Positions 1 through 64,000 of a stretch of DNA of 64,000 bases are shown one piece after another. Where the stretch lies: assembly GCA_014191855.1 (NCBI GenBank), contig BJHF01000023.1:1-64000 (forward strand), read 5' to 3'. Position 1 is the stretch's first letter. Every line of letters begins with the position of its first letter. A program made the position numbers and the translations under genes. The notes below the pieces were generated by a model. The model had not been told where the DNA came from. It did no database searches and saw only the letters and a list, made by a program, of their open reading frames with translations. This stretch comes from Deltaproteobacteria bacterium (GTDB lineage Bacteria > Myxococcota_A > UBA796 > SXON01).

Positions 1-79
1 AGCCATCCCGTTCCAGCCCCGCAAGCCCCTCGCAGGGGATTCGGCTGCAGGCGAGCACGAGGAGGAGCAGGGGGGTCAG
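1..79 (-). CDS. Partial lipoprotein gene, 5' end only, start codon lost in a repeat
   Basis: Read on the minus strand, this stretch encodes a leucine-rich hydrophobic segment ending in a lipobox (LVLAC, Cys codon at 47-49), then SRIPCEGLAGLERDG before it leaves the window. That is the N-terminus of an exported lipoprotein. The frame stays open upstream to a stop at 149-151. The only ATG/GTG/TTG codon in it is the GTG at 56-58, which is too close to the lipobox to make a working signal peptide. The codons before the hydrophobic core come from the repeat copy at 72-97. Either a CTG (77-79 or 68-70) is used as start, or repeat insertion removed the real start. Function unknown. Confidence 0.4.
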   Translation of the reverse strand, partial: MTPLLLLVLACSRIPCEGLAGLERDG

Positions 80-170
80 GACGGTGCCATTCCGATTGAA
101 GGGTAAGCTAGGGGTCAGGACGGTGCCATTCCGATTCAGCGGCGGGGGTCAGGACGGTGCCATTGCGATT
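72..170 (+). repeat. Left array of three REP-like repeats beside the RAYT gene
   Basis: Three direct copies of a 26-bp unit lie at 72-97, 111-136 and 145-170. They share the core ggggtcaggacggtgc followed by catt(c/g)cgatt. The same core occurs in inverted orientation beyond the 3' end of the transposase gene (1320-1722). The unit is not a simple tandem, because spacers of 13 and 8 bp separate the copies. Short repeats flanking a REP-associated tyrosine transposase gene are the usual arrangement for that family, so these are probably its cognate elements. Confidence 0.8.
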
Positions 171-304
171 GGAGCCCGCCTCGGCGGTGACGCGAGGCGC
201 GGGGACCTCCTCGCGGCCACGCCACCAGGTGCAGCGCCTCGCCCAAACCGACCCACTTGACGTTTTTGTGACGGTGCACAGTTGTCGCGTCCTCTGGACT
301 GACG

Positions 305-1261
305 ATGCCCCGCTCCCCCCGCATCCACTTCGACGGCGCGCGCCACCACGTGATGAATCGCGCCGCTCGCCGGCTGATGGTTTTCGACAAGGCCGAATAC
401 GTGGCCTACTTCGAGCAATTGCTGAGCGAGCTTCCCGGCCGTTTCGGGGCGCGCGTGCACGCATGGGCCCTGATGGGCAACCATTTTCACCTGCTGATTG
501 ACGTTCCGGAGGGGCGCTTACCGGCGTTGATGGCGTGGTTATCGGCTGCACTCGCGCGGAGGGTGAACGATCTGAACGGCTGGGACGGCCCGCTGTTTCG
601 CGGGCGTTATCGCAATCGCGTTGTGCTCGACGACGCGTACTGGCATGATGTTCTGGCGTATATCCATCTCAATCCCGTACGGGCCGGGATGGTAGACCAC
701 CCTGACGACAGCGGGCGAACGAGCCATCGGTTCTACTCCGGACAATCCGCGCCGCCCGCGTGGCTCACGACGCACGAGCTGCTCGAGCTCTACGGCGGCA
801 CCATCGGCTACTATGAGGAGATCGAGCAGGTTCTACGAGGTGAACGTACGCTCGACATCATGGCAGACGCGACGCTGCTGTGGGCGGGCCCGAGCACTCG
901 CGGAGCGGCGCTTCGCCCGCCGGCGCCGGCCGTATCGGCGCTGGAACCTGTAGAGGCCTTGGGTCAGGTGGCGAGATTGACGGCTTCGGCGGCGGAGCAA
1001 CTTCTCGTCGAAGGCCGGGGACATGTTGGCAACCTGCCGCGTACGCTCGCCGCGTGGTGGTTGCATCGGGCTGCGGCGCAAAGCCGAATTCAGACCGGGG
1101 AGCGCCTCGGAATGACGGCGAGCGGCGTGGCGTCGGCCGTGCACCGGGTGGTGCACGCGGGGGGCGAGTTGGGCGCCTGGCGGGACCGATTGCTGGAGGA
1201 ACGCTGGGCGCCGCTGAACCGGGAGTTCCGTGAGGGCGGACCCGACGACGTTGAAAATTGA
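305..1261 (+). CDS. REP-associated tyrosine transposase (RAYT, Y1/HUH family) with C-terminal helical domain
   Basis: A 318-residue protein. Residues 1-135 match the IS200-like Y1 transposase fold as found in RAYTs: the metal-binding HUH motif is LMGNHFHLL (His60 and His62), and the segment YIHLNPVRAGMV at 119-130 carries the likely nucleophile Tyr119. RAYTs nick single-stranded DNA at REP palindromes; they are usually single-copy and domesticated rather than true insertion sequences. Residues from about 210 to 300 form an extra helical domain (RTLAAWWLHRAAAQSRI, then GMTASGVASAVHRV) resembling the DnaA-type helix-turn-helix, a common C-terminal addition in deltaproteobacterial relatives. The ATG at 305 precedes an intact frame. 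Facing repeat arrays lie on both sides. Family call firm; DNA target inferred from context. Confidence 0.88.
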   Translation: MPRSPRIHFDGARHHVMNRAARRLMVFDKAEYVAYFEQLLSELPGRFGARVHAWALMGNHFHLLIDVPEGRLPALMAWLSAALARRVNDLNGWDGPLFRGRYRNRVVLDDAYWHDVLAYIHLNPVRAGMVDHPDDSGRTSHRFYSGQSAPPAWLTTHELLELYGGTIGYYEEIEQVLRGERTLDIMADATLLWAGPSTRGAALRPPAPAVSALEPVEALGQVARLTASAAEQLLVEGRGHVGNLPRTLAAWWLHRAAAQSRIQTGERLGMTASGVASAVHRVVHAGGELGAWRDRLLEERWAPLNREFREGGPDDVEN

Positions 1262-1301
1262 GGCGGTTTGCGGATGAGGACGGGGGTGGAGGAGTGGCGA
1301 C

Positions 1302-1722
1302 CAAACGAACGCACGTTGAAATGCAATCGCACCGTCCTGACCCCTTCAGCACCCTCCGCGCGCCAACCGCGGCGCCAACCGCGGCACCAAACGAACGCGC
1401 GTTGAAATGCAATCGCACCGTCCTGACCCCTTCAGCGCTTCGGCGCGGCGCCAACCGCGGCGCCAACCGCGGCGCCAACCGCGGTACCAAACGAACGCGC
1501 GTTTGACCCCTTCAGCGCCCTCCGCGCGCCAACCGCGGCGCCAAACGAACGCGCGTTGAAATGCAATCGCACCGTCCTGACCCCTTCAGCACCCTCCGCG
1601 CGCCCTCCGCGCGCCAACCGCGGCGCCAACCGCGGTACCAAACGAACGCGCGTTGAAACGCAATCGCACCGTCCTGACCCCTCCCCCTACCTCGCCAAAC
1701 GCAATGGCACCGCCCTGACCCC
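1302..1722 (-). repeat. Right array of composite REP-like repeats, inverted relative to the left array
   Basis: The core (read on this strand as caccgtcctgacccc) recurs at 1320-1344, 1406-1430, 1560-1584, 1657-1681 and, diverged, at 1698-1722. A copy with an internal deletion sits at 1488-1510. Four full copies are preceded by caaacgaacgcgcgttgaaa (one base changed in the first), which contains the perfect palindrome aacgcgcgtt (aacgcacgtt in the first copy). Copies are joined by blocks of aaccgcggcgcc repeated one to three times. Unit starts fall at 1302, 1388, 1488, 1542 and 1639. The last copy lies inside the coding frame of the next minus-strand gene. Palindrome plus core next to a RAYT gene fits a REP/BIME-type family. 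Confidence 0.85.
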
Positions 1723-2349
1723 GGCGCGCTCCCGACCGTAAAGCTGCTCCGGGTCTGCATCCCCGGTGAGGGCGGCGAGGGTGTCGACGAAGAGGAGGCG
1801 GTCGTGGCCTTCGAGGGGGAGCGGTTCGCCAAGGAGGCGCTGCCATCCGGCGAGGAGCACGCCGGTGCGGTCCTGTTCGGGGAGGTGGCGCGGGGGGGAT
1901 TCGGAGATCACCTTCTCGCCGTCGCAGCGTACCAGGCCCCGCGACTCATCAAGGCGGAGACTCCACCGGAGGCGACGCTCGCGCCAGACGGCGGCGTAGG
2001 CGCTCCGGCCGGCGTCGCTGTGCCAGACGACCAGCGCGGAGGCGAACGCCCCGGCGACGAGCTCCGCCGGATGAATCGGCGCCTGTCGCCGCGCAAGCGT
2101 GCCAAGGGCGCCCGCCGAAAGCTCTCCTTCGGGGGTGAAGAAGCCGCCCTCCGGGTACACAAACGTGGCCGTCCACACCAGCCGTTCCAGGCGGCCGGGC
2201 CACACGTCCGCCGGCCGCCACGGTCCCGAAACCGCGACGTCCAAGGTGGCCCAGGGCTGCAGCCAGCGCTCGTCCACGCGCGATGCCAGCTCGCGGGAGA
2301 GGCGCGCCGCGGAGAGCGGCTCGAGGGTGTGAAGCTGAACGAGGTCCAT
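1687..2349 (-). CDS. Hypothetical protein, C-terminus encoded by a repeat copy
   Basis: A 220-residue protein that I do not recognise. It is rich in Trp, Arg and Leu and has neither a signal peptide nor a membrane segment. It lies 20 nt downstream of the nucleoside transporter gene on the same strand and is probably the last gene of that operon. Its final residues (GVRAVPLRLAR) are translated from the diverged repeat copy at 1698-1722, so the native C-terminus was probably replaced or extended when the repeat arrived. Upstream sequence such as VWTATFVYPEGGFFTPEG looks like an ordinary soluble domain. Function unknown. Confidence 0.65.
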   Translation of the reverse strand: MDLVQLHTLEPLSAARLSRELASRVDERWLQPWATLDVAVSGPWRPADVWPGRLERLVWTATFVYPEGGFFTPEGELSAGALGTLARRQAPIHPAELVAGAFASALVVWHSDAGRSAYAAVWRERRLRWSLRLDESRGLVRCDGEKVISESPPRHLPEQDRTGVLLAGWQRLLGEPLPLEGHDRLLFVDTLAALTGDADPEQLYGRERAGVRAVPLRLAR

Positions 2350-2369
2350 CGGGCGCTACGATACCCCGG

Positions 2370-3650
2370 TCACGCGGTCATCATGCCGGCAACACAGGCC
2401 GTCATGAAGGTAGCGAGGGAACCGCCGAGCATGGCGCGGAGTGAGAGCGCTGCCAGATCGTCCTTGCGGTTGGGAGCGAGAGGGCCGATTCCACCGAGTT
2501 GAATGCCGATGCTCGCGAAGTTGGCGAAGCCGCAGAGGGCGTAGCTCGCGATGACAGCGCTGCGCGCCGAGAGCGGCGTAGCGCTCGCCTGGATTTTTCC
2601 GAGGTCGATGTAGGCGATGAACTCGGTGAGCACCAGCTTCTCGCCGAGGAGCTGGCCAACGACGCCGGCTTCCGCCCAGGGGACCCCCATCACGAACGCG
2701 ATCGGGGTGAACAACCATCCGAGGCACCTCGACAAGGACATCGGCTCGCCAGCAAAGGGGATGAGCCCCAAACACGCATCCGCCATCGCCATGAGCGCCA
2801 CGAACGCGATCAGCATCGCCGCGACGTTGATCGCGAGCTGCATGCCCTCGCTCGCGCCACGGGCCGCGGCCGCCATCACGTTGCCATCGGGACGCTCGTC
2901 GTTCATGCCCAGCGAAGCCGCCGTTACCGGCTTCTCTTTCTCCGGTACCATTACCTTCGCGATGACCAGCGTTGCCGGGGCGCTCAGGATACTGGACGTG
3001 ACGAGGTGGCCGGCGATCCCGGGAACATCGTGGAGGAACGCCACGTAGGCCGCGAGCACCCCGCCGGCCGTGTTCGCGAAGCCGCCGAGCATGATGCAGA
3101 ACAGCTCGCTCCGCGTCATGCGGGCGATGAAGGGCTTCACGAGGAGGGGCGCTTCGGTTTGCCCGAGGAAGATGTTCGCCGCGGTCGAGAGGGTTTCGGC
3201 GCCGCTGGTGCCCATGGTGCGGAACATCAGCCACGCCATGCCGTGCACCACCCGCTGCATGAGCCCGATGTGGTAGCTCACCGCCATCAACGCCGAGAAG
3301 AAGATGATGCTCGGGAGGATCCAGAACGCGAAGGTCTTCATGGGGGGCGAAATATGGCCCGCGTAGAAGCTCATCGTGCCGTCTGCGCCCATGATCTGGT
3401 GAGGTTCGATCGTCTGAAAGGCGAAGTCGGCCCCCTTCTCGGAGAAGCTCAGAAGCGTACGCACGCCAACGTCGACGTAGTGGAAGAAGAACTGCTGCGC
3501 GGCGGGGGAGAGCACGATGAGCCCGAAGAGGAGCTGGAGCCCGATCCCCCAGGCGATCACCCGCCAAGGGACCGTGCGCCGGTCTTCGCTCATCAACCAC
3601 GCGAGGAACACGAGCGCGAACAGGCCGAAGAACGAGACGACCTGCATCAT
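2370..3650 (-). CDS. nupC: NupC/CNT-family nucleoside transporter
   Basis: A 426-residue polytopic inner-membrane protein of the concentrative nucleoside transporter family, which imports nucleosides with H+ or Na+. The family signature is clear: GAETLSTAANIFLGQTEAPL, followed by the MTRSE segment and GGFANTAGGVLAAYV. Length fits the bacterial CNT family (about 400 residues). The start overlaps the stop of the carbonic anhydrase gene by 4 nt (ATGA), which implies translational coupling. Thymidine phosphorylase is encoded in the same operon, so the likely job is to bring in pyrimidine nucleosides for phosphorolysis. Exact substrate range and coupling ion cannot be told from sequence alone. Confidence 0.92.
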   Translation of the reverse strand: MMQVVSFFGLFALVFLAWLMSEDRRTVPWRVIAWGIGLQLLFGLIVLSPAAQQFFFHYVDVGVRTLLSFSEKGADFAFQTIEPHQIMGADGTMSFYAGHISPPMKTFAFWILPSIIFFSALMAVSYHIGLMQRVVHGMAWLMFRTMGTSGAETLSTAANIFLGQTEAPLLVKPFIARMTRSELFCIMLGGFANTAGGVLAAYVAFLHDVPGIAGHLVTSSILSAPATLVIAKVMVPEKEKPVTAASLGMNDERPDGNVMAAAARGASEGMQLAINVAAMLIAFVALMAMADACLGLIPFAGEPMSLSRCLGWLFTPIAFVMGVPWAEAGVVGQLLGEKLVLTEFIAYIDLGKIQASATPLSARSAVIASYALCGFANFASIGIQLGGIGPLAPNRKDDLAALSLRAMLGGSLATFMTACVAGMMTA

Positions 3651-4285
3651 ACCGGACCGCGCTCCAGGGCATGTTCGGCAGGAACGAAGCGCTCTCCCGC
3701 GGGATCAAACACGGTCACGCCACCGGAGTGCAGATCGTACACCCAGCCATGGAGCCAGAGCTCCTCCGCCTCCAGTCGCTTGCGCACGGCGGGGAACGTC
3801 GTGAGGTTCACGAGCTGCTGCATCACGTTGGCTTCCACCGCGGCGCGCCATTGCTCCTCGGGATCTACCAGCTCAATTCGTGAGGCCAGGATGCTCGGTG
3901 CCAGGTGATCGAGCCACTCATAGAGCGACGTCATCTGCTTGAGCTTCTTGTGACCGTCCAAAACCGCCTTCACGCCGCCACAACCATAGTGGCCGCACAC
4001 GACGACGTGCTCGACGTGGAGCACCTCCAGCGCGTAGTCGAGGGCGGCACCTACACTCGCATCCGCATCGTTGAGCGGCGGTACGGCGTTGGCGATGTTG
4101 CGCACCACGAACAGGTCGCCCGGCGCCGAGCTGGTCAACAGCTCAGGAACAACCCGGCTATCGCTGCACCCGATGTACAACGCGCCCGGTGACTGGTGCT
4201 CGCTCGCGAGCTTCTGGAGGAACGGTGCCGCGCCCGCGGCGAATTCACGGCGGAACGTGGCGTGACCGTCGAGGAGCTGACGCAT
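3647..4285 (-). CDS. Beta-class carbonic anhydrase
   Basis: A 212-residue cytosolic zinc enzyme interconverting CO2 and bicarbonate. The catalytic set is complete: Cys40, Asp42 and Arg44 in IGCSDSRV, and His99 and Cys102 in CGHYGCGG. The Asp-Arg dyad is intact. Length is typical of the bacterial Can-like enzymes. It lies 3 nt downstream of the TonB_C-like gene and overlaps nupC by 4 nt. Why it sits among nucleoside salvage genes is unclear; a bicarbonate supply for pyrimidine metabolism is possible but speculative. Confidence 0.95.
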   Translation of the reverse strand: MRQLLDGHATFRREFAAGAAPFLQKLASEHQSPGALYIGCSDSRVVPELLTSSAPGDLFVVRNIANAVPPLNDADASVGAALDYALEVLHVEHVVVCGHYGCGGVKAVLDGHKKLKQMTSLYEWLDHLAPSILASRIELVDPEEQWRAAVEANVMQQLVNLTTFPAVRKRLEAEELWLHGWVYDLHSGGVTVFDPAGERFVPAEHALERGPV

Positions 4286-4288
4286 CCC

Positions 4289-5881
4289 CTAATAGTCGCA
4301 CATCGAGAGCCGAACCCGAGCGGGCGTGCGCTCTCCCTGCACGATCACCGGGAAGAACACCCAGGTATTCAGCGCGTCGAATACCTGGCCGCTCACCTCA
4401 ATCTCCCCGCTGGCCCAACGGGTCTTGAGCACGTGGCCGACGTCGTCGAGATCCACGTCCACATAGCAGGCGCCCGTGGGGCGCGTTTGACCCCACTCGG
4501 GCGGGGTGAACCCGCGCACGTAGATCGGCGGCGCGGCGGTGCGCTTCGGGAGCGGCTTGGCGGCCCCGTCCACAAGGAGCTGCACCGACTGGGCGGGCAC
4601 GAGATCGGCGTCGTTGCGACGTACGAAGATGGGCGCTGGGAACACCGACTGCAGCGACGGCTGACCTGGCCGACTCGGCCACTCCCAGCCTTTGACGTTC
4701 GCTTCGGCGTCGGCCTTGGCGCCCGACGGGCAAGCCTCCGCGCGCACCACGACGGGCACACCCTTGTTGTCGATCAACGCCCGAACGTCGCACTTGTACG
4801 TGCCCGGCGGGTACAGGTCGAACGCGGCGCTGATCGGCGTGTTGTTGCCGTAGCTCGGCTCGATCTCCGACCAGTGCACGGCCGCGACCCCGTCGAAAGC
4901 GCGGCCGTTGTCGGGCAACGGCTCCGCCTCCGGGATGGGCGGCTCGTACACGGTGGGGTCGTCTTCGCGGGGAACCACGATGAACCTGTCTTTCGGGAGC
5001 GGAGCGTACCAGATCATCGAGAGCCGCAGCCAGGGATAGAACGGGTTCACGCCGTCGCGCTGCCAGATCCCTACGTCGCCGTAGGTGATGGGATCGGTGA
5101 ACGCGATCGCCACGCCGCCATCGCCGCCCACCGAGAGCCCTGGGATGGGCGTCATCAATTCACCGCGAAACGCGGCGTACATCGCGGCGCTGCCGTATGC
5201 GTCCCCGAAGCCGCCGATGGCCAGTCCGTAGATCCCGCGGTGCTCGAAGTGTCGGCGTTTGCTTGAGATGGCGATGTCCGCGTGGAACGTCGGCACCCAG
5301 AGCGGCGTGAGATCGCCGGGGATGAAATCCTGGTCCACATCCACGCCGCCGGAGAGGCTCACCTGCTCGCCGAGGTGAACGCGCCCCTCGGCGCCGAACC
5401 AGCCCGCGCCACCCACGCTGGCGACAGCCCCGACGAAGCCGACGATGTGCTTGCGCGGCAGGTAGCTCTGGACGCTGAACGTCGTCTCGTAGATGAGCTC
5501 GCCAGCGACCGGTCTTCCGTCCTGAGTGGCGGGATCGAACTTCCACTGCACGATCGCGGTGGCGAGCGCGTAGTACGGGTCCTCAGCGCACTCGATGTTC
5601 TCGACGTCCTTGACCGTTCCGCGCTCGGTAACGAGGATGCGGACCTCGCACGGATAGTCGCCACGCGGTACCGTTCGGTAGGACTGCGGCATCAGCGGAT
5701 CGACGCTGGGGTGCGCGACCGGGGGGGTGTAGCTCGGGGGCGCAGCCGGCAGCGCAGACGCGGGGGCGGGAGGCGCCTCGGCTGCCGGGGCCGGTGGTAC
5801 CGGCACCGAAACGGCAGGGGGAACCTCAACGGGAACCGGTTCGACAGCGTGGGCGGCGAGGGCGAGGAGCAGCAGGGTCAC
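4289..5881 (-). CDS. Exported protein with three TonB C-terminal-like domains and a central barrel-like region
   Basis: A 530-residue protein. A short hydrophobic leader (MTLLLLALAAHA) is followed by a Pro/Ala-rich linker to about residue 60. Three segments have the TonB C-terminal pattern of a CxVxVxxxGxV start followed by WxFxPxxxxGxPV: residues 78-136, about 355-410, and 470-528 ending WVFFPVIVQGERTPARVRL. Between the first two, residues 140-300 are glycine- and aromatic-rich and resemble an outer-membrane barrel or periplasmic beta structure. No N-terminal TonB membrane anchor is evident. The start overlaps the deoA stop by 4 nt. It probably acts in the periplasm or outer membrane; the exact role is unknown. 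Confidence 0.6.
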   Translation of the reverse strand: MTLLLLALAAHAVEPVPVEVPPAVSVPVPPAPAAEAPPAPASALPAAPPSYTPPVAHPSVDPLMPQSYRTVPRGDYPCEVRILVTERGTVKDVENIECAEDPYYALATAIVQWKFDPATQDGRPVAGELIYETTFSVQSYLPRKHIVGFVGAVASVGGAGWFGAEGRVHLGEQVSLSGGVDVDQDFIPGDLTPLWVPTFHADIAISSKRRHFEHRGIYGLAIGGFGDAYGSAAMYAAFRGELMTPIPGLSVGGDGGVAIAFTDPITYGDVGIWQRDGVNPFYPWLRLSMIWYAPLPKDRFIVVPREDDPTVYEPPIPEAEPLPDNGRAFDGVAAVHWSEIEPSYGNNTPISAAFDLYPPGTYKCDVRALIDNKGVPVVVRAEACPSGAKADAEANVKGWEWPSRPGQPSLQSVFPAPIFVRRNDADLVPAQSVQLLVDGAAKPLPKRTAAPPIYVRGFTPPEWGQTRPTGACYVDVDLDDVGHVLKTRWASGEIEVSGQVFDALNTWVFFPVIVQGERTPARVRLSMCDY

Positions 5882-7119
5882 GGCGTAGCCTCGATGCGCG
5901 CGAGCACGAGCGGACGGGGGGCCGCAACTTGACCGATCGTGAACGCACCCGCCACCTCGGCGCGCGCCCGCTCGACGGCCCGATCCGCGGTTTGTAGCGT
6001 CGCGAGGGGCTCTCCACGCTCCACACGGTCCCCAACCTTCTTGTGAACGAGCACGCCCACCCGGGGATCCACGGCATCCTCCGCGCGCAGCCGACCCGCG
6101 CCCAGCACGAAGGCAGCGCGACCCACCGCGAGCGCGTCACACCGGGTGATGAACCCAGTTTCTTCCGCCAGAACGACCAGCTCACGGGGCGCGTGCGGCA
6201 ACGCCGCGAGGCTCCCTCCCTGGGCGTGTACCATCCGCTCAAAACGGGCATAGGCGGCACCACTATCGAGCACCCGCTCGGCGTCGGGGTGGCCAGCCAG
6301 CGCGAGGGTGAGCGCGCGCAGGTCCGCCGGGCCGCCGCCCTTCAGCGTTTCGATCGACTCCACCACCTCGTTTACGTTCCCCGCCGCGATCCCCAGGGGT
6401 TGCTCCATGTCGGTGAGGTTCGCCGTGGTGTGCACCCCATACCCATTCCCGACACGCACCATGGCTTCGGCGAGCGTTTTCGCGTCGGCGAAGGTCTTCA
6501 TGAACGCGCCGGAGCCCACCTTCACATCCAGTACCAGGCGATCCAGCCCCTCGGCCAGCTTCTTCGAGAGGATGCTCGCCACGATCAGCGGGATGCACTC
6601 GACCGTCTGCGTTTCGTTGCGGAGCGCGTAGAGCACCCGGTCCGAGGGGGCCAATTCGCCCGTTTGGCCGCTGATGAAGCAGCCGACGTCGCGCAGCGTG
6701 GCGTGCAACGCGGCATCATCGAGATCGCAGCGGTAACCGGGGATCGCCTCCAGCTTGTCGAGGGTGCCGCCGGTGTGCCCGAGGCCGCGCCCGGAGATCA
6801 TCGGCACCTTCCACCCCAATTCGGCCCAGAGCGGCGCGAGCACGAGGCTCACCTTGTCGCCGACGCCGCCGGTGCTGTGCTTGTCCACGAAGGGGCCCTC
6901 AATCCCGGGCCAAGAAAGGCGCGTTCCGGAGTTCGTCATCTCCCGGGTGAGCGCGACCGTTTCTCCGTCGTCGAGGCCGCGGATAAACACGAAGCCGAGC
7001 CAGGCCGCGGCCTGCGGGCGGGAGACCGTGCCCTCGACAACGCCACGAACGAACGAGGCGATCTGGTCGTCGGAGAGGCGCCCGCCGGCGCGTTTGATGC
7101 GGAGGATGTCGTCGATCAT
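5878..7119 (-). CDS. deoA: Thymidine phosphorylase (pyrimidine nucleoside phosphorylase)
   Basis: A 413-residue cytosolic enzyme of the nucleoside phosphorylase II family. It splits thymidine, and possibly other pyrimidine nucleosides, with phosphate to the free base and (deoxy)ribose 1-phosphate. The phosphate-binding and signature motifs are visible: KHSTGGVGDK at 80-89 and SGRGLGHTGGTLDKLE at 109-124. The C-terminal lobe is present, so the protein is full length. It is the first gene of a leftward operon with the TonB_C-like gene, carbonic anhydrase and nupC, giving uptake and breakdown of nucleosides in one unit. DeoA versus Pdp specificity cannot be decided here. Confidence 0.93.
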   Translation of the reverse strand: MIDDILRIKRAGGRLSDDQIASFVRGVVEGTVSRPQAAAWLGFVFIRGLDDGETVALTREMTNSGTRLSWPGIEGPFVDKHSTGGVGDKVSLVLAPLWAELGWKVPMISGRGLGHTGGTLDKLEAIPGYRCDLDDAALHATLRDVGCFISGQTGELAPSDRVLYALRNETQTVECIPLIVASILSKKLAEGLDRLVLDVKVGSGAFMKTFADAKTLAEAMVRVGNGYGVHTTANLTDMEQPLGIAAGNVNEVVESIETLKGGGPADLRALTLALAGHPDAERVLDSGAAYARFERMVHAQGGSLAALPHAPRELVVLAEETGFITRCDALAVGRAAFVLGAGRLRAEDAVDPRVGVLVHKKVGDRVERGEPLATLQTADRAVERARAEVAGAFTIGQVAAPRPLVLARIEATP

Positions 7120-7198
7120 GGGCGCGCGGGGGGTCTAACCCGGAGGCCACCGGCTGGAGGCGTGAGGCCCGAGGACCCGGGGCGGCTATGTTCCCGCG

Positions 7199-7759
7199 GT
7201 GCTTCCCCTCCGCGACTGTGGCGCCCTCAACCCGGCGGCGACCTACACCGACCGCTGGTTCGGGCTCGCCGACGTCACCCCGGACCAGGCGGCGCTCAGC
7301 GAGGTGGTGACGCCGATGCTGCGCGGGCACGAACGGGTGCTGCACGTCGGGATCGGCGCATCGGAGCTGGCGCGTCGGTGGAGCGGGCGGGTATCGCAAA
7401 TCGATGGGATCACGGTGATGCAGGGAGAGCTGGATGCTTCGCCGGCGCTGCCAAACTACCGGGTGTGGTGGCGCAACAAGTACGCGTCGGGGGGGTGGCC
7501 CGACAACTACGATGTCATCGTGGACAACAATCCGGGGTCGTTCGCGTGTTGTCGAAAACACAGCTCGGAATGGCTGGATTCGGCGGCGGGCATGCTCGCG
7601 CCCGGGGGTATGTTTGTGACACACGCCCGGGGATGCACCTACCGGAAGCCGGGTGGCGTCGCGATGGGGTGGTTGGCCTGGTGGTGGGCGGGCAAACGGC
7701 GGGGGATGCGAGTGGAGCGGTTCACGGCGGACGTTTGGATTTGGAGGCGGGGGACGTGA
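7199..7759 (+). CDS. Class I methyltransferase-like protein
   Basis: A 186-residue protein starting at GTG 7199. The segment VLHVGIGASELARRW (about residues 46-60) is a Rossmann motif I with a loose glycine loop, and YDVIVDNNPGS followed by GMLAPGGMFVTH matches motifs IV-VI of SAM-dependent methyltransferases. It could also be a spermidine-synthase-like or degenerate relative, since the glycine loop is poor (GIGAS). It diverges from deoA with an 80-nt gap and lies upstream of trmB on the same strand. Substrate unknown. Confidence 0.5.
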   Translation: MLPLRDCGALNPAATYTDRWFGLADVTPDQAALSEVVTPMLRGHERVLHVGIGASELARRWSGRVSQIDGITVMQGELDASPALPNYRVWWRNKYASGGWPDNYDVIVDNNPGSFACCRKHSSEWLDSAAGMLAPGGMFVTHARGCTYRKPGGVAMGWLAWWWAGKRRGMRVERFTADVWIWRRGT

Positions 7760-7859
7760 GCCACGATGGGCGAGGCGCGCGGCCCGGTCCCGAGGTCAGG
7801 CTGCCTTGCCGCGCCTCGCGGTGGCCCCGCACCCCCGCCCCGAGTACACGGCTCCCGCC

Positions 7860-8570
7860 ATGAACCGCCGCCCCGGACCCAACGCCACCCCCTTCGCCAC
7901 GCGCGCGCACAAGCCGATCCACTTCCCCACCGTAAACCCGTATCGGGATGCGCACGAGTCGTTCGGCCCCGAGCTGATCGCCGCCGAGGATGCGCCCAGA
8001 AGGAAAGGCGCGTGGGCAGCCGAGTTTGGCCGGATCACGCCACTAAACCTGGAGTTGGGTACCGGCAACGGGAGCTGGCTGGCCACCCGGGCGGCATCCG
8101 CGCCGGCCGAGGACTGGATCGGCCTGGAGATCCGCTACAAGCGCTGCGTTCAGACCGCCGAGAAGGTGGTAAAGGCTGGTGCGGGGAACGCGCGCGTCGT
8201 GCGCTACTCGTGGTTCGAGCTGGAGAGCCTGTTCGAGCCCGGCGAGCTCGCCGCGATCTACATCCACCACCCCGATCCGTGGTCGAGCTGGTCGAAGGCG
8301 AAGCACCGCCTGATCAAGCCGGAGTTCGTGGCCGCGGCGGCGAGGCTGGTGCGGGCCGGCGGCGAGCTTCGACTCAAGACGGACTTCCTCCCCCATCGTG
8401 ACGCGCTGCTCGCGGCGCTGCCCGCCGCACCGGAATGGCAGTTGATCGGCACGAGCGACGATGTGCGGTCGAGCGGCGCCCCGTGGCCCGACGAGATCGT
8501 CACCGGGTATCAGGCCAAGTTCGATGGGCTGGGGTTGCCTGTCTACGCGGCATGGTTGCGGCGGGTGTGA
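7860..8570 (+). CDS. trmB: tRNA (guanine-N7)-methyltransferase TrmB
   Basis: A 236-residue SAM-dependent enzyme making m7G46 in the tRNA variable loop. Motif I is LELGTGNGSW (64-73), followed by DWIGLEIRYKR. The family-specific catalytic segment is HHPDPWSSWSKAKHR (136-150), equivalent to the usual FPDPWPKKRHHKRR, with the Asp kept. The frame is open upstream, but the ATG at 7860 (MNRRPGPNATPF) is chosen because everything before it is low-complexity. The 3' end overlaps the end of the convergent surface-protein gene by 28 nt. Confidence 0.9.
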   Translation: MNRRPGPNATPFATRAHKPIHFPTVNPYRDAHESFGPELIAAEDAPRRKGAWAAEFGRITPLNLELGTGNGSWLATRAASAPAEDWIGLEIRYKRCVQTAEKVVKAGAGNARVVRYSWFELESLFEPGELAAIYIHHPDPWSSWSKAKHRLIKPEFVAAAARLVRAGGELRLKTDFLPHRDALLAALPAAPEWQLIGTSDDVRSSGAPWPDEIVTGYQAKFDGLGLPVYAAWLRRV

Positions 8571-10297
8571 GGGCCAGCCCCCCGCCGCCGAACCGCCAGC
8601 GCTGCGCCCAAACCGGCTCCCACCCCCAAAAGCCCCGCGCCATCCCCGCACCCCTCCCCGCCGCACTCGCCCGCCACGGCTTCGTCCGTCGGATCGCTGC
8701 CAAGCTGCCACTCCTCGGCGTTGGTGTAGCCGTCGAGATCCGGGTCCTCTGAGGCGTCGTCGCGCGAGGTGTCGAGCCCGTTCTCGCGCTCCCAGGCGTC
8801 GCCCATCGCGTCGTGATCGTTATCGGCGGGCAGCTCGATGTCGAGGTCCGCGAAGTCGTCCCCGTTGTCGACGAGCAGCACCCCAGCCGCCGCCGCCGAC
8901 CGGGATGCGTCGTACCACATGGGCGCCCAGCCACGATCGGTGGGGCAATACCAATAGTAGGAAACCGCTATGGTAACCGTGGTTTTGTCCACGCCGAGCA
9001 CCTCGTAGCGTCCGTCGCGATCCGTCGTCGCCGTCCAGCGGCGCTCCTCCCCCGTCGTCTCCGTAACCGACACGGATGCCCCGTAGACCGGCTCGCCGGA
9101 GTCCCCGGTAATCGTGCCGGTCAGACGCGCGCCCAACTGGAGCGGGAGCGTGTAGCTCGTCGCCCCGCTCACCGAAAAAACGCGTCGTTCGCCCTCTTCG
9201 TCGAGGATGAACCCCGAAGTGAAGCCGCCATCCTCGCCATACACGTACAGGTAGAAGTCGCCCGGGTACATCCCGAAGATCGTCACGCTGCCGTCGTCGG
9301 TGAGGCCGTCGCCTCGCCCCACACTGTAGGTGTCGTTGTACACCAGCACAGACGCCTCGCTGAGGTCGCCCTCGCCGGTGAAGTTCAGGGTCAGGGTGCT
9401 CTCAGCGGGCAAGGACAGGTCGATCGTCGCGTCGTCCCCTTCGTTTGGCACCGACAGGACGCCCCCGGGACGGTCGGCGTCCGGGTAGTACGTCGTCGCG
9501 AGGCCGGGAGACTGCGCCCAGGCCACCACATCGCCGGGTGGCAGGCCGTCAGCCGAATAACTGCCATCTTCGCCGATCGTCGCCGCGAGCACCTGCTGGG
9601 TTGCGTACACGAACACCGAGCCGGAGGGCACCGGACCATCCGGTCCCGAGATCACGCCGGACACCCGAATCCCGTCGAGCAACGCCAGCTCGCCCACGTC
9701 GGTCTCCGAACCGGCGGCGAAGGAGCCGCGCTCGCTGTCGAACTCGCTGTAGGTCTGGCCGAGGTACTGTTCGGGCCAGCCCTCGCCCTGCACGAACACG
9801 TAGAACGCCGAGCCGCTCAGCTCGGCGTCCAACCCCGTGATCACGAAGCTGCCATCGGCGTCCGTCGTCGCATCCCGCGCGATCAGGCTCACGCGGGGCT
9901 CGGCCCCGTACGCAGTCACCCGCAGGTCGGGGACCGGCACGCCGGCAAGGTCAACCACCCGACCGAACACCGTCGCTCCGACGGTGAGCGCCTGGTCCAC
10001 CCCGGACCGCACCTCCTCCTCGCCGAGCGCCACCGCCTCCGAGGCGCACGCGTCCCACTCGCCGCCGTAGAACCGATCCCCGTGAGGATCGGCGTTCGGG
10101 GGCAGGAACCGAAGTCGGTATTGATCAGTAGGAAGACCCACGATCGACCACTCCCCACCATTACGGGTCGTCGCATATCCGTACTGGAACCGCGAATCGT
10201 AGGCGAGCACGGTCGCCCCCGCGATCCCCTCCCCGTCGGCGCCGGTCAACGTGCCGGCCAGCTCGGCGGCGAAAACCAGGCCCGCAAAGAACATCAC
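8543..10297 (-). CDS. Secreted carboxypeptidase-regulatory-like repeat protein with MYXO-CTERM-like tail
   Basis: A 584-residue exported protein. A signal peptide (MMFFAGLVFAAELAG) precedes about five repeats of the carboxypeptidase regulatory-like/CNA-B type, each with the pattern GxVxGxxGxPVxGAxVxV then TDxDGxYxxxGL. Near residue 520 there is a thrombospondin type-3-like calcium segment (DNDHDAMGDAWERENGLD, then DPDLDGYTNAEEWQLGSDP). The C-terminus has GGEGCGDGAGLLGVGAGLG, then an Ala/Val stretch and RRRG: a Cys, a glycine-rich hydrophobic segment and an Arg cluster, as in MYXO-CTERM surface sorting signals. An extra tail (AGPHTRRNHAA) follows, overlapping the trmB end. It probably sits on the cell surface. 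Confidence 0.75.
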   Translation of the reverse strand: MMFFAGLVFAAELAGTLTGADGEGIAGATVLAYDSRFQYGYATTRNGGEWSIVGLPTDQYRLRFLPPNADPHGDRFYGGEWDACASEAVALGEEEVRSGVDQALTVGATVFGRVVDLAGVPVPDLRVTAYGAEPRVSLIARDATTDADGSFVITGLDAELSGSAFYVFVQGEGWPEQYLGQTYSEFDSERGSFAAGSETDVGELALLDGIRVSGVISGPDGPVPSGSVFVYATQQVLAATIGEDGSYSADGLPPGDVVAWAQSPGLATTYYPDADRPGGVLSVPNEGDDATIDLSLPAESTLTLNFTGEGDLSEASVLVYNDTYSVGRGDGLTDDGSVTIFGMYPGDFYLYVYGEDGGFTSGFILDEEGERRVFSVSGATSYTLPLQLGARLTGTITGDSGEPVYGASVSVTETTGEERRWTATTDRDGRYEVLGVDKTTVTIAVSYYWYCPTDRGWAPMWYDASRSAAAAGVLLVDNGDDFADLDIELPADNDHDAMGDAWERENGLDTSRDDASEDPDLDGYTNAEEWQLGSDPTDEAVAGECGGEGCGDGAGLLGVGAGLGAALAVRRRGAGPHTRRNHAA

Positions 10298-11031
10298 GAC
10301 GGCACCTTCAGGCCGAGCTTCCCGAGCCGCTCCCGCACCCCGCTCTCGCCCTCTTCATCAAGATGCAGCTCCAGCTTCGCCGGGTTGAGGGCGAACCAGT
10401 TCACGACCGCCTCAACCCCCTCCCCGTAGCCGGAGCTCGCAGTGGAAACGAGCACCGTCGCCGCCGGGTCGACGTGTTTCGATGCCCAGGCGGCCGCCGC
10501 CTCCAACGGTACATCGCGCGCTCGCACCGGATCGTACGCGCACACGGCGACCGCCACTACCCCACACACGAACGCCACCGGCTGCCCCGGGAACAAGAGC
10601 ACGAGCACGCCGGGAACCGCGGCAACCGCGTGCCGCCATCGCTGCGGCCGGCGGATGTCCAACGCGAGCGTGTGGAGCCGCACCGTGGCGGCGGAGGGGT
10701 TTCCCACGATTACCGTCCACGCCGACGCCCGCGGCCACACCACCCAGCCCGCTCCGAGCAGGACCACCACGGCAAGCGAGAAGGAACCCCCGATCAACGC
10801 CCACTCAGCCTGAGCCCAGCCGGCGAGCGAGGATCCCAGGGCTACCACCGCTCCCACCAGGGCGTCCCGATTCGCTGGAGCCCGCGCCGGGTGCCCGAAC
10901 ACCCGCGCGGGGTGGCCGTTCGCGGTCAGACGATCCGCCAGCGCCTGCATGCCGCTGCGCGCGCGCGGACCGACCAGCAGGGGCGCGCCGCTGGGGGCGC
11001 CAGTCGCCGGGGTGGATGAGTCGCGGATCAT
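10294..11031 (-). CDS. Hypothetical integral membrane protein
   Basis: A 245-residue protein starting at MIRDSSTPATG; a further in-frame start 16 codons upstream is less likely. An N-terminal soluble part (LLVGPRARSGMQALADRL) is followed by about four hydrophobic helices between residues 60 and 165, and a C-terminal soluble domain containing ATVLVSTASSGYGEGVEAVVNWF. The stop overlaps the start of the large surface-protein gene by 4 nt, so the two are co-translated. The C-terminal part vaguely resembles membrane-anchored peptidase-like proteins, but I see no catalytic motif. Function unknown. Confidence 0.6.
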   Translation of the reverse strand: MIRDSSTPATGAPSGAPLLVGPRARSGMQALADRLTANGHPARVFGHPARAPANRDALVGAVVALGSSLAGWAQAEWALIGGSFSLAVVVLLGAGWVVWPRASAWTVIVGNPSAATVRLHTLALDIRRPQRWRHAVAAVPGVLVLLFPGQPVAFVCGVVAVAVCAYDPVRARDVPLEAAAAWASKHVDPAATVLVSTASSGYGEGVEAVVNWFALNPAKLELHLDEEGESGVRERLGKLGLKVPS

Positions 11032-11114
11032 TGGCTTCGCAGCATACCGCGCGGCATCGCCGCTTGCCGACGACGACACAACCCCGTAGGATGCCGCCCT
11101 GCGAGGATACCGGG

Positions 11115-11879
11115 ATGCGTTTCCGCGGAACTGAGTACACGGGTAAGGGGCAGATCATCGCGATCGTCGATTCCGGCGTGGATGTGCGCGACCCTCGGCT
11201 GGCAAAGGCGAACATCACGGGCTGGAACGTCACGCTCAACGCCACGGCGCATGCGTTGTTGGCCTCCGACTATGCCGATGAAAACGGCCACGGAACGGAG
11301 ATCGCCGCGGCTGTGTTCGCGGTCGCGCCCGAGGCGCAGCTCATGTGCATCAAGATCATGGATGCAAAGCTGCGCACCAGCGCGGATCTGATGGCGGCCG
11401 CGATCGAGCTGGCGGCCAAGAACGGCGCGGGCGTGATCAACCTCTCGCTCGGCACGCCAAACATGGGAAAGGCGCTGTTGTTGCGAGATTGTTGCGCGAA
11501 CGCCGTGGAGAAGGGTGCCGTCGTGATCGCGGCGGCGCACCCGAAGGGCGAGCGAGCCTACCCCGCCGATCTTCCCGAAGCGGTGGGGGTGGCCAGCCAC
11601 CCCGACTGCCCTCCGGAGAAGTTCTACTACTTTGCGCCGCACCGCTTCCCGGCGCGGCAGTGGGGCGCCCTGAGCGGGAAGTTCCTGGGGCACGGCTACA
11701 CGTCCCCGCCGGCTACGCAGGAGCGCGGGGTGTACAAGGGCTCTGGCCTCGCCACGGCGAACCTCACGGGCCGTATGGCGTGCCTTCGTGAGGCGTTGCC
11801 TGGAGAATCCCCCACCAACGTGATCGAGCACCTCCGCCAGATCGCGCTCACGCCAGTGCCGGAAATCGGGTACGCCTGA
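11115..11879 (+). CDS. Subtilase-fold (S8) protein lacking catalytic Ser and oxyanion Asn
   Basis: A 254-residue protein with no signal peptide. The fold is clearly subtilisin: IIAIVDSGVD carries Asp19, DENGHGTEIAA carries His59, and GVINLSLGTP matches the substrate-binding strand. The usual GTSxA nucleophile motif reads KGSGLATANLTG (Gly211 where Ser is expected), and the usual AAGN oxyanion segment reads IAAAHPKG. It is therefore probably a pseudoprotease, perhaps a binding or regulatory protein. It is the first gene of a five-gene run with a FadL-like porin 2 nt downstream. The ATG at 11115 begins exactly where the conserved domain starts. Confidence 0.75.
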   Translation: MRFRGTEYTGKGQIIAIVDSGVDVRDPRLAKANITGWNVTLNATAHALLASDYADENGHGTEIAAAVFAVAPEAQLMCIKIMDAKLRTSADLMAAAIELAAKNGAGVINLSLGTPNMGKALLLRDCCANAVEKGAVVIAAAHPKGERAYPADLPEAVGVASHPDCPPEKFYYFAPHRFPARQWGALSGKFLGHGYTSPPATQERGVYKGSGLATANLTGRMACLREALPGESPTNVIEHLRQIALTPVPEIGYA

Positions 11880-11881
11880 CC

Positions 11882-13357
11882 GTGAGCCCGGTCCTCGCCG
11901 CGTTGCTGTCGTTCACGACGGCGGCTCACGCGAGCCCGATGGAATTCTATGGCTTCGGTGCCCGGAAGATGGGGCGCGGGGGCGGCGGCGTGGCGCTTGC
12001 GGAGGGCGCCGAGTCGATTCTCGTGAACCCGGCCGCGCTGGCGGGTCAGCGGTATCCGCAGGCGTCGATCGGGTTTGTGGGGATCGACACCGAGTTTGAG
12101 CCCATCCCCTCCGTCTGGTGGGACACGAACCGGGATGGCCTGGTTGACGAGACGGACGCCCCGCTGGAGATGGGCCCCGACTACGACGCGGTGCAAGGCT
12201 TCATGCTCGGCGTTACCCGCCCGATCGGCACGATGTTCTCGTTTGGACTCGGCTTGTTCCTCCCGATGGACCGCCTGCTCCGGCTCCAGACCTTCGAACC
12301 GCAGCTTCCCACGTACTTTCTCTACGCGAATCGAGCCCAGCGCTACGAGCTGGCGATCGGCGCCGGTTTCCGGCCGAAGTGGGGCCTCTCCGTCGGCGGC
12401 GGCTTCCAGATGATCCCGCGGGCGAGGTACAAACTGACCGCCACGCTTGACGTCACGGTTTCCGCCGCCGAAGCTGGCGACTCCGCCGCGTCGGACGTCG
12501 TGGGCGTGGGGCTGGACGTACATGAGATGTCGCTCGACCTCGTGCCCGGCTTCGCGCCAATCGTCGCGTTGCATTGGGACGCGGGCGAGGCCTTTCCCGT
12601 GCTCGATGGCCTGGAGGTCGGCGCCTCCTGGCGCGGAGACGCTGGCCTGCCGGTCGATGTGGACATCGACCTGCAGGTCAACGCGCGGACGGAGGCGATC
12701 GGGGACCTCAACGCCACGGTCCTCCCGTTGTACCTGGGGATCAGCCTCGGGGTCTTCGACCACTACACGCCGAGCCAGCTCAACCTTGGCGTCGCCTACG
12801 AGATCGCGGACACGGTCGTGCTCACCTTCGACGCGAAGCGCACCGCTTGGGACCAGATGACGCCGAGCATCGCGAAGGTGACGCACCTCACCGTGAACGG
12901 CGCTGGCCTTGAGATCCCGGACGGCTCCGCAACCGACGGCAACCCCTTCGACGTGCAGCTTCAGGCCACCTGGTCCCCCCGTGCGGGCACCGAGCTCAAG
13001 CTGCCGCGCTTCAAGCTCTGGCCGCGCTGGGGCGAGTGGGAGATCGACGTTCAAGGCGGCGTTGGCTATGAACCGACCCCGCTTGTGAGCCAGTCCACCG
13101 CCACCGCGCTGCTCGACGGCAACCGTACGATCTTCGCCCTCGGCTTGGGCTTTGAGCACGATGATCCGTTTCGGCGGGCGGGAAACGAGCGCCGCGTGCG
13201 CCTCGATGGCTTCTTCCAGTACCACGTTGTCCAGAGCGGCGCGCTCGACCGCGGTGCGCCCGAAACCCCCACGGCGGGTTATTCGGTGGACGGTTCGCCG
13301 ATCCCCATCGGCGGCCACCTGCTGGCCGCAGGGGTGCAGTGGGGTCTCGAGTACTGA
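11882..13357 (+). CDS. FadL/OmpP1-like outer-membrane protein
   Basis: A 491-residue protein with GTG start and signal peptide (LAALLSFTTAAHASP). The mature N-terminus (FYGFGARKMGRGGGGVALAEGAESILVNPAALAG) matches the hatch region of the FadL family, which conducts hydrophobic molecules across the outer membrane. Alternating hydrophobic/aromatic strands continue to the end (VQWGLEY, aromatic terminal residue as in barrels). Asp-rich inserts such as DTNRDGLVDETDAP may bind calcium. It lies 2 nt after the subtilase-like gene and directly abuts the MmgE-like gene. Substrate unknown. Confidence 0.7.
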   Translation: MSPVLAALLSFTTAAHASPMEFYGFGARKMGRGGGGVALAEGAESILVNPAALAGQRYPQASIGFVGIDTEFEPIPSVWWDTNRDGLVDETDAPLEMGPDYDAVQGFMLGVTRPIGTMFSFGLGLFLPMDRLLRLQTFEPQLPTYFLYANRAQRYELAIGAGFRPKWGLSVGGGFQMIPRARYKLTATLDVTVSAAEAGDSAASDVVGVGLDVHEMSLDLVPGFAPIVALHWDAGEAFPVLDGLEVGASWRGDAGLPVDVDIDLQVNARTEAIGDLNATVLPLYLGISLGVFDHYTPSQLNLGVAYEIADTVVLTFDAKRTAWDQMTPSIAKVTHLTVNGAGLEIPDGSATDGNPFDVQLQATWSPRAGTELKLPRFKLWPRWGEWEIDVQGGVGYEPTPLVSQSTATALLDGNRTIFALGLGFEHDDPFRRAGNERRVRLDGFFQYHVVQSGALDRGAPETPTAGYSVDGSPIPIGGHLLAAGVQWGLEY

Positions 13358-14746
13358 ATGAGCGGTCCATTGAACGAACTCTCCGCGTGGGCCGCGTCGC
13401 TAACGGCGACCGCCATCCCCGAAGATGTGGCGCGAATCGCGCGGCTGCAGCACCTCGCGCTCGCGGGGGCGGCGCGTCGCCTCGCCGGGCTGCCCTCGGG
13501 CGTCGCGTGTGGAGGGGGTGAATCGGGCTTGATCGCAGCGTTTCTGCTGTTTGGCTTCGACGACCATCTGCTGGGCGGGCGCGTCGGCGCCGCCTCCGCG
13601 CCGGTGGGCTGGGCGCGAGCGAATGGGAGCCTGGATGCGCTGATCGCCGCCACCGTGGCCGCGAACGAGCTGGCGGGGCGCGCCGGCCTCGCCTGCCTGC
13701 TGGCCCACCGGCCCGACGAGGTAGACGTTCGCACGATGCGGGTTGCGGCCGCGGTGATGCGGGCGAAGCTCGCGGGTGCATCCGCCGGGGAGCTGAACGC
13801 GGCAGTGGAAGGAGCGCTCGCGGGCGGGGGCGGCCTGCCGATGGCGGCGGTGGCCGATGTGGCCGGTGCCCAACAGGCGGCGCGCGGCATCCTGGATTCC
13901 GGCGGGGGAAGCCCGCTTGTGGAGGCGATGGCAGGCGTGCCCCTCCTCAACCCCTGGACGGGCGGCGGTTCCGTGTGGCTCTCCCGCACGCTGGTCGTAC
14001 CGCGGTTCCCGGGAACCCCCTGGGCCAACGTGGCGCTGGATGCGCTGGACGTGATCCTGGTCCGCCACATGAAGGCAGGCGAGAAGCGCCTTCGCGCCGA
14101 CCAGGTGGAGCGCATCGAGCTGCGCACGGCCTTCGGGCCCGCGGCCACGGAAGCCGGCTCGGCGGGCTTCGGCGCGCCGGCGCTCGGCGCGTGGTCCATC
14201 GCCGAAGCCTTCGGCGTGATGGTGGCGCACCACGAGCTCGGCCCCGAGTGGCTGGACGCCGGGGCGGCGCCCGAAAAGACGGAGGAGGTGGCGGCCGTGG
14301 CCTCGCGGCTCTCGATCGTTCACGACTGGCGGCTCTCCGTGCGGAAAGGCAGGATTGCGGCTGAGTCCATGGGTCCGCTGCTCGGTGGGGCGGGCGCGAG
14401 TACGGTGCTGCGCGCGGCGAAGCCGCTGCTGCTGGGCCGACCCGACCCCGAGTCGATCGTGCCCATGTTCCAAGAGCGCCCCTGGTCGATCGTGCGGGCG
14501 CTGCGGCGGCCCGGCGGGCTGGGGGCTTGCCAGCTTGATGCCGCGCAGTGCTGGCCCACGGAGCTGAAGCTCTACACGACGCGCGGCGGCTGGTGGCCAG
14601 AGCGCCGAAGCGTACCCACCGGGGGCGGTGTTGGCCTTGAAGCGGCGGCGAAAGCGCGTTTCGGCCACGACACACGCGCCGACGCGCTCCTCGCGGCCCC
14701 CGGTGAGCAGCCCGCCGCGGAGTGGATCGCCGAGCTGCGGGCATGA
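13358..14746 (+). CDS. MmgE/PrpD-like protein
   Basis: A 462-residue soluble protein. The N-terminus (LSAWAASLTATAIPEDVARI, then ARLQHLALAGAARR), the helical segment AATVAANELAGRAG, and the C-terminal ADQVERIELRT strand match the MmgE/PrpD family in order. That family includes 2-methylcitrate dehydratase and iminodisuccinate epimerase. The family's usual GH-containing active-site segment is not obvious, so activity is uncertain. The ATG immediately follows the porin stop, and the end overlaps the next gene by 4 nt. Confidence 0.55.
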   Translation: MSGPLNELSAWAASLTATAIPEDVARIARLQHLALAGAARRLAGLPSGVACGGGESGLIAAFLLFGFDDHLLGGRVGAASAPVGWARANGSLDALIAATVAANELAGRAGLACLLAHRPDEVDVRTMRVAAAVMRAKLAGASAGELNAAVEGALAGGGGLPMAAVADVAGAQQAARGILDSGGGSPLVEAMAGVPLLNPWTGGGSVWLSRTLVVPRFPGTPWANVALDALDVILVRHMKAGEKRLRADQVERIELRTAFGPAATEAGSAGFGAPALGAWSIAEAFGVMVAHHELGPEWLDAGAAPEKTEEVAAVASRLSIVHDWRLSVRKGRIAAESMGPLLGGAGASTVLRAAKPLLLGRPDPESIVPMFQERPWSIVRALRRPGGLGACQLDAAQCWPTELKLYTTRGGWWPERRSVPTGGGVGLEAAAKARFGHDTRADALLAAPGEQPAAEWIAELRA

Positions 14747-15246
14747 TCGCGGTGCTTCATGCGCTCAACGTCGTTGCCGGCACGATCCACGGCGGCGCGC
14801 TGCTGGTGTTCGCGCTGTTGCTGGCGTTCCGGTCGAAGATCCCGCATGTCCGCACCGAAGACGTTGTGCGGGTGTACCGGGCGTTCGGCGGCGGGATCGG
14901 GCTTTCGCTCGGGGTGTTCATCCCCACCGAGCTGTATCGGCACATCGTGGGGCTCAACCCGGGCGTCGCCCTCCCAAACGCGCTGGCGCTGCGCTGGGAT
15001 ACGACGAATCACAGCTTCCTCTCAGCCAAAATGCTGATCCTGTTCGTGCTTTGGGTGAGCTATGTACACTTGGAGATCTGGACCCTGGAGCCGACCCGCG
15101 GACTGGACAAGAACGGTTCGATCGCGGACGTGGCCGCGTACGAGGCCGCCGCCGGCCGCGTCAGCCGCCAACTGAGCTTCAACGCCGTGTTGTTCGCGTC
15201 GGCCCTCGTCCTCGGCGCCCTCACCCAGAACTGGCCGGGGGCCTGA
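14743..15246 (+). CDS. Small integral membrane protein
   Basis: A 167-residue protein with about four transmembrane helices: around 1-30, 48-70, 92-112 and 140-160. The ATG at 14743 overlaps the preceding stop (ATGA); a start 21 nt upstream would add seven residues inside the previous gene. Histidines within or near the helices (IHGG, NHSF, VHLEI) might bind haem or metal, but no family is recognised. Translational coupling with the MmgE-like gene and the 49-codon gene suggests a shared function. Confidence 0.65.
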   Translation: MIAVLHALNVVAGTIHGGALLVFALLLAFRSKIPHVRTEDVVRVYRAFGGGIGLSLGVFIPTELYRHIVGLNPGVALPNALALRWDTTNHSFLSAKMLILFVLWVSYVHLEIWTLEPTRGLDKNGSIADVAAYEAAAGRVSRQLSFNAVLFASALVLGALTQNWPGA

Positions 15247-15248
15247 CG

Positions 15249-15398
15249 ATGATTCACCCCGTGCCGATGGCGCCCTGGCATGCCGGGGAGTGGTTCTTCT
15301 TTCTGCTCGCGAACGCGATCGTGTTCTACTTCTGTGCGCCGAAAGTGCTCGTGGACGTGCGAAAGTGGCTCGCGCCGAAGGGCAGCCGAACTCCCTAA
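15249..15398 (+). CDS. 49-residue single-pass membrane microprotein
   Basis: A short gene 2 nt after the preceding membrane-protein stop. The product begins MIHPVPMAPWHAGEWFFFLL, continues with a hydrophobic helix (to about residue 32) and ends in a basic tail VRKWLAPKGSRTP, so one transmembrane segment with a positively charged end is expected. Its stop overlaps the stop of the convergent CoA-transferase gene by 3 nt, leaving no room for a terminator. Coding status rests on position and the well-formed helix/basic-tail layout. Confidence 0.55.
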   Translation: MIHPVPMAPWHAGEWFFFLLANAIVFYFCAPKVLVDVRKWLAPKGSRTP

Positions 15399-16372
15399 TA
15401 CCCCTCGTGCTCCCCCAATCGCGGCACAGGCCCCCACACGGGCCCCGTCGGCGGATGTACGAGCCCATCGTGGGTGAACAGGCCCCGCGCCGCCACGTGG
15501 GGATGGGACGCGACTTCATCCGGGCGTAGCACGGGAATCACGCAGGCGCCGCCCAGGCGCTCGAGCCACACGTCCCGGGGTGCGCTAGCGAAGAGGGCGG
15601 TCAGCGCCTCGGCCGAGGTGTCCCCGCCGGTCGCGGCGGCGAGCACGGCGTGGAAGTGCGGCTCCAGCGCGGCGACGCTTACAAAACCGCCGTCGGAGCA
15701 GGGATAGAACGCGTAGATGGGAACGCCGCCGGTGAGCAGTTCATCCGGCGCCGCGCGCGCGGCGAGCTGGGCGAACTGGGTTTGTTGAAGGCCCACGAGG
15801 CCATCGAGCATGGCGATGTCCAGCCAGCCCCCTCGCCCGGCGTGGAGGGCTCCCAGGATCCGGAGCGCGGCCACGAGCCCTCCGGCCGCGAGGTCCCCCC
15901 ACTGCATGCGGGGAACGCTTGGCGTCTGCCCGCCGAACATCGCCGCCAGTGAGAGAAACCCCAGGTCGTGTCCCGGTTGATCGGCGAGCGGACCCGTTTG
16001 CCCCCAGCCGGTCAGCGAGGCCACGACCAGCTTCGGGAACCACGCGCAGAGAGCCGCTGGATCGAGCCCAAGCCGCGCCATCACCCCCGGGCGAAAACTC
16101 TCCACCACCACGTCGCTCTCGGCCGCGAGATCCAGCACCCGCTGGCGACCGGCGTCGGAGCGCAAGTCGGCCACCACGCTCCGCTTGCCCCGGTTCAGCG
16201 CCGCGAACCAAGCCCCAACCGCTTGGCCGTCCCGCTCCAGCACCGGCGGGAAGTGTCGGAGATAGTCCCCACGCCCGGGCTCCTCGATCTTGAGCACCTC
16301 CGCGCCGAGCCCTTGCAGGCACAGCGTCGCGAACGGGCCGGGCAGCAGGCGGCTGAGATCGAGGACACGCAT
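15395..16372 (-). CDS. CaiB/BaiF family (class III) CoA-transferase or alpha-methylacyl-CoA racemase
   Basis: A 325-residue enzyme of the formyl-CoA transferase/AMACR family. N-terminal VLDLSRLLPGPFATLCLQGLG, then AEVLKIEEPGRGD, is the family CoA-binding signature. LNRGKRSV and ESFRPGVMARLGL follow, and PGHDLGF carries the probable catalytic Asp136. SLTGWGQTGP just before it resembles racemases, as does the shortish length, so a 2-methylacyl-CoA racemase is a little more likely than a transferase. The chosen start omits a few residues usual before VLDLSRL. Convergent with the plus-strand run. Confidence 0.88.
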   Translation of the reverse strand: MRVLDLSRLLPGPFATLCLQGLGAEVLKIEEPGRGDYLRHFPPVLERDGQAVGAWFAALNRGKRSVVADLRSDAGRQRVLDLAAESDVVVESFRPGVMARLGLDPAALCAWFPKLVVASLTGWGQTGPLADQPGHDLGFLSLAAMFGGQTPSVPRMQWGDLAAGGLVAALRILGALHAGRGGWLDIAMLDGLVGLQQTQFAQLAARAAPDELLTGGVPIYAFYPCSDGGFVSVAALEPHFHAVLAAATGGDTSAEALTALFASAPRDVWLERLGGACVIPVLRPDEVASHPHVAARGLFTHDGLVHPPTGPVWGPVPRLGEHEGY

Positions 16373-16406
16373 CGGCGGGGGTTATCCGTTCGGTTACAGC
16401 GCGGGG

Positions 16407-17264
16407 ATGGAGCCAGTGGATCACAGCGCGCGACCCATCTTCGTGGTGAGCGACTCCACGGGCGACACGGCCACGCGCGTTGCCCGCGCCGCCCTTCGGC
16501 AATTCGAGGCGGCCACCAACCCGGTGCAGGTGTTCGCCAACGTGAGCGACCGGGCGATGCTGGAGCGGATCCTCAAACAAGCAGCATTGCAGGGGGCATT
16601 CGTCGTCACCTCGCTGGTCAGCGCCGATCAGCGCGCCTTCGCGCACGAGCTCGCCAAGGCCTACCGGATCTTGCAGATCGACGTGATCGGCAGCTTGATC
16701 ACCGGCCTCTCCGGGTGGTTGGGCGCGGAGCCGCAGTCGATGCCCGGGCTCCTGCACCGCACGGACGCGGAGTATTTTCGACGCATCGAAGCCGTGGAGT
16801 TCACCGTCAAGCTCGACGACGGGAAGGATCCCCGGATGCTCCCGCTGGCGGACATCGTGCTCACCGGCGTTTCGCGCACGTCGAAGACGCCCCTCTCGGT
16901 GTTCCTGGCGTACAAGGGCTACAAGGTGGCCAACGTGCCCATCGTGCTGGACCACGAGCCGCCGAAAGAGCTCTGGGATGTCGATCCGAAACGGGTGTTC
17001 GCGCTCACCATCGACCCGGAATCGCTCCAGCAGATCCGCCGCCAGCGCCTGAAAACGATGCGGCTCCGCGAGGCCTCCAGCTACGGAAACATCGATTATA
17101 TCCTGGCAGAGCTTGAATACGCCGAGCAGCTCTTCAAGCGCAATCGTCAGTGGCCGGTGATCAACGTCACCAAGCGCGCGGTCGAGGAAACGGCGCAGCT
17201 CATCCTGGCCCATCTGAGCGGTGAGGGCGTGATCAACGACCGCCGTGAAGTGGGTCAGCTATAG
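16407..17264 (+). CDS. ppsR: PEP synthase / pyruvate-phosphate dikinase regulatory protein (DUF299 kinase-pyrophosphorylase)
   Basis: A 285-residue bifunctional regulator that inactivates PEP synthase or PPDK by ADP-dependent Thr phosphorylation and reactivates it by Pi-dependent dephosphorylation. IFVVSDSTGDTA at the N-terminus and the P-loop-like GVSRTSKTPLS (154-164) are diagnostic. ATG 16407 (MEPVDHSARP) is chosen; the frame extends upstream only into sequence antisense to the CoA-transferase gene. The stop overlaps the kinase GTG by one nucleotide. The target enzyme is not in the window, so PpsR versus PDRP cannot be settled. Confidence 0.92.
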   Translation: MEPVDHSARPIFVVSDSTGDTATRVARAALRQFEAATNPVQVFANVSDRAMLERILKQAALQGAFVVTSLVSADQRAFAHELAKAYRILQIDVIGSLITGLSGWLGAEPQSMPGLLHRTDAEYFRRIEAVEFTVKLDDGKDPRMLPLADIVLTGVSRTSKTPLSVFLAYKGYKVANVPIVLDHEPPKELWDVDPKRVFALTIDPESLQQIRRQRLKTMRLREASSYGNIDYILAELEYAEQLFKRNRQWPVINVTKRAVEETAQLILAHLSGEGVINDRREVGQL

Positions 17265-19117
17265 TGGTCGCGGGGCGCAATCCGGTGATCGGCAGCGTCA
17301 TCGACAAATACGAGGTCCTCCAGAAGCTCGGGGAGGGCGCCACCGCCACGGTCTACCGCGGGCGGCACATCTCTATTGGCAAAGACGTCGCGATCAAGGT
17401 GCTTCATCCGCACCTGTGCGCGTCGAGTCGTTATCGCGAGCGCTTCCACCGCGAGGCGCGCGCCGTCGGCCGCCTATCCCACGAGAACATCGTCTCCATC
17501 CTCGACTACAGCGGCCAGAACGCCGAGGACTGCTACATCGTCACCGAGCTCGTCGATGGGATGACGCTGCTCGCGTTGATCGACACCCACGGGGCGATCC
17601 CGTCTGAGATCCTCGCCTCGATCGGCATCGAGTTGGCCGAAGCGCTCAGCTTTGCCCACAAAGCAGGGATCATCCACCGGGACATCAAACCCGAGAACGT
17701 GATGGTGCGGCGGGATGGCGTCGTGAAGCTGATGGACTTCGGCGTGGCACGGGTGCTCGACGAAGGCCAGATCACCCTCGATGGATCGCTGCTCGGCTCG
17801 CCCGCGTACATGAGCCCGCAGCAGGCGGTGGACGAGAAGCTCGACGGCCGAACGGACCTGTTCTCGCTCGGAACGGTGCTCTTCCACGCCGTCACAGGAC
17901 ACGTCCCCTTCGCGGGCAGTAACGCCTCGATCATCCTCCGAAACATCATCGACGGGCAGCGCGCCGAGGTGCTGGAGCTCAACCCGCAGGCGGCACCAGC
18001 GCTGGCTGCGGTCACCGACAAGCTGCTCCAGACTCGCGCCGAGGACCGCTACCCGACGGCCGACGACGTCGTTACCGCGCTGCACGCCGTTCTCACAGAG
18101 TCGGGCCTCACGCCGGAACACCCGCGGATCAACCTGCGCGCGTGGCTCGTGAACCCCAAAGAAACGGAGACGCTGCTGGTCGCACACTTGCAAACGGACC
18201 TGCTCTCCCGGGGAAAGTCACGTTTGGCCGAGGGCGATACCGTTGGGGCGTTGCAGCTCTTCAATCGCCTGCTGGCGATGGACGAGAACCACACGGAAGT
18301 GCTGGCGTTGATCCAGGCGCTGCACGCGCCGCCAGCCAGCAGCACACGGATCGGGCGGCTCGCCGTGATCGGTGCAGCCACCCTCCTGTTGGCCGGCATC
18401 GCGGCCTGGGTCGCCTACCCGAGCGCGGATCCGGGCGCTCACGCCGCCGCGAAAGCCAAGATCGAGGCACCGGTCGTCGCACCACCCGCGGCGCCGCCTG
18501 TTGCGACCTTGGCCGTCGCCCCAGCCTCGACACCGGTCGCCGCAACAACGACCAAGCCGCTGCCCACCCCCGCGGCAAAAGCGACGCTGCCGGGCTCCCG
18601 CCCCGAGCCGCGGCCGCCAGCCGCGGCCGCCTCCGCCCCGCTGCCCGGCAAGGTGTTCCTCGATCTCGTGCAGCCCGCCGACGTGTGGATCGACGGGCAA
18701 AAGAAGGGAGAGTGGCGCAATGCGAAAGGCAGACAAACCTGGCTTGGAACGCAGGATAACCCGATCCTCCTCGATCCCGGGCCACACACCCTTGAGCTGA
18801 AGAACCCGGGCGCCAAGCTGTTCACCGAGCGCTTCACCATCGGCCCGGACGAGAGCCGCCGCGTCAGCACCGAGCTTGAGCGGTTGTCCTCGGAGTACGT
18901 CGTCAATTCGGCGATGCCGCGCGACTGCCTGCTCACGGTGGACAACACAAAGTACGGGGCCGTAAAGGACTTCGGGGGCCGCTTCGAGGTTCCCGGCGCC
19001 ACGGGACACGTGATCTTCGACTGCCCAGACAAGGGCCGGTTTGAGTACGATGTGACGCCGAAGGCGGGTAGCCTCGACTACATCCCGAACCCGATGCCGA
19101 AGGAGCTCCTGCCGTGA
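17264..19117 (+). CDS. Transmembrane Ser/Thr protein kinase with extracytoplasmic domain
   Basis: A 617-residue Hanks-type kinase. The catalytic domain covers about residues 14-275: glycine loop GEGATATV (23-30), Lys45 in VAIKVL, HRDIKPEN (catalytic HRD at 138-140) and DFG at 158-160, then SPAYMSPQQ. A helical region (about 300-355) leads to a membrane helix (366-386). A Pro/Ala-rich linker to about 465 then reaches an exported domain containing KVFLDLVQPADVWIDG and LLDPGPHTLEL, which resembles PEGA-type domains. GTG start overlaps the ppsR stop. All catalytic residues are intact. It probably senses something in the periplasm. Confidence 0.93.
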   Translation: MVAGRNPVIGSVIDKYEVLQKLGEGATATVYRGRHISIGKDVAIKVLHPHLCASSRYRERFHREARAVGRLSHENIVSILDYSGQNAEDCYIVTELVDGMTLLALIDTHGAIPSEILASIGIELAEALSFAHKAGIIHRDIKPENVMVRRDGVVKLMDFGVARVLDEGQITLDGSLLGSPAYMSPQQAVDEKLDGRTDLFSLGTVLFHAVTGHVPFAGSNASIILRNIIDGQRAEVLELNPQAAPALAAVTDKLLQTRAEDRYPTADDVVTALHAVLTESGLTPEHPRINLRAWLVNPKETETLLVAHLQTDLLSRGKSRLAEGDTVGALQLFNRLLAMDENHTEVLALIQALHAPPASSTRIGRLAVIGAATLLLAGIAAWVAYPSADPGAHAAAKAKIEAPVVAPPAAPPVATLAVAPASTPVAATTTKPLPTPAAKATLPGSRPEPRPPAAAASAPLPGKVFLDLVQPADVWIDGQKKGEWRNAKGRQTWLGTQDNPILLDPGPHTLELKNPGAKLFTERFTIGPDESRRVSTELERLSSEYVVNSAMPRDCLLTVDNTKYGAVKDFGGRFEVPGATGHVIFDCPDKGRFEYDVTPKAGSLDYIPNPMPKELLP

Positions 19118-19584
19118 CAACCAGGTCGCGCTCGCCCTGGAGCAGGCCGGCTCGGTTTCGCTACGATCGGCTTGCCGCCGGCGTTATCCTCGCCTGGCAC
19201 GCGGGTTGCATTGTACTCGGACAGATGGCCTGTTTCGTTACATGGGAAATGCCGCTGGTGGAGGAGAACGAGCCTCCCACCATCTTTCCGGGCGGCTTCG
19301 CCGACGGCGAGCTGGTGGAGATGAGCGAGGACACCACCTTCTTCGTGCGCGCCCAGGATCCCGATTCGCAGGAGCCCCTGTTGTTTCTGTGGGAGGCGGG
19401 GAACGACGCGCTCTTCGGCGAGCCGTCCCAGATCGGCGAGCCCGGCGAGGAGGCTGGCGCCCTCTGGTACTCGGTCGTGGTCGTGGCGTACGACCCTGAT
19501 CTCGACGGCGATACCGTGCAATGCCACATCTACGACGGGGACGGCGCGAGCGTGGACCTGGCTTGGCCGGTGGTGGTCCTGTGA
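19114..19584 (+). CDS. Exported protein with one Ig/cadherin-like domain
   Basis: A 156-residue protein with GTG start overlapping the kinase stop by 4 nt. A basic N-terminus and a hydrophobic stretch (AAGVILAWHAGCIVLGQMAC) form a signal sequence; one of its two Cys may be lipidated, though neither lipobox is canonical. The mature part (ENEPPTIFPGGFADGELVEM, then FVRAQDPDSQEPLLFLWEAG and VVAYDPDLDGDTVQCHIYDGDG) has the sequence rhythm of Ig/PKD-like domains in bacterial surface proteins. No function is recognised. Neighbouring genes encode a kinase and a surface lipoprotein in the same run. Confidence 0.6.
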   Translation: MTTRSRSPWSRPARFRYDRLAAGVILAWHAGCIVLGQMACFVTWEMPLVEENEPPTIFPGGFADGELVEMSEDTTFFVRAQDPDSQEPLLFLWEAGNDALFGEPSQIGEPGEEAGALWYSVVVVAYDPDLDGDTVQCHIYDGDGASVDLAWPVVVL

Positions 19585-21155
19585 TCGCCCTCCTGCTCGC
19601 CGCGCTGTTGGCTGGGTGCACCGGCTTCGACTTCAAGGATGCCGCCGAGGGGGGCACCCCCGAAGACCCCGCGATCGCCCCCGGTACGCTGCGTATCGAT
19701 ATGCGCCCAGCCTCCGACGCGTTGGAGCTGCTCCCCCAGAGTTTCCTCCTCGCCCCGGGCACCTACGAAGACGTGCAGGTCGCTCACGAGCTCAGCGCCT
19801 CATCCACCATCTTCGGAACCTTCAACGCCGAGAGCATGCAGGGCCTTGGCGCTGCAGCCGCCTCGGCCAGCGGTCCGCTGGACGCGGTGATCCGCGCCGG
19901 TCGCGCCGGGCTGCTCCAGGGCGGTGCGGCGAACACGGATGAAGAGGGGTCGGTTTCGTTCACGGTGCCGGGCAACCAGGCGTACAGCGTGGAGATCATC
20001 CCCAACGATGCCTCACGAAGCCCGATGATCGTGCTCGGCAACGCGACGGTGGATGGCGATCTCGACCTCTCCCAAACCGTTGAGGCGGGTGCGCCCGTCT
20101 ACGGCCGGGTGACGGACGCCGCCGGCGTCCGGCTTGCGGACACCGAGCTCCGCCTGCGGCGAACCGACCTGGACGTCTCCTCTGCCACGTTCACCACCGA
20201 CAAGAACGGCTGGTTCATCGCCCGGGTCGAGCCCGGCTACGAGTACGCGCTGGCTACGGTGGGCGATGGGGACGCGGTGGGTGGCCCCATCGCCTCGGTG
20301 GAGCAGGTGTTCACGGTCGAAGGCGCCGATGGTGCCGAGGTCAACCTCGACGTGGGCGAGCGCGATTCGTTCGTCCTCAGCGCCCGCGCGGTGGACGCCG
20401 GAGGCGATCCCATCCCCAACCCGCACGTGCGGGCCACGAGCACCTCGCTGGAAACGGGAAGCCTCGTCCTCGAGTTCGAGGCCCAGTCCGACGGAAAGAT
20501 CACACTGGAGCTGCTCCCTGGCACCTGGACGATCGAGGTATGGCCCAGCACCGAGCAGGCCGAGCTCACGCCGTGGGTGGCCACCTTCACGGTGACCGTC
20601 AGCGACGACGTCGACGACAGCGACGACATCGGGGACATCACCCTGAACCCGCCCACCCGCTTGAGCGGTACGGTCACCCGCCCGAACGGAGAGGGCGCCG
20701 AGGGCGTCAGCGTCACGGCCCGCGAAGTTGGCTTTGGCGGCTACTCGTTCAACACCACGACGGACGCGGATGGAAACTACACCCTGGACGTGCCGCGCTC
20801 GCCGCTCCGGGTCCAGGCGATCCCGGCGATCGCTGCCTCCGGCGCCTACACCAACCAGGCGTTCGATCTCACCGAGGCCGACTCCACCGAAGCGTTCGAC
20901 ATCCCGCTGGTCACCGGTGCGCTGCTCTCCGGGGTCGCGACGCTCAACGGCGAGCCAGTCCCCTTCGCGCTCGTCGAGATCTACGACCACGCGGAGGAGC
21001 TGCTGCTCGCCCGCACCCTCACCGATGCCGACGGCGCCTACACCGTCCGCATCGACCTCCCGGAGTCCGAAGCCGACCTCGAAGGTGCGGAAGACTCGGG
21101 GGATGACACTGGCGACGACACCGGCGGCGACACCGGCGGCGACACCGGTCCCTGA
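19581..21155 (+). CDS. Lipoprotein with carboxypeptidase-regulatory-like repeats
   Basis: A 524-residue protein starting at GTG 19581, which overlaps the previous stop by 4 nt. The leader IALLLAALLAGC has a clean lipobox (LAGC). Several regulatory-like beta-sandwich repeats follow, with patterns such as GRVTDAAGVRLADTELRL, TDKNGWFIARVEPG, GTVTRPNGEGAEGVSVTA and TDADGNYTLDVP. The C-terminus is Asp/Gly/Thr-rich (GDDTGDDTGGDTGG), a low-complexity tail typical of surface proteins in this window. Probably an outer-membrane-anchored surface protein. Confidence 0.75.
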   Translation: MIALLLAALLAGCTGFDFKDAAEGGTPEDPAIAPGTLRIDMRPASDALELLPQSFLLAPGTYEDVQVAHELSASSTIFGTFNAESMQGLGAAAASASGPLDAVIRAGRAGLLQGGAANTDEEGSVSFTVPGNQAYSVEIIPNDASRSPMIVLGNATVDGDLDLSQTVEAGAPVYGRVTDAAGVRLADTELRLRRTDLDVSSATFTTDKNGWFIARVEPGYEYALATVGDGDAVGGPIASVEQVFTVEGADGAEVNLDVGERDSFVLSARAVDAGGDPIPNPHVRATSTSLETGSLVLEFEAQSDGKITLELLPGTWTIEVWPSTEQAELTPWVATFTVTVSDDVDDSDDIGDITLNPPTRLSGTVTRPNGEGAEGVSVTAREVGFGGYSFNTTTDADGNYTLDVPRSPLRVQAIPAIAASGAYTNQAFDLTEADSTEAFDIPLVTGALLSGVATLNGEPVPFALVEIYDHAEELLLARTLTDADGAYTVRIDLPESEADLEGAEDSGDDTGDDTGGDTGGDTGP

Positions 21156-21164
21156 ACAAGAGCG

Positions 21165-21932
21165 TTGACCCGCAGCGGGGTGCGGCGTACCTTCCGCGCG
21201 GTGCTCACCGCTCTGCTGCTGTTTGCCCTGGTGGGCCCGGTTCGGGCGAACGATGCGACGCCCGAAGCCCGGCTTGAAAGCGCGCGCTCCGCCTACGCGC
21301 AGGGACGAACCTCCGAAGCCCGCGATCAGCTCCGCGATCTCCTGAGCGACGGCCCCGCGCTCCCCGCCCCAGTGCGCCAGGACGCGCTGGCCTACCTGGG
21401 TGACATCCTCTACTCCGAGGAGGGGCAGAGCGCCGCCGAGCCATTCTTTCGGGCCCTGCTCGATGAAGCCCCCCGGTACGTCATGGATCCGCTCCAGCAC
21501 CCCGACGAGGTTTCGCGGTACTTCGAGAGCCTACGGCCGCGGCCCCAGCCCTTCGACGTCACGGTGGTGAAGCCCGCGCTCCCGCCGCCCGCTCCCGCCC
21601 CCTGGCTGGCCCTCGCGCCAGGCGGCGTCTACTACTTCGCCCACGGAAAACCTGGCACGGGCGTCGCCATTGCCGGGGTACAAGCCGCCCTACTGGTCAC
21701 CAACCTCGTACTCCTCACGCAGGTGCGTGAGCTCGACGCGGTCCACGCCGGCACGGACGAAGTGGGCGAGTGGCGTGCGCTCGAGCTCGCGACAGACCTC
21801 ACCGCTGGCGCGTTCTACCTCAGCCTCGCGCTGCCGCCGGCGATCGAATTCGGCCGCTGGGGGGTAAACCGACCCCCGCCGCCACGGGTCGGCGTCGGCC
21901 CCACAGGGATCTCGCTGAGCGGCACGTTCTGA
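21165..21932 (+). CDS. Exported TPR-like protein with C-terminal membrane segments
   Basis: A 255-residue protein. The TTG at 21165 or the GTG at 21180 (VRRTFRAVLTALLLF) may start translation; both give a signal peptide ending near VRANDA. Residues 30-95 look like one or two tetratricopeptide helices (SARSAYAQGRTSEARDQLRD). A Pro-rich linker precedes two hydrophobic helices that begin LALAPGGVYYFAHGKPGTG, a pattern common in proteins that meet the membrane near a periplasmic TPR. It lies 9 nt after the lipoprotein gene and 31 nt before the sigma54 activator. Function unknown. Confidence 0.65.
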   Translation: MTRSGVRRTFRAVLTALLLFALVGPVRANDATPEARLESARSAYAQGRTSEARDQLRDLLSDGPALPAPVRQDALAYLGDILYSEEGQSAAEPFFRALLDEAPRYVMDPLQHPDEVSRYFESLRPRPQPFDVTVVKPALPPPAPAPWLALAPGGVYYFAHGKPGTGVAIAGVQAALLVTNLVLLTQVRELDAVHAGTDEVGEWRALELATDLTAGAFYLSLALPPAIEFGRWGVNRPPPPRVGVGPTGISLSGTF

Positions 21933-21963
21933 CGCCTGAGCGCCGATAGCGTTAGAGGGGCGA

Positions 21964-23751
<1,788 letters not shown>

Positions 23752-23752
23752 G

Positions 23753-23803
23753 GCGAAGGCCCGGGCCAGGTAGCTTGGTTCAGCGTGGGTTGCGGGCCTT
23801 CGC
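23753..23803 (+). terminator. Hairpin just after the sigma54 activator gene
   Basis: A perfect 11-bp inverted repeat (gcgaaggcccg at 23753-23763 and its complement at 23793-23803) with a 29-nt loop starts 2 nt after the stop codon. There is no T-tract, so it may be a Rho-assisted terminator or a 3' stabilising structure. Confidence 0.45.
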
Positions 23804-23839
23804 GGAGGCGCGGGCTCGGGCGCCGACGCCACGGCGAGG

Positions 23840-24041
23840 TATCCCCCCCGAATTGCGACAACCGACGAGGCATCCTAGGTAATTTGCGACCCTGGGGCGC
23901 CGGCGCGTCCCTGCCCAGCACGCACCCGACCGACAAACGCCGAGAATTTCGGGACCGACGCGGCGCCGCCCCTTCGCACACGCGATCCTGTCGCAATTCG
24001 TTGGGGATAGCCCAGAGCTCTGTCGCATTTTGCGGGGGATA
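23840..24041. repeat. Four copies of a 20-bp repeat arranged as two facing pairs
   Basis: Consensus read rightward is gtcgcaattcgnggggata. Copies at 23990-24009 and 24022-24041 read on the plus strand. Those at 23840-23859 and 23871-23890 read on the minus strand; the 23871 copy is diverged (13 of 20 positions match its neighbour). The cluster fills most of the 338-nt gap between two convergent genes, and no gene is seen in it. Symmetric short repeats at convergent gene ends resemble REP/BIME elements, and this family differs from the one at the left end of the window. Confidence 0.7.
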
Positions 24042-24089
24042 GGTCGGCCGCACCCCGCTCGGCGGGCCGCCCGCCTGCCCCGGCTACCC

Positions 24090-25229
24090 TCACCCGACCA
24101 ACGCCAACACTCCCCCAATCACGCCGCCCACCACAAGCCCCAGCGCCGTGCCGCTGATTCGAATCATGTGCAGGTACCGCCCGGTCTGCTCCTCCACCAT
24201 GGCGCGCAGCCCTCGGCCCGACAGGTTGTTCAACGACCCGGTGACCAACGCGGCGACTCCCGCCGAGAACCGCTTGTTCAGCACGCGCTCCGCCACCTCG
24301 CTGATCCGCGCTGCGAGCGGATGCTCGTTGAGACGGTCCAGCGACCGCAAACGATCGCGCTCGGCGCACAGGAACTTCCCCAAGTGCGACGAGATGGGCT
24401 CGCGCAGCGAACGAACCAGCGCCGTCGCGGCTCGGAGTCGGTGCGCGGCCGACAGGCCCTGCCAGCTCGCGGTGTACTCTCGCGTGGCGACCCGAAGCGC
24501 CGTCGCGACCAGCTCCGCCAGCGCGGGGTCGACGGGCTCGGCTCCGCTCGGTTCGGCCTCTGCCCACTTCGCCACGCGGTCCAGCGGCGTGAGCGCCATC
24601 ACGGCCCACCCCTTCGGCCCATTCGGCAAAGCCGCGTTGAACTTCGACCCGAACTCCGAGTCGCTGGCCACCGCCCCGAGCGCGCGACGTGAGCAGGTCT
24701 GGATCGCGTCCCTCACGTCGTCATCGTCGAGCAGCTCGCCGCCCGCAGGCAGGTTGACCTTTGTGAAATCCTGCTCGGCCAAGGTGGCAGCCAACGTGCC
24801 CTCAATTCGCACCCATGCCCGAGCGACCAGCGCCTCCGCATCCTCCGGAGCCCCGATCGCCTGATCTACCGCGTCGTACACCTGCTTCCGAAGATCGGAA
24901 TCGTCGAGCGCTTCATGCAACATGGCGCGCACCGCATGCCCGGCGAGGAGCTGGTGCCCCACCCAGGCGCCGATCCCGGTCGCGACCGCCGCCGCCTGAT
25001 CCTCGATCGCCTTGTACGTTTTGGCGATGGCGAACCAGTCGCAGATCCCGCCCACCAACGCCCCTTCCAAGCCATGAAGCGCGATTTCGCGCCAGGTCGG
25101 TTCGACCGACGCCGGCCACAGCGCCACCACCGCAATCGTACCCACGATCGCCGCCGCCAGGAGTCCGTGCGCCATCATCACCACACGGCGCGTTTCCCGG
25201 ACGGCATCGCTCAGGTCGTGATCGTTCAT
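24090..25229 (-). CDS. DUF445 family membrane protein
   Basis: A 379-residue protein. Two hydrophobic helices lie near the N-terminus (MMAHGLLAAAIVGTIAVVAL; then LEGALVGGICDWFAIAKTYKAI, the DUF445 signature) and one at the C-terminus (GLVVGGVIGGVLALVG). A long helical, charged middle lies between them, the usual DUF445 layout. The ATG at 25229 has gggag 5 nt upstream; a longer in-frame start at 25325 lacks such a site. The family's function is unknown; an envelope role is assumed. Transcribed toward the repeat cluster. Confidence 0.85.
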   Translation of the reverse strand: MNDHDLSDAVRETRRVVMMAHGLLAAAIVGTIAVVALWPASVEPTWREIALHGLEGALVGGICDWFAIAKTYKAIEDQAAAVATGIGAWVGHQLLAGHAVRAMLHEALDDSDLRKQVYDAVDQAIGAPEDAEALVARAWVRIEGTLAATLAEQDFTKVNLPAGGELLDDDDVRDAIQTCSRRALGAVASDSEFGSKFNAALPNGPKGWAVMALTPLDRVAKWAEAEPSGAEPVDPALAELVATALRVATREYTASWQGLSAAHRLRAATALVRSLREPISSHLGKFLCAERDRLRSLDRLNEHPLAARISEVAERVLNKRFSAGVAALVTGSLNNLSGRGLRAMVEEQTGRYLHMIRISGTALGLVVGGVIGGVLALVG

Positions 25230-25452
25230 TGCGGGCTCCCTCGAAAAAAAGCTATCCCCGTAGCGCTCGACTCGTTGCGATAACCGCCGCAGTGAGCCGC
25301 TCTCAGCCCACGATCGACGCCTCAACCGGAAACGAACGTGGACTCACCCGGGCCGACGCGCCCCGCCAGTTTCCGGCCTATCTTAGATTCTACCGTCCTT
25401 TCCGAGCACGGCACCACTCGTGCTACAGTTCTCAACACCGGAGCCCACCGCC

Positions 25453-26259
25453 ATGCCTACGCCGACCTTCCCGACCTCACTCCGCGTCCCGGTGCTCGCC
25501 GGCACCCTCGCCTGGATGCCCACCGCCCAGGCAGCAACTCCAGAGCCGGCCCCGAATCCGTATTGGCTGCGCATCGACGCCGGCGCCGTTGTCGGTCAAT
25601 ATACCTGGGGGCAAACGGTCACCGGCGCGGAAACCGCGCTTCTCGGCACAGACGGCGACGTGGAGACGGTCGCCGCCGGGATTCGGCTTCGAGGTCGGAT
25701 TTGGGCCCCCAAATTTCCCTATTTGGGTGGGGAGGTGGCCTACGAGCACGTCGGCTACGCGTACGATCCCGCGCCAGTCTGCGCCGCCGCCGGAACCGAA
25801 TGCGCAGGTGCCGACGCAATCGGAAATACCATCAACGCACCCAGCCTTTTGCTGTTGCTCCGCGCGCCCGTGCTCCGCGGCCCTACGAGGCTGGCCTTCG
25901 GCGCCCGGTTGGGCCTGGCGACGTCGCAAATCAGCACGGCCACCGTGGTCGACACGAGCGTGGCCCTCTACCAATTTGACATGGGCCCGCTGGCCGTCGG
26001 CGCCGAAGGAGAGCTGGAGTTGGCCTCGGGGCTCGGCTTCCGCGCGGACTACACCGCCGGACTGACGGGGGGCTTCGCGCCCAACCAGGGTACCCTCGCC
26101 CTGGAGGCCTCGTACGCGTTCGCGCGGCACGCCTACCTCTCCGCCGGATACGCGCTCTCCACGCGCAACCTGTCAATCACAGATCACGACGGCGACGAGG
26201 TTGGGACGGTCCACGATTCTCGCGGCGGGCTTCGCGCCTTGATCGGCGTTCAACTCTGA
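25453..26259 (+). CDS. Small outer-membrane beta-barrel protein
   Basis: A 268-residue protein. The ATG at 25453 (MPTPTFPTSLRVPVLAGTLA) gives a signal peptide cleaved after AQA. The mature part has regularly alternating amphipathic strands with glycine and aromatic residues (WLRIDAGAVVGQY; YLGGEVAYEHVGYAYD; GFRADYTAGLTGGFAPNQGT) and ends in a barrel-type strand (ALIGVQL). A loop contains a Cys pair (PVCAAAGTEC) that could form a disulphide. The gene ends 4 nt before recC, an odd neighbour. No specific family recognised. Confidence 0.6.
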   Translation: MPTPTFPTSLRVPVLAGTLAWMPTAQAATPEPAPNPYWLRIDAGAVVGQYTWGQTVTGAETALLGTDGDVETVAAGIRLRGRIWAPKFPYLGGEVAYEHVGYAYDPAPVCAAAGTECAGADAIGNTINAPSLLLLLRAPVLRGPTRLAFGARLGLATSQISTATVVDTSVALYQFDMGPLAVGAEGELELASGLGFRADYTAGLTGGFAPNQGTLALEASYAFARHAYLSAGYALSTRNLSITDHDGDEVGTVHDSRGGLRALIGVQL

Positions 26260-26263
26260 CTTC

Positions 26264-29200
26264 TTGGCGACGCGGCAGGCCAGGCAGGAGGCGAGGCCCC
26301 TCGCTCCGCGTCGCGATCCCACCGCGCGGGCCTCGCTTCCGATAGGGTACGGCATCCAACTCAGGACTGCCGCCACCCTGCCTCCGCTGCTCGACGCGCT
26401 CGCGACGCGCCTGGCGGCGCCGTTGTCTTCACCGTTCGACGTCGAGCACGTCGTCGTTCCCGGCGGGCCGATGCGGGATTGGCTGGCCGCGGAGCTGGCG
26501 GATCGGCTCGGCGTGTGGTGCAACCACGCCGTGTACCCGCCCGCGATGCTGGCCGACCGGCTGGGCGTCCCGCTCCCGGAGCCCCCCTCGGCCTGGGCGG
26601 TGCGCGACGCGCTCGCCGGACGACTCGGTACACCCGGCTTCGAGGCCCCCACCCGCTACCTCGAGGGGGATGCCACCGGCATCCGCGCAATCCAGCTCGC
26701 CACCCGGATCGCCTCCCTGTTCGCCAACTACGCCCGGTTTCGCCCTGAGATGCTCGCGCGCTGGGCCGACGGCTCACACAGCACGAACGACGGGAACGAA
26801 GCCTGGCAGGCCCAACTGTGGCGCGACCTTTTCCAGGGTGCGCTCCACCCGCTGGCCGCGATCAACGCCCACTTCGCGGACCACATCCCCACCCTTCCCA
26901 GGCGCCTGAGCGTCTTCGCAGTTGATCACCTCGCGCCGCTGGAGCTGCACGTGCTGCGCCGGCTCGCCCAACACATCCAAGTCGGCGTATTTGCAATCGC
27001 CACCTCCCCCCTCGCCCAGGCCCTCGCCGCAGACGCTCCCCCCAAGGTGCTGCCTTGCACGCTCCCAACCCCGCGGCTCCTCGTACACGCGACGCACGGG
27101 AAAATGCGTGAGGTGGAGGTGCTCCGCGACGCGCTGCTCACGCTGTTCGCGGGCGACGCGAGCCTGCAACCTGAGGATGTGTTGGTGCTCGCGCCGGACA
27201 TCAACGACTACGCCGCGCTCCTGGACGGGGTGTTTGGCACCCAAGCCGACCTCTCCCGGGCACCGGGGGCCCAGGCCAGGTTTCCCTTGTGTTTCGCGGA
27301 CCGCTCCCCCTTTGTGGACGCGCCGGGACTCGCCGCCATGCGCGCGCTGCTCGCGCTCCCTCACTCGCGACGCCCCTTGTCTCTGGTCAGCGAGCTCTGG
27401 TCCATCGCGCCGGTTCACGCCCGCTTCGGGCTCTCGGAGGAGGATGCTGCGACGGCGCGAGGCTGGCTCGACGAGGCGGCGGTGCGTTGGGCGGAGGACG
27501 CCCCCTTTCGGGAGCGCTTCGCCAACCCCGCGCTGCCCCAACACACCTGGCGCTGGGGGCTCGACCGGCTGCTGCTGGGCTACGCCGTCGAAAGCGACAA
27601 CGCGCGTCTCTTCGACGATCTGCTGCCCATTGATGGCCTCGAAGGCAACAATGCCGCGCCGCTCGGCGGGCTCTGCGCCTTTTGTGACATCCTGTTACAG
27701 CACCTCGCCGTCCTGGAGGGGAACCACACGCCCAGCCAGTGGGCGACGGTGCTGTTGGCATCGTACGATGCGCTCGTATCCACGCGCGGGCCGTGGGCCG
27801 GCTCGCGGCTGACGTTGGTGCACGCGCTCGAGGCGCTCAGCGGCGAGCAGTCGGTCGCGATAGGCGCGGTGTCGGACTGGATCGTCGGCCAGCTTGAGCA
27901 GGTTGAACGGCGGGAAGGATTCTATTCCGGCGGCGTGAACTGCGCGTCGCTCCGCACCGGGCGCGTCATCCCGGCGCGGGTGGTGGCGCTCCTGGGGGTG
28001 GACGACGATCGTTTCCCGCGAGACCCGACGCCGCTCGCTTTCGATCTCATCGCCCAGGACCCCCAGCCGGGCGATCTCCCTGCGCGCATGGAGGATCGCC
28101 TCACGTTCGTGAACGCCTCTCGCGCCGCAATTGACCACCTTCATCTATCGTATATCGGCCACGGTAGCCGCGACAACAAAGCCCGGCCCCCCTCCGTCGT
28201 CGTCGCTGAGCTGCTCGACGCGCTCCCGGTCGCCATCCGGGCCGAGGCCGCCGTTTCCCACCCGATGCAGCCGTTCAGCCGGCTCGCCTTCGTTGATCCT
28301 CGCGTTCCCAACTACTCCAACGCGCATCACCTCGGCGCGCTCGCCCTCCTGTCGCCCCAACGCGAGCCCCCGGCGTTCTTCCCCACGCCTCTGAGCCCGG
28401 ACCCTGCGACGGCCACCGTCGATCTCGCAGTGCTCGTGCGCTTCTTCCAGAACCCCTCCGCCGCGGTGCTCAGCGGTCGCCTGGACCTGCGCTTCGCCGA
28501 GGCGGAGGCGGGTACCGGCGATCGAGAGCCGTTCAACCTAAACTTCCTCGAACAGTGGCAGATCGGGGACGCGTTGGTGAAGGCGGGGCTCGCGGGGATC
28601 GATCCCGAGTCGCTGTGGCCCGCGATGCGGGAATCGGGCTTGTTGCCGATGGGCACGCCGGGTCGGGCCCATTTTGATGCGCTCGCGGCGGCGGCAATGG
28701 GCGTGGTCGAGGCGGCGCAGGATTGCGACGCGGGTGAGGCCCAACCCAACGTCGACCTGAACGTCGAGCTCCCCGGCGCGCGTCTCACCGGCCGCCTGGA
28801 CGGCCGCCGTACCGGTGGCGGCCTCTATGTCAGTTACTCGAAGCTGGACGCCAAACGTCTTTTGCCGGCCTGGATTCGCCACCTCGCGGCGAACGCCGCC
28901 GGGCTCCAACCCGCCGTCACCTGGGCCGTTGGGCGCGCGAAGGGGGGCGGGGAGAGCCACAGTTGGGCAGATGTGCCCGAAGCCGGCCGCTGGCTCCGCC
29001 AATTATTGGCGCTCTACGCCGAGGGGATGACCCGCCCCCTCCCCTTCACGCCCAAGGCTTCGTACGCCTATGCGGTTTCCTACATGACGTCTCAGGCAAC
29101 CGGCACTCCAGAAGCCGACGCTCGGGCGCTCGCCAGCATCGAAGCCCTGAAAGCGTGGGTGTCGATGCGGTTGCCCGGTCAGGACCCCATCCCGGGAGAA

Positions 29201-29329
29201 GGCGAAGATCCCGCCGTGGCCCGTGTGTTCGACCGCTCCGTCTTGTGGTCCGAGGAATTCGGCCGCGTCGCGCTCCGCGTCTACGCCCCGATGCGCGGCC
29301 ACTACGGGCTGCCGGAGTCATTGTCGTGA
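26264..29329 (+). CDS. recC: RecBCD exonuclease V, RecC subunit
   Basis: A protein of about 1021 residues. The N-terminal pattern (LPPLLDALATRLAAPLSSPF, then VEHVVVPGGPMRDWLAAELADRLG) and the segment RVVALLGVDDDRFPRD, with MEDRLTFVNASRAAIDHLHLSYIG, are characteristic of RecC. RecC recognises Chi and splits the duplex within RecBCD. No ATG suits the domain start; the TTG at 26264, 4 nt after the previous stop, is the only plausible start and adds about 35 extra residues, so the exact N-terminus is uncertain. The stop overlaps the recB GTG. Confidence 0.93.
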   Translation: MATRQARQEARPLAPRRDPTARASLPIGYGIQLRTAATLPPLLDALATRLAAPLSSPFDVEHVVVPGGPMRDWLAAELADRLGVWCNHAVYPPAMLADRLGVPLPEPPSAWAVRDALAGRLGTPGFEAPTRYLEGDATGIRAIQLATRIASLFANYARFRPEMLARWADGSHSTNDGNEAWQAQLWRDLFQGALHPLAAINAHFADHIPTLPRRLSVFAVDHLAPLELHVLRRLAQHIQVGVFAIATSPLAQALAADAPPKVLPCTLPTPRLLVHATHGKMREVEVLRDALLTLFAGDASLQPEDVLVLAPDINDYAALLDGVFGTQADLSRAPGAQARFPLCFADRSPFVDAPGLAAMRALLALPHSRRPLSLVSELWSIAPVHARFGLSEEDAATARGWLDEAAVRWAEDAPFRERFANPALPQHTWRWGLDRLLLGYAVESDNARLFDDLLPIDGLEGNNAAPLGGLCAFCDILLQHLAVLEGNHTPSQWATVLLASYDALVSTRGPWAGSRLTLVHALEALSGEQSVAIGAVSDWIVGQLEQVERREGFYSGGVNCASLRTGRVIPARVVALLGVDDDRFPRDPTPLAFDLIAQDPQPGDLPARMEDRLTFVNASRAAIDHLHLSYIGHGSRDNKARPPSVVVAELLDALPVAIRAEAAVSHPMQPFSRLAFVDPRVPNYSNAHHLGALALLSPQREPPAFFPTPLSPDPATATVDLAVLVRFFQNPSAAVLSGRLDLRFAEAEAGTGDREPFNLNFLEQWQIGDALVKAGLAGIDPESLWPAMRESGLLPMGTPGRAHFDALAAAAMGVVEAAQDCDAGEAQPNVDLNVELPGARLTGRLDGRRTGGGLYVSYSKLDAKRLLPAWIRHLAANAAGLQPAVTWAVGRAKGGGESHSWADVPEAGRWLRQLLALYAEGMTRPLPFTPKASYAYAVSYMTSQATGTPEADARALASIEALKAWVSMRLPGQDPIPGEGEDPAVARVFDRSVLWSEEFGRVALRVYAPMRGHYGLPESLS

Positions 29330-32300
29330 CCCCATCCCCGACGTTCAACGCTGCCACCCACTCGCTGCGCGGCACGCACCTCGTGGAGGCCAGCGCCGGT
29401 ACCGGCAAGACCTTCAACATCACGACGTTGGTCGTGCGCCTGCTGGTCGAATCCAACCTCACCATCGACCAGATCCTCGTCGTCAGCTTCGCCAAGGCCT
29501 CGACAGCGGACCTTCGCAGTCGGGTGCGCAGCCGACTCGTGGAGGCCATCGATGCGTTTCAAGCCGGCCAATCTCCAGATGTGGTGCTCGACGTCCTCGC
29601 GCGCAAGGCGCCCCCCGCGGTCGGCTTGGAGCGGCTCCGCGCCGGCCTCCGCGACTTCGACCGGGCCGCGATCTACACCATCCACTCCTTCTGCCAGCGC
29701 GCCCTGGTGGAGTTCGCGTTTGAGTCGGGCGAGCCCTTCGCGTCCGAGTTTGTGGAGGGCGCGGAAGAGCTCTACCTTGAGCTGTGCCAGGACCACTGGG
29801 CCCGGACGGCCTACGCCGCAGATCCAGCGTGGCTCGAAGGCGTCGCTGGCGTCATGTCCACCCCCAAAAGCCTGTTTGACATCGCACGGTACGCATCCGA
29901 GCGGCCCGACCTGCGTGTGCTCCCCAGCTCATCGACCCAGCCCACTCCGGCGCAACTGGCGGCGCTCCGGGTGCGGTTCGAGTCCTGCGCGGCGCTGTGG
30001 CGCTCCGGGGAGGCGACGATCCGCTCCGACCTCGACTACGGGAACGGTCGTCTCAAAGCTGACTATCAGGCCCCCAAGATCGAAGGCCCGCTCGCCGTCC
30101 TCGGGTCGCTGCTCACCGGGGCAACACCCAGCGGGCCGCGCGTGCCGGGCTCGTCCGGGATGTTCACGCTCGCCGCGCTGATGGCGAACGTGAAGGGCAA
30201 GGGACCCGTGAACTTCCACGCGTTCTTCGGCGCGTGGCAAGCATATCTTGAGCTTGCGATTCCGCTGCGGAACGGCGAGCTCATCGAGCTTCAACAGCAG
30301 CTTCACCGAACGGCGCGTACCACCCTGGATGCCCACAAGAACCTCCACAACATCCGCGCCTACTCCGATCTCCTCGTGCGCCTCGCCGACGCGACGCGCG
30401 GTGCGAATGGGCGTGTGCTGGCGGATGCGCTCTTTCGTCGTTACCCGGCCGCGCTAATTGACGAATTCCAGGACACGGACCCCGTGCAGTTTTCGGTGTT
30501 CGAGGCCATGTACCAGGGTGGTCGCGGCGCGCTCTTCCTGATCGGCGATCCCAAACAAGCGATCTATGCGTTCCGTGGGGGTGACATCTACGCCTACCTG
30601 CGAGCGGCCGGGCGCTCCCCGCCGAGCACGCTTGACGTCAACTTTCGCTCCGACCGCGCGCTCGTGGAGGCTCTCGGCTCGCTGTACCCGCGCTCCTCCC
30701 TCCCCTTCGTGGACCCCCGCATCCCCTTCCACGCGGTCACGGCCGCCAAGGGCACGCGGCTGCGCGGCCCGTCCGGGGAGCCCGCCCCACTCCAGCTCCG
30801 CATGCTACGCAAGGAGGGCAAGGGGAAGAACGGCATCACCAACACCTGGGCCGACCGAGCACTGGCCGATCTGGTGGCGGCCGATATGGTCCGTTTTCTT
30901 CGCTCCGACGCCCTGATGCTGCGCGGCACCAAGGCCGACGGCGCGCTCGACTGGTCGCCGCCGCGCGCCTCCGACTGTGCCGTGCTGGTCCGCAAGAACC
31001 TCGACGCCGAGCGAATCCACCGGGCCCTCCGCGCGCTCGGCATCCCCAGCGTCGTTACCTCCGACACCTCGGTGTTCCAGTCCGCGGCGGCCGCCGAGCT
31101 CCACGCGTTGCTCGATGCGATCGTACACGCCAGCTCCGATCGGCGCATCCGGGCGGCCGTCGTGAGCCCGCTCGTGGGTCTGTCGGCGAACCAGCTCGCG
31201 GAGGCCGTGGTGCACGACGCGCGCTGGGCAGAGTGGGCGCTCACCTTTCGGGATCTGCACGAACGCTGGGCAGATCATGGCTTCGCAGCCGTGTTTCGGC
31301 GACTGATGGGGGAGCCGCTCAGCGAGCTCCACGGGGCGGCGGAGCCGCGTCTGCTCGCGGAGCCTGGAGGCGAGCGGAGGGTGACCAACCTGCTCCACCT
31401 GGGCGAGCTGCTGCAGCGTCGCGAAACGTCCCACACCCTCACGCCGGCGGCCCTCCTCTCCTGGTTCAGCCAACGCATCGCCAACGCGGGGGATGCATCC
31501 GATGACGAAGAGGTGCGGCTGGAGAGCGACGCCGATGCCGCGACCATCATGACCGTGTACAAGGCCAAGGGGCTCCAGTTTCCCGTGGTGTGGGTGCCCT
31601 ACGGTCACGTGAACTTCGGCGCGGGTGATACACGGCCGATGTATCACGGAGACCCGCCGGACGAGGCCGCCACGGTGAGCTTTGACCCCGGAGAGTGGGG
31701 GACAAACGCCGTTGTTGCTGAGGTCGAGGCGAAGGCCCAGGAGCGACGCATCCTGTATGTGTCACTCACGCGCGCGGCCCATCGGCTTACGGTCTTTACA
31801 GGCGAATGGCATCGGGGCGGGGACAGCGCGCTGGATGCCCTGCTGCACCCATCTGGCACGCTCGACGAAGACCGCCGCATGGGAGAGCTGGAAGCGCTGG
31901 CGGGCGCGTCGGGGGGAAGAATCGGGGCGAGCTGGTTCGATGAGGCCGTGGAGACGCCGATCCACCTGCCGTCGCCGGACCCCAAGGGCGTCACTGTGGG
32001 CACGTTCGCCGGCCGCGTCCGCACGAGCTGGCGGCGCTCCAGTTATTCCGGGCTCACGCGCGCCAAAGGAGTCGCGGAGGAGGCGCCCGAGGATCATGAC
32101 GAAGCGGTGGACGACGAGGCAGCGGAAGGTCCGCGCGGGGCGCTCGCCCCCGAAGCGCCGGGGACGGCCAGCGCCGACGTCTCGCTGCCGATGGACGCCC
32201 TTCCGTGCGGCTTCGCCGACTTTCCACGCGGGAAGCGCCCCGGCACCACCCTCCACGCGCTCTACGAACACGCGGACTTCCTCGACCTGGGCCCGGCGCT

Positions 32301-32970
32301 CGACGCGATGGTGGCGGAGCGGCTCGCGGCCGAGCGCGTGGACGCGAAGCACGTCGTCCCCGCGACGGCGGGCATTCGAGCCTCCCTCGCCACCGACCTC
32401 GGCGGGAGCCTAACGGGCTTCGCGCTGCACCAGCTTTCCCGGGAGCACCGACTCGATGAGCTGGCATTCACCTTCCCCGTGTCGTCGCGGGGGCCCACGG
32501 CCCCGAGCCTCCGCCAACGCGACCTCGTCAAGTTCTTTGTGACACACGGCGAAGTCAAGTTGGCCGAGCGCGTGGCCGCGTTGACTTTCGGCCGACTACG
32601 GGGGCACCTCCACGGCAAGATCGACCTCGTGTTCGAGCACGGGGGAAAGTTCTATGTTGCGGACTACAAGTCCAACCATCTGGGGCCGACGCTGGGAGAC
32701 TACACGCCGACGCAGATGGCCCGGGCGATGGCGGAGCACAGCTACGACCTGCAATACCTGGTGTATTCGGTGGCGGTGCACCGGTTCCTGACGCTGCGCC
32801 TGCCTGGGTACCAATTTGCCACACACTTCGGCGGCGTTCGCTACCTGTTCATCCGCGGAATGACCCCCGCGACCGGCGCCGCACGCGGAGTATTCGCCGC
32901 CAACCCCGCCGAAGCGCTCGTCGTCGGGCTCTCCGAGCTCTTGCGGTCGCCTCCGGGGAGCGCGTCGTGA
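29326..32970 (+). CDS. recB: RecBCD exonuclease V, RecB helicase-nuclease subunit
   Basis: A 1214-residue UvrD-like 3'-5' helicase with C-terminal nuclease. Walker A is EASAGTGKTF (21-30), Walker B is LIDEFQDTDPVQF, followed by GDPKQAIYAFRGGDIYAYL, and motif VI-like DDEEVRLESDADAATIMTVYKAKGLQFPV is present. The nuclease domain is intact: GKIDLVF and FYVADYKSNHLG give the Asp and DYK metal ligands. GTG 29326 overlaps the recC stop. The frame is open upstream, but only inside recC. Confidence 0.95.
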   Translation: MTPSPTFNAATHSLRGTHLVEASAGTGKTFNITTLVVRLLVESNLTIDQILVVSFAKASTADLRSRVRSRLVEAIDAFQAGQSPDVVLDVLARKAPPAVGLERLRAGLRDFDRAAIYTIHSFCQRALVEFAFESGEPFASEFVEGAEELYLELCQDHWARTAYAADPAWLEGVAGVMSTPKSLFDIARYASERPDLRVLPSSSTQPTPAQLAALRVRFESCAALWRSGEATIRSDLDYGNGRLKADYQAPKIEGPLAVLGSLLTGATPSGPRVPGSSGMFTLAALMANVKGKGPVNFHAFFGAWQAYLELAIPLRNGELIELQQQLHRTARTTLDAHKNLHNIRAYSDLLVRLADATRGANGRVLADALFRRYPAALIDEFQDTDPVQFSVFEAMYQGGRGALFLIGDPKQAIYAFRGGDIYAYLRAAGRSPPSTLDVNFRSDRALVEALGSLYPRSSLPFVDPRIPFHAVTAAKGTRLRGPSGEPAPLQLRMLRKEGKGKNGITNTWADRALADLVAADMVRFLRSDALMLRGTKADGALDWSPPRASDCAVLVRKNLDAERIHRALRALGIPSVVTSDTSVFQSAAAAELHALLDAIVHASSDRRIRAAVVSPLVGLSANQLAEAVVHDARWAEWALTFRDLHERWADHGFAAVFRRLMGEPLSELHGAAEPRLLAEPGGERRVTNLLHLGELLQRRETSHTLTPAALLSWFSQRIANAGDASDDEEVRLESDADAATIMTVYKAKGLQFPVVWVPYGHVNFGAGDTRPMYHGDPPDEAATVSFDPGEWGTNAVVAEVEAKAQERRILYVSLTRAAHRLTVFTGEWHRGGDSALDALLHPSGTLDEDRRMGELEALAGASGGRIGASWFDEAVETPIHLPSPDPKGVTVGTFAGRVRTSWRRSSYSGLTRAKGVAEEAPEDHDEAVDDEAAEGPRGALAPEAPGTASADVSLPMDALPCGFADFPRGKRPGTTLHALYEHADFLDLGPALDAMVAERLAAERVDAKHVVPATAGIRASLATDLGGSLTGFALHQLSREHRLDELAFTFPVSSRGPTAPSLRQRDLVKFFVTHGEVKLAERVAALTFGRLRGHLHGKIDLVFEHGGKFYVADYKSNHLGPTLGDYTPTQMARAMAEHSYDLQYLVYSVAVHRFLTLRLPGYQFATHFGGVRYLFIRGMTPATGAARGVFAANPAEALVVGLSELLRSPPGSAS

Positions 32971-34886
32971 GCCTCACAATCGAAGCCCTGTTGGAGGCCG
33001 GCCGGATCAGCTCGTTAGACGTGGCGTTCGCCGACTTCGTGTCCCGGCACGGCGGAACCCGCGCCGATCCCCTGGTGGCGCTGGCGGCCGCCGCGGTGAG
33101 CAATCACACAGCGATGGGGCATGTATGCCTGCCACTGGCGACGATTGCCGGAACGGCGGTCTTGGATGAAGCTGGAGAAGACGACGGGGCAGACGCGACC
33201 GAGGAAACCAGCGCCCTCGCTGGCGTGTGTTGGCCCCCAGGGGAGGTGTGGCTGGCGGCCCTGCGCGACAGTCGTTGCGTCAGCGACGGCAACACGCTGA
33301 CCCCGCTGGTGCTCGACACGACCGGGCGCCTCTATCTCCATCGTTATTGGGAGCACGAGCAGCGTGTGACCGGCTGGCTGAACGACCGAGTTTCGGAGCC
33401 GCCAACGCCGCTGGACGAGCCCTGGTTCGCGAGCGCCATCGGGCGGCTGTTTCCTCCAGAGGCCGGTTCCAACGGGGCGAACGCGAGCACCCCCGACCCG
33501 GACTGGCGCAAGCTCGCGGCGTTGCTCGTGCTCACGCGGCGCTTCACGGTCATCTCCGGAGGGCCCGGCACCGGAAAAACCACCGCCGTCATCCGGCTGC
33601 TCGCGCTGATGCTGGAGCAGGCCGAAATCACCAAGCGTCGCCTTCGGATCGCGCTGGTGGCCCCGACCGGAAAGGCGGCGGCGCGTCTACAAGAAGCGGT
33701 TGATCGGCAGCGGCCCGGAGTGGACACCACCCCCGCCGCCCGAGCTGCGCTCCCCACCGAGGCCACCACCATCCACCGGCGGCTCGGCGCGTATGGGACG
33801 GGCTTCAAATACGGGGCGGACAACCCCATCCCCTACGACGTGGTGGTGGTGGACGAGGCCTCCATGGTGGACCTGGTGCTGCTTTCGCGGCTCCTCGCGG
33901 CGCTCGAGCCCGGCGCGCGGCTCGTTCTCCTCGGCGACCACAACCAGCTCGCCAGCGTGCAGGCGGGCGCCGTGCTTGGCGATCTGTGTCGGAGCGCTGC
34001 GGCGCAAGGGTACTCGCCCACGCTGGCGGCCCAATTCGGACGGCTCACCGGCGCACCGCTCTCCGGCGAGGGTGTGGTGCTCGCCGAGAAAGCCGTCGCT
34101 CGCCCGGGGGGCACGGGGCTGGGCGGCACGGGCCTCGGCGACGCGGTCGTTCACCTCCGCACCAATTTCCGCTTCGACGCCCAGAGCGGGATCGGGGCGC
34201 TCGCCCGCGCCACTGTAGTCGGCGACGTCGCCGGAGTGATCCGGATCTTGAAAGGCGGAGGAGCGGGGTCGCTGCGCTGGTTGGTTCCCGGCAAGGAGTC
34301 TACGGAAGCGCTCGTGTGTCGTGAATCCCTCGGCGGGTATGCGAACTACCTCGGAGCGGCGGATATTTCGGCTGCATACCCCGAGTTCCTCACGTTCCGC
34401 GTGCTCTGCGCCCATCGCCGGGGCGAAGCCGGCGTGGAGACGCTCAATCCCGCCATCGAGGCGCGCCTCGCCGCGGCCGGGCTCATCAAGCCCCGCGCCG
34501 AGTGGTACAGAGGCCGCCCCGTGATGGTCACCCAAAACGACGCCGCGCTCCGCCTCTACAATGGGGACGTCGGCCTCGCCTGGCCCGACGCCGCCGGCGT
34601 GCTACTGGTGCACTTCCCCGACGGCAAGGGCGGGTTCCGCACCTTCCAACCGACGCGCCTCCCCGCCCACGAAACGGTGTACGCGATGACCGTCCACAAA
34701 AGCCAGGGCTCCGAATTCGGTCGGGTGGTGCTCGTGCTTCCCGAGGAGTCATCGCCCGTGTTGACGCGGGAGCTCGTATACACGGGGGTTACGCGCGCGG
34801 TGAGCGGGGTGACGGTGATCGGGGCGGAGAATGTTTTGCGAGCGGGGGTGGAGGCGAGGGTGGCAAGGGAGAGTGGGGTGGGGTGA
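32967..34886 (+). CDS. recD: RecBCD exonuclease V, RecD helicase subunit
   Basis: A 639-residue 5'-3' SF1 helicase. Walker A is SGGPGTGKTTA (197-207), Walker B is VVVDEASMVDL, and motif VI segments MTVHKSQGSEF and VYTGVTRA are present. GTG 32967 overlaps the recB stop by 4 nt. The order recC-recB-recD without ptrA resembles operons outside the enterobacteria. The three genes together suggest a working RecBCD for break repair and foreign-DNA degradation. Confidence 0.94.
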   Translation: MSLTIEALLEAGRISSLDVAFADFVSRHGGTRADPLVALAAAAVSNHTAMGHVCLPLATIAGTAVLDEAGEDDGADATEETSALAGVCWPPGEVWLAALRDSRCVSDGNTLTPLVLDTTGRLYLHRYWEHEQRVTGWLNDRVSEPPTPLDEPWFASAIGRLFPPEAGSNGANASTPDPDWRKLAALLVLTRRFTVISGGPGTGKTTAVIRLLALMLEQAEITKRRLRIALVAPTGKAAARLQEAVDRQRPGVDTTPAARAALPTEATTIHRRLGAYGTGFKYGADNPIPYDVVVVDEASMVDLVLLSRLLAALEPGARLVLLGDHNQLASVQAGAVLGDLCRSAAAQGYSPTLAAQFGRLTGAPLSGEGVVLAEKAVARPGGTGLGGTGLGDAVVHLRTNFRFDAQSGIGALARATVVGDVAGVIRILKGGGAGSLRWLVPGKESTEALVCRESLGGYANYLGAADISAAYPEFLTFRVLCAHRRGEAGVETLNPAIEARLAAAGLIKPRAEWYRGRPVMVTQNDAALRLYNGDVGLAWPDAAGVLLVHFPDGKGGFRTFQPTRLPAHETVYAMTVHKSQGSEFGRVVLVLPEESSPVLTRELVYTGVTRAVSGVTVIGAENVLRAGVEARVARESGVG

Positions 34887-34887
34887 G

Positions 34888-34996
34888 CATGTGTGGTGTG
34901 CGGGGGTAGCCCGGGCAGCTGGGCAACGACGAATACGTCCGCGACGAACGTGCGCCGGTGGTCGGCGAGCGCGGGCGCAGCGAGGAGGAGCGCCAT
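34888..34996 (-). pseudogene. Truncated 5' end of an exported-protein gene
   Basis: Starting at the ATG at 34996, the minus strand reads MALLLAAPALADHRRTFVAD and then VFVVAQLPG: a well-formed signal peptide with an ALA cleavage site and about 20 mature residues. After that the frame runs into sequence antisense to the 3' end of recD and loses any protein-like character. A longer start 15 codons upstream is possible. It looks like the remnant of a gene whose body was deleted at the recD end, or a chance signal-like sequence. Confidence 0.3.
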
Positions 34997-35039
34997 CGCG
35001 GGAGCGAAGCGTATGGGGGAAAGTTCTGCTGGGAAGGGC

Positions 35040-35088
35040 ACTCTCGTTGCCCATGGGGTGGCCGGTCACCCTCCAGGCAACGAGAGCG
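35040..35088. terminator. Long inverted repeat downstream of recD
   Basis: An 11-bp perfect stem (ctctcgttgcc at 35041-35051 and its complement at 35077-35087), extendable with mismatches to about 15 bp, with a 25-nt loop. It sits between the convergent recD and HEAT-repeat genes. No T-tract follows directly. Confidence 0.4.
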
Positions 35089-35105
35089 CCTCCCCCGTTC
35101 GCGCC

Positions 35106-35157
35106 GCGATCCGCGGCGACGCCCGCTCTGGCAAAGAGAGCGGGAATCGCGGATCGC
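35106..35157. terminator. Compound hairpin, probably the main bidirectional terminator
   Basis: An outer 10-bp perfect stem (gcgatccgcg at 35106-35115, complement at 35148-35157) encloses an inner 8-bp perfect stem (cccgctct at 35122-35129, complement at 35137-35144) with a 7-nt loop. On the plus strand aagtttt follows, which suits Rho-independent termination of recBCD. The structure ends 27 nt before the stop of the convergent HEAT-repeat gene, so it could stop both. Confidence 0.6.
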
Positions 35158-35184
35158 CCAAGTTTTCCCCCCAGCCGCCAGCCC

Positions 35185-37869
35185 CTACCTCCCCACCCGC
35201 ACCCGCACGATGGCGCCCGCACAAGCCAGCGCCACCTCGCGCACACGCTCGTGGTCGCCCGCCTTCCCGGCGAGGCGATGCGTGAAGCGGTTACGATGGG
35301 CGGCGAGCGCGACGAGTCGGTTTGCCAACACAACGCCGTCGCCCCGAGGGAGCCCCACCCCGAGGCCGCCGAGCGCCTCCGAGGCTCCTTCGCCACCCGC
35401 GAGGAGAATGGCTGTCGCGACCGAGCGCAGGCCAAATACGCGGTTGTGGGTTCCGGGCCGCGCGAACTCCCGGGCCGAATCTTCGCCGAGGCGCGCGAAA
35501 AGATCCCCCGCGTCGCCATCCACCCAGTCGTCCCGCCAGCCGGGGGCCAGTCGGTGACGTAGCTCCGGCCAACACCCGGCCAACGCCGCGACTTCGCGCT
35601 GCGCAGCGGGGCGGAGCAGCTCACGCATCACCGGACGCATCAGGTCGTCGAGCCACAACTCTAGCCCTTTGACCCAGAAAATCGTCGGCGGCGCGGCGTC
35701 GAGGCCGGGAGGCAGCGAAGAGCCGGGCAGATAAAAATACTCGGCGGTGCGGAGCGCTTGAAGCGCGTCGCGGTGTCGCGACTCAACGCGCGCCGGAACA
35801 AACCCATGAATCGCCGCAGCGAGCCGCCGATCAATATCGTCTGCGCCCAAGCGGGTTCCCCCGCCGGCCGCCTCGATGGCGCGAAGCCGAAGCTGCAGGA
35901 TGTTGACGGCGAGCGGATCGTCAAACTGGGCCGGCGCCAAACGCTCGCCGAGCTCCGGCGTGAGCGGAAGCTCCCCGAGGCCACGTAGCGCCCTGCGCCG
36001 CAGTTCCACGTCCTCCTCCACGTCCAACGCCAGATCCAGCAACCGCTCCACCGCCATCGGCCCGGCGTGCCCCAGCAGGGCCAGCGATCCGGCAGCCGCT
36101 GCGCGCATCGCGGCCGACGGCGACAGGCTCGCATCCATCACGGCGTCGAGGCCGCGGGCATCCCGCAGCTCACCCAAGGCGCCGACCGCCGCAACAGCCA
36201 GCGCCAACCCACGACTCCGCGCCGCATCGATCACCTCGCCGATGTGTTGTGTTGCGCGACACTTACCAAGGAGAGACACCAACAACACGCGACAACGAGG
36301 GGACGCATCGCCAAGGCGGACGGCTGACGCATCGGCCACCGCCGACCGGTCCCCTCCCCCCTCGCCCACCACGCGCAACAACGCTCGGGCGAGGCGGAAC
36401 ACCACCTCCTCGGATCGCTCGTTGGCGAGGCACGCGGTAAGTACCCCGAGCTGCCCAGGAGCCGGGAACTCCGCGAGGGCGGTCGCCGCCGCTCGGCGGA
36501 TGCGCCAATCCGGGCTCCCCGCAAGCTGCCGCCCCAGCTCGTCTCCCAGGTCGGTGAGGCCGATATTCCCCGCCGTATACAGTGCGAGTTCGCGCACGGA
36601 CCCGTCGGTATCGCTGCGCATGAGTCGCGACAGCGTGGCCGAGAGCGGAGCGCGCTGGGCGTGCCCGAGCGTGGAGCGGCCCTCGCGATCAAGCCGGTCG
36701 CGAAATGCGTTCTGTTGCAGGCGCACCCACTCCAGCCGCAGCTCGGCCCGCGGGGAATCCGCGAGTCCCGCAAGATCCGCCAGCTCGGCGGCGCCGAACA
36801 GGTTTAGCCGCGCGCGGACGGCCGCCTTGGCCACCTGGGCGTCGGGGTGGGTCATCCACTCCAACAACCACCGGCGCATCGCCGGAGTTGGGCTGTGTAC
36901 CCGGTACAGGGCGCGCGCGAGTCCGCGGGCGGGACCACACGCCGCGAGGTGCACCGCGACATCCTGAAGCTCGGCGATCCCGGCCGAGAGCGCGGCGCGA
37001 ACAACGCCCTCCGCTTCGGGGCCGGCCGGGTCCAGGTCGGCGGCCAGCGCGGCAAAACCGGCGAGCACCGCCTCGGTCGGGTGGGCGCGCAGCGAGCGGG
37101 CGAGGCGTGAGAGCCTCGCCGGGGGGAGCGACGCGGTGAGCACTTGCAACACATGCTCACCCACGGGAAGCTCGGGGATGCGAAGCAGGTTCTCGGCGAA
37201 CAACGCGAGCCCTGTGTCGCTCCCGGACAAAAGCGGTGCCAGCAGCGCCTCGCGATTCGGCACACCGAGCGCCACGAGGTGGAGCGCCGCCGCCTGGGCT
37301 GTGGCTGGATCCGCGAGGTGTTCCGGCGCGCGGTCCACGAGCTCGGTGGAAACGGCCTCCGCGGCGACGAGATGCGCCCGCTCGGAGGAGATCAGCCCGC
37401 GGCGCCAGCCGTCGGCGACAACCCTGCCGGCGTGGGGATGGCCAGTCCGGGCGAGCGCCATCGCGGCCGCATCGAACACCGCGGCGTCGAGCTCGTCGCA
37501 AGCCTGGAGCGCCAACCACCTTGCAACCAACGCGCCGCCGTTCGCGAGGCCCACCGCGCCGATGGCCTGCAACGCGGCGACGACCACTTCGGTATGCGGC
37601 GAGTCGAGCTCGGCGTGTAACGCCGGGATCGCGATGAACTGTTCGGAGCAGCGCCCGAGTGCGCGCAGGATCGACGCGCGAGCGCCCGGGTGGGCCGTGA
37701 GGTGGCAAAGCTCGATGAGCGCGGACACCGCCGCGAGCTGGGTGGCGAGCGGCGCGCCGTCGCTCCCTGCGCCCGCGCGCGCCAACCCGTCGAGAACAGC
37801 GGCCTGTTCGGCCTCCGAAGTGGCGAGGTACCACGGCGAATCGGGGCGGGAAGGTGCGGGATCGGCCAT
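35185..37869 (-). CDS. HEAT-repeat protein with C-terminal HEPN-like motif
   Basis: An 894-residue soluble protein. From about residue 40 to 680 it consists of repeated antiparallel helix pairs of HEAT type, for example HTEVVVAALQAIGAVGLANG, SPDWRIRRAAATALAEFP and DVELRRRALRGLGELPLTP. A distinct C-terminal region (about 720-894) begins YFYLPGSSLPPGL and FWVKGLELWLDDLMRPVMREL and ends NRLVALAAHRNRFTHRLAG. RNRFTH (859-864) fits the RNxxxH signature of HEPN domains, which are RNase or helper modules in many defence and toxin systems. Start is ATG 37869 (MADPAPSRPD). Transcribed toward recD. Role unknown; the scaffold-plus-HEPN layout is suggestive only. Confidence 0.7.
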   Translation of the reverse strand: MADPAPSRPDSPWYLATSEAEQAAVLDGLARAGAGSDGAPLATQLAAVSALIELCHLTAHPGARASILRALGRCSEQFIAIPALHAELDSPHTEVVVAALQAIGAVGLANGGALVARWLALQACDELDAAVFDAAAMALARTGHPHAGRVVADGWRRGLISSERAHLVAAEAVSTELVDRAPEHLADPATAQAAALHLVALGVPNREALLAPLLSGSDTGLALFAENLLRIPELPVGEHVLQVLTASLPPARLSRLARSLRAHPTEAVLAGFAALAADLDPAGPEAEGVVRAALSAGIAELQDVAVHLAACGPARGLARALYRVHSPTPAMRRWLLEWMTHPDAQVAKAAVRARLNLFGAAELADLAGLADSPRAELRLEWVRLQQNAFRDRLDREGRSTLGHAQRAPLSATLSRLMRSDTDGSVRELALYTAGNIGLTDLGDELGRQLAGSPDWRIRRAAATALAEFPAPGQLGVLTACLANERSEEVVFRLARALLRVVGEGGGDRSAVADASAVRLGDASPRCRVLLVSLLGKCRATQHIGEVIDAARSRGLALAVAAVGALGELRDARGLDAVMDASLSPSAAMRAAAAGSLALLGHAGPMAVERLLDLALDVEEDVELRRRALRGLGELPLTPELGERLAPAQFDDPLAVNILQLRLRAIEAAGGGTRLGADDIDRRLAAAIHGFVPARVESRHRDALQALRTAEYFYLPGSSLPPGLDAAPPTIFWVKGLELWLDDLMRPVMRELLRPAAQREVAALAGCWPELRHRLAPGWRDDWVDGDAGDLFARLGEDSAREFARPGTHNRVFGLRSVATAILLAGGEGASEALGGLGVGLPRGDGVVLANRLVALAAHRNRFTHRLAGKAGDHERVREVALACAGAIVRVRVGR

Positions 37870-38015
37870 CCCCTCAAGGCTAAGCCGGTGCCCGCCCGTG
37901 CGGCGCCGCGATGCCTCGAAACCAAACCCGCGAGGAAGGGATCGGGCCTGCGGCATCGCCCCTTTTGCCTCCTCTCCATTGCCTCCGCCCGTTTGGTGCC
38001 TACCCTCCCCGCCCC

Positions 38016-38807
38016 ATGAGAATTATCTCCTTCAATGCGGCCCCCGTGGCGGCGCTCGCGTACCGCAACTCCAAACCCGGAGGCGGCGGCACGTTCGTCG
38101 CCAGCCTTCCGGTGTTCAACGCGACCGTGGATTTTCTGCCCGCAGGTCTGGATGCGGTCGTGCTCACAAGCGATCTCCAGGGCCGCGAGCTTTCGGGTCC
38201 GCGGCTGGTCGGTGAGGCCCTGGCGCCGTGGCTCGTGTCGGAGGGCATCGTCTCTCGCCCGGATCACACGATTGTTCTCCTTGCCGGCGATCTCTACGCC
38301 TCCCCCCGCGCCGACGAGCGTGGATCGACTGGGGATGTTCGCACCGTGTGGCGAGCTTTCGCGAACACGTTCGGCGCTGTGGCGGGCGTCGCGGGCAACC
38401 ACGATCTCTTCGGCGATCAAACGATGGAAGCCTTCGCCAAATCGGAGGCGGTCCACCTGCTGGATGGGGCCTGCGCCACCCTGCGCGGGCTGCGCGTGGG
38501 CGGGGTGAGCGGGATCGTCGGAAAAACCACGAAGCCCAACCGCAAGGACGACGAGACGTTCATCCGACTGCTGGAGGATGTGCTCCTCGACACGCCGGAC
38601 GTCGTGGTGCTCCACCAGGGGCCAGACGGCGCAAGTCCCCGTGACAAAGGCAGCGCAAGTGTGCGCGCCACGCTCACCGCCGTGGAGGCGCCGCCGATCG
38701 TGGTGTTTGGGCACTGCCATTGGGAGGCCCCGTTTCTCGAGGAAGGTCGTAGCCAGCTCGTGAACGTCGATGGCCGGGTGGTCGTCTTGCGCGCGGGGAG
38801 CGCTTAA
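38016..38807 (+). CDS. Calcineurin-like metallophosphoesterase
   Basis: A 263-residue cytosolic protein. The dimetal site motifs are in order: LTSDLQG (first Asp, weak DxH), LLAGDLY (GD), GVAGNHDLFGD (GNHD) and VVFGHCHWE (GHxH). The first motif reads SDLQ instead of DxH, so one metal ligand may be Gln or absent. VLHQGPDG carries a further likely ligand His. The ATG at 38016 starts the conserved fold. It diverges from the HEAT gene (146-nt gap) and converges on the vWA gene with a 4-nt overlap. Substrate unknown. Confidence 0.8.
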   Translation: MRIISFNAAPVAALAYRNSKPGGGGTFVASLPVFNATVDFLPAGLDAVVLTSDLQGRELSGPRLVGEALAPWLVSEGIVSRPDHTIVLLAGDLYASPRADERGSTGDVRTVWRAFANTFGAVAGVAGNHDLFGDQTMEAFAKSEAVHLLDGACATLRGLRVGGVSGIVGKTTKPNRKDDETFIRLLEDVLLDTPDVVVLHQGPDGASPRDKGSASVRATLTAVEAPPIVVFGHCHWEAPFLEEGRSQLVNVDGRVVVLRAGSA

Positions 38808-40267
38808 AACGGAATATCATCTCCCCCGAAGAAAGGGCCGCCCATGATCTCCGGGGGCACCTCCACCACGGTAGCGCGGAGGGCGGCCGCGGAATGGCAC
38901 ACCCGAATTCCGCTGGTCAACAGCATCACGATCTGCATCCCACGGGCCTTTCGCGCGAGGGGCGGCGGCACGTCGAATTCGCCGTCGGTGAGCCACAAAA
39001 GCCGACGTTTTCCGTACTTACGGGCGTGGTCGATCACGCACTCGATGTCGGTACCATGGCGGGTTCGAAGCCGACCCTCGCGCGCCTCGGGCTCGGTGAG
39101 CGGGTAAACCTCTGTGGAGAATTGCCAGGCGGGGCGCACCAACTGCGGGCCGAGCGCAGCGACGAGGCCGAAGTACACGGCCTGAAATGCGGCGGTGGAC
39201 CCCGAAACGTCGACAAAGAGGTGAACGCCACTCTGCCCCTCGCCCGCGACGAGCTGATTCGGGTTCCATAACGGCGGGAGCACGCCGGCAGCCAGCGACA
39301 TCACGTCCCGACGGCCCACCCCGGGAATCACGCCGGGGGTCGGGCGCCAACCCAGGCCCTCGGGACCATCCGCCTCGCCGACCACCAGGGCGCGGTTCAC
39401 AGCCCGAAAGAAAGCGACGCGGGCCGCGGTTGTGGCGCGGCGACACCCAACCCGGGCCACATCCTCCTCTCCAGCGCCTCCAGGGTCCGGCGCGACTAGC
39501 CCCTCGCCGCCGCGTCCAGCCGCCTCGTGATCCCCGAGGAACCGCACCTCCTCAAGCGCGCCCGGGCAATGGCGCAGCTCGGGCAGCACCAGCGCCCGGA
39601 AGTTCACCCAGTAGGCCGTAGGCTCCATCACCTCCAGCCAGCCCCGCAGGTAGAGCCGTGCGATCGCTCCCGCCTTCCGCACGCCCAACGCCGTGAAGTG
39701 TCGGGTGAAGACCCGCTCCAGTCGCCTGGTTGTCGCGCGCCCGCGGGTCCACCCCACTGCAATGTCACGATGCCCCCCGAAATTGAAGCGCGCTTCGTCG
39801 TCCTGCGAGCGGAGCGCCGCCAACACATCGTGCGGCGGGACGAGCATGCACGATGGGAACCGATCCCAGGCGTTCACCTCACGAAAGAGCGGGCAGGCGT
39901 CGGGAACCCAAGTGCGGAGCAGGGTGGCGTTCACCAACACATCGAGCGCGACGTTGAGCAGGCTCCGCTCCACCTCGCAGCGGGGGACAGTGAGCCCAAA
40001 GTGGCCCCGCCGCGCATGCAACAGCTCATGCCCGACCAATGCCAGCGCCGCCGTGTCGTCGCGAACATAGCGGACACAGAAGTCGGGGTTGAGCAGGATC
40101 TCGTACCCCGTCGCCGTTCGACGGATCGCGGCCGTGTCCACGCTCGTGGAAGGCAACACCGGGATGGCCGACAGCGCCTGCAGCAGGAGCCCCAGCGACC
40201 CTTCCGGCACGAGGTCGTCGTTCGCGAGCCCTCGAACGGCCGCCTGGATCACCGCCTCCGCCTTCAT
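38804..40267 (-). CDS. DUF2201-type putative metallopeptidase fused to vWA-like domain
   Basis: A 487-residue protein. The N-terminal half has a zincin-like helix LVGHELLHARRGHF (HELLH at 80-84, a full HExxH), matching the DUF2201 N-terminal metallopeptidase domain. The C-terminal half has a vWA fold with MIDAS motif FVDVSGST (353-357 DVSGS), then LLWLTDGEFD. Neighbours in this family pair with MoxR AAA+ ATPases, as here. The start overlaps the middle gene's stop by 4 nt. I infer an ATPase-driven complex in which this is the effector or adaptor subunit. Peptidase activity is inferred from HExxH only. Confidence 0.85.
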   Translation of the reverse strand: MKAEAVIQAAVRGLANDDLVPEGSLGLLLQALSAIPVLPSTSVDTAAIRRTATGYEILLNPDFCVRYVRDDTAALALVGHELLHARRGHFGLTVPRCEVERSLLNVALDVLVNATLLRTWVPDACPLFREVNAWDRFPSCMLVPPHDVLAALRSQDDEARFNFGGHRDIAVGWTRGRATTRRLERVFTRHFTALGVRKAGAIARLYLRGWLEVMEPTAYWVNFRALVLPELRHCPGALEEVRFLGDHEAAGRGGEGLVAPDPGGAGEEDVARVGCRRATTAARVAFFRAVNRALVVGEADGPEGLGWRPTPGVIPGVGRRDVMSLAAGVLPPLWNPNQLVAGEGQSGVHLFVDVSGSTAAFQAVYFGLVAALGPQLVRPAWQFSTEVYPLTEPEAREGRLRTRHGTDIECVIDHARKYGKRRLLWLTDGEFDVPPPLARKARGMQIVMLLTSGIRVCHSAAALRATVVEVPPEIMGGPFFGGDDIPF

Positions 40268-41307
40268 GAATAGCCCAGCGGCACGGTGCCGATCCGCCAT
40301 TGTCCACCCTGGGGGAGCACAACGTCTCGCAGATCGGCCGGCTGTGTGTGCGGCACATAGTTGAGACCGGCCCCGACCCGGGCGAGCACCGCCATCGCGG
40401 CACCGGGATCGACGATGAGCGGCACATCGAGCGGCGTGCCCTCCGCGTCGTGCAACGCGACCGGCGCTCGAGAGTCGAGGATGAAGCCCGCACGACGCGC
40501 GCAATCGGGCGGAGCTCCCACCTTGCGACCGAGCCGCGAAACCTCTCCAGCCGTCGGCACGCGGAGCAGGAAGGCGGGCGCCAGGTCGGCGATCGGGGCG
40601 ACCTGCCGATCCGACAGCGCGCAGGGAACCCCCGCCCGATCGAGCCGTGCACGCAACGCCGGGGGCAACGAGTCAAGCTGCTCGGACACCCCGAACCGCA
40701 CCCCGTCGAACCACGGGGTTCCAGCGTCGTGCCCATGCAACACCACGAAGCGCTCCCGGGGGATCCGGTGTTTTCCCACCTGCATGGTTTCGGAGACCAC
40801 CCACAGCCGGGTGCCGAGGCCATCCTGCACCAACCACCGCGAGCTTGCATCCAGCCGGGTGGAGAACCCCTCCGGCTCCGCGCTCTCGCCCAGAACCACG
40901 CCCAGCGCCGCGTGGTTTCCCCCCGCTCGACTGTCGCGACGGCGACGCCGGCTCGGCCGGCCCCAGGTGGGGATCTCGTACGCCAGCGCGTCGATACGCT
41001 CGCCAAGCAACTGCAGGTTACCCGCCAGGATCGGCGCGAGCGCGGTGTCGGGCTCCGCGGCATAGTGTTCGTGCACGAACGCCACGAGCGCCGAGGTGCG
41101 CCTCGCGACGATGAACCCCTTGAACCGATGCACCCCTGTGGGCGTGCGCAGGGCATGCGAAACCGCCCGCAGCGGCCCCTCCCCCGGCTCCCAAGCCACG
41201 AAAGTGCCGGTGATCACCTCATCCGGCGTGGCCCGGTAGGAGGCGAGCTCCCAGGCTTCGGCGTCCACACCCGAACGAAGCAGACGAAAAGCAGGGACGA
41301 CGTTCAT
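40264..41307 (-). CDS. Unknown middle protein of a MoxR/vWA operon
   Basis: A 347-residue protein of no recognised family. It has no signal peptide or membrane helix. A basic cluster (RPSRRRRRDSRAGG, about 118-131) could bind nucleic acid or be a flexible linker; the remaining sequence is mixed alpha/beta with motifs such as RFVVLHGHDAGTPWFDGVRFG. The start has a strong ribosome site (ggagga) 5 nt upstream that lies within the end of the ATPase gene. Overlap by 4 nt at both ends makes it an obligate middle member. In other ternary MoxR/vWA systems the third component is often lineage-specific. Confidence 0.7.
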   Translation of the reverse strand: MNVVPAFRLLRSGVDAEAWELASYRATPDEVITGTFVAWEPGEGPLRAVSHALRTPTGVHRFKGFIVARRTSALVAFVHEHYAAEPDTALAPILAGNLQLLGERIDALAYEIPTWGRPSRRRRRDSRAGGNHAALGVVLGESAEPEGFSTRLDASSRWLVQDGLGTRLWVVSETMQVGKHRIPRERFVVLHGHDAGTPWFDGVRFGVSEQLDSLPPALRARLDRAGVPCALSDRQVAPIADLAPAFLLRVPTAGEVSRLGRKVGAPPDCARRAGFILDSRAPVALHDAEGTPLDVPLIVDPGAAMAVLARVGAGLNYVPHTQPADLRDVVLPQGGQWRIGTVPLGYS

Positions 41308-42746
41308 GAATTCCTCCGATTGAGCGCAACGCGGAAGTTGGGGAGCGCGAGCTGGGCAAACGCGGCGTCTACACAACCGTCTTCGTGTCCTGGCCGCGGG
41401 CGGGAAGATTCAAGGGCGAGCCGCACCGCCAACGCTTCCTCGGGACGGGCCAGGGTGGCCGCCGATACCCGGGCGACGATCCCACCAAATTCGTCTGCCG
41501 TTTGGCGGGTGAGGCCGGTGTTCCTTGCGTACCAGGCCAGCAGCCTCGCCACGATCTCCGCGGGGAAGGCCTCGGGGTGCCGCGACACGACCTCCACGAG
41601 CGCCACGACGTCGCTGAACGCGCGCACCCGGCGCTCCAACGGGGCGTGCAGCGCGGCGTCGATGAACCGGGCCACCACACGATCGTGTTCGTGTTCATCA
41701 AGCCCGGCGGACAAGCGCAGCCACTCCGCAGCCGCGAGCCGCGCGCTCCGCTCAGCGAGGATCGCTTCGAGGCCCACGTGGGCGGCATCGCCCGTCGTCG
41801 CCAGCCAGGCGCGCTCGTGTGCGCAGAGCAGTTGCAAAGCATCCACCTCCGCGCCCACCACCGCGAACGGCAGGGATGCGAGGAGGGTGGACCGGTAGAG
41901 GCCCTCCACATCGTCTGCCGGGCGCCCGAGTACCCGGGCGGCCGCCGCGCCAGAAATAAGGTTGCGCCTGAGCATCGACATCCGACGCCCATCCAACGGT
42001 GCCTCCTCGGGCATCGCGATCGCGAGCTGCTGGATGTAGCGGGTTGCGGAGACGTCGTGCTCACGCAGCGCAACCTGCAGCCCGCTCCGGGTGCGCTCCA
42101 CGAGATCGGCCAGACCGGAATTCTCAATATCTACGGCGCCTTCGTGCAGGGCGGCCGCGAGCGGCGCATCCTCCAACCCCGTGGTCCGCACCACCTGCGC
42201 CACGTCCGCCGCGCTCATCTCCCCCGCCTCCGGGACGGCGACGATCCACGCAAATCGCCCCGCCAGCGCCGCATCGAGGGCCTGCGCGCCCAGGTAGGTG
42301 AGCGGGTTCATGGCGGCCCACACGTGCTGCAGCCCGGGGATCGGCGCGCCCATGGCCCGACGGGCGCGCACCACCTCCAGCCATTTGTTCTGCATCTGCG
42401 GGCTGGCGCGAGAGAGCTCGTCTACCAGTACGAACTCCCGATCCCAGATGGAGAGCGGCGTGTGCACATAGCGGAGCTTCCCCTCCGCAAGCGAGGTGGG
42501 GTCGGGGAACCCGATCACATCCTCGAAGAGGGCCTTGCCCGCATCATAGGCGTGAAAACGCAGGTTCATCGCCCCCGCCACCGCGCGACACAGCGCGCTC
42601 TTCGCCGACCCGTGGCCCCCTACGAGCAGCAGCGGATCGCCCGTGGCCAGCGCGGCGAGCACGGGCACCTCCAACTCCTCCATGCCCGCAAATCCCAGCG
42701 CCGCCAGCACCCCCGACGCACCGATCCGGCTGCCTCCGTTCGCCAT
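41304..42746 (-). CDS. MoxR-family AAA+ ATPase (RavA-like)
   Basis: A 480-residue ATPase. Walker A is VGGHGSAKSAL (GGHGSAKS at 43-50), Walker B FVLVDE (105-110) is followed by SRASPQMQNKWLEVV, sensor I is VWAAMNP, and ALDAALAGRFAWIVAVP carries the Arg finger region. MoxR ATPases act as chaperones that activate partners, commonly vWA proteins. A gggagagg site precedes ATG 42746. It is the first gene of a three-gene operon and diverges from two WYL regulator genes. The C-terminal 200 residues are helical and specific to this subgroup. Confidence 0.9.
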   Translation of the reverse strand: MANGGSRIGASGVLAALGFAGMEELEVPVLAALATGDPLLLVGGHGSAKSALCRAVAGAMNLRFHAYDAGKALFEDVIGFPDPTSLAEGKLRYVHTPLSIWDREFVLVDELSRASPQMQNKWLEVVRARRAMGAPIPGLQHVWAAMNPLTYLGAQALDAALAGRFAWIVAVPEAGEMSAADVAQVVRTTGLEDAPLAAALHEGAVDIENSGLADLVERTRSGLQVALREHDVSATRYIQQLAIAMPEEAPLDGRRMSMLRRNLISGAAAARVLGRPADDVEGLYRSTLLASLPFAVVGAEVDALQLLCAHERAWLATTGDAAHVGLEAILAERSARLAAAEWLRLSAGLDEHEHDRVVARFIDAALHAPLERRVRAFSDVVALVEVVSRHPEAFPAEIVARLLAWYARNTGLTRQTADEFGGIVARVSAATLARPEEALAVRLALESSRPRPGHEDGCVDAAFAQLALPNFRVALNRRNS

Positions 42747-42760
42747 GCTCCACCTCTCCC

Positions 42761-42789
42761 TTGAACATGCCCCGGGGGTGTGACATTCT
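42761..42789 (+). promoter_or_regulatory. Possible promoter between the MoxR and WYL genes
   Basis: TTGAAC at 42761-42766, a 17-nt spacer and CATTCT at 42784-42789 fit a sigma70-type promoter. The predicted transcript would begin near 42796, so the GTG at 42797 would be read from a leaderless message. The only 50-nt gap between divergent operons also contains ccccgggg, a potential operator for the WYL proteins. Not verified. Confidence 0.3.
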
Positions 42790-42796
42790 CGGTTCA

Positions 42797-43768
42797 GTGC
42801 GCGCCGCCGAACGACAATTTTCTCTGCTCTCGCTCGTATGCTCTCGCCGTGCGATCTCGTTCGCCGAGATTCGCGAGGTGATGCCGGAGGCCTACGATGG
42901 TGACCCCGCAAGCGCCCGTCGAAAGTTCGAGCGCGACAAGCGAGACCTCCACCAGCTCGGCCTTACGCTAGCCTATGACGCAGCGCGCAACCTGTATGCG
43001 CCGCCGGTCGACTCGCTGCGACGGCGCCGCCTCCAGCTCTCGGGCGCCGAGGCCGCGATCTGCCGCCTCGCTCTCGCGCTCGCCGCCGCCGATCCGCGCT
43101 CCCCGCTTCAGGCCGACGCCGCCGGCTGCCTTGCGCGCCTTGCCCGAGCCATCGCGCCTGGCCCGGCGGCCCCGCCCCCGCCGGTGCATCTCCATCATCC
43201 CACCCGGGACGTTGAGCCCGACCTTCCGGACCAGCTCAGGCGGCTTGGAACGGCGATACGGCGACGACTGCCCGTGCGGTTCACGTACCGTCGGGAGGGG
43301 GGCGGCCCTCGCCGGGCCCGGGAGGTGGAGCCGTGGGGGTTGTACGCGCGGCAGGGGCGTTGGTACGTCGTGGGCTGGGACAAGGGGCGGGTGGCCCAGC
43401 GAACCTTCCGAATCGTGCGTATGCGGCAGCTTCAGGTGGAGGGGCTCCCGGACGGCGCGCCGCGGTTCGAACGCGACCCGGCATTCGACCTCGCCGCCAC
43501 GGCCGCGCGGCCGCCGTGGGACTGGAACGTCCACGCGCCCGTGGAAGCGGTGCTCCGAGTCGGGGCGGAGGTCGCCGACTCCGTGGTGCGCGGGCTCGGC
43601 GGCGACGCCCGGTACGAGGGCGGCGTGGTTCGGCGCACGGTCACCAACGCGAACGCACTGCTGGTGTTCGCGGTGGAGCGCCTGCCGCGGGTGCACCCCA
43701 TCGCGCCGGCGCCACTGGCCGAACACTGGGAATCACGACTGAAGCGGATCGCGGAGCGCCACCCGTGA
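42797..43768 (+). CDS. WYL-domain transcriptional regulator, PafB-like
   Basis: A 323-residue protein. A winged helix lies at the N-terminus (about 1-62, AERQFSLLSLVCSRRAI, then DKRDLHQLGLTLAYD). A WYL domain covers about 150-235, centred on GRWYVVGWDKGRVAQRTFRIVRM, and a C-terminal extension is rich in VLRVG-type strands. WYL domains bind ligands such as nucleic acids, and WYL regulators often control defence or stress operons. GTG 42797 starts at the conserved VRAAERQ; TTG 42761 and ATG 42767 are alternatives that would lie inside the promoter region. Overlaps the second WYL gene by 4 nt. Confidence 0.85.
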   Translation: MRAAERQFSLLSLVCSRRAISFAEIREVMPEAYDGDPASARRKFERDKRDLHQLGLTLAYDAARNLYAPPVDSLRRRRLQLSGAEAAICRLALALAAADPRSPLQADAAGCLARLARAIAPGPAAPPPPVHLHHPTRDVEPDLPDQLRRLGTAIRRRLPVRFTYRREGGGPRRAREVEPWGLYARQGRWYVVGWDKGRVAQRTFRIVRMRQLQVEGLPDGAPRFERDPAFDLAATAARPPWDWNVHAPVEAVLRVGAEVADSVVRGLGGDARYEGGVVRRTVTNANALLVFAVERLPRVHPIAPAPLAEHWESRLKRIAERHP

Positions 43769-44754
43769 AGGCGGTGCCTGTAGAGCGCCTGCTGGCCCTG
43801 CTTGGGGCCGCCCAGGATGGCCGCGGCCGCGTGCCCGTCGCCCTCGCTGCGACGTTGCTCGGTGTGCGCGCGGACGACCTCCCTGGCGTCGTGGAGGCGC
43901 TCTGTACGATCGAGATCCCGCCGCACGGCGATTGCCTGGACCTCGCGTTGGACGGGGATGATGTCGTATTCGACGGGTTGCCCTCCGTCGCGTCGTCGGC
44001 ACCGCTCACCCTCCTGGATGGCGCGCTCTTGTTGACCTCCCTCAACACGTTGCGGCGGAAGTCGGGGCGGCGCGTGGCCCACCTCTGCAACGAATCAGCC
44101 AAGCGCGTGAAGCATGGGCTCGGGGAGCCCTCAGGGAGCGAGGCTGAAACCCGCTCCGAGGCCCTTGCATGGGCCGTAGACGACGATGCGGGAGCGGCAG
44201 AAACGCTGTCGTTGCTTCAGGAAGCTGCGGAGTCGCGCCGAGTGGTGCGCTTACGATATTGGAATGTGAGCCGCGATTCGGTGGAGGAGCGGCGCGTGCG
44301 GCCCGTGGACCTCTGTCAGCACACCGGCCGGTGGTACCTCGGGGCCACCGATCTCGGTCGCGACGCGCATAGGTGGTTTCGCCTGGAGCGCATCCTCGCC
44401 GTGACCGTAACCGAGGACACGTTCGCGGCGGAATCCCCGCGGTCCGCGGCGCGCGATGTGCTCTTCGACCCACCCGCCGTGCCGGTGGAGCTGGTCGTTC
44501 GTTTCGAAAGCGGCTGGATCCGGCAGGCCCGTGCGCAGCTGGACGACGCATGGGTGGGGCGATCGGCGGCCGGGGTGAGGCTACGGGGGCCGACGATAGA
44601 AACACTTGTTCGTCGGCTGTTCGCCCTTGATGGCGGCTGGGAGATCGTGGAGCCGGAGGCCGCCCGCGCGATGGTGCGGGCCTGGGCTGGGGGGCCAACT
44701 TCTGGCCCCCGGGAGGGGGCGGCGCCGCCCGCTGAAGGAAGCAGGCAACGCTGA
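43765..44754 (+). CDS. WYL-domain transcriptional regulator, PafC-like
   Basis: A 329-residue protein. The N-terminus (RLLALLGAAQDGR, then ATLLGVRADDLPGVVEALC) is a winged helix of PafC type. LDLALDGDDVVFDGLPSVAS and LTLLDGALLLTSLNTLRRKSG match PafC central elements. The WYL domain contains TGRWYLGATDLGRDAHRWFRLERI (RWYL at 189-192). Adjacent and coupled to the first WYL gene, as pafB and pafC are in actinobacteria, where the heterodimer activates DNA-damage genes. GTG 43765 is inside the preceding stop. Confidence 0.85.
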   Translation: MKAVPVERLLALLGAAQDGRGRVPVALAATLLGVRADDLPGVVEALCTIEIPPHGDCLDLALDGDDVVFDGLPSVASSAPLTLLDGALLLTSLNTLRRKSGRRVAHLCNESAKRVKHGLGEPSGSEAETRSEALAWAVDDDAGAAETLSLLQEAAESRRVVRLRYWNVSRDSVEERRVRPVDLCQHTGRWYLGATDLGRDAHRWFRLERILAVTVTEDTFAAESPRSAARDVLFDPPAVPVELVVRFESGWIRQARAQLDDAWVGRSAAGVRLRGPTIETLVRRLFALDGGWEIVEPEAARAMVRAWAGGPTSGPREGAAPPAEGSRQR

Positions 44755-44790
44755 GCCGCTCCGCTCGCCGGGCATGGCCGCTGCCCGGTT

Positions 44791-45765
44791 ATGGGGAGGC
44801 ACCCCGAGCCTCCGTTGCCCCGATTGCTGCTGCTCAGTCTCTGCGCCTGCCCGACCACTCCGGTTGAGACTGGAGAGTCCTCCGACGTCCCGACCCTCAC
44901 GCCGCCCGCGGAGGGCGCGGGTTTCCAGGTGTCCATGTTTGGCACCGCGCCCGCCTTCACGGAGGTGTGGTTGTGCTCCGTGTACGACATCCCGACTACC
45001 GCCGCAGCGGCGGTGAATTCGGTGGAGTACTTGCAAACCGAGGGCACGCACCACATGACACTGTCCACGACCGCGCTCGCCGAAACCCCGATCGAACCCG
45101 GGAACTACGACTGCGCTGACCTGTATGCGAATTCCAGCGTGATGCAGGACGTGGTGATGATGTTCGGCAATCAGGGACAAGCGGCTGGCACGTTGAGCCT
45201 GCCCGACGGGGTCGCGGCCAACCTGCCGGCGGGCATCCAGGTGCTCCACGAGGTGCACTACGTGAACACGACGGACACTGCCGTGCCGATCTACTCCTAC
45301 CTGAACGCCTATACCATCCCCCAGGAGGACGTGGTGGACGGCATTTGGGGCGGCAGTGTTCGTGACGAACACCTGGAGATCCCCGTGGGCGTGGAGCACA
45401 CAGAGTGGAGCCGGTGTGTGATGAACGAGGATGTGGAGGTGCAATTCCTGGCTTCGCACACCCATGCGCTCGCGACCGAGTTCACCATCGCGCCGTTCGA
45501 TGGGCTGACGACCGGCGAGGTGTTTTATACAAACAACGACTGGCACGACCCCATGATCGAGCAGTACACGACACCGATGGCGGTGCCCGCGGGCCAGGGC
45601 TTCGAGTTTGCATGTACCTGGTTCAACGACGGTGAATCGACGATCAACTACGGGTTGCTCTCCACCGACGAGATGTGCAACATGGCGATCGTCTTCACGC
45701 CGTTCAGCGTTACGGCGGAGTGCGAGGTGGTGGAGACGAGCGACGGTTATCTGGGCGAGGAGTAG
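44791..45765 (+). CDS. Lipoprotein with copper type II ascorbate-dependent monooxygenase (PHM-like) fold
   Basis: A 324-residue protein with a leader ending at LLLSLCAC (Cys20 as lipidation site, non-standard lipobox) and a short DTG-rich linker. It then carries the motifs of the PHM/dopamine beta-monooxygenase copper sites: THHMTLS (His87, His88), LHEVHYVNTT (His156), SHTHALATEF (His223, His225) and STDEMCNMAIVF (Met295). These supply both copper sites in the expected order; paired Cys residues also fit. Such enzymes hydroxylate C-H bonds using ascorbate, though the bacterial role is unknown. Six nt separate it from the patatin gene. Confidence 0.8.
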   Translation: MGRHPEPPLPRLLLLSLCACPTTPVETGESSDVPTLTPPAEGAGFQVSMFGTAPAFTEVWLCSVYDIPTTAAAAVNSVEYLQTEGTHHMTLSTTALAETPIEPGNYDCADLYANSSVMQDVVMMFGNQGQAAGTLSLPDGVAANLPAGIQVLHEVHYVNTTDTAVPIYSYLNAYTIPQEDVVDGIWGGSVRDEHLEIPVGVEHTEWSRCVMNEDVEVQFLASHTHALATEFTIAPFDGLTTGEVFYTNNDWHDPMIEQYTTPMAVPAGQGFEFACTWFNDGESTINYGLLSTDEMCNMAIVFTPFSVTAECEVVETSDGYLGEE

Positions 45766-45771
45766 GCCACG

Positions 45772-46929
45772 ATGCAATTCGATCTTGTGTTCGAGGGCGG
45801 TGGCGCAAAGGGCGCGGTATTTGTGGGAGCCCTCCAGGAATTCGAAGCCCGTGGATACAAGCCCTGCCGCCTGGTGGGCACGTCGGCGGGCGCCATCACC
45901 GCCGCGCTCGTGGCCGCCGGGGCCACGGCTGACTGGCTCCACGCGGCGCTGTGCGAGCGCGATGCGGCTGGCAAGTCGGTGTTCGCTTCCTTCGCCGATG
46001 TTGCCAGCACCTTCGAGGCTGCAGACGTAAAAAGTAGCGCAATCGCCGAGATGTTGGAGCGGATCGATCTGCCTCTGGTCCCGAACCGCTGGGAGTCGGC
46101 AATGGACCAGGCGCTTCTCGACGGGCTGCTCAACTTCCGTGCCTTCCGCATGTTGTTCTCAATCCTGGAGAAAGGCGGAGTGTACGAGGGCGGCGCGTTC
46201 GTGGCCTGGATGATGTCGAAGCTCGACGCCCTGGACCAGCGGGGCCCCGCGCGGGAGGATCCTGGGCTCGGCGTCGCGACACTTCAGCGCTTCTATGACG
46301 AAGTGGGCGCCGATCTCTCCATCCTTGCCTCCGACGTGGATGCGCAGGAGCTGCTGGTGTTCAACCACCGCACCGCTCCGAACCTGCCGGTGGCCTGGGC
46401 CGTGCGGATGTCGATGAGCATCCCGATGGTGTGGCAGGAGGTGAAGTGGCGCGAAGAATGGGGCTTGTACCGGGGGAGGAACATCACGGGGCACACCATT
46501 GTAGATGGGGGGGTGCTGTCCAACTTCCCGATTGATCTGATTACGTCCGGGATCGCAGAGGTCGCGGAGATCATGGGCGACACCGACCCGTTGGCCGTCG
46601 CGAATCTCGGCTTCCTCATCGACGAGGACCTGCCGGTTCCAGGGGTGCCCGCAAAGGCAGGAGAGTCCGGCCTCGTCGAATCGATCGCGCACAGCCGCGT
46701 CGTGTTGCAGATCTCCAAGCTGATGGACACGATGATGAACGCCCGCGACCGCCTCGTGATCGAGCGGTGCATGAAAAGCCATGAGGTGTGCCGACTTCCG
46801 GCCAAGGGCTACACCGCCACAGAGTTCGAGATGTCGGCTGAGCGCATGGTGGCGCTGGTGAGCGCGGGGCGGGCGGCGGCGTTTGCTTACTTCGAGGAGC
46901 GCACGGCGTTGGAGGCGGGGAAGGGTTGA
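45772..46929 (+). CDS. Patatin-like phospholipase
   Basis: A 385-residue serine hydrolase. The oxyanion motif FEGGGAKGA (9-14 GGGAKG), nucleophile motif GTSAG (Ser38) and catalytic DGG (Asp245 in TIVDGGVLSNFP) are all present, so the Ser-Asp dyad is intact. No signal peptide, so cytosolic or exported by another route. Longer than the minimal patatin fold; residues 80-160 form an insertion. It follows the copper monooxygenase lipoprotein gene closely on the same strand. Likely hydrolyses acyl esters of lipids; specificity unknown. Confidence 0.92.
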   Translation: MQFDLVFEGGGAKGAVFVGALQEFEARGYKPCRLVGTSAGAITAALVAAGATADWLHAALCERDAAGKSVFASFADVASTFEAADVKSSAIAEMLERIDLPLVPNRWESAMDQALLDGLLNFRAFRMLFSILEKGGVYEGGAFVAWMMSKLDALDQRGPAREDPGLGVATLQRFYDEVGADLSILASDVDAQELLVFNHRTAPNLPVAWAVRMSMSIPMVWQEVKWREEWGLYRGRNITGHTIVDGGVLSNFPIDLITSGIAEVAEIMGDTDPLAVANLGFLIDEDLPVPGVPAKAGESGLVESIAHSRVVLQISKLMDTMMNARDRLVIERCMKSHEVCRLPAKGYTATEFEMSAERMVALVSAGRAAAFAYFEERTALEAGKG

Positions 46930-46940
46930 TTCAGGCTGGG

Positions 46941-46977
46941 CGGTGCGGGCGGAGCGCCATGCGCATGGCCCGCACCG
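46941..46977 (+). terminator. Hairpin after the patatin gene
   Basis: A perfect 10-bp stem (cggtgcgggc at 46941-46950, complement at 46968-46977) with a 17-nt loop that itself contains most of the palindrome gccatgcgcatggc. It lies 12 nt after the stop. No T-tract follows. Confidence 0.45.
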
Positions 46978-47234
46978 CGGCGCACCGCGGCGAACCGACG
47001 ATGCTCGCGGCCCTGTCACATTTTCAGTGGGATGCCAGGCGGGGCTCCGCTTTCGTCGCCGGGGCTGACGGCACCGCTGTTCCCGACGGGTTCGAAACAA
47101 AGCGTGAGAGACACCATCGTCCTGTTCCGCCCCACCGGTCCGCGCGGCCGCTCTTCGCGGCGTCGGGGTACCGCCGCTGGCCACCGCGACTTCCGGAGCA
47201 GCCGATCTTCTAGCCCGTGATGAATGAAGCCTAG
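46978..47234. other. Gene-free stretch
   Basis: No supported gene, RNA or repeat was seen here. Short frames on both strands lack protein-like composition and starts with ribosome sites. A small frame beginning ATG at about 47220 stops after four codons, immediately before the remnant described next. Confidence 0.4.
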
Positions 47235-47604
47235 GCACGGCGGATCGCCGAGGGATGGAACGTCAAGGCGAGCGGCACTGGATTCGTCACTCGCTTCGCC
47301 GTACAGAACGAGTTCATGGATCGGAACCCGCGGGAAGTTGTGGGCGCGCGAGTGCACGAGGAGCACTGGATCCCCGCGGAGGATCTGGTGGGACTCAACG
47401 ACGCCATCGTTGGAGAGATCGAGGTGATCGCTTCGTTCGGGCGAACCGCCGACGCCCCGACACTCGCGGTCCTGGCCGCTGCTCGCGGGATGCTCGATCC
47501 TGTTGGTCTGGCGAGCGTCGTTCGCCGGATAGCCGCGTGGTCGAGCTGCTCGCACCCTGGTTGGATGCGAACCATGAGCCCGGCCGCTGACCGCTCAGTT
47601 TTGA
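47235..47604 (+). pseudogene. Remnant of a gene truncated next to tRNA-Gln
   Basis: The reading frame following the TAG at 47232-47234 gives ARRIAEGWNVKASGTGFVTR, then FAVQNEFMDRNPREVVGARV and HEEHWIPAEDLVGLNDAIVG before EIEVIASFGR. This reads like a genuine conserved C-terminal domain (WIPAEDL, NDAIVGEIEV) without a native N-terminus. Past about residue 70 the frame loses protein character and runs into the tRNA, where it ends. An ATG at 47316 could restart it, but the conserved part begins well upstream. I interpret it as the broken end of a gene of unknown function. Confidence 0.45.
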
Positions 47605-47679
47605 TGGTTGGGGCGGAAGGATTCGAACCTTCGAATGCGGGCGTCAAAGGCCCGTGTCTTACCGCTTGACGACGCCCCA
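47605..47679 (-). tRNA. tRNA-Gln (UUG anticodon)
   Basis: On the minus strand the sequence begins TGGGGCG, which pairs with CGCCCCA at the 3' end (7-bp acceptor), followed by discriminator A and a genome-encoded CCA. The anticodon arm is GGGC-CTTTGAC-GCCC with anticodon TTG (Gln), and the T arm contains GGTTCGAATCC. Length is 75 nt including CCA. All arms are well paired and no intron is seen. Confidence 0.93.
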
Positions 47680-47797
47680 GCAGGAGCGAGTGTAATCGCC
47701 CACGAGGCGATCGGGTAGGGCGAGGGCGGCGAGACGCGTGAGATCGACGCCTCGGCTAGGGGAATTCTCCCCTTCCCCCCTCCATCCCGGGGGGACA

Positions 47798-47823
47798 CCT
47801 CCCCCGCCAACTGGCGGGGGAGG
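47798..47823. repeat. Perfect 12-bp palindrome in the tRNA-Gln downstream gap
   Basis: cctcccccgcca followed by a 2-nt spacer and its perfect complement. It is preceded by a related block of pyrimidines and purines (ccttcccccctccatcccggggggac). This looks like an intergenic REP-type hairpin rather than a terminator for a nearby gene, since no gene end lies within 100 nt. Confidence 0.6.
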
Positions 47824-47838
47824 AACAGGAGCGCCGGC

Positions 47839-47886
47839 CTCCCGTCTCCAGTCTCCCGCCTCCAGTCTCCCGTCTCCAGCCTCCAG
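47839..47886 (+). repeat. 14-bp tandem repeat
   Basis: Three consecutive 14-mers, ctcccgtctccagt, ctcccgcctccagt and ctcccgtctccagc, then a partial fourth (ctccag). Each unit differs by one or two bases. It ends about 40 nt before the small exported-protein gene. Probably a variable-copy simple repeat. Confidence 0.75.
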
Positions 47887-47925
47887 CCGGACTCCTTGTT
47901 AGCCCCGCGCCAAGCCGGAGCCCCG

Positions 47926-48231
47926 ATGTCCCCCACCCGCCGCACCCTCACCGCCTTCGCAGCCGGCGCGTTGCTCGTCGCCGCTAGCACAGCGCTCGCT
48001 ACGACGCCGAGCGACATCCTCAAGAAGCGCAAGACGCCATCTTCGAGCCAAGCGATCGCGCTGCCCATGGCGGAGCATCCGCCCGGCTACTGCGATCCCG
48101 ATCACGCCGGTTGGATGTACCTCGACGTGAACATGCGCGATGTCGGCGCGCTCGCCTGCGTGTGCGTGCAGGACAAGGATCTCACCTGGCAATGGGCCAC
48201 CTTCGGGAGCGTCGTTCGCGAGTGTGACTGA
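47926..48231 (+). CDS. Small exported cysteine-containing protein
   Basis: A 101-residue protein starting at ATG 47926, with a signal peptide (RRTLTAFAAGALLVAASTALA) cleaved before TTPSD. The mature part of about 75 residues has four Cys (in PGYCDPD, ALACVCV and VRECD), which could form two disulphides. It contains several aromatic residues (GWMYLDVNMRD; LTWQWATFG). No family recognised. An alternative start 10 codons upstream is less likely because it precedes the positive n-region. Confidence 0.6.
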   Translation: MSPTRRTLTAFAAGALLVAASTALATTPSDILKKRKTPSSSQAIALPMAEHPPGYCDPDHAGWMYLDVNMRDVGALACVCVQDKDLTWQWATFGSVVRECD

Positions 48232-48305
48232 ATCCACAAGGGCGATTCGCCAGGCCCGATCGCGAGGTTGCACGCCGGTAGGAAGCGAATCGCGGCGCCG
48301 CCCGG

Positions 48306-49448
48306 TCAGCTCGCCGCGCGCAGCTTCTGCATGCCGCGGCGCAGGCCGTCGACGGTGAGCGGAAACATCGGCATCGTCGCCCCGATGGCGCGCACCGTGG
48401 GATGATCCCAGTAGCGCTCGGGATCGGGGTTGAGCCAGATGCTGGAGGGGCAACGCTGGGTGATGCGCTGGAGCCATTGCAGCCCGGTCGGCCCGGGCTC
48501 GCCCCAACCAGCGCCCTGGAACAGCTCCCACGGCGCCATCGACGCATCCCCTACCCACACCAGCCGGTGCTGGGCCGTGAGCTTGTCCACCACCTCGGCC
48601 GTATGCTTACGGTCGAAGGTGCGGTAATCCTTGTACAGCCAGTTGTACGGGCAGTTGTGGAAGTGCCAGGCCTCGAAGGTCTTGAAGGTCTTTAGCTCCT
48701 TGGCGGCCGTGAACAGGCGGCTGACCAGCTCCGCGTTCGGCTCCATGCTGCCGCCGGTGTCCATCAGCAACACCAGCTTCACCCGGTTGATCCGCTCGCG
48801 CTTGATGTCGAGCTCGATCTCGCCGGCGTTCTTCGCCGTCCTGTCGATCGTGCCTTCGAGGTCGAGCTTCTCCTGCCCCTCGCGACCGAAGCGCCGCAAC
48901 ATCGACAACGCCACCTTGAAGTCCCGGATGTCGAGCTTCATGTCGGTGCGGTAGCCGGCCCAGCGGCGCTCCCCCGCAACCGCCACGGCGCCGCGACCAC
49001 CCCCCTCCCCGCCGACCCGAATTCCCTGGTCCGCGCGACCCGAATTCCCGAACGGGGATGAGCCCCCCGTGCCCACCCAGTGCGCCCCGCCGTCGTGACG
49101 CTCCTTCTGCTCCTTCAACCGCCGCTCCAGCTCCTTCCGCATCGCTTCGAGGCTCTCGAAGTCGTGGTGCACGCGCTCGCCCTCCGCTTTGCGGGCGTTC
49201 TCCAACCACGTTGCGAGCTCATCCTTGAGCGGAGCGGGCAGGTCCACGCCCTCGAACGTGGCGGTGAAGGCGACGTCGAACGCGTCGTAATGCGCCTCCG
49301 TGTGAACGAGGATCGCACGCGCCAGGAAGTAGAGTTGGTCGAGGTTCTCGGCGAGCCCTTCGTCGAGCCCGCGCAGAAACGCGAGCCACTCTCCAGACCC
49401 GACCTTCAGCCCCTGATTGCGCAGGTTGTAGAGCAGGTTGAGCAGCAC
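48306..49448 (-). CDS. CoxE-like vWA-domain protein
   Basis: A 380-residue protein starting at GTG 49448, which overlaps the MoxR stop. A helical N-terminal part (VLLNLLYNLRNQGLKVGSGE, characteristic of CoxE-like proteins) is followed by a charged coiled region (about 85-120). A glycine-rich linker precedes the vWA domain, with MIDAS motif LLMDTGGSM (DTGGS 230-234) and later VWVGDASMAPWEL. CoxE-type proteins partner with MoxR ATPases in assembly of molybdoenzymes or in less defined chaperone roles. Here no cofactor enzyme lies nearby. Confidence 0.88.
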   Translation of the reverse strand: MLLNLLYNLRNQGLKVGSGEWLAFLRGLDEGLAENLDQLYFLARAILVHTEAHYDAFDVAFTATFEGVDLPAPLKDELATWLENARKAEGERVHHDFESLEAMRKELERRLKEQKERHDGGAHWVGTGGSSPFGNSGRADQGIRVGGEGGGRGAVAVAGERRWAGYRTDMKLDIRDFKVALSMLRRFGREGQEKLDLEGTIDRTAKNAGEIELDIKRERINRVKLVLLMDTGGSMEPNAELVSRLFTAAKELKTFKTFEAWHFHNCPYNWLYKDYRTFDRKHTAEVVDKLTAQHRLVWVGDASMAPWELFQGAGWGEPGPTGLQWLQRITQRCPSSIWLNPDPERYWDHPTVRAIGATMPMFPLTVDGLRRGMQKLRAAS

Positions 49449-50254
49449 TAGCGCTTCACCTTCGCGACCTCGAGATCGGCTTCCTGCTTCAGGAGTACGC
49501 CGGGAAACGGGAACTTCGCGACGACGTCCTCCGGGGGGATGCCCGCCCGCACCAGCACCGTCAACCAGTCGATCAGCTCGCTGGTGGAGGGCTTCTTGCG
49601 GAGCCCCTCGAGCCGCCGGAGCCCGTAGAAACGTGTGAATGCCGCTTCGAGCAGGCGTTCCGGCAAGTTCGGATGATGAACATCGATGATCTTCTTCATC
49701 CGCTCCCGGTCGGGAAAGGAGATGTAGTGGAACACGCACCGGCGCAGGAACGCATCGGGCAGCTCCTTCTCGGCGTTGCTGGTGATGATCACCACGGGCC
49801 GATGGATCGCCCTCACGGTCTCGTCGAGCTCGGGGATGTGGAACACCATCTCGTCCAGCTCGCGCAGGAGGTCGTTCGGGAACTCCAGATCCGCTTTGTC
49901 GATCTCGTCGATGAGCACCACGCTACGCTCGGCGTTCGCGAAGGACTTCCCGAGGATACCAAACCGGATGTACTTGCGGATGTCGCGCACATCCCCCTCA
50001 CCGAAGCGGGAGTCGTTGAGCCGCTGCACCACGTCATAGGTGTAGAGCCCTTCCACGGCTTTGGTCGTGCTTTTGATCGACCAGACCGAGAGGCTCATGC
50101 CCAACGCTTCGGCGACGGCGGAGGCGAGGACGGTTTTGCCGGTGCCCGGCTCCCCCTTTACGAGCAGGGGGCGACCAAGAACAATGGCGGCGTTGACGTC
50201 GGCCAGGAGGCCTTCGTCGGCGATGTAGCGGGCCGAGCCCGTGAAGCTGGACAT
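49448..50254 (-). CDS. MoxR-family AAA+ ATPase (CoxD-like)
   Basis: A compact 268-residue ATPase. Walker A is KGEPGTGKTVLA (GEPGTGKT 34-41), Walker B VVLIDEIDKA (113-120), sensor I VVIITSNAEKELP and LRRCVFHYISFPD carries the Arg finger. The C-terminal lid is short (to residue 268), unlike the 480-residue MoxR at 41304-42746. It forms a two-gene operon with the CoxE-like gene and diverges from the NYN gene with 108 nt between them. Start ATG 50254 (MSSFTGSARYIAD). Confidence 0.93.
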   Translation of the reverse strand: MSSFTGSARYIADEGLLADVNAAIVLGRPLLVKGEPGTGKTVLASAVAEALGMSLSVWSIKSTTKAVEGLYTYDVVQRLNDSRFGEGDVRDIRKYIRFGILGKSFANAERSVVLIDEIDKADLEFPNDLLRELDEMVFHIPELDETVRAIHRPVVIITSNAEKELPDAFLRRCVFHYISFPDRERMKKIIDVHHPNLPERLLEAAFTRFYGLRRLEGLRKKPSTSELIDWLTVLVRAGIPPEDVVAKFPFPGVLLKQEADLEVAKVKR

Positions 50255-50362
50255 GGGCTGCCGGCTAACACGGGCGCGGAGAGCGCCTCGTTTCGGCTGC
50301 GGACGGGTTAGTCCCCCGACCTCCCCGCCTTCCGCCTCCACACCTCGCCTCCCGGACCCTCC

Positions 50363-52021
50363 TTGGACCACAACCTCTGCGTCCTCATCGACTACGACAA
50401 CATCGCCAAGGGCAGCCGCCAGGAGGGCCTCGGCGAGTTCGACATCCGGCTGGTGATGCGGCGGCTCAAGGACATCGGCCGCGTGCTCGTGGCCCGTGCA
50501 TACTGCGATTGGGAGCGTTGGAGCCGGCATCGTAGCGCGCTTGCCGAGCAGGGCGTTACGATGATGGAGCTCACGGCAACCGGCCACGGGGACAAGAACC
50601 GGGGCGACATCGCGCTCGCCGTGGATGCGATGGAGATCGCGTACACCCGCGAGTTCGTGGACACCTTTGTGATCCTGTCGGGGGACAGCGACTTCACGCC
50701 GCTCGTGCAGCGGTTGAAGGAGCTGAACCGCTCGGTGATCGGGATCGGCACCCGCGGGAGCACCTCCCGCCTCATCGCCAACGTCTGCGATGAGTTCTTC
50801 TTCTACGACTCGCTCGTGAAGCGGCGGCAGCCCGACCCGGAGCCAGAGCCGAACGAAGACGAAGCGGAGTCGGCGCGCCCCAGCAAGATCAAGATCGACC
50901 ATGCCTTTGCGCTCTTGGTGGAGACGCTTGAGAACTACGCCCGCGACGAGTCGGGGCCGGTGCATGGCAGCGTGGTGAAGACGTCGATGAAGCGGAAGCT
51001 GCCGACGTTCAACGAGGTGGAGCTGGGCTTCCGCACGTTTGCGCGCTTCCTTGATCGCGCGCAGGCCGAAGGCCTGGTGACCTTGAGCAAGGATGGCCGG
51101 GCCGGCGGTTACCGCGTGGAGCTGGCACCCGGCCCGAACGAGCAGCCGGAGAAGGCCCAAAGCGCGCCAACTCCGGCGCCCGTGCAGCGGCGCGCCGAAC
51201 CCGAAACGCGTTCCCACGGCCCCGGCGCGGCCGCGCTGGACGTACTCCGGAACGAAGGCTTCGACATCGGCACTTCCGAAGAACGCAACCGCATCCTCGA
51301 TGCGTTCGCCGCGGCGTGCACCGAGCGCAACGCGCGCGGGCGTCGTTTGGCGGTGCAGTATCTCCAAGGAGATCTCGTCCAGCAAGGGCTGGACGCCGAG
51401 CGCGTTCGCGGCGTGCTCATGGCGCTGGTCCGCCTCGGGGCGCTTTTGCACCCGGATGGAGATCCCGTTCGTGGGCCGACCGCGCCGATGCAGGTGCCAG
51501 CATCTGCGGCAGAGCTGGGCGCGCTGCTTGAAGAGCGCGCGCTAGAGCTGCTCGGGGAGCGGCGGATCAAGCTGGACTTCCCCGCCCGCGTCGCCATTTT
51601 CGGTGATCCCGGCGCCCCCGAGCGGCGCACAGACGCTCCGAGCGCAGGAGCGGCCGACGAAGGCGCATGGTCCCCTGCAGACGAGGAGCGCACGGAGTCG
51701 GGTGCGACGCCCGCGACGGAGACCGAAGCGCCGGCCAGCGAAGTCGCAGCGGAGGCCCCGCGCAGGCGTCGGAGCCGCGGCGGCCGGGGGCGGCGCGGCG
51801 GCGCGGCGAGCGATGAGGAGGCGAACGAACCCGCGGCGGGCGAGGAGAACGCAGCGGCCGAAGCGGGGATCGAGGACTCGGCCGTGGTAGAAGTCGCCGC
51901 CGTTGAAGCGCCGGTGAGCGAGGCCATGGACGAACCGCCGGAGGCCGAGCTGCCGCCTGCGGCCGGCGACGCCCCCGCGAAGCCGAAGGGTCGCACGCGC
52001 GTTCGGCGCGGTCCCCGGTAG
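50363..52021 (+). CDS. NYN (LabA/DUF88-like) ribonuclease domain with OST-HTH/LOTUS domain
   Basis: A 552-residue protein starting at TTG 50363 (MDHNLCVLIDYDNIA). The NYN/PIN-like nuclease domain covers residues 1-150 with conserved acids in IDYDN (Asp10, Asp12), GDKNRGDIALAVDA (Asp82 region) and ILSGDSDFTPL (Asp108, Asp110). An OST-HTH/LOTUS domain, which binds RNA, follows at about 178-255 (FALLVETLENYARDESGPVH). A second helical region leads to a basic, Ala/Glu/Arg-rich low-complexity tail (PRRRRSRGGRGRRGGA) likely to be disordered and RNA-binding. Probably an RNA-processing enzyme; targets unknown. Confidence 0.85.
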   Translation: MDHNLCVLIDYDNIAKGSRQEGLGEFDIRLVMRRLKDIGRVLVARAYCDWERWSRHRSALAEQGVTMMELTATGHGDKNRGDIALAVDAMEIAYTREFVDTFVILSGDSDFTPLVQRLKELNRSVIGIGTRGSTSRLIANVCDEFFFYDSLVKRRQPDPEPEPNEDEAESARPSKIKIDHAFALLVETLENYARDESGPVHGSVVKTSMKRKLPTFNEVELGFRTFARFLDRAQAEGLVTLSKDGRAGGYRVELAPGPNEQPEKAQSAPTPAPVQRRAEPETRSHGPGAAALDVLRNEGFDIGTSEERNRILDAFAAACTERNARGRRLAVQYLQGDLVQQGLDAERVRGVLMALVRLGALLHPDGDPVRGPTAPMQVPASAAELGALLEERALELLGERRIKLDFPARVAIFGDPGAPERRTDAPSAGAADEGAWSPADEERTESGATPATETEAPASEVAAEAPRRRRSRGGRGRRGGAASDEEANEPAAGEENAAAEAGIEDSAVVEVAAVEAPVSEAMDEPPEAELPPAAGDAPAKPKGRTRVRRGPR

Positions 52022-52032
52022 CGGCGCAAAGC

Positions 52033-53877
52033 GTGTCGCGACTGCGCGCACGCGACATTGGCCTCCTCCTGAGCCTGGTGCTGCTGCGCGTCGGGCTCGG
52101 CGGCGCTCGTTTTCTGGCCGAGCCGCTCCGCTTCGTGAACTTCGAGGAGGGCTACAACGCGACGGTCGCGTGGTTGTTGTCGCGGGCGCCCCTGCTCCAA
52201 CACACCCTCGACCTCCAATACCGTAGCTTCTGCGGCGGCTGCTCGGTGGTGTCCCTGCTCGGCGCGCCACTGATGGCCGGCGGCGACGAGCTGTGGAGAT
52301 GGAAGCTGCTCGCCCTGCTTTGGGCCGCGGCGACGCAGATCGTCGGCTTCTTCGCCCTCGATGCGCTGATTGGGCGGGCCGGTGGATGGGCGTTCGTTGC
52401 GTTGATGGCGCTGCCAACGCTGGGTGGCCTGGACCTGTCGTTGATGCTGTGGGGAAACCACCAGGAGTCCGCGTTCTTCGCTGTCTTCGCGCTCCTCTGC
52501 CTGGCTCGCGGCTGGGGCACAGCGCTTGGGCTCAGTTTGGGCGTCGCCGTGTGGTTCACGCGCACAGCGCTCTACGAGGCCGCGGTGCTGCTGCCCGCCG
52601 CGCTCTGGACGCTGCGGGGGCAGCGCACCCGCGTGATGCTGGGCTTCGCCGCCGGGCTCTCCCTGCTGACCCTCCCGGCGGCAGGCGGCGATGCTGGGTG
52701 GTATCGCATGGCCGACGCGGCGGGTGGTCCCGGTGTTTCCGTCATCAAACGCGCGGAGACGCTCCTCGCCCCCTCTGCGCTGGCTGCTCGCTTCTGGCTG
52801 CCTCTTCGCGACATGGCGCCGGCTGGAGCGGTGTGGTTGCTGGCCTCGGGGCTCGCGGCCGGGCTTGCCGCACGAGCCCCCCAGGCGCGGGTCGTGGCCG
52901 CGCTCCCGCTCGCCTACGCTGCGGCGTACATCGGCACGCGCTTCCCTATCTTCCTGATCGGCGCGGGCTCGCCCGTGAACAACATCCGTTACCACGCGCC
53001 CTGGGCGTTCGGGCTCACGCTGCTTGTGGCGGCTGGCGTCGGTGTGGCGTGGAGCCGCGGGCGACGAAAGCTGTCTTGTTTCCTGATAACCGCCCCCCTG
53101 GTCGCGAATGGCGTGGGCCTTTCCCGGGTGGGATGGATCCCCGACCCGCGCGCGTGGACCCTCTCAGCGGTCGACATCCCGCAGCTCGTGCTGACGGCGA
53201 CGCCCCGTTTTAGGGCGGGCGCGCTCGACGTTGAAGCCGCGGATGCGCGCGCCGACGCCACCCTGCGGCGCATGCGCGGCCTGCTCCTCGGGCGCGAACT
53301 GGCCGCGCACAGGGAGACGACGGGCGCGGAATGGGAGAACGCGGCCATCGGCTTCGACGCCGCGGATGGCGACGGGGTGGTGCTCGCGGGCATGGGCGAA
53401 GGCCTCGTTGAGCCATGCGCCGACGCGGCCACCGTGGCCTATTGGTTGGACGTCGCGCCGGACCCCCAGGCCATCGGCCGGGGCATGGCGGTGACCCTCG
53501 GGCTGTGCCCTGAACGGACACAGATCATCGCCAGCCGCAACACGGGCCTGCGCCTGGGGGAGACCTGCCCCGTATGCGCCGCCGCCGGCCCCGCGCTCGT
53601 CGACCGCTGCGGCGGGGCGGCCAGTCGCGACCCGAACACGCTGGGCACCTGCCTCACCCGCGAGACGAGTGGCGCCGAATTCGCCGATGAGATCCTCTAT
53701 GGCGCCGGCCGCTTCTGGTGGGATGCCGGCCGCTCGGAGGCCGACCTCCGCGCGGTCGCGAGCCCCCTCGGTCCGCTGGGTCACGCCTTCATCGCCGGAA
53801 CCCACGACCCAGCCAGCGGGACGCGCATCCCCACCTTCGCGCGAGCTTCGGCCCAGCCGCCGCGCGGAGCGCGTTAG
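52033..53877 (+). CDS. Polytopic membrane protein, possible GT-C glycosyltransferase
   Basis: A 614-residue protein starting at GTG 52033. About ten hydrophobic helices occupy residues 10-380, with a FEEGYNA segment after the first. This acidic motif in the first periplasmic loop is usual for GT-C type lipid-linked sugar transferases. SMLWGNHQESAFFAVFALLCLARG and RYHAPWAFGLTLLVAAGVG are typical helices. The last 230 residues are soluble, with paired Cys (ETCPVCAAAG; CLTRE), unlike known GT-C tails. Eleven nt after the NYN gene. Activity uncertain. Confidence 0.6.
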   Translation: MSRLRARDIGLLLSLVLLRVGLGGARFLAEPLRFVNFEEGYNATVAWLLSRAPLLQHTLDLQYRSFCGGCSVVSLLGAPLMAGGDELWRWKLLALLWAAATQIVGFFALDALIGRAGGWAFVALMALPTLGGLDLSLMLWGNHQESAFFAVFALLCLARGWGTALGLSLGVAVWFTRTALYEAAVLLPAALWTLRGQRTRVMLGFAAGLSLLTLPAAGGDAGWYRMADAAGGPGVSVIKRAETLLAPSALAARFWLPLRDMAPAGAVWLLASGLAAGLAARAPQARVVAALPLAYAAAYIGTRFPIFLIGAGSPVNNIRYHAPWAFGLTLLVAAGVGVAWSRGRRKLSCFLITAPLVANGVGLSRVGWIPDPRAWTLSAVDIPQLVLTATPRFRAGALDVEAADARADATLRRMRGLLLGRELAAHRETTGAEWENAAIGFDAADGDGVVLAGMGEGLVEPCADAATVAYWLDVAPDPQAIGRGMAVTLGLCPERTQIIASRNTGLRLGETCPVCAAAGPALVDRCGGAASRDPNTLGTCLTRETSGAEFADEILYGAGRFWWDAGRSEADLRAVASPLGPLGHAFIAGTHDPASGTRIPTFARASAQPPRGAR

Positions 53878-53887
53878 CAGGCGCGGC

Positions 53888-54352
53888 ATGGCACGAACCC
53901 AAATCGACGGTGGCGCGAACCTCCTCGCGCTCTCCGGCGCCGACCTCGGCGCTTCCCCTTGGCAAACCCTGACCTTCTCACAGATCACGACGTTCGCGGA
54001 CGCCACGGGGGACCACCAGTGGATCCACGTGGATCGCGAGCGGATCGCGAAGGAGTCGCCCTTCGGCGCGCCGATCGCGCACGGTTACCTCACGCTCGCC
54101 CTGGTCGCCGGCCAGTTCTTTGAGCTCCTGGATCTCGTGAACTTCAAGATGGTGATCAACTATGGCACGGGGAAGGTGCGGTTCCCCTCTCCGATGAAGG
54201 AAGGCGCGCGCTGGCGCCTCGCGATGAAGCTCGGCGAGGTGAAGGAGGTCAGCAACGGCTGGATCGAGGCCCAGTTCCTCGCCACCATCGAGATCGATGG
54301 CTCCCCGAAGCCGGGCTGTGTCGCCGAGTGCATCTACCGCTTCCAAACCTGA
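53888..54352 (+). CDS. MaoC-like enoyl-CoA hydratase/dehydratase
   Basis: A 154-residue hot-dog-fold protein. TFADATGDHQWIHVDRERIA and FGAPIAHGYLTLALV are the MaoC hydratase-2 signature with catalytic Asp-x4-His (D41 and H46 region). Length and order match single-domain enoyl-CoA hydratases related to PhaJ. ATG 53888, 10 nt after the membrane-protein stop. It probably hydrates enoyl-CoA in fatty acid or related metabolism. Confidence 0.9.
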   Translation: MARTQIDGGANLLALSGADLGASPWQTLTFSQITTFADATGDHQWIHVDRERIAKESPFGAPIAHGYLTLALVAGQFFELLDLVNFKMVINYGTGKVRFPSPMKEGARWRLAMKLGEVKEVSNGWIEAQFLATIEIDGSPKPGCVAECIYRFQT

Positions 54353-54366
54353 GCAGCGCCGCTCAG
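54349..54366. terminator. Tiny hairpin covering both stop codons of a convergent gene pair
   Basis: ctgagc at 54349-54354 pairs with gctcag at 54361-54366 around a 6-nt loop. Both the plus-strand stop (54350-54352) and the minus-strand stop (54363-54365) lie within the stem. The genes are 10 nt apart. With only six pairs and no T-tract this is a weak terminator candidate. Confidence 0.3.
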
Positions 54367-56408
54367 CGAAGCAGGTAGGCCTTCCCGTAGGTGGTGCCCG
54401 TCCCCTCGTTGTAGGTCTGTGCGCCCACGACGAGCTCCTGCACCCCATCCCCGTTCACGTCGCCGGCTGCGAGGGTGTTGCCCGTGGAGGCATCCGCCTC
54501 TTCACCGGACCATGCGAGCAGCGCCGCGCTCTCGGCATCGCCCGCGCCGCGGTAGGCTAGGCTGCCGCTGATCACCCACACCACGCCCTCCGCGGCGCTG
54601 CCGCCCAGAAGCTCGGAGACGAACAGGTCGTTCACCCCGTCCCCGTCTACGTCGCCGAGGGTGCGGGTGACGTAGCCGAACTCGCCGGCAGCGGTGGAGC
54701 CAAGCAGCTCCGCGGTTGCGTCGGCGGGCGAGCCCGCGACGGGAATCCCATCGAAGAAGTAGAGAACGCCTGAATAGTCGGCGTACCCAAGCGCAGCGAT
54801 CATCGCGTCGTCGTCGCCGTCCGCGTCGAAGTCCTGCACCACGCCGTCCCATCCAAACGCATCCCCCGCGCGCCCTTGCCACGTGCGCCAAGCGAGATCA
54901 GCAACGGCCGCGTCCACGAGCGTCGCGGCGGCGAAGAAGGCTCGTCCGGGGCTGCCAAGACCGCCCGTGTCCGACCAGGACGGCGCGGAGTCCGCCGTGT
55001 CGCCTGGTACGTGATCGGCCTGGCCGATGAACAGGTCCACCAGCCCGTCGCCGTCCACGTCGTCGAGGACTCGAACGCGCGTGAACCCGTCCGCCCCACC
55101 ATCGATCTCCGCCGTTACCTCGTCGAGAAGATCGAGGTTGCCGCTGTAGCGTTGCCCCCGAATCACGTAGATGAGGCCGGTGGGCTCGGACATGTAGTCG
55201 CCCGTGGCGTCGTTGAGCAGCACCTCGGCGGCGCCATCGTTGTCGAGATCCCCGGCGGCGAGGATCTGCGCGTAAACGGTGTTTCCACCCGCCTCAACAC
55301 CCAGGGGGTAGGACATGCGGGCGTCGGCGTCCGAGTCGTCGAGCGTGGCGGCCAGCTTCGCGCCGGTGCCGTAGAAGAACATCAATTCGTACTCGGAAAC
55401 GTACGGGGCATAGTCAATCTCGCCACGGGTGGTCACGAGATCGAGGAAGCCATCGCCGTCGAGATCGGCGCATTGCACGCCGAACCCAAAGAAGAGTTCG
55501 GTACTTTCAATGAGCGTGTCCGCGTCCGTCATCGACATGTCCGGACCCCAGGAGGCCTCCCCGCTGCCGTACCAGATGCCGATTCGCCCGGCGTAGGTTC
55601 CGCCGAAGGGCGCGGTCACGATCAGATCGTCTGCGCCATCCTCATCGAGGTCGCAGAGGGCAACGGCCTCCCCAACGATTCCCTGTTCGCCGGAGTCGCC
55701 GACGATACTCACCGGAGCATCCGCGAGGGCACCGAGGCGCGAGTCGAGACCATCACAATCGGTATCAAGCCCGTCGCCCCAAAGGTCACGGGCGCCGGGG
55801 TGAATACTCGTGTCGTCGTCGTCGCAGTCGTCCCCTCCGAGGCTGTCGTCCTCGTACCCGTCGCCGTCCCCATCCTGGGAGTCGCCATCGACGCAGTCGT
55901 CGTCCTTCCCGTTCTTCGGCACTTCGATTCCGCCCGGGTTCACATCTGCATCTTCGTCGTCGCAATCGAAGGTGTAGTCATAGCGGTCTCCGTCGACGTC
56001 GATGAGATCGGCGCCGTCGCAATCCTGGTCGATATCGTCGTAGGGAATCTCCGTTGCACCGGGGTAGATCGAGGGGTTCGTGTCGTCGCAGTCGGTCCCT
56101 TCGTCGCACTCGGTGGCGCTCGTCGCGCCGTCGGCATCGTCATCGAAGCCGTTGTCCGCGACCTGATCGCAATCTTCATCCACCCCGTTGCACAGCTCGG
56201 TGGCGCCTGGGTGCACGGTGTAGTCCCCATCGTCGCAGTCGACGTCGGACGTGTACCCGTCCTTGTCCCCATCCGTGGCCGGCTCCGCGCTATCGCCGCC
56301 GCTATCTCCCGAATCCGCGCCCGTGTCCAACGCGTCGGTGTCGGCGGTGTCCTTGGGGGTGGTTGGGCAAGCGGCGAGGAGGAGCGTGAGCGGGAGGATG
56401 CGCAACAT
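54363..56408 (-). CDS. MopE-like/FG-GAP lipoprotein
   Basis: A 681-residue lipoprotein (lipobox LLAAC at residues 10-14). The N-terminal part after a DTG-rich linker is a tandem of calcium-binding loops such as DGDKDGYTSDVDCDDGD, TELCNGVDEDCDQVADNGFD and EIPYDDIDQDCDGADLIDVDGD, matching MopE-type repeats. Six or seven FG-GAP/integrin-alpha-like beta-propeller repeats follow (DLDEDGADDLIVTAPFGG; DLDGDGFLDLV; DVNGDGVQELVVGA). Probably exported and calcium-stabilised on the outer membrane. Last gene of a minus-strand run and convergent with the hydratase. Confidence 0.88.
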   Translation of the reverse strand: MLRILPLTLLLAACPTTPKDTADTDALDTGADSGDSGGDSAEPATDGDKDGYTSDVDCDDGDYTVHPGATELCNGVDEDCDQVADNGFDDDADGATSATECDEGTDCDDTNPSIYPGATEIPYDDIDQDCDGADLIDVDGDRYDYTFDCDDEDADVNPGGIEVPKNGKDDDCVDGDSQDGDGDGYEDDSLGGDDCDDDDTSIHPGARDLWGDGLDTDCDGLDSRLGALADAPVSIVGDSGEQGIVGEAVALCDLDEDGADDLIVTAPFGGTYAGRIGIWYGSGEASWGPDMSMTDADTLIESTELFFGFGVQCADLDGDGFLDLVTTRGEIDYAPYVSEYELMFFYGTGAKLAATLDDSDADARMSYPLGVEAGGNTVYAQILAAGDLDNDGAAEVLLNDATGDYMSEPTGLIYVIRGQRYSGNLDLLDEVTAEIDGGADGFTRVRVLDDVDGDGLVDLFIGQADHVPGDTADSAPSWSDTGGLGSPGRAFFAAATLVDAAVADLAWRTWQGRAGDAFGWDGVVQDFDADGDDDAMIAALGYADYSGVLYFFDGIPVAGSPADATAELLGSTAAGEFGYVTRTLGDVDGDGVNDLFVSELLGGSAAEGVVWVISGSLAYRGAGDAESAALLAWSGEEADASTGNTLAAGDVNGDGVQELVVGAQTYNEGTGTTYGKAYLLR

Positions 56409-56422
56409 CCGCGCAGTCTACC

Positions 56423-57763
56423 TCAATGTCGAGGCGCTTCTCCATCGCGCGGCAGACTCTCCGGGGAGACGAGCCGCACGCCGCCCAACCGCCCCGTAAG
56501 AAGCGCGCGCTGCGCCAACCGGCGCGTGCGAACCTCGGCGAACAACGCCAAACCCAGGGCTACGCCCCCTGCGCCCAACCCGAGCCCCGGCCGCGAGGCC
56601 CACACCAACATTGCTGCCGACACGACGCTGAGCGCCGCGCTCCCGCGGGCCAGCATGAGCGCGAGGGCCAGCACCCGAACGGACCGCGAAACCCGCACGG
56701 AGAACCACTCCGCGTCGGAAACGCCCAGGGTGGCCCGCCGAGCAGCCCGCAGCGCCGCGCGCAGTCGGCCTTGCCCGAGCCGATGGAGCGCAGCGATCAT
56801 CGCCACCGTTCCGCGCTCGGTTTCGGCGACGAAGTCCGGCGCTGCTTCCTCGGCGCGCCCTTGCATGCACTGCGCGAGCGCGAGGAAGTATCGCAGCGAG
56901 GCATCCCCGGGGGCCGCGAGCAGGCCGAAGCGCGCGATGAACTCCGCGCGCACCGGTTCCTCCGCCATCAAGCCGATGACGGCGCCCGCCCGAGCCAGAA
57001 CCTTGCGCGTCGGATCCTTGTCGAGCGCGCTCTCAAGCTGGCGGAGCGCGAAGTGCGTCTGGCCCTCCTGAAGGGCGACCATCGCGGCCCTCCAGGGATC
57101 CACAGGCTCATCGGACTCTGGGGCTGCCGCGACGTTGAGCAATCCCCGGGGCCCATCCCACGGCTCGGTGCCGGCGAGCAGGAGCGCCAGGTCGGCGGTG
57201 ACCGTACCGACATACATTCGCTCCGCCCCCGGCTCATTCTCCGCCGCGCGCAGCCGCGACAGCTCCCGTTCCAAGGCGATTCGCGCGCCCATCGGACCTG
57301 AAGGATCGAGGCGAAATGCGTACAACACCGCGCCACGAGGCGCCGCTGGCCCGCTCCACCACCACGCCTCGCTCTCCCCGTCCAGGAGTGGGATGAGGGT
57401 GGCCGCGGCGGCATCCCCATGCTGATCCCCCAGCACCGTTCGGAGAAAGAACAGGATATCGGCCGCCATAGGCCCGCCCAGGAGCCCCTCGGCCGCTGCC
57501 GGGCGCCCCCCGCCGGCCGCCTCAATATAGCTGCGACGAAGCTGCTCGATTCGGAGGCGGCAATGCCTCACCTCGGCGTCGATCGTCTCCGGGTCGGCGT
57601 AGCGGGACGAAGCAGTTTCAATCCGGCGTTGATAGAGCCGAATCGCGTCGTCAAACGCGTAGCGCCGCACCTGATTGTCTCGACCGACAATCTCGACCGG
57701 GAACTCCACCCGCTGGGTGTAGTCCTTTTTCTGGTAGCGGCGAATTCGGGGCGGACGATCCAC
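56423..57763 (-). CDS. TPR-like protein with two C-terminal membrane helices
   Basis: A 446-residue protein starting at GTG 57763 (VDRPPRIRRYQKKDYTQRVE). A basic N-terminus is followed by a segment rich in YQRRIETASSRYADPE and paired helices that resemble TPR units (MVALQEGQTHFALRQLESALDKDPTR; RYFLALAQCMQGRAEEA). Two adjacent hydrophobic helices near the C-terminus (VLALALMLARGSAALSVVSA and GLGLGAGGVALGLALF) would anchor the protein with the bulk cytosolic. Seven nt downstream of the ICMT-like gene. Function unknown. Confidence 0.7.
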   Translation of the reverse strand: MDRPPRIRRYQKKDYTQRVEFPVEIVGRDNQVRRYAFDDAIRLYQRRIETASSRYADPETIDAEVRHCRLRIEQLRRSYIEAAGGGRPAAAEGLLGGPMAADILFFLRTVLGDQHGDAAAATLIPLLDGESEAWWWSGPAAPRGAVLYAFRLDPSGPMGARIALERELSRLRAAENEPGAERMYVGTVTADLALLLAGTEPWDGPRGLLNVAAAPESDEPVDPWRAAMVALQEGQTHFALRQLESALDKDPTRKVLARAGAVIGLMAEEPVRAEFIARFGLLAAPGDASLRYFLALAQCMQGRAEEAAPDFVAETERGTVAMIAALHRLGQGRLRAALRAARRATLGVSDAEWFSVRVSRSVRVLALALMLARGSAALSVVSAAMLVWASRPGLGLGAGGVALGLALFAEVRTRRLAQRALLTGRLGGVRLVSPESLPRDGEAPRH

Positions 57764-57770
57764 GGTGCGC

Positions 57771-58313
57771 TCACCCCCCAAGATAGCACCGTAGCGCCAT
57801 CGCGCCGCACATCCCTGCGAGAACCACGAAGGTCCCGCGCTCCGAACGCAGCGCTTCCCGCAACCGCCACTCACCCGCGCGCGACGCGCCCGTCGGTAAC
57901 CATCGCGGGACTCGTTGAAGATAATCAGCGTAAGAACTACCGATCTGCGACAGAAGCTGCGCCTCCTCCCACCTCACGATCAGCGCATAGTGGGCGGCCA
58001 GGAGGGGCGCGACCACGAGCGCAGCGGGCCACCCGAAGGTGCCATAGCCCGCCCACAAAAACAGGTTTCCCACGTAGAGCGGGTTGCGCAGGCGCGCGTA
58101 GGGCCCAACATCCACCAACCCGCCGACCTCGCCGCCCATCGTGCGGCTCCGGCGACCGATATAGCCAACCGCCCACAAGCGAATGCCCTCCCCCAGGCCA
58201 AACAGCAGCACTCCCGCGGGGCGAAGCTCGGGTTCGGGGATCAGGCAGAGCGCCGCGAGCGGAACCGGGAGCCAGCCCCGGTTCCGGAACAACCAGCCGC
58301 CAAACAACGGCAC
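57771..58313 (-). CDS. ICMT/PEMT-like membrane methyltransferase
   Basis: A 180-residue integral membrane protein. The core signature VGPYARLRNPLYVGNLFLWAG matches the isoprenylcysteine carboxyl methyltransferase/phospholipid methyltransferase fold (GPYxxxRNPxYxG). Four to five hydrophobic helices are present. Bacterial members methylate lipids or isoprenoid-derived groups with SAM; the substrate here is unknown. The start lies 8 nt after the giant TPR gene's stop. Confidence 0.8.
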   Translation of the reverse strand: MPLFGGWLFRNRGWLPVPLAALCLIPEPELRPAGVLLFGLGEGIRLWAVGYIGRRSRTMGGEVGGLVDVGPYARLRNPLYVGNLFLWAGYGTFGWPAALVVAPLLAAHYALIVRWEEAQLLSQIGSSYADYLQRVPRWLPTGASRAGEWRLREALRSERGTFVVLAGMCGAMALRCYLGG

Positions 58314-58321
58314 TGCCGCCC

Positions 58322-61300
58322 CTACAGACGACCATCCGAGATCGCGGTGCGCAAGAGCTCATGCACCTTGTCGTAGTCCTCCACGCCGGACGCGGGCAGC
58401 GCCGCGAGCAGGGACGGATCCGCGGCCTGCGCGGCAGTCCACGCGTCGCGAGCGGCGCCAGCATCCCCGCAAGCCTGACAGGCGATGGCGCGCACGAGGT
58501 GGAGGCCCGCGCGCACGTCTCCCCGCTGCGGGTCGAGCGCCATGCCACGATCCGCCTGCGCGGCCGCCTCTGGCCAGTCTTGCCGACGCAGGCCCAGCTC
58601 CGCGAGCCGGAGGAGCGCCAACGGCTGGCTCGGATCGAAGGCAAGGCTCTTCTCGTAGTGCTGCGCCGCCTTCTCCGGCATGTTCAGCCGGGCATCCAAA
58701 ACCAGCCCCTTCGCCAGGTACGCATCGGTGACGTCCGACGGCTCGTGGGTGTGGTAGATGATGTTGTTATAGACGTTCAACAAGCTGTTCCAGTCGGCCT
58801 GCGCCGCCATCACCAAGCCGAGTCCCTTCAGGGCGTCGATGTCGTTGGTGCGCATCTCAAGCGCCTTGGACAAACGCTTCCGCGCCCGATCGATGTGCCC
58901 GAGGTGGAATTCGGCGATGCCGAGGCGGGCGTAGGTGCGTGCGAGCGACTCGCTCTGGCCCTGACCCCCGGTGAGCTGCATCACCTGCTTGAACACCTTC
59001 TCCGCCTTTGCCCACTCCTTCGCGCCCAAGTAGAGCGGCCCCACCGCGTCGAGCGACGCAAGGTGGGTGGTGTTGAGGTTCAGCGCGTGCTCATACCGAA
59101 CGATCGCCTCCTCCGTGCGCCCCGCGCGGCGAAGCGCCTCGGCGAAGCGGTAGAAGAAGGTAGACCCCTCGATCTGAGCATCGAAGTCGTCCCGATCGCG
59201 GCCCAGCTCCTCGGCTTCGAGGCGCTCGAAGAGGGCGGCGGCGCCCGCAGCATCGCCATTGTCGAACAGGAAGTCGCCGCGGTACCGCAGCGCATCGGCT
59301 TGGTTTGGATCGATGGCGAGCAGCTCATCGTAGATCGCCGCAGCCCCCGGCTTGTCCTGGAGTGACTCCAAGCGGGTGCGCGCGGCGCGAGCAAGCGACT
59401 CCACCTTCTCCGCCGCATCGGTCGTGGAGCGGGCCCGACGCACCAAGACATCCGCGAGCCGCGCGTGCTCGCCACGGGCCGCGAGTAGCCGCTCAAAGCC
59501 GGCATAAGCACCGGCGTCCGGCGAGTCACCCTGCGTGGCCGCCTCCAGGAACCGCAGCGCGTCTTCTTCTCGACGAAGCTGTTGGGCGCACACTTCTCCG
59601 AGACGACGCAACAGCGCGGAGCGTTCCTTGCCGGCGAGGTGCCCGGCGAGGTTGCGGCCATGCTCCACAAAGCCGATCCAGTCCCCGCTCGTTTCATTGA
59701 GCACGCAAAGGTGCCCGAGGGCCTCCCGATCGTTGGGTGCCAGATCGAGCACTTTCTTCCAGGCGTCGGTCGCGACGACCGCATCCTTCAGGTGATCCTG
59801 CCAGGTACGGGCGATCTGCGCGAAGCGCTCGACCCGATCCTTGCCGGTGGTGATGGCCGCCTGCCGGGCGAGCACGCCCACGACGCTTTGCCAGTCGCCG
59901 GCGGCCGCCGCGAGCCGCTCCAGCCCTTCCAGCGCCTCGCGATCCTCCGACATGTGGTCCAGCGCCCGCGTGAGGGCCGCCCGCGCCCCGTCGACGTCGC
60001 CCGACCGCTCGAGCACCTCGGCGCGCCGACGCTGCAAACGGGCACGGTCCACGGGATCCTTGGCCTGATCGGCCAATTGATCGAGGAAACCGACGGCCAT
60101 CCGCTGATCGCCGCGGGCCCCCGCGATGCGGGCGAGCGCCTCGAGCACCTCGCCGTCGTGAGGGCGCTGCGTGTGCAAGGCCTGGTAGAAGTCCCAGGCT
60201 TCGTCGCTATCGGAGAGCTTCTCCGCCAACAACCAGCGCGCGCGCGCCGCGAGGCGATCCTGCGCATCCCCCATCGCCGTTGCCATGCGAGACTGCACGA
60301 GCTCCAACAAGCCGCGCCAGTCACCCGCCGTTTCCAGGCCGCGCTCCAAACGGAGCTGCCAAGGCAGCGCCACCGTCGCCTTCGCGAGCTGCTCACGCCA
60401 GGCGGCGATCGCACCGACGACATCGCCGGCTTCTTCCAGCGCATCCCCGAGCGCCGTTTGCGCATCGGCATCCACAGCCGCGAACGCCGTGCGGAGCCCC
60501 TCTGCATCTTGCCCGCGAACCAGGGCAGACCGCAGGCCGTCGAAGGCGCGGCCTGCGCGCGGATCGGCCTCAAATGCAGTCCACCACAGGGCGAGCGCTT
60601 CTTCGGCCTCGCCCAGGCCCTCGCGCAGCACCGCCGCCTCCGTTGCGTGCAGCGCCCGTACACCGGCGCTGTCGGCTGCGGCCGCGAGCGCCGCGTGAGC
60701 ACGAGCCCGTACCGCTGGGTCGCGACTTGTGCGCGTGAGCATCGACGCCGCCGCGACATCGCCGTCATGATCCATCGCGGCTACCAGGAGCCGTGCCGCC
60801 CCCTCGCCGTCGCCGAGCGCGTTCTGGTGAAGGCGCGCCGCGTCCACGCTGCCGGCTTCCCCCGCTTCCCGCAGCGCCCGCAGCGCTTCTTCAGGGTAGC
60901 CCGCCGTTTCCGCGACGCGCGCCAGCGCCCCGAGCGGGCGACCCGCCACGGACGCTGCGCTGAGCACCTCGCCCAACCCACGCAGGAGGACCTCTGAATT
61001 CCCGGCATCTGCCGCGAGCTCCGTGGCCCGAGCGTAGCACCGTGCCCGCTCGCCTTCGTCCTGCGTGGCGTTCGCGCGCTTCACGAGCAGGTCGATCAAC
61101 GCGCCGAGATCGCTTTGCGACCACGCCATCCGCTCCGCGAGCTGCCCCGCGCCGAAGTGGGCGGGATCATCCCGCAGCACGTCGCGCACGAGCTGAGCGG
61201 GATCCGCGTCCGGCAGGCGTTGGGCAGCCTCCGCCGCTGCGTACAAACGCCAGTGGCGACGCCCAAGGTCCTCGCTCATGTCGGCCTGACCGCGCTCCAG

Positions 61301-63949
61301 GCGGTAGCACATCGACCAGTCACCCTGCCGCGCAGCAAGTTCCTTGAGCAGCAGCACCGCTGGGAGGAAGCCCGGCGAGACCTCAAGGCACTTCTGCAGC
61401 GAAGTCATCGCGTCCGCGAAGTGCGGCGTGCGATCGGCGAGCACGCGCCCGGCCCGGTAGTAGAGGCTCACGGCTTCGTTCGAGTCGCGCGTAGCGCTGG
61501 CCGCGTTGCGCAGCACCCGGGCGAGCTCCGTCCAGTCGTCGCGCAATTCCATCGCGCGCGTGTACGCGTCGAGGCTGGGGGCGAAGTCGGCGACGGACGT
61601 CAACGCGAGGCGATACTGCTCGAAGGCGCGCGCCTGGTCTGCAAGTCGGAATTCGTAGACGGCGCCTGCACGGTGGCGCTGCAGCGCGACGGCCGGAGGA
61701 TCCTCTGCGATCAATGCGCGCTGTTCGTAGATTGCTGCCAACTCGGCCCAGGCCCCGACGCGCGTGTACACCCGCTCGAGTCCCTCGAGCGCCGGCAAGT
61801 AGCCAGGCGCGAAGTCGAGCACGCGCTCGTAGTGCTTTCGGGCCCCACCCTGATCGGCGAGCGGCCCCTCGCATGTCTCCCCCATGCGGTACAGCACGGT
61901 GACCATCAGCGAAGGATCGTCAAGGCGCGCCAGGCGCTCCTCAAGGAAGTTCACCAATTCCGACCACTTTCCGCCGATCTGCAGCAGGCGCAGCACGGCT
62001 TCGGCCGCCGGAGCGGCGCCGGGATCTTCGGCCGCTGCTTGGTAGGCGACCAGCGCCTCCTCCGGCAAGGCGAGGCGCTCCTCCAGCACGTTGCCAAGGC
62101 GGTATTGCAGGAAGGAGCGAGCATCTGCGCCGGCAACGGCGATCTCCTCCCGCAACGATTCCGCAAGCGCATCCCACTGCTCCGCCTCGGCACACCACAC
62201 GTGGTATTCGTGGCGTAGATCGTGCGCGGCGGGCGCGGACAACACGGCCGCACGCAGCGAAACGCCGGCCGAGGTTTCATCGAGCAACTGCACCCGGCGC
62301 ACGCGCCCGGCGCGGGCGTGCCACCACGCTCCGTCTTCCCCGAGTCCGGCGGCGCTCAGGCGCTCGCCCTCGGCGCTGTACAACGCGGCGAGCGGAGCCC
62401 AGGCACCGCTCGCGCGGTACCGCCTCTCCAACGCCAGGAATGCCGCACTACTGCCCGGATCGGCCGCCCGAGCCGCCTCACTCGCGGCGATGGCCTCTTC
62501 CGTCCGCCCCAACTTCCGTTCCAGCAGATCCGCGCGCTCCAGGTGCGTGAGCGCTGCGACCGCGGCGGGCTGCGCCGCAGCCATCGCGTCGAGCGCGCTC
62601 AGTTCAAGCGCGGCATCCTGCGCAGACCGCGCCAGCTCGCGGAGCACGACGAGGAGGCCGGGATCATTCGGGTACATGCCCTGAGCGCGCATCAGCTCGG
62701 CGCGAGCCAGCGGCTCCTGCCCGAGCTGATCGCGGATCACACGGGCGGCGAGCACCAGCGACTCGGCAGCCGCGCTGCCCGTCGATTGAGCTGCGACCCC
62801 TTCAAACGCCGCGCGTGCCGCTTCGCCATCGGACACCGCCAACGCGACCGACACCCGCTCCCGCCACCACTGGGCGCTCGCGGGGCTCGCGGAAGCCGCG
62901 TTTGCCGCGGACAACAGTCGACCGGCGACTTCGAGATCCACCGAGCGGGTGCGCGCGAGGTGCGCCGCGGCCCCATACAACACCGCCTTGGTTTCGCCGC
63001 TCGCGGCTTCCGCAGCCGCCTCCAGCTCCGCAACCGCCACGCGCCACGCGGCGCGAGCGTCGGCCGGGGGAGTCCACGCCAACATCACGGAGCTCGCGCC
63101 GGAGGAGGCGGGCTCCTGGCCGATCACCGGCGCTCCGAGCGGCATCTCCTCCGTTGAGGGTGCGGATACAACCTCGGTCTCCATCGCATCTTCGCTGGTG
63201 ACCGGCGGCAGCAAAAGCAGCAGCGGGAGCGGCGAAGGCTCGGCCGGCTCGTCTTCCTCCGGTACCATCGTGAGCGTGGGCCCGACGAGCACCGGCGGCG
63301 GCGGCGCCTCGGCCGGAAGCTCCGCCTCGACCACCGCCACCTCCACGCTCGCCGCTGCCAAGGCCGGCTCCGTGGGGGCCAACTCGGGAGCGGGCACCTC
63401 GACAACCGGGACAACGGGCTCAGGCTCCGGCTCCACGGACGCTACCGGCGAAAGCGCCGGCGTCGGTTCCGCCGCATCCGCTGCCGGCGCGTCGGTGCCG
63501 ACCAGCGCACCCTCTGCGTCTTCCTCCGCGAGAATCTCAGCCTTCGACTTACGTTTGTACACGCGTGTGGCTTGATCCTGCATCGTCTTCGCCGCGCGAC
63601 GGGCGTCGGCCTCGAGCTCGGCCTGCCGCGCATCCTCCTCACGGCGCTTGGCCTCCTCGGCCGCCAGACGAGCCTTCTCCGCCTGCTTCGCCTCGGCTGC
63701 GGCAGCCGCAGCCGCCGCCTCCGCAGCGGCGGCCGCGGCGCGCTCGTCCGCCAGCCGTTTCGCTTCAGCCTTGGCCGCCTCCGCTTTCGCGGCCTCGGCC
63801 TTCGCGGCTTCCGCCGCAACCCTGGCTTCTTCCGCAGCGAGGGCCTCGGCGGCTTTCTTGGCGTCGTCTTCTTCGAACCCGCTGGGCGCGGAGTCAAAGA
63901 AGTCGCCGAAACCGAGATCGTCATCCGGGGGGGGGGTCTTTTTCGACAT
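58322..63949 (-). CDS. Giant tetratricopeptide-repeat protein with Ala/Lys/Glu coiled-coil N-terminus
   Basis: A 1875-residue protein without a signal peptide. A short acidic start (PPPDDDLGFGDFFDSAPSGFE) is followed by a long Ala/Lys/Glu/Arg-rich stretch (about 28-125) predicted as a coiled coil, then a Pro/Glu-rich low-complexity linker to about 300. The rest is a continuous array of TPR and related helical repeats, for example ARLGIAEFHLGHIDRARKRL and AAQHYEKSLAFDPSQPLALL. Large cytoplasmic TPR scaffolds with such N-termini occur in myxobacteria, where some act in gliding motility or assembly, but no specific family is claimed. First gene of a minus-strand run. Confidence 0.82.
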   Translation of the reverse strand: MSKKTPPPDDDLGFGDFFDSAPSGFEEDDAKKAAEALAAEEARVAAEAAKAEAAKAEAAKAEAKRLADERAAAAAAEAAAAAAAAEAKQAEKARLAAEEAKRREEDARQAELEADARRAAKTMQDQATRVYKRKSKAEILAEEDAEGALVGTDAPAADAAEPTPALSPVASVEPEPEPVVPVVEVPAPELAPTEPALAAASVEVAVVEAELPAEAPPPPVLVGPTLTMVPEEDEPAEPSPLPLLLLLPPVTSEDAMETEVVSAPSTEEMPLGAPVIGQEPASSGASSVMLAWTPPADARAAWRVAVAELEAAAEAASGETKAVLYGAAAHLARTRSVDLEVAGRLLSAANAASASPASAQWWRERVSVALAVSDGEAARAAFEGVAAQSTGSAAAESLVLAARVIRDQLGQEPLARAELMRAQGMYPNDPGLLVVLRELARSAQDAALELSALDAMAAAQPAAVAALTHLERADLLERKLGRTEEAIAASEAARAADPGSSAAFLALERRYRASGAWAPLAALYSAEGERLSAAGLGEDGAWWHARAGRVRRVQLLDETSAGVSLRAAVLSAPAAHDLRHEYHVWCAEAEQWDALAESLREEIAVAGADARSFLQYRLGNVLEERLALPEEALVAYQAAAEDPGAAPAAEAVLRLLQIGGKWSELVNFLEERLARLDDPSLMVTVLYRMGETCEGPLADQGGARKHYERVLDFAPGYLPALEGLERVYTRVGAWAELAAIYEQRALIAEDPPAVALQRHRAGAVYEFRLADQARAFEQYRLALTSVADFAPSLDAYTRAMELRDDWTELARVLRNAASATRDSNEAVSLYYRAGRVLADRTPHFADAMTSLQKCLEVSPGFLPAVLLLKELAARQGDWSMCYRLERGQADMSEDLGRRHWRLYAAAEAAQRLPDADPAQLVRDVLRDDPAHFGAGQLAERMAWSQSDLGALIDLLVKRANATQDEGERARCYARATELAADAGNSEVLLRGLGEVLSAASVAGRPLGALARVAETAGYPEEALRALREAGEAGSVDAARLHQNALGDGEGAARLLVAAMDHDGDVAAASMLTRTSRDPAVRARAHAALAAAADSAGVRALHATEAAVLREGLGEAEEALALWWTAFEADPRAGRAFDGLRSALVRGQDAEGLRTAFAAVDADAQTALGDALEEAGDVVGAIAAWREQLAKATVALPWQLRLERGLETAGDWRGLLELVQSRMATAMGDAQDRLAARARWLLAEKLSDSDEAWDFYQALHTQRPHDGEVLEALARIAGARGDQRMAVGFLDQLADQAKDPVDRARLQRRRAEVLERSGDVDGARAALTRALDHMSEDREALEGLERLAAAAGDWQSVVGVLARQAAITTGKDRVERFAQIARTWQDHLKDAVVATDAWKKVLDLAPNDREALGHLCVLNETSGDWIGFVEHGRNLAGHLAGKERSALLRRLGEVCAQQLRREEDALRFLEAATQGDSPDAGAYAGFERLLAARGEHARLADVLVRRARSTTDAAEKVESLARAARTRLESLQDKPGAAAIYDELLAIDPNQADALRYRGDFLFDNGDAAGAAALFERLEAEELGRDRDDFDAQIEGSTFFYRFAEALRRAGRTEEAIVRYEHALNLNTTHLASLDAVGPLYLGAKEWAKAEKVFKQVMQLTGGQGQSESLARTYARLGIAEFHLGHIDRARKRLSKALEMRTNDIDALKGLGLVMAAQADWNSLLNVYNNIIYHTHEPSDVTDAYLAKGLVLDARLNMPEKAAQHYEKSLAFDPSQPLALLRLAELGLRRQDWPEAAAQADRGMALDPQRGDVRAGLHLVRAIACQACGDAGAARDAWTAAQAADPSLLAALPASGVEDYDKVHELLRTAISDGRL

Positions 63950-64000
63950 CCGGCTGGTCCTCGCAGGCTACGTGGAGGCGCGATGTAACCGACCCACCCG

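Follow-up and report, generated by a model that had tools for sequence, protein, structure and literature searches.

Three adjoining genes, encoding a MoxR-type AAA+ ATPase, a middle protein that matches no family and a protein in which an HExxH domain is fused to a von Willebrand factor A (vWA) domain, form a conserved, co-inherited unit that is accessory in its distribution. From sequence and genomic context we tentatively predict, at nearly even chances, that this cassette is an accessory MoxR-vWA ternary machine associated with defence or DNA stress. The best reading of its parts is a predicted built-in metalloprotease with a new third component, apart from the four classes of PMC7159879.

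The three-gene cassette and its proteins

In the window (the whole 64,000-nucleotide stretch analysed), the cassette occupies 38804-42746 on the minus strand. The MoxR gene (42746..41304, 480 aa) is followed by the middle gene (41307..40264, 347 aa) and the HExxH-vWA gene (40267..38804, 487 aa). Both junctions are ATGA overlaps of 4 nt, in line with the sequence-only reading of three coupled minus-strand genes. The same order recurs at 14 loci, and therefore the arrangement is real and not due to chance. A convergent calcineurin-like phosphoesterase gene (37911..38807, plus strand) overlaps the stop of the vWA gene and belongs to the context only.

The MoxR protein matched AAA_3 and AAA_5 above the Pfam cut-offs and bpMoxR below its cut-off. 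Its Walker A motif is GGHGSAKS and its Walker B motif DE. G43, K49, D109, E110, N147 and R164 were unchanged across 12 aligned MoxR proteins; we take N147 to be the sensor-1 residue and R164 the arginine finger. A profile of the 12 proteins matched the solved protein 2r44 (E 1e-13) and RavA (E 2e-9, the alignment spanning profile positions 29-205 only), which agrees with the earlier description of a RavA-like ATPase. RavA has a C-terminal LARA region.

The vWA protein of the window carries HELLH at residues 80-84 and an N-x-x-x-D motif at N105/D109, followed by DVSGS/GTD/TDG motifs (D353-S355-S357, T406, D428), which we take to be the MIDAS. The two His and the Glu of HExxH and the Asn and Asp downstream were the same in all 14 proteins aligned (10 of type A and 4 of type B). 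Each of these proteins had the N-terminal HExxH domain, so that a single HExxH-vWA architecture was seen, with no variable effectors. DUF2201_N scored 14.1 bits in the window protein (cut-off 23.2) and VWA_CoxE 17.4 bits (cut-off 26.4). Sub-cut-off DUF2201_N scores of 16-19 bits were obtained for 6 of 6 further vWA proteins scanned, and DUF2201 reached 20.9 bits against a cut-off of 26.4 in one. Thus, of the DUF2201-type metallopeptidase/vWA fusion named at the outset, the intact HELLH and MIDAS stand, but the family assignment falls below the Pfam cut-off. The AF2 model of the vWA protein had a pLDDT of 55, and Foldseek searches with the weak AF2 models gave no PDB match below E 0.33, with integrin A-domains among the best.

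The middle protein of the window gave zero matches in Pfam and NCBIfam (to E 0.1) and in PADLOC (to E 1), and a 12-member profile gave zero matches among PDB sequences to E 1. It was uncharacterised in the sequence-only reading as well. In a single-sequence search with this fast-evolving protein, VMAP, iSTAND, FtsH and TPR/beta-propeller had no Pfam match to E 0.1, and a single-sequence pattern scan of the genome contigs found no relatives. Over 10 loci it had the lowest mean identity of the three proteins (0.27, compared with 0.34 for vWA and 0.38 for MoxR). Its C-terminal motif is DPxxAxAVLxR...YVP, and the AF2 model, built from 5 sequences, had a pLDDT of 41. Homology to the small middle protein of a MetK-linked variant is no more than a suggestion: the sole hhalign alignment covers the AVLxR motif shared at the C-terminus, and even with the largest profile it reached only 8% probability at E 0.0043.

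Co-inheritance and accessory distribution

MoxR lay directly upstream of the middle-protein homologue in all 14 accepted loci; 11 of these homologues were found independently of MoxR, and the other three came through the MoxR search. The HExxH-vWA gene lay downstream in 12 of the 14, the exceptions being one contig end and one locus with a stub only. The proposal that the genes belong together thus held for the middle gene and its two partners, and the conserved set is, as had been supposed, undescribed. Matches dropped before counting as weak or partial were G026, G037, G019, G372, G020, G040:C41 and G109, some of which had stops or sat in very long frames; neither MoxR nor vWA was seen in the gene list of the G109 contig. 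The genome of one MoxR relative (L041) had no middle-protein match.

The three proteins also diverged together. Over 10 loci the Mantel correlations were 0.91 for MoxR and the middle protein, 0.96 for MoxR and vWA and 0.93 for the middle protein and vWA (permutation p<0.001); with a near-duplicate removed (9 loci), they were 0.85, 0.92 and 0.87, respectively. In genome G083 a three-gene block of 3967 bp occurs twice, 87.9% identical and in differing surroundings.

The cassette loci include genomes labelled Myxococcota, Elusimicrobia, Planctomycetota and Oligoflexia. Accepted loci were present in 4 of 71 genomes of the class, and the cassette was found in 8 of 377 sampled genomes of the phylum, source genome included, and in 0 of 10 other genomes of the same genus. 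Both G083 and G380 hold more than one copy. No relative was found in the viral contigs scanned, nor in plasmids and phages with one MoxR as the query. The idea of a clean island whose empty site could be recognised was abandoned: the flanking conserved blocks are on separate contigs in relatives (G009 and G006 among them), and we call the site a variable region only.

This distribution already strains the explanation, which we consider very unlikely, that a MoxR/DUF2201 pair of the ordinary housekeeping kind carries an extra, lineage-specific gene and sits in islands incidentally. In its favour is locus L035, in which a DUF2201-like MoxR/vWA pair stands in the same order without the third gene; against it are the sporadic occurrence just described, the duplicated block and the multiple copies in two genomes.

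Genomic surroundings and the proposed machine

Clear defence genes were found at 3 of the 9 loci with flanks (L061, L062 and L063), and L060 has a NERD-UvrD helicase; three of the loci L060-L063 sit in G083. The flanks of the G090 copy hold a type I-G Cas3, Cas4-Cas1, two CRISPR arrays, a CRISPR-associated primase-polymerase, a second Cas1, a reverse transcriptase (RT) and Cmr3. In G083, the neighbours of the cassette include AbiEi/ii as well as a type ISP enzyme plus PIN. In PADLOC, 60 flank proteins matched 183 models and 97 control proteins matched 37, Cas1 making up 24 of the 25 models listed among the 183, chiefly from a single CRISPR locus. No defence gene was identified at the other 5 of the 9 loci, window included, in flanks that were partly short and partly Pfam-scanned. 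The suggested link to defence islands finds support near some copies.

RecBCD/AddAB-like genes lie near three copies. In the window, RecC-RecB-RecD genes (26264..34886, plus strand), which are context and not cassette members, end 3.9 kb from the cassette; RecB and RecD scored above the NCBIfam cut-offs and RecC just short (555.5 against 582.9). AddAB-like sets lie about 2.5 and 6 kb from two G083 copies. The two sets are clearly different (AddA segments about 38% identical, AddB without a match), and their AddA/AddB NCBIfam matches are below the equivalog cut-offs. These neighbours, together with the Cas4-Cas1, primase-polymerase, Cas1 and RT genes around the G090 copy, would fit a dedicated regulator of DNA-end machines, one that controls the assembly, licensing or turnover of RecBCD/AddAB and of Cas1-type complexes for adaptation, with WYL proteins as sensors of ssDNA. 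We judge this improbable: no RecBCD/AddAB was identified around the cassette in G090, G110, G126, G260 and G378 or around the third G083 copy (from ORF lists that were scanned in part and in several cases short), and order and orientation vary by locus.

Somewhat unlikely, in our estimate, is a chaperone for cofactor insertion or complex assembly, like NorQ/NorD, CoxD/CoxE or RavA/ViaA, that matures a dedicated client and whose HExxH is structural or metal-binding only. Most of the studied MoxR-vWA pairs listed in PMC7159879 work in assembly or metal insertion, and the cassette MoxR profile matches RavA. Like these chaperones, the cassette has a MoxR motor with a vWA partner. However, it differs in the HExxH of the vWA protein and in its additional middle protein; in the loci read, no client enzyme was its constant neighbour, its distribution is sporadic, and the HExxH residues and downstream Asp are invariant in every aligned protein.

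In the ternary machine that we prefer, MoxR hexamers would spend ATP to remodel the HExxH-vWA protein, whose MIDAS may grip a peptide belonging to a partner or a substrate. As a sensor or adaptor, the middle protein would relay a cue from an invader or a DNA break to the ATPase. The HExxH domain, which is DUF2201-like, would be a built-in effector cleaving a target, and the WYL proteins, where present, may sense products of nucleic-acid damage and set the expression level. A bolder form of this proposal, which we regard as doubtful, is a fifth MoxR-vWA ternary immunity class: an ATP-gated metalloprotease with a fast-evolving sensor/adaptor and a WYL switch for ssDNA damage, acting on RecBCD/AddAB, on Cas4-Cas1 plus primase-polymerase or on their phage inhibitors, so that broken foreign DNA would lead to regulated proteolysis.

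Kaur et al. 2020 (PMC7159879) described four classes of MoxR-vWA ternary conflict systems (VMAP, iSTAND, FtsH and beta-propeller). Like them, the cassette has a MoxR-clade AAA+ protein with intact Walker motifs, a MIDAS vWA, a fast-evolving conserved third component and a putative link to conflict, and its P-loop, of the AKS/AKT type, is close to GXXXTAKS, which that work notes in the FtsH and beta-propeller classes. Unlike in those systems, the third component is without a Pfam match in the single-sequence search to E 0.1 (Pfam includes at least the bpMoxR model from the same study), no beta-propeller, FtsH or iSTAND domain was found, and the aligned vWA proteins all have the N-terminal HExxH domain in place of variable effector domains. 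Peptidases fused to vWA occur in about 9% of the systems of PMC7159879, and a metallopeptidase rarely; in the iSTAND systems described in PMC12839542, the vWA is fused to peptidases of variable kind. The DUF2201 (PF13203/PF09967) metallopeptidase-vWA proteins share HExxH plus N-x-x-x-D followed by vWA, with MoxR upstream (L035), but the cassette scores below the Pfam cut-off and has its third gene between MoxR and vWA.

If true, the proposal would add a new MoxR-vWA ternary class with a built-in protease as effector and a third protein from no known family, and would connect regulated proteolysis, WYL control, CRISPR adaptation and RecBCD/AddAB in a way that can be tested. Conflict systems of the MoxR-vWA kind have been predicted from genomes, and this compact three-gene version, with recognisable ATPase, metal-binding and peptide-binding sites, is a convenient test case.

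The WYL pair as a separable regulator

Two WYL genes diverge from the cassette on the plus strand: WYL1, in the PafB-like position (42767, or GTG 42797, to 43768), and the PafC-like WYL2 (43765..44754). As read from the sequence before, they are coupled, through a GTGA overlap of 4 nt, and both WYL domains passed the Pfam cut-off. The shared intergenic region (42747..42796) has the 50 bp given earlier if WYL1 starts at GTG 42797, but the start-codon gap is 20 bp with ATG 42767. A palindromic WYL operator between the divergent genes was considered and discarded, 42700-42830 holding no inverted repeat of at least 7 bp.

The pair had been counted in a five-gene set, which did not survive comparison. 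A WYL gene was present at 3 of the 7 loci whose upstream genes were inspected (a pair in the window, single genes at L038 and L061) and was not seen upstream at L062, L063, L008 and L037. The duplicated 3967-bp block in G083 reaches about 60 bp beyond MoxR on the upstream side and includes no WYL gene, and elsewhere (L097) the genes that follow a homologous WYL pair are those of a GmrSD module. The system is therefore one of three genes, and the WYL pair is a separable, optional and swappable regulator outside it.

The pair resembles PafBC and BrxR/CapW as wHTH-WYL proteins adjoining a defence-like operon; those are regulators only, and WYL occurs at a minority of the cassette loci inspected. 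PafBC is described as a heterodimer (PMC5656591) and BrxR relatives as co-localising with many defence systems (PMC9122601); in PMC7159879, WYL is mentioned in a reference title only. HTH_PafC scored 16.6 bits in the window against a cut-off of 32, and passed the cut-off in two homologous WYL pairs, L096 and L097 (62.2 and 38.5 bits).

The MoxR, middle-protein and HExxH-vWA genes

The cassette lies on the minus strand of the window (42746-38804), where the genes for a MoxR AAA+ ATPase, a 347-residue middle protein and an HExxH-vWA protein follow one another with ATGA overlaps at both junctions. The PafBC-like regulator genes WYL1 and WYL2 diverge from it, starting at 42767 (or at a GTG at 42797), ending at 44754 and sharing a GTGA overlap. 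In the window MoxR, AAA_3 and AAA_5 scored above the Pfam cut-offs and bpMoxR below its cut-off; a 12-member MoxR profile matched the solved structures 2r44, RavA and midasin. The DUF2201_N and VWA_CoxE matches of the window vWA protein were both below cut-off. The alignment of 14 relatives, two of them partial, comprised 10 type A proteins (the cassette kind) and 4 type B proteins, and residues H80, E81, H84, N105 and D109 were unchanged throughout. The window middle protein had no match among the families of Pfam, PADLOC or NCBIfam, and a 12-member profile of this protein gave no match among PDB sequences to E 1.

Sequence searches of the sampled genomes yielded 14 accepted loci with a homologue of the middle protein: the window, three in G083, two in G380 (labelled Planctomycetota) and one each in G031, G040, G090, G110, G126, G260, G377 (Elusimicrobia) and G378 (Myxococcota). 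MoxR is directly upstream of the middle gene in all of them, though incomplete in G031 and G110, where the contig ends; since the G377, G378 and first G380 loci were found via the MoxR search, only 11 of the 14 test this link independently. The HExxH-vWA gene is downstream in 12. Of the other two loci, the G260 one is truncated where its contig ends, and in G377 (L037, 9409-10934) MoxR and the middle gene are followed in the vWA place by only a short open stretch near the contig end. MoxR is not always accompanied by the middle protein: the genome of one MoxR relative (L041, 1559-3201, Elusimicrobia label) gave no match to it; the L041 contig ends soon afterwards, and the next frame, which begins there, could be a vWA gene.

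Pairwise identities of the three proteins correlated across the 10 loci having all of them (Mantel r 0.91 for MoxR-middle, 0.96 for MoxR-vWA and 0.93 for middle-vWA), and also in the 9 loci left after removal of a near-duplicate (0.85, 0.92 and 0.87, respectively). The middle protein diverged fastest, with a mean identity of 0.27 compared with 0.38 for MoxR and 0.34 for vWA. In G083, two copies (L060 6204-10165 and L062 6060-10012) share a block of 3967 bp at 87.9% identity, which begins some 60 bp ahead of MoxR and ends at the vWA stop. The two stretches showed no further match outside this block; in L060 the readable sequence past it is limited to about 280 bp, after which a frame runs into N. 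Because the duplicated block spans the three genes only, the unit of inheritance looks like these three genes without WYL.

Genes upstream of MoxR were inspected in seven loci. A WYL gene adjoins MoxR in three: there is a divergent pair in the window, one divergent gene in L061 (G090) and one co-directional gene in L038. ORF lists and partial Pfam scans showed none in L062, L063, L008 or L037, nor did PADLOC in the first three. Thus, of the five-gene set put forward in the sequence-only reading, the three-gene core was retained but the WYL genes were not. At E 1e-10, WYL1 had homologues in 4 of the 70 other genomes of the class, and the two closest (L096, at a contig end, and L097) are likewise WYL pairs. 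In L097 (2484-9411) the pair has an integrase gene upstream and precedes genes for a GmrSD/DUF4268 protein and for an SMC-like ATPase; this is probably one more defence module under WYL control. The window WYL pair is a swappable regulator, which agrees with the spread of BrxR relatives, co-localised with many defence systems in the accessible text of PMC9122601. It is likewise in line with PafBC, a heterodimeric DNA-damage regulator according to the accessible text of PMC5656591.

Distribution and the variable region

A five-member profile matched 9 of 377 sampled genomes of the phylum at E 1e-3, or 8 of 377, own genome counted, after G109 was rejected. None of the 10 other genomes of the genus had a cassette match. 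Window DNA has matches in these genomes as far as about 23.75 kb, and they resume at about 47.1 kb; a tRNA-Gln gene (47605-47679) is beside the far edge. The interval 23750-47100, flanked by conserved blocks, contains RecBCD, a HEAT-repeat protein, a phosphoesterase, the cassette and a patatin. Same-genus DNA matches inside it were few among the matches listed: G010 matched fragments of RecBCD, G001 the HEAT gene, G007 the phosphoesterase and five genomes a copper-monooxygenase-like gene, and there were short matching pieces near 34.5-34.8 kb. As the conserved blocks on either side are on separate contigs in G009 and G006, the interval counts as a variable region, for which a single insertion is one possible origin. 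The patatin-like phospholipase gene (45772-46926), 1 kb past the WYL pair, had no match in the 10 other same-genus genomes. A CoxE-like vWA gene and an AAA ATPase gene (48309-51451) form a further, separate pair; it had DNA matches in all 10 and is an ordinary pair adjoining the variable region.

RecBCD/AddAB and defence-gene neighbours

The RecC-RecB-RecD genes of the window (26264-34886) end 3.9 kb from the cassette, and AddAB-like genes are about 2.5 kb and 6 kb from two of the G083 copies. The duplicated blocks of L060 and L062 each lie near a different AddAB-like gene set, in different surroundings. NCBIfam matches of these sets were below the equivalog cut-offs, and Pfam UvrD and PD-(D/E)XK domains were above theirs. 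The two AddA proteins are about 38% identical in short segments only and the AddB proteins did not match each other, so the sets were not duplicated jointly with the cassette. RecBCD/AddAB-type operons usually number one to a few per genome; adjacency to the cassette in two distant genomes is therefore notable in this small sample.

In G090 a CRISPR locus (contig 25; L061 1-16001, with L069 and L070) surrounds the cassette and its divergent WYL gene. On one side are a CRISPR array and a Cas4-Cas1 fusion, and on the other a module of CRISPR-associated primase-polymerase, second Cas1, second array and reverse transcriptase; there are also a type I-G Cas3 on one side and Cmr3 with a Cas6/RAMP-like protein on the opposite side. 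The three G083 copies have nearby AbiEi/AbiEii, nucleotidyltransferase and XRE-M78 genes, a PIN gene with a type ISP enzyme, and a NERD-UvrD helicase, respectively. By PADLOC at E 1e-8, 60 proteins (23,185 residues) flanking nine loci matched 183 models, compared with 37 models for 97 control proteins (46,051 residues). The control was 10 stretches picked by coordinate in six cassette-bearing genomes; one control stretch yielded no proteins, and five additional stretches were left out. The best 25 of the 183 flank models were 24 Cas1 and one WYL, so the contrast is largely due to the CRISPR locus; the best 25 of the 37 control models were mostly PD-T4-6, a kinase, and had two members each. Counted per locus, clear defence genes were present in three of nine and the NERD-UvrD helicase in a fourth, three of these four being in G083. 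None was identified in the other five (G110, G126, G260, G378 and the window), where the Pfam scan was partial and some flanks were short.

Working model and a MetK-linked variant

The genetic linkage of the three genes, their motif integrity and their context are direct observations. We tentatively regard the cassette, at slightly under an even chance, as an accessory, defence- or DNA-stress-associated MoxR-vWA ternary machine. In established MoxR-vWA pairs, the vWA domain grips a protein and ATP drives its remodelling (Kaur 2020, PMC7159879, accessible text). The cassette's vWA protein bears its own HExxH domain. In the simplest working model the ATPase would control access to, or the conformation of, the predicted HExxH protease, and the middle protein may act as sensor or adaptor; assembly into a complex, proteolysis, and a trigger and target are all putative. 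As far as the accessible text of PMC7159879 goes, it has four ternary classes whose third components differ from that of the cassette, and vWA fusions with peptidases, in rare cases with a metallopeptidase. The set had been noted as not known among described systems; our search, mostly of literature outside subscription, found no published description of it. The accessible part of PMC10910872 mentions vWA systems close to CRISPR loci, vWA-MoxR-VMAP among them, so a relative may be present, unnamed, in its tables.

A second variant has the order MoxR, small middle protein (about 150-170 residues), HExxH-vWA and an S-adenosylmethionine synthetase (MetK) relative. The small protein and the cassette's middle protein both have a C-terminal AVLxR motif; hhalign also aligns this motif, but not significantly, and homology between the two is only a suggestion. 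No type A locus was seen with a neighbouring MetK gene. The variant is carried by the genome of the window itself (contig C120, L030 4960-9156), G004, L042 and L043; in L034 its vWA-MetK half is present, and L033 breaks off ahead of that half. In all five loci with a visible stretch beyond the vWA gene (L030, L031, L042, L043 and L034), that gene is followed by a MetK-like gene, Pfam-confirmed in two (L030 and L042) and recognised by eye in three.
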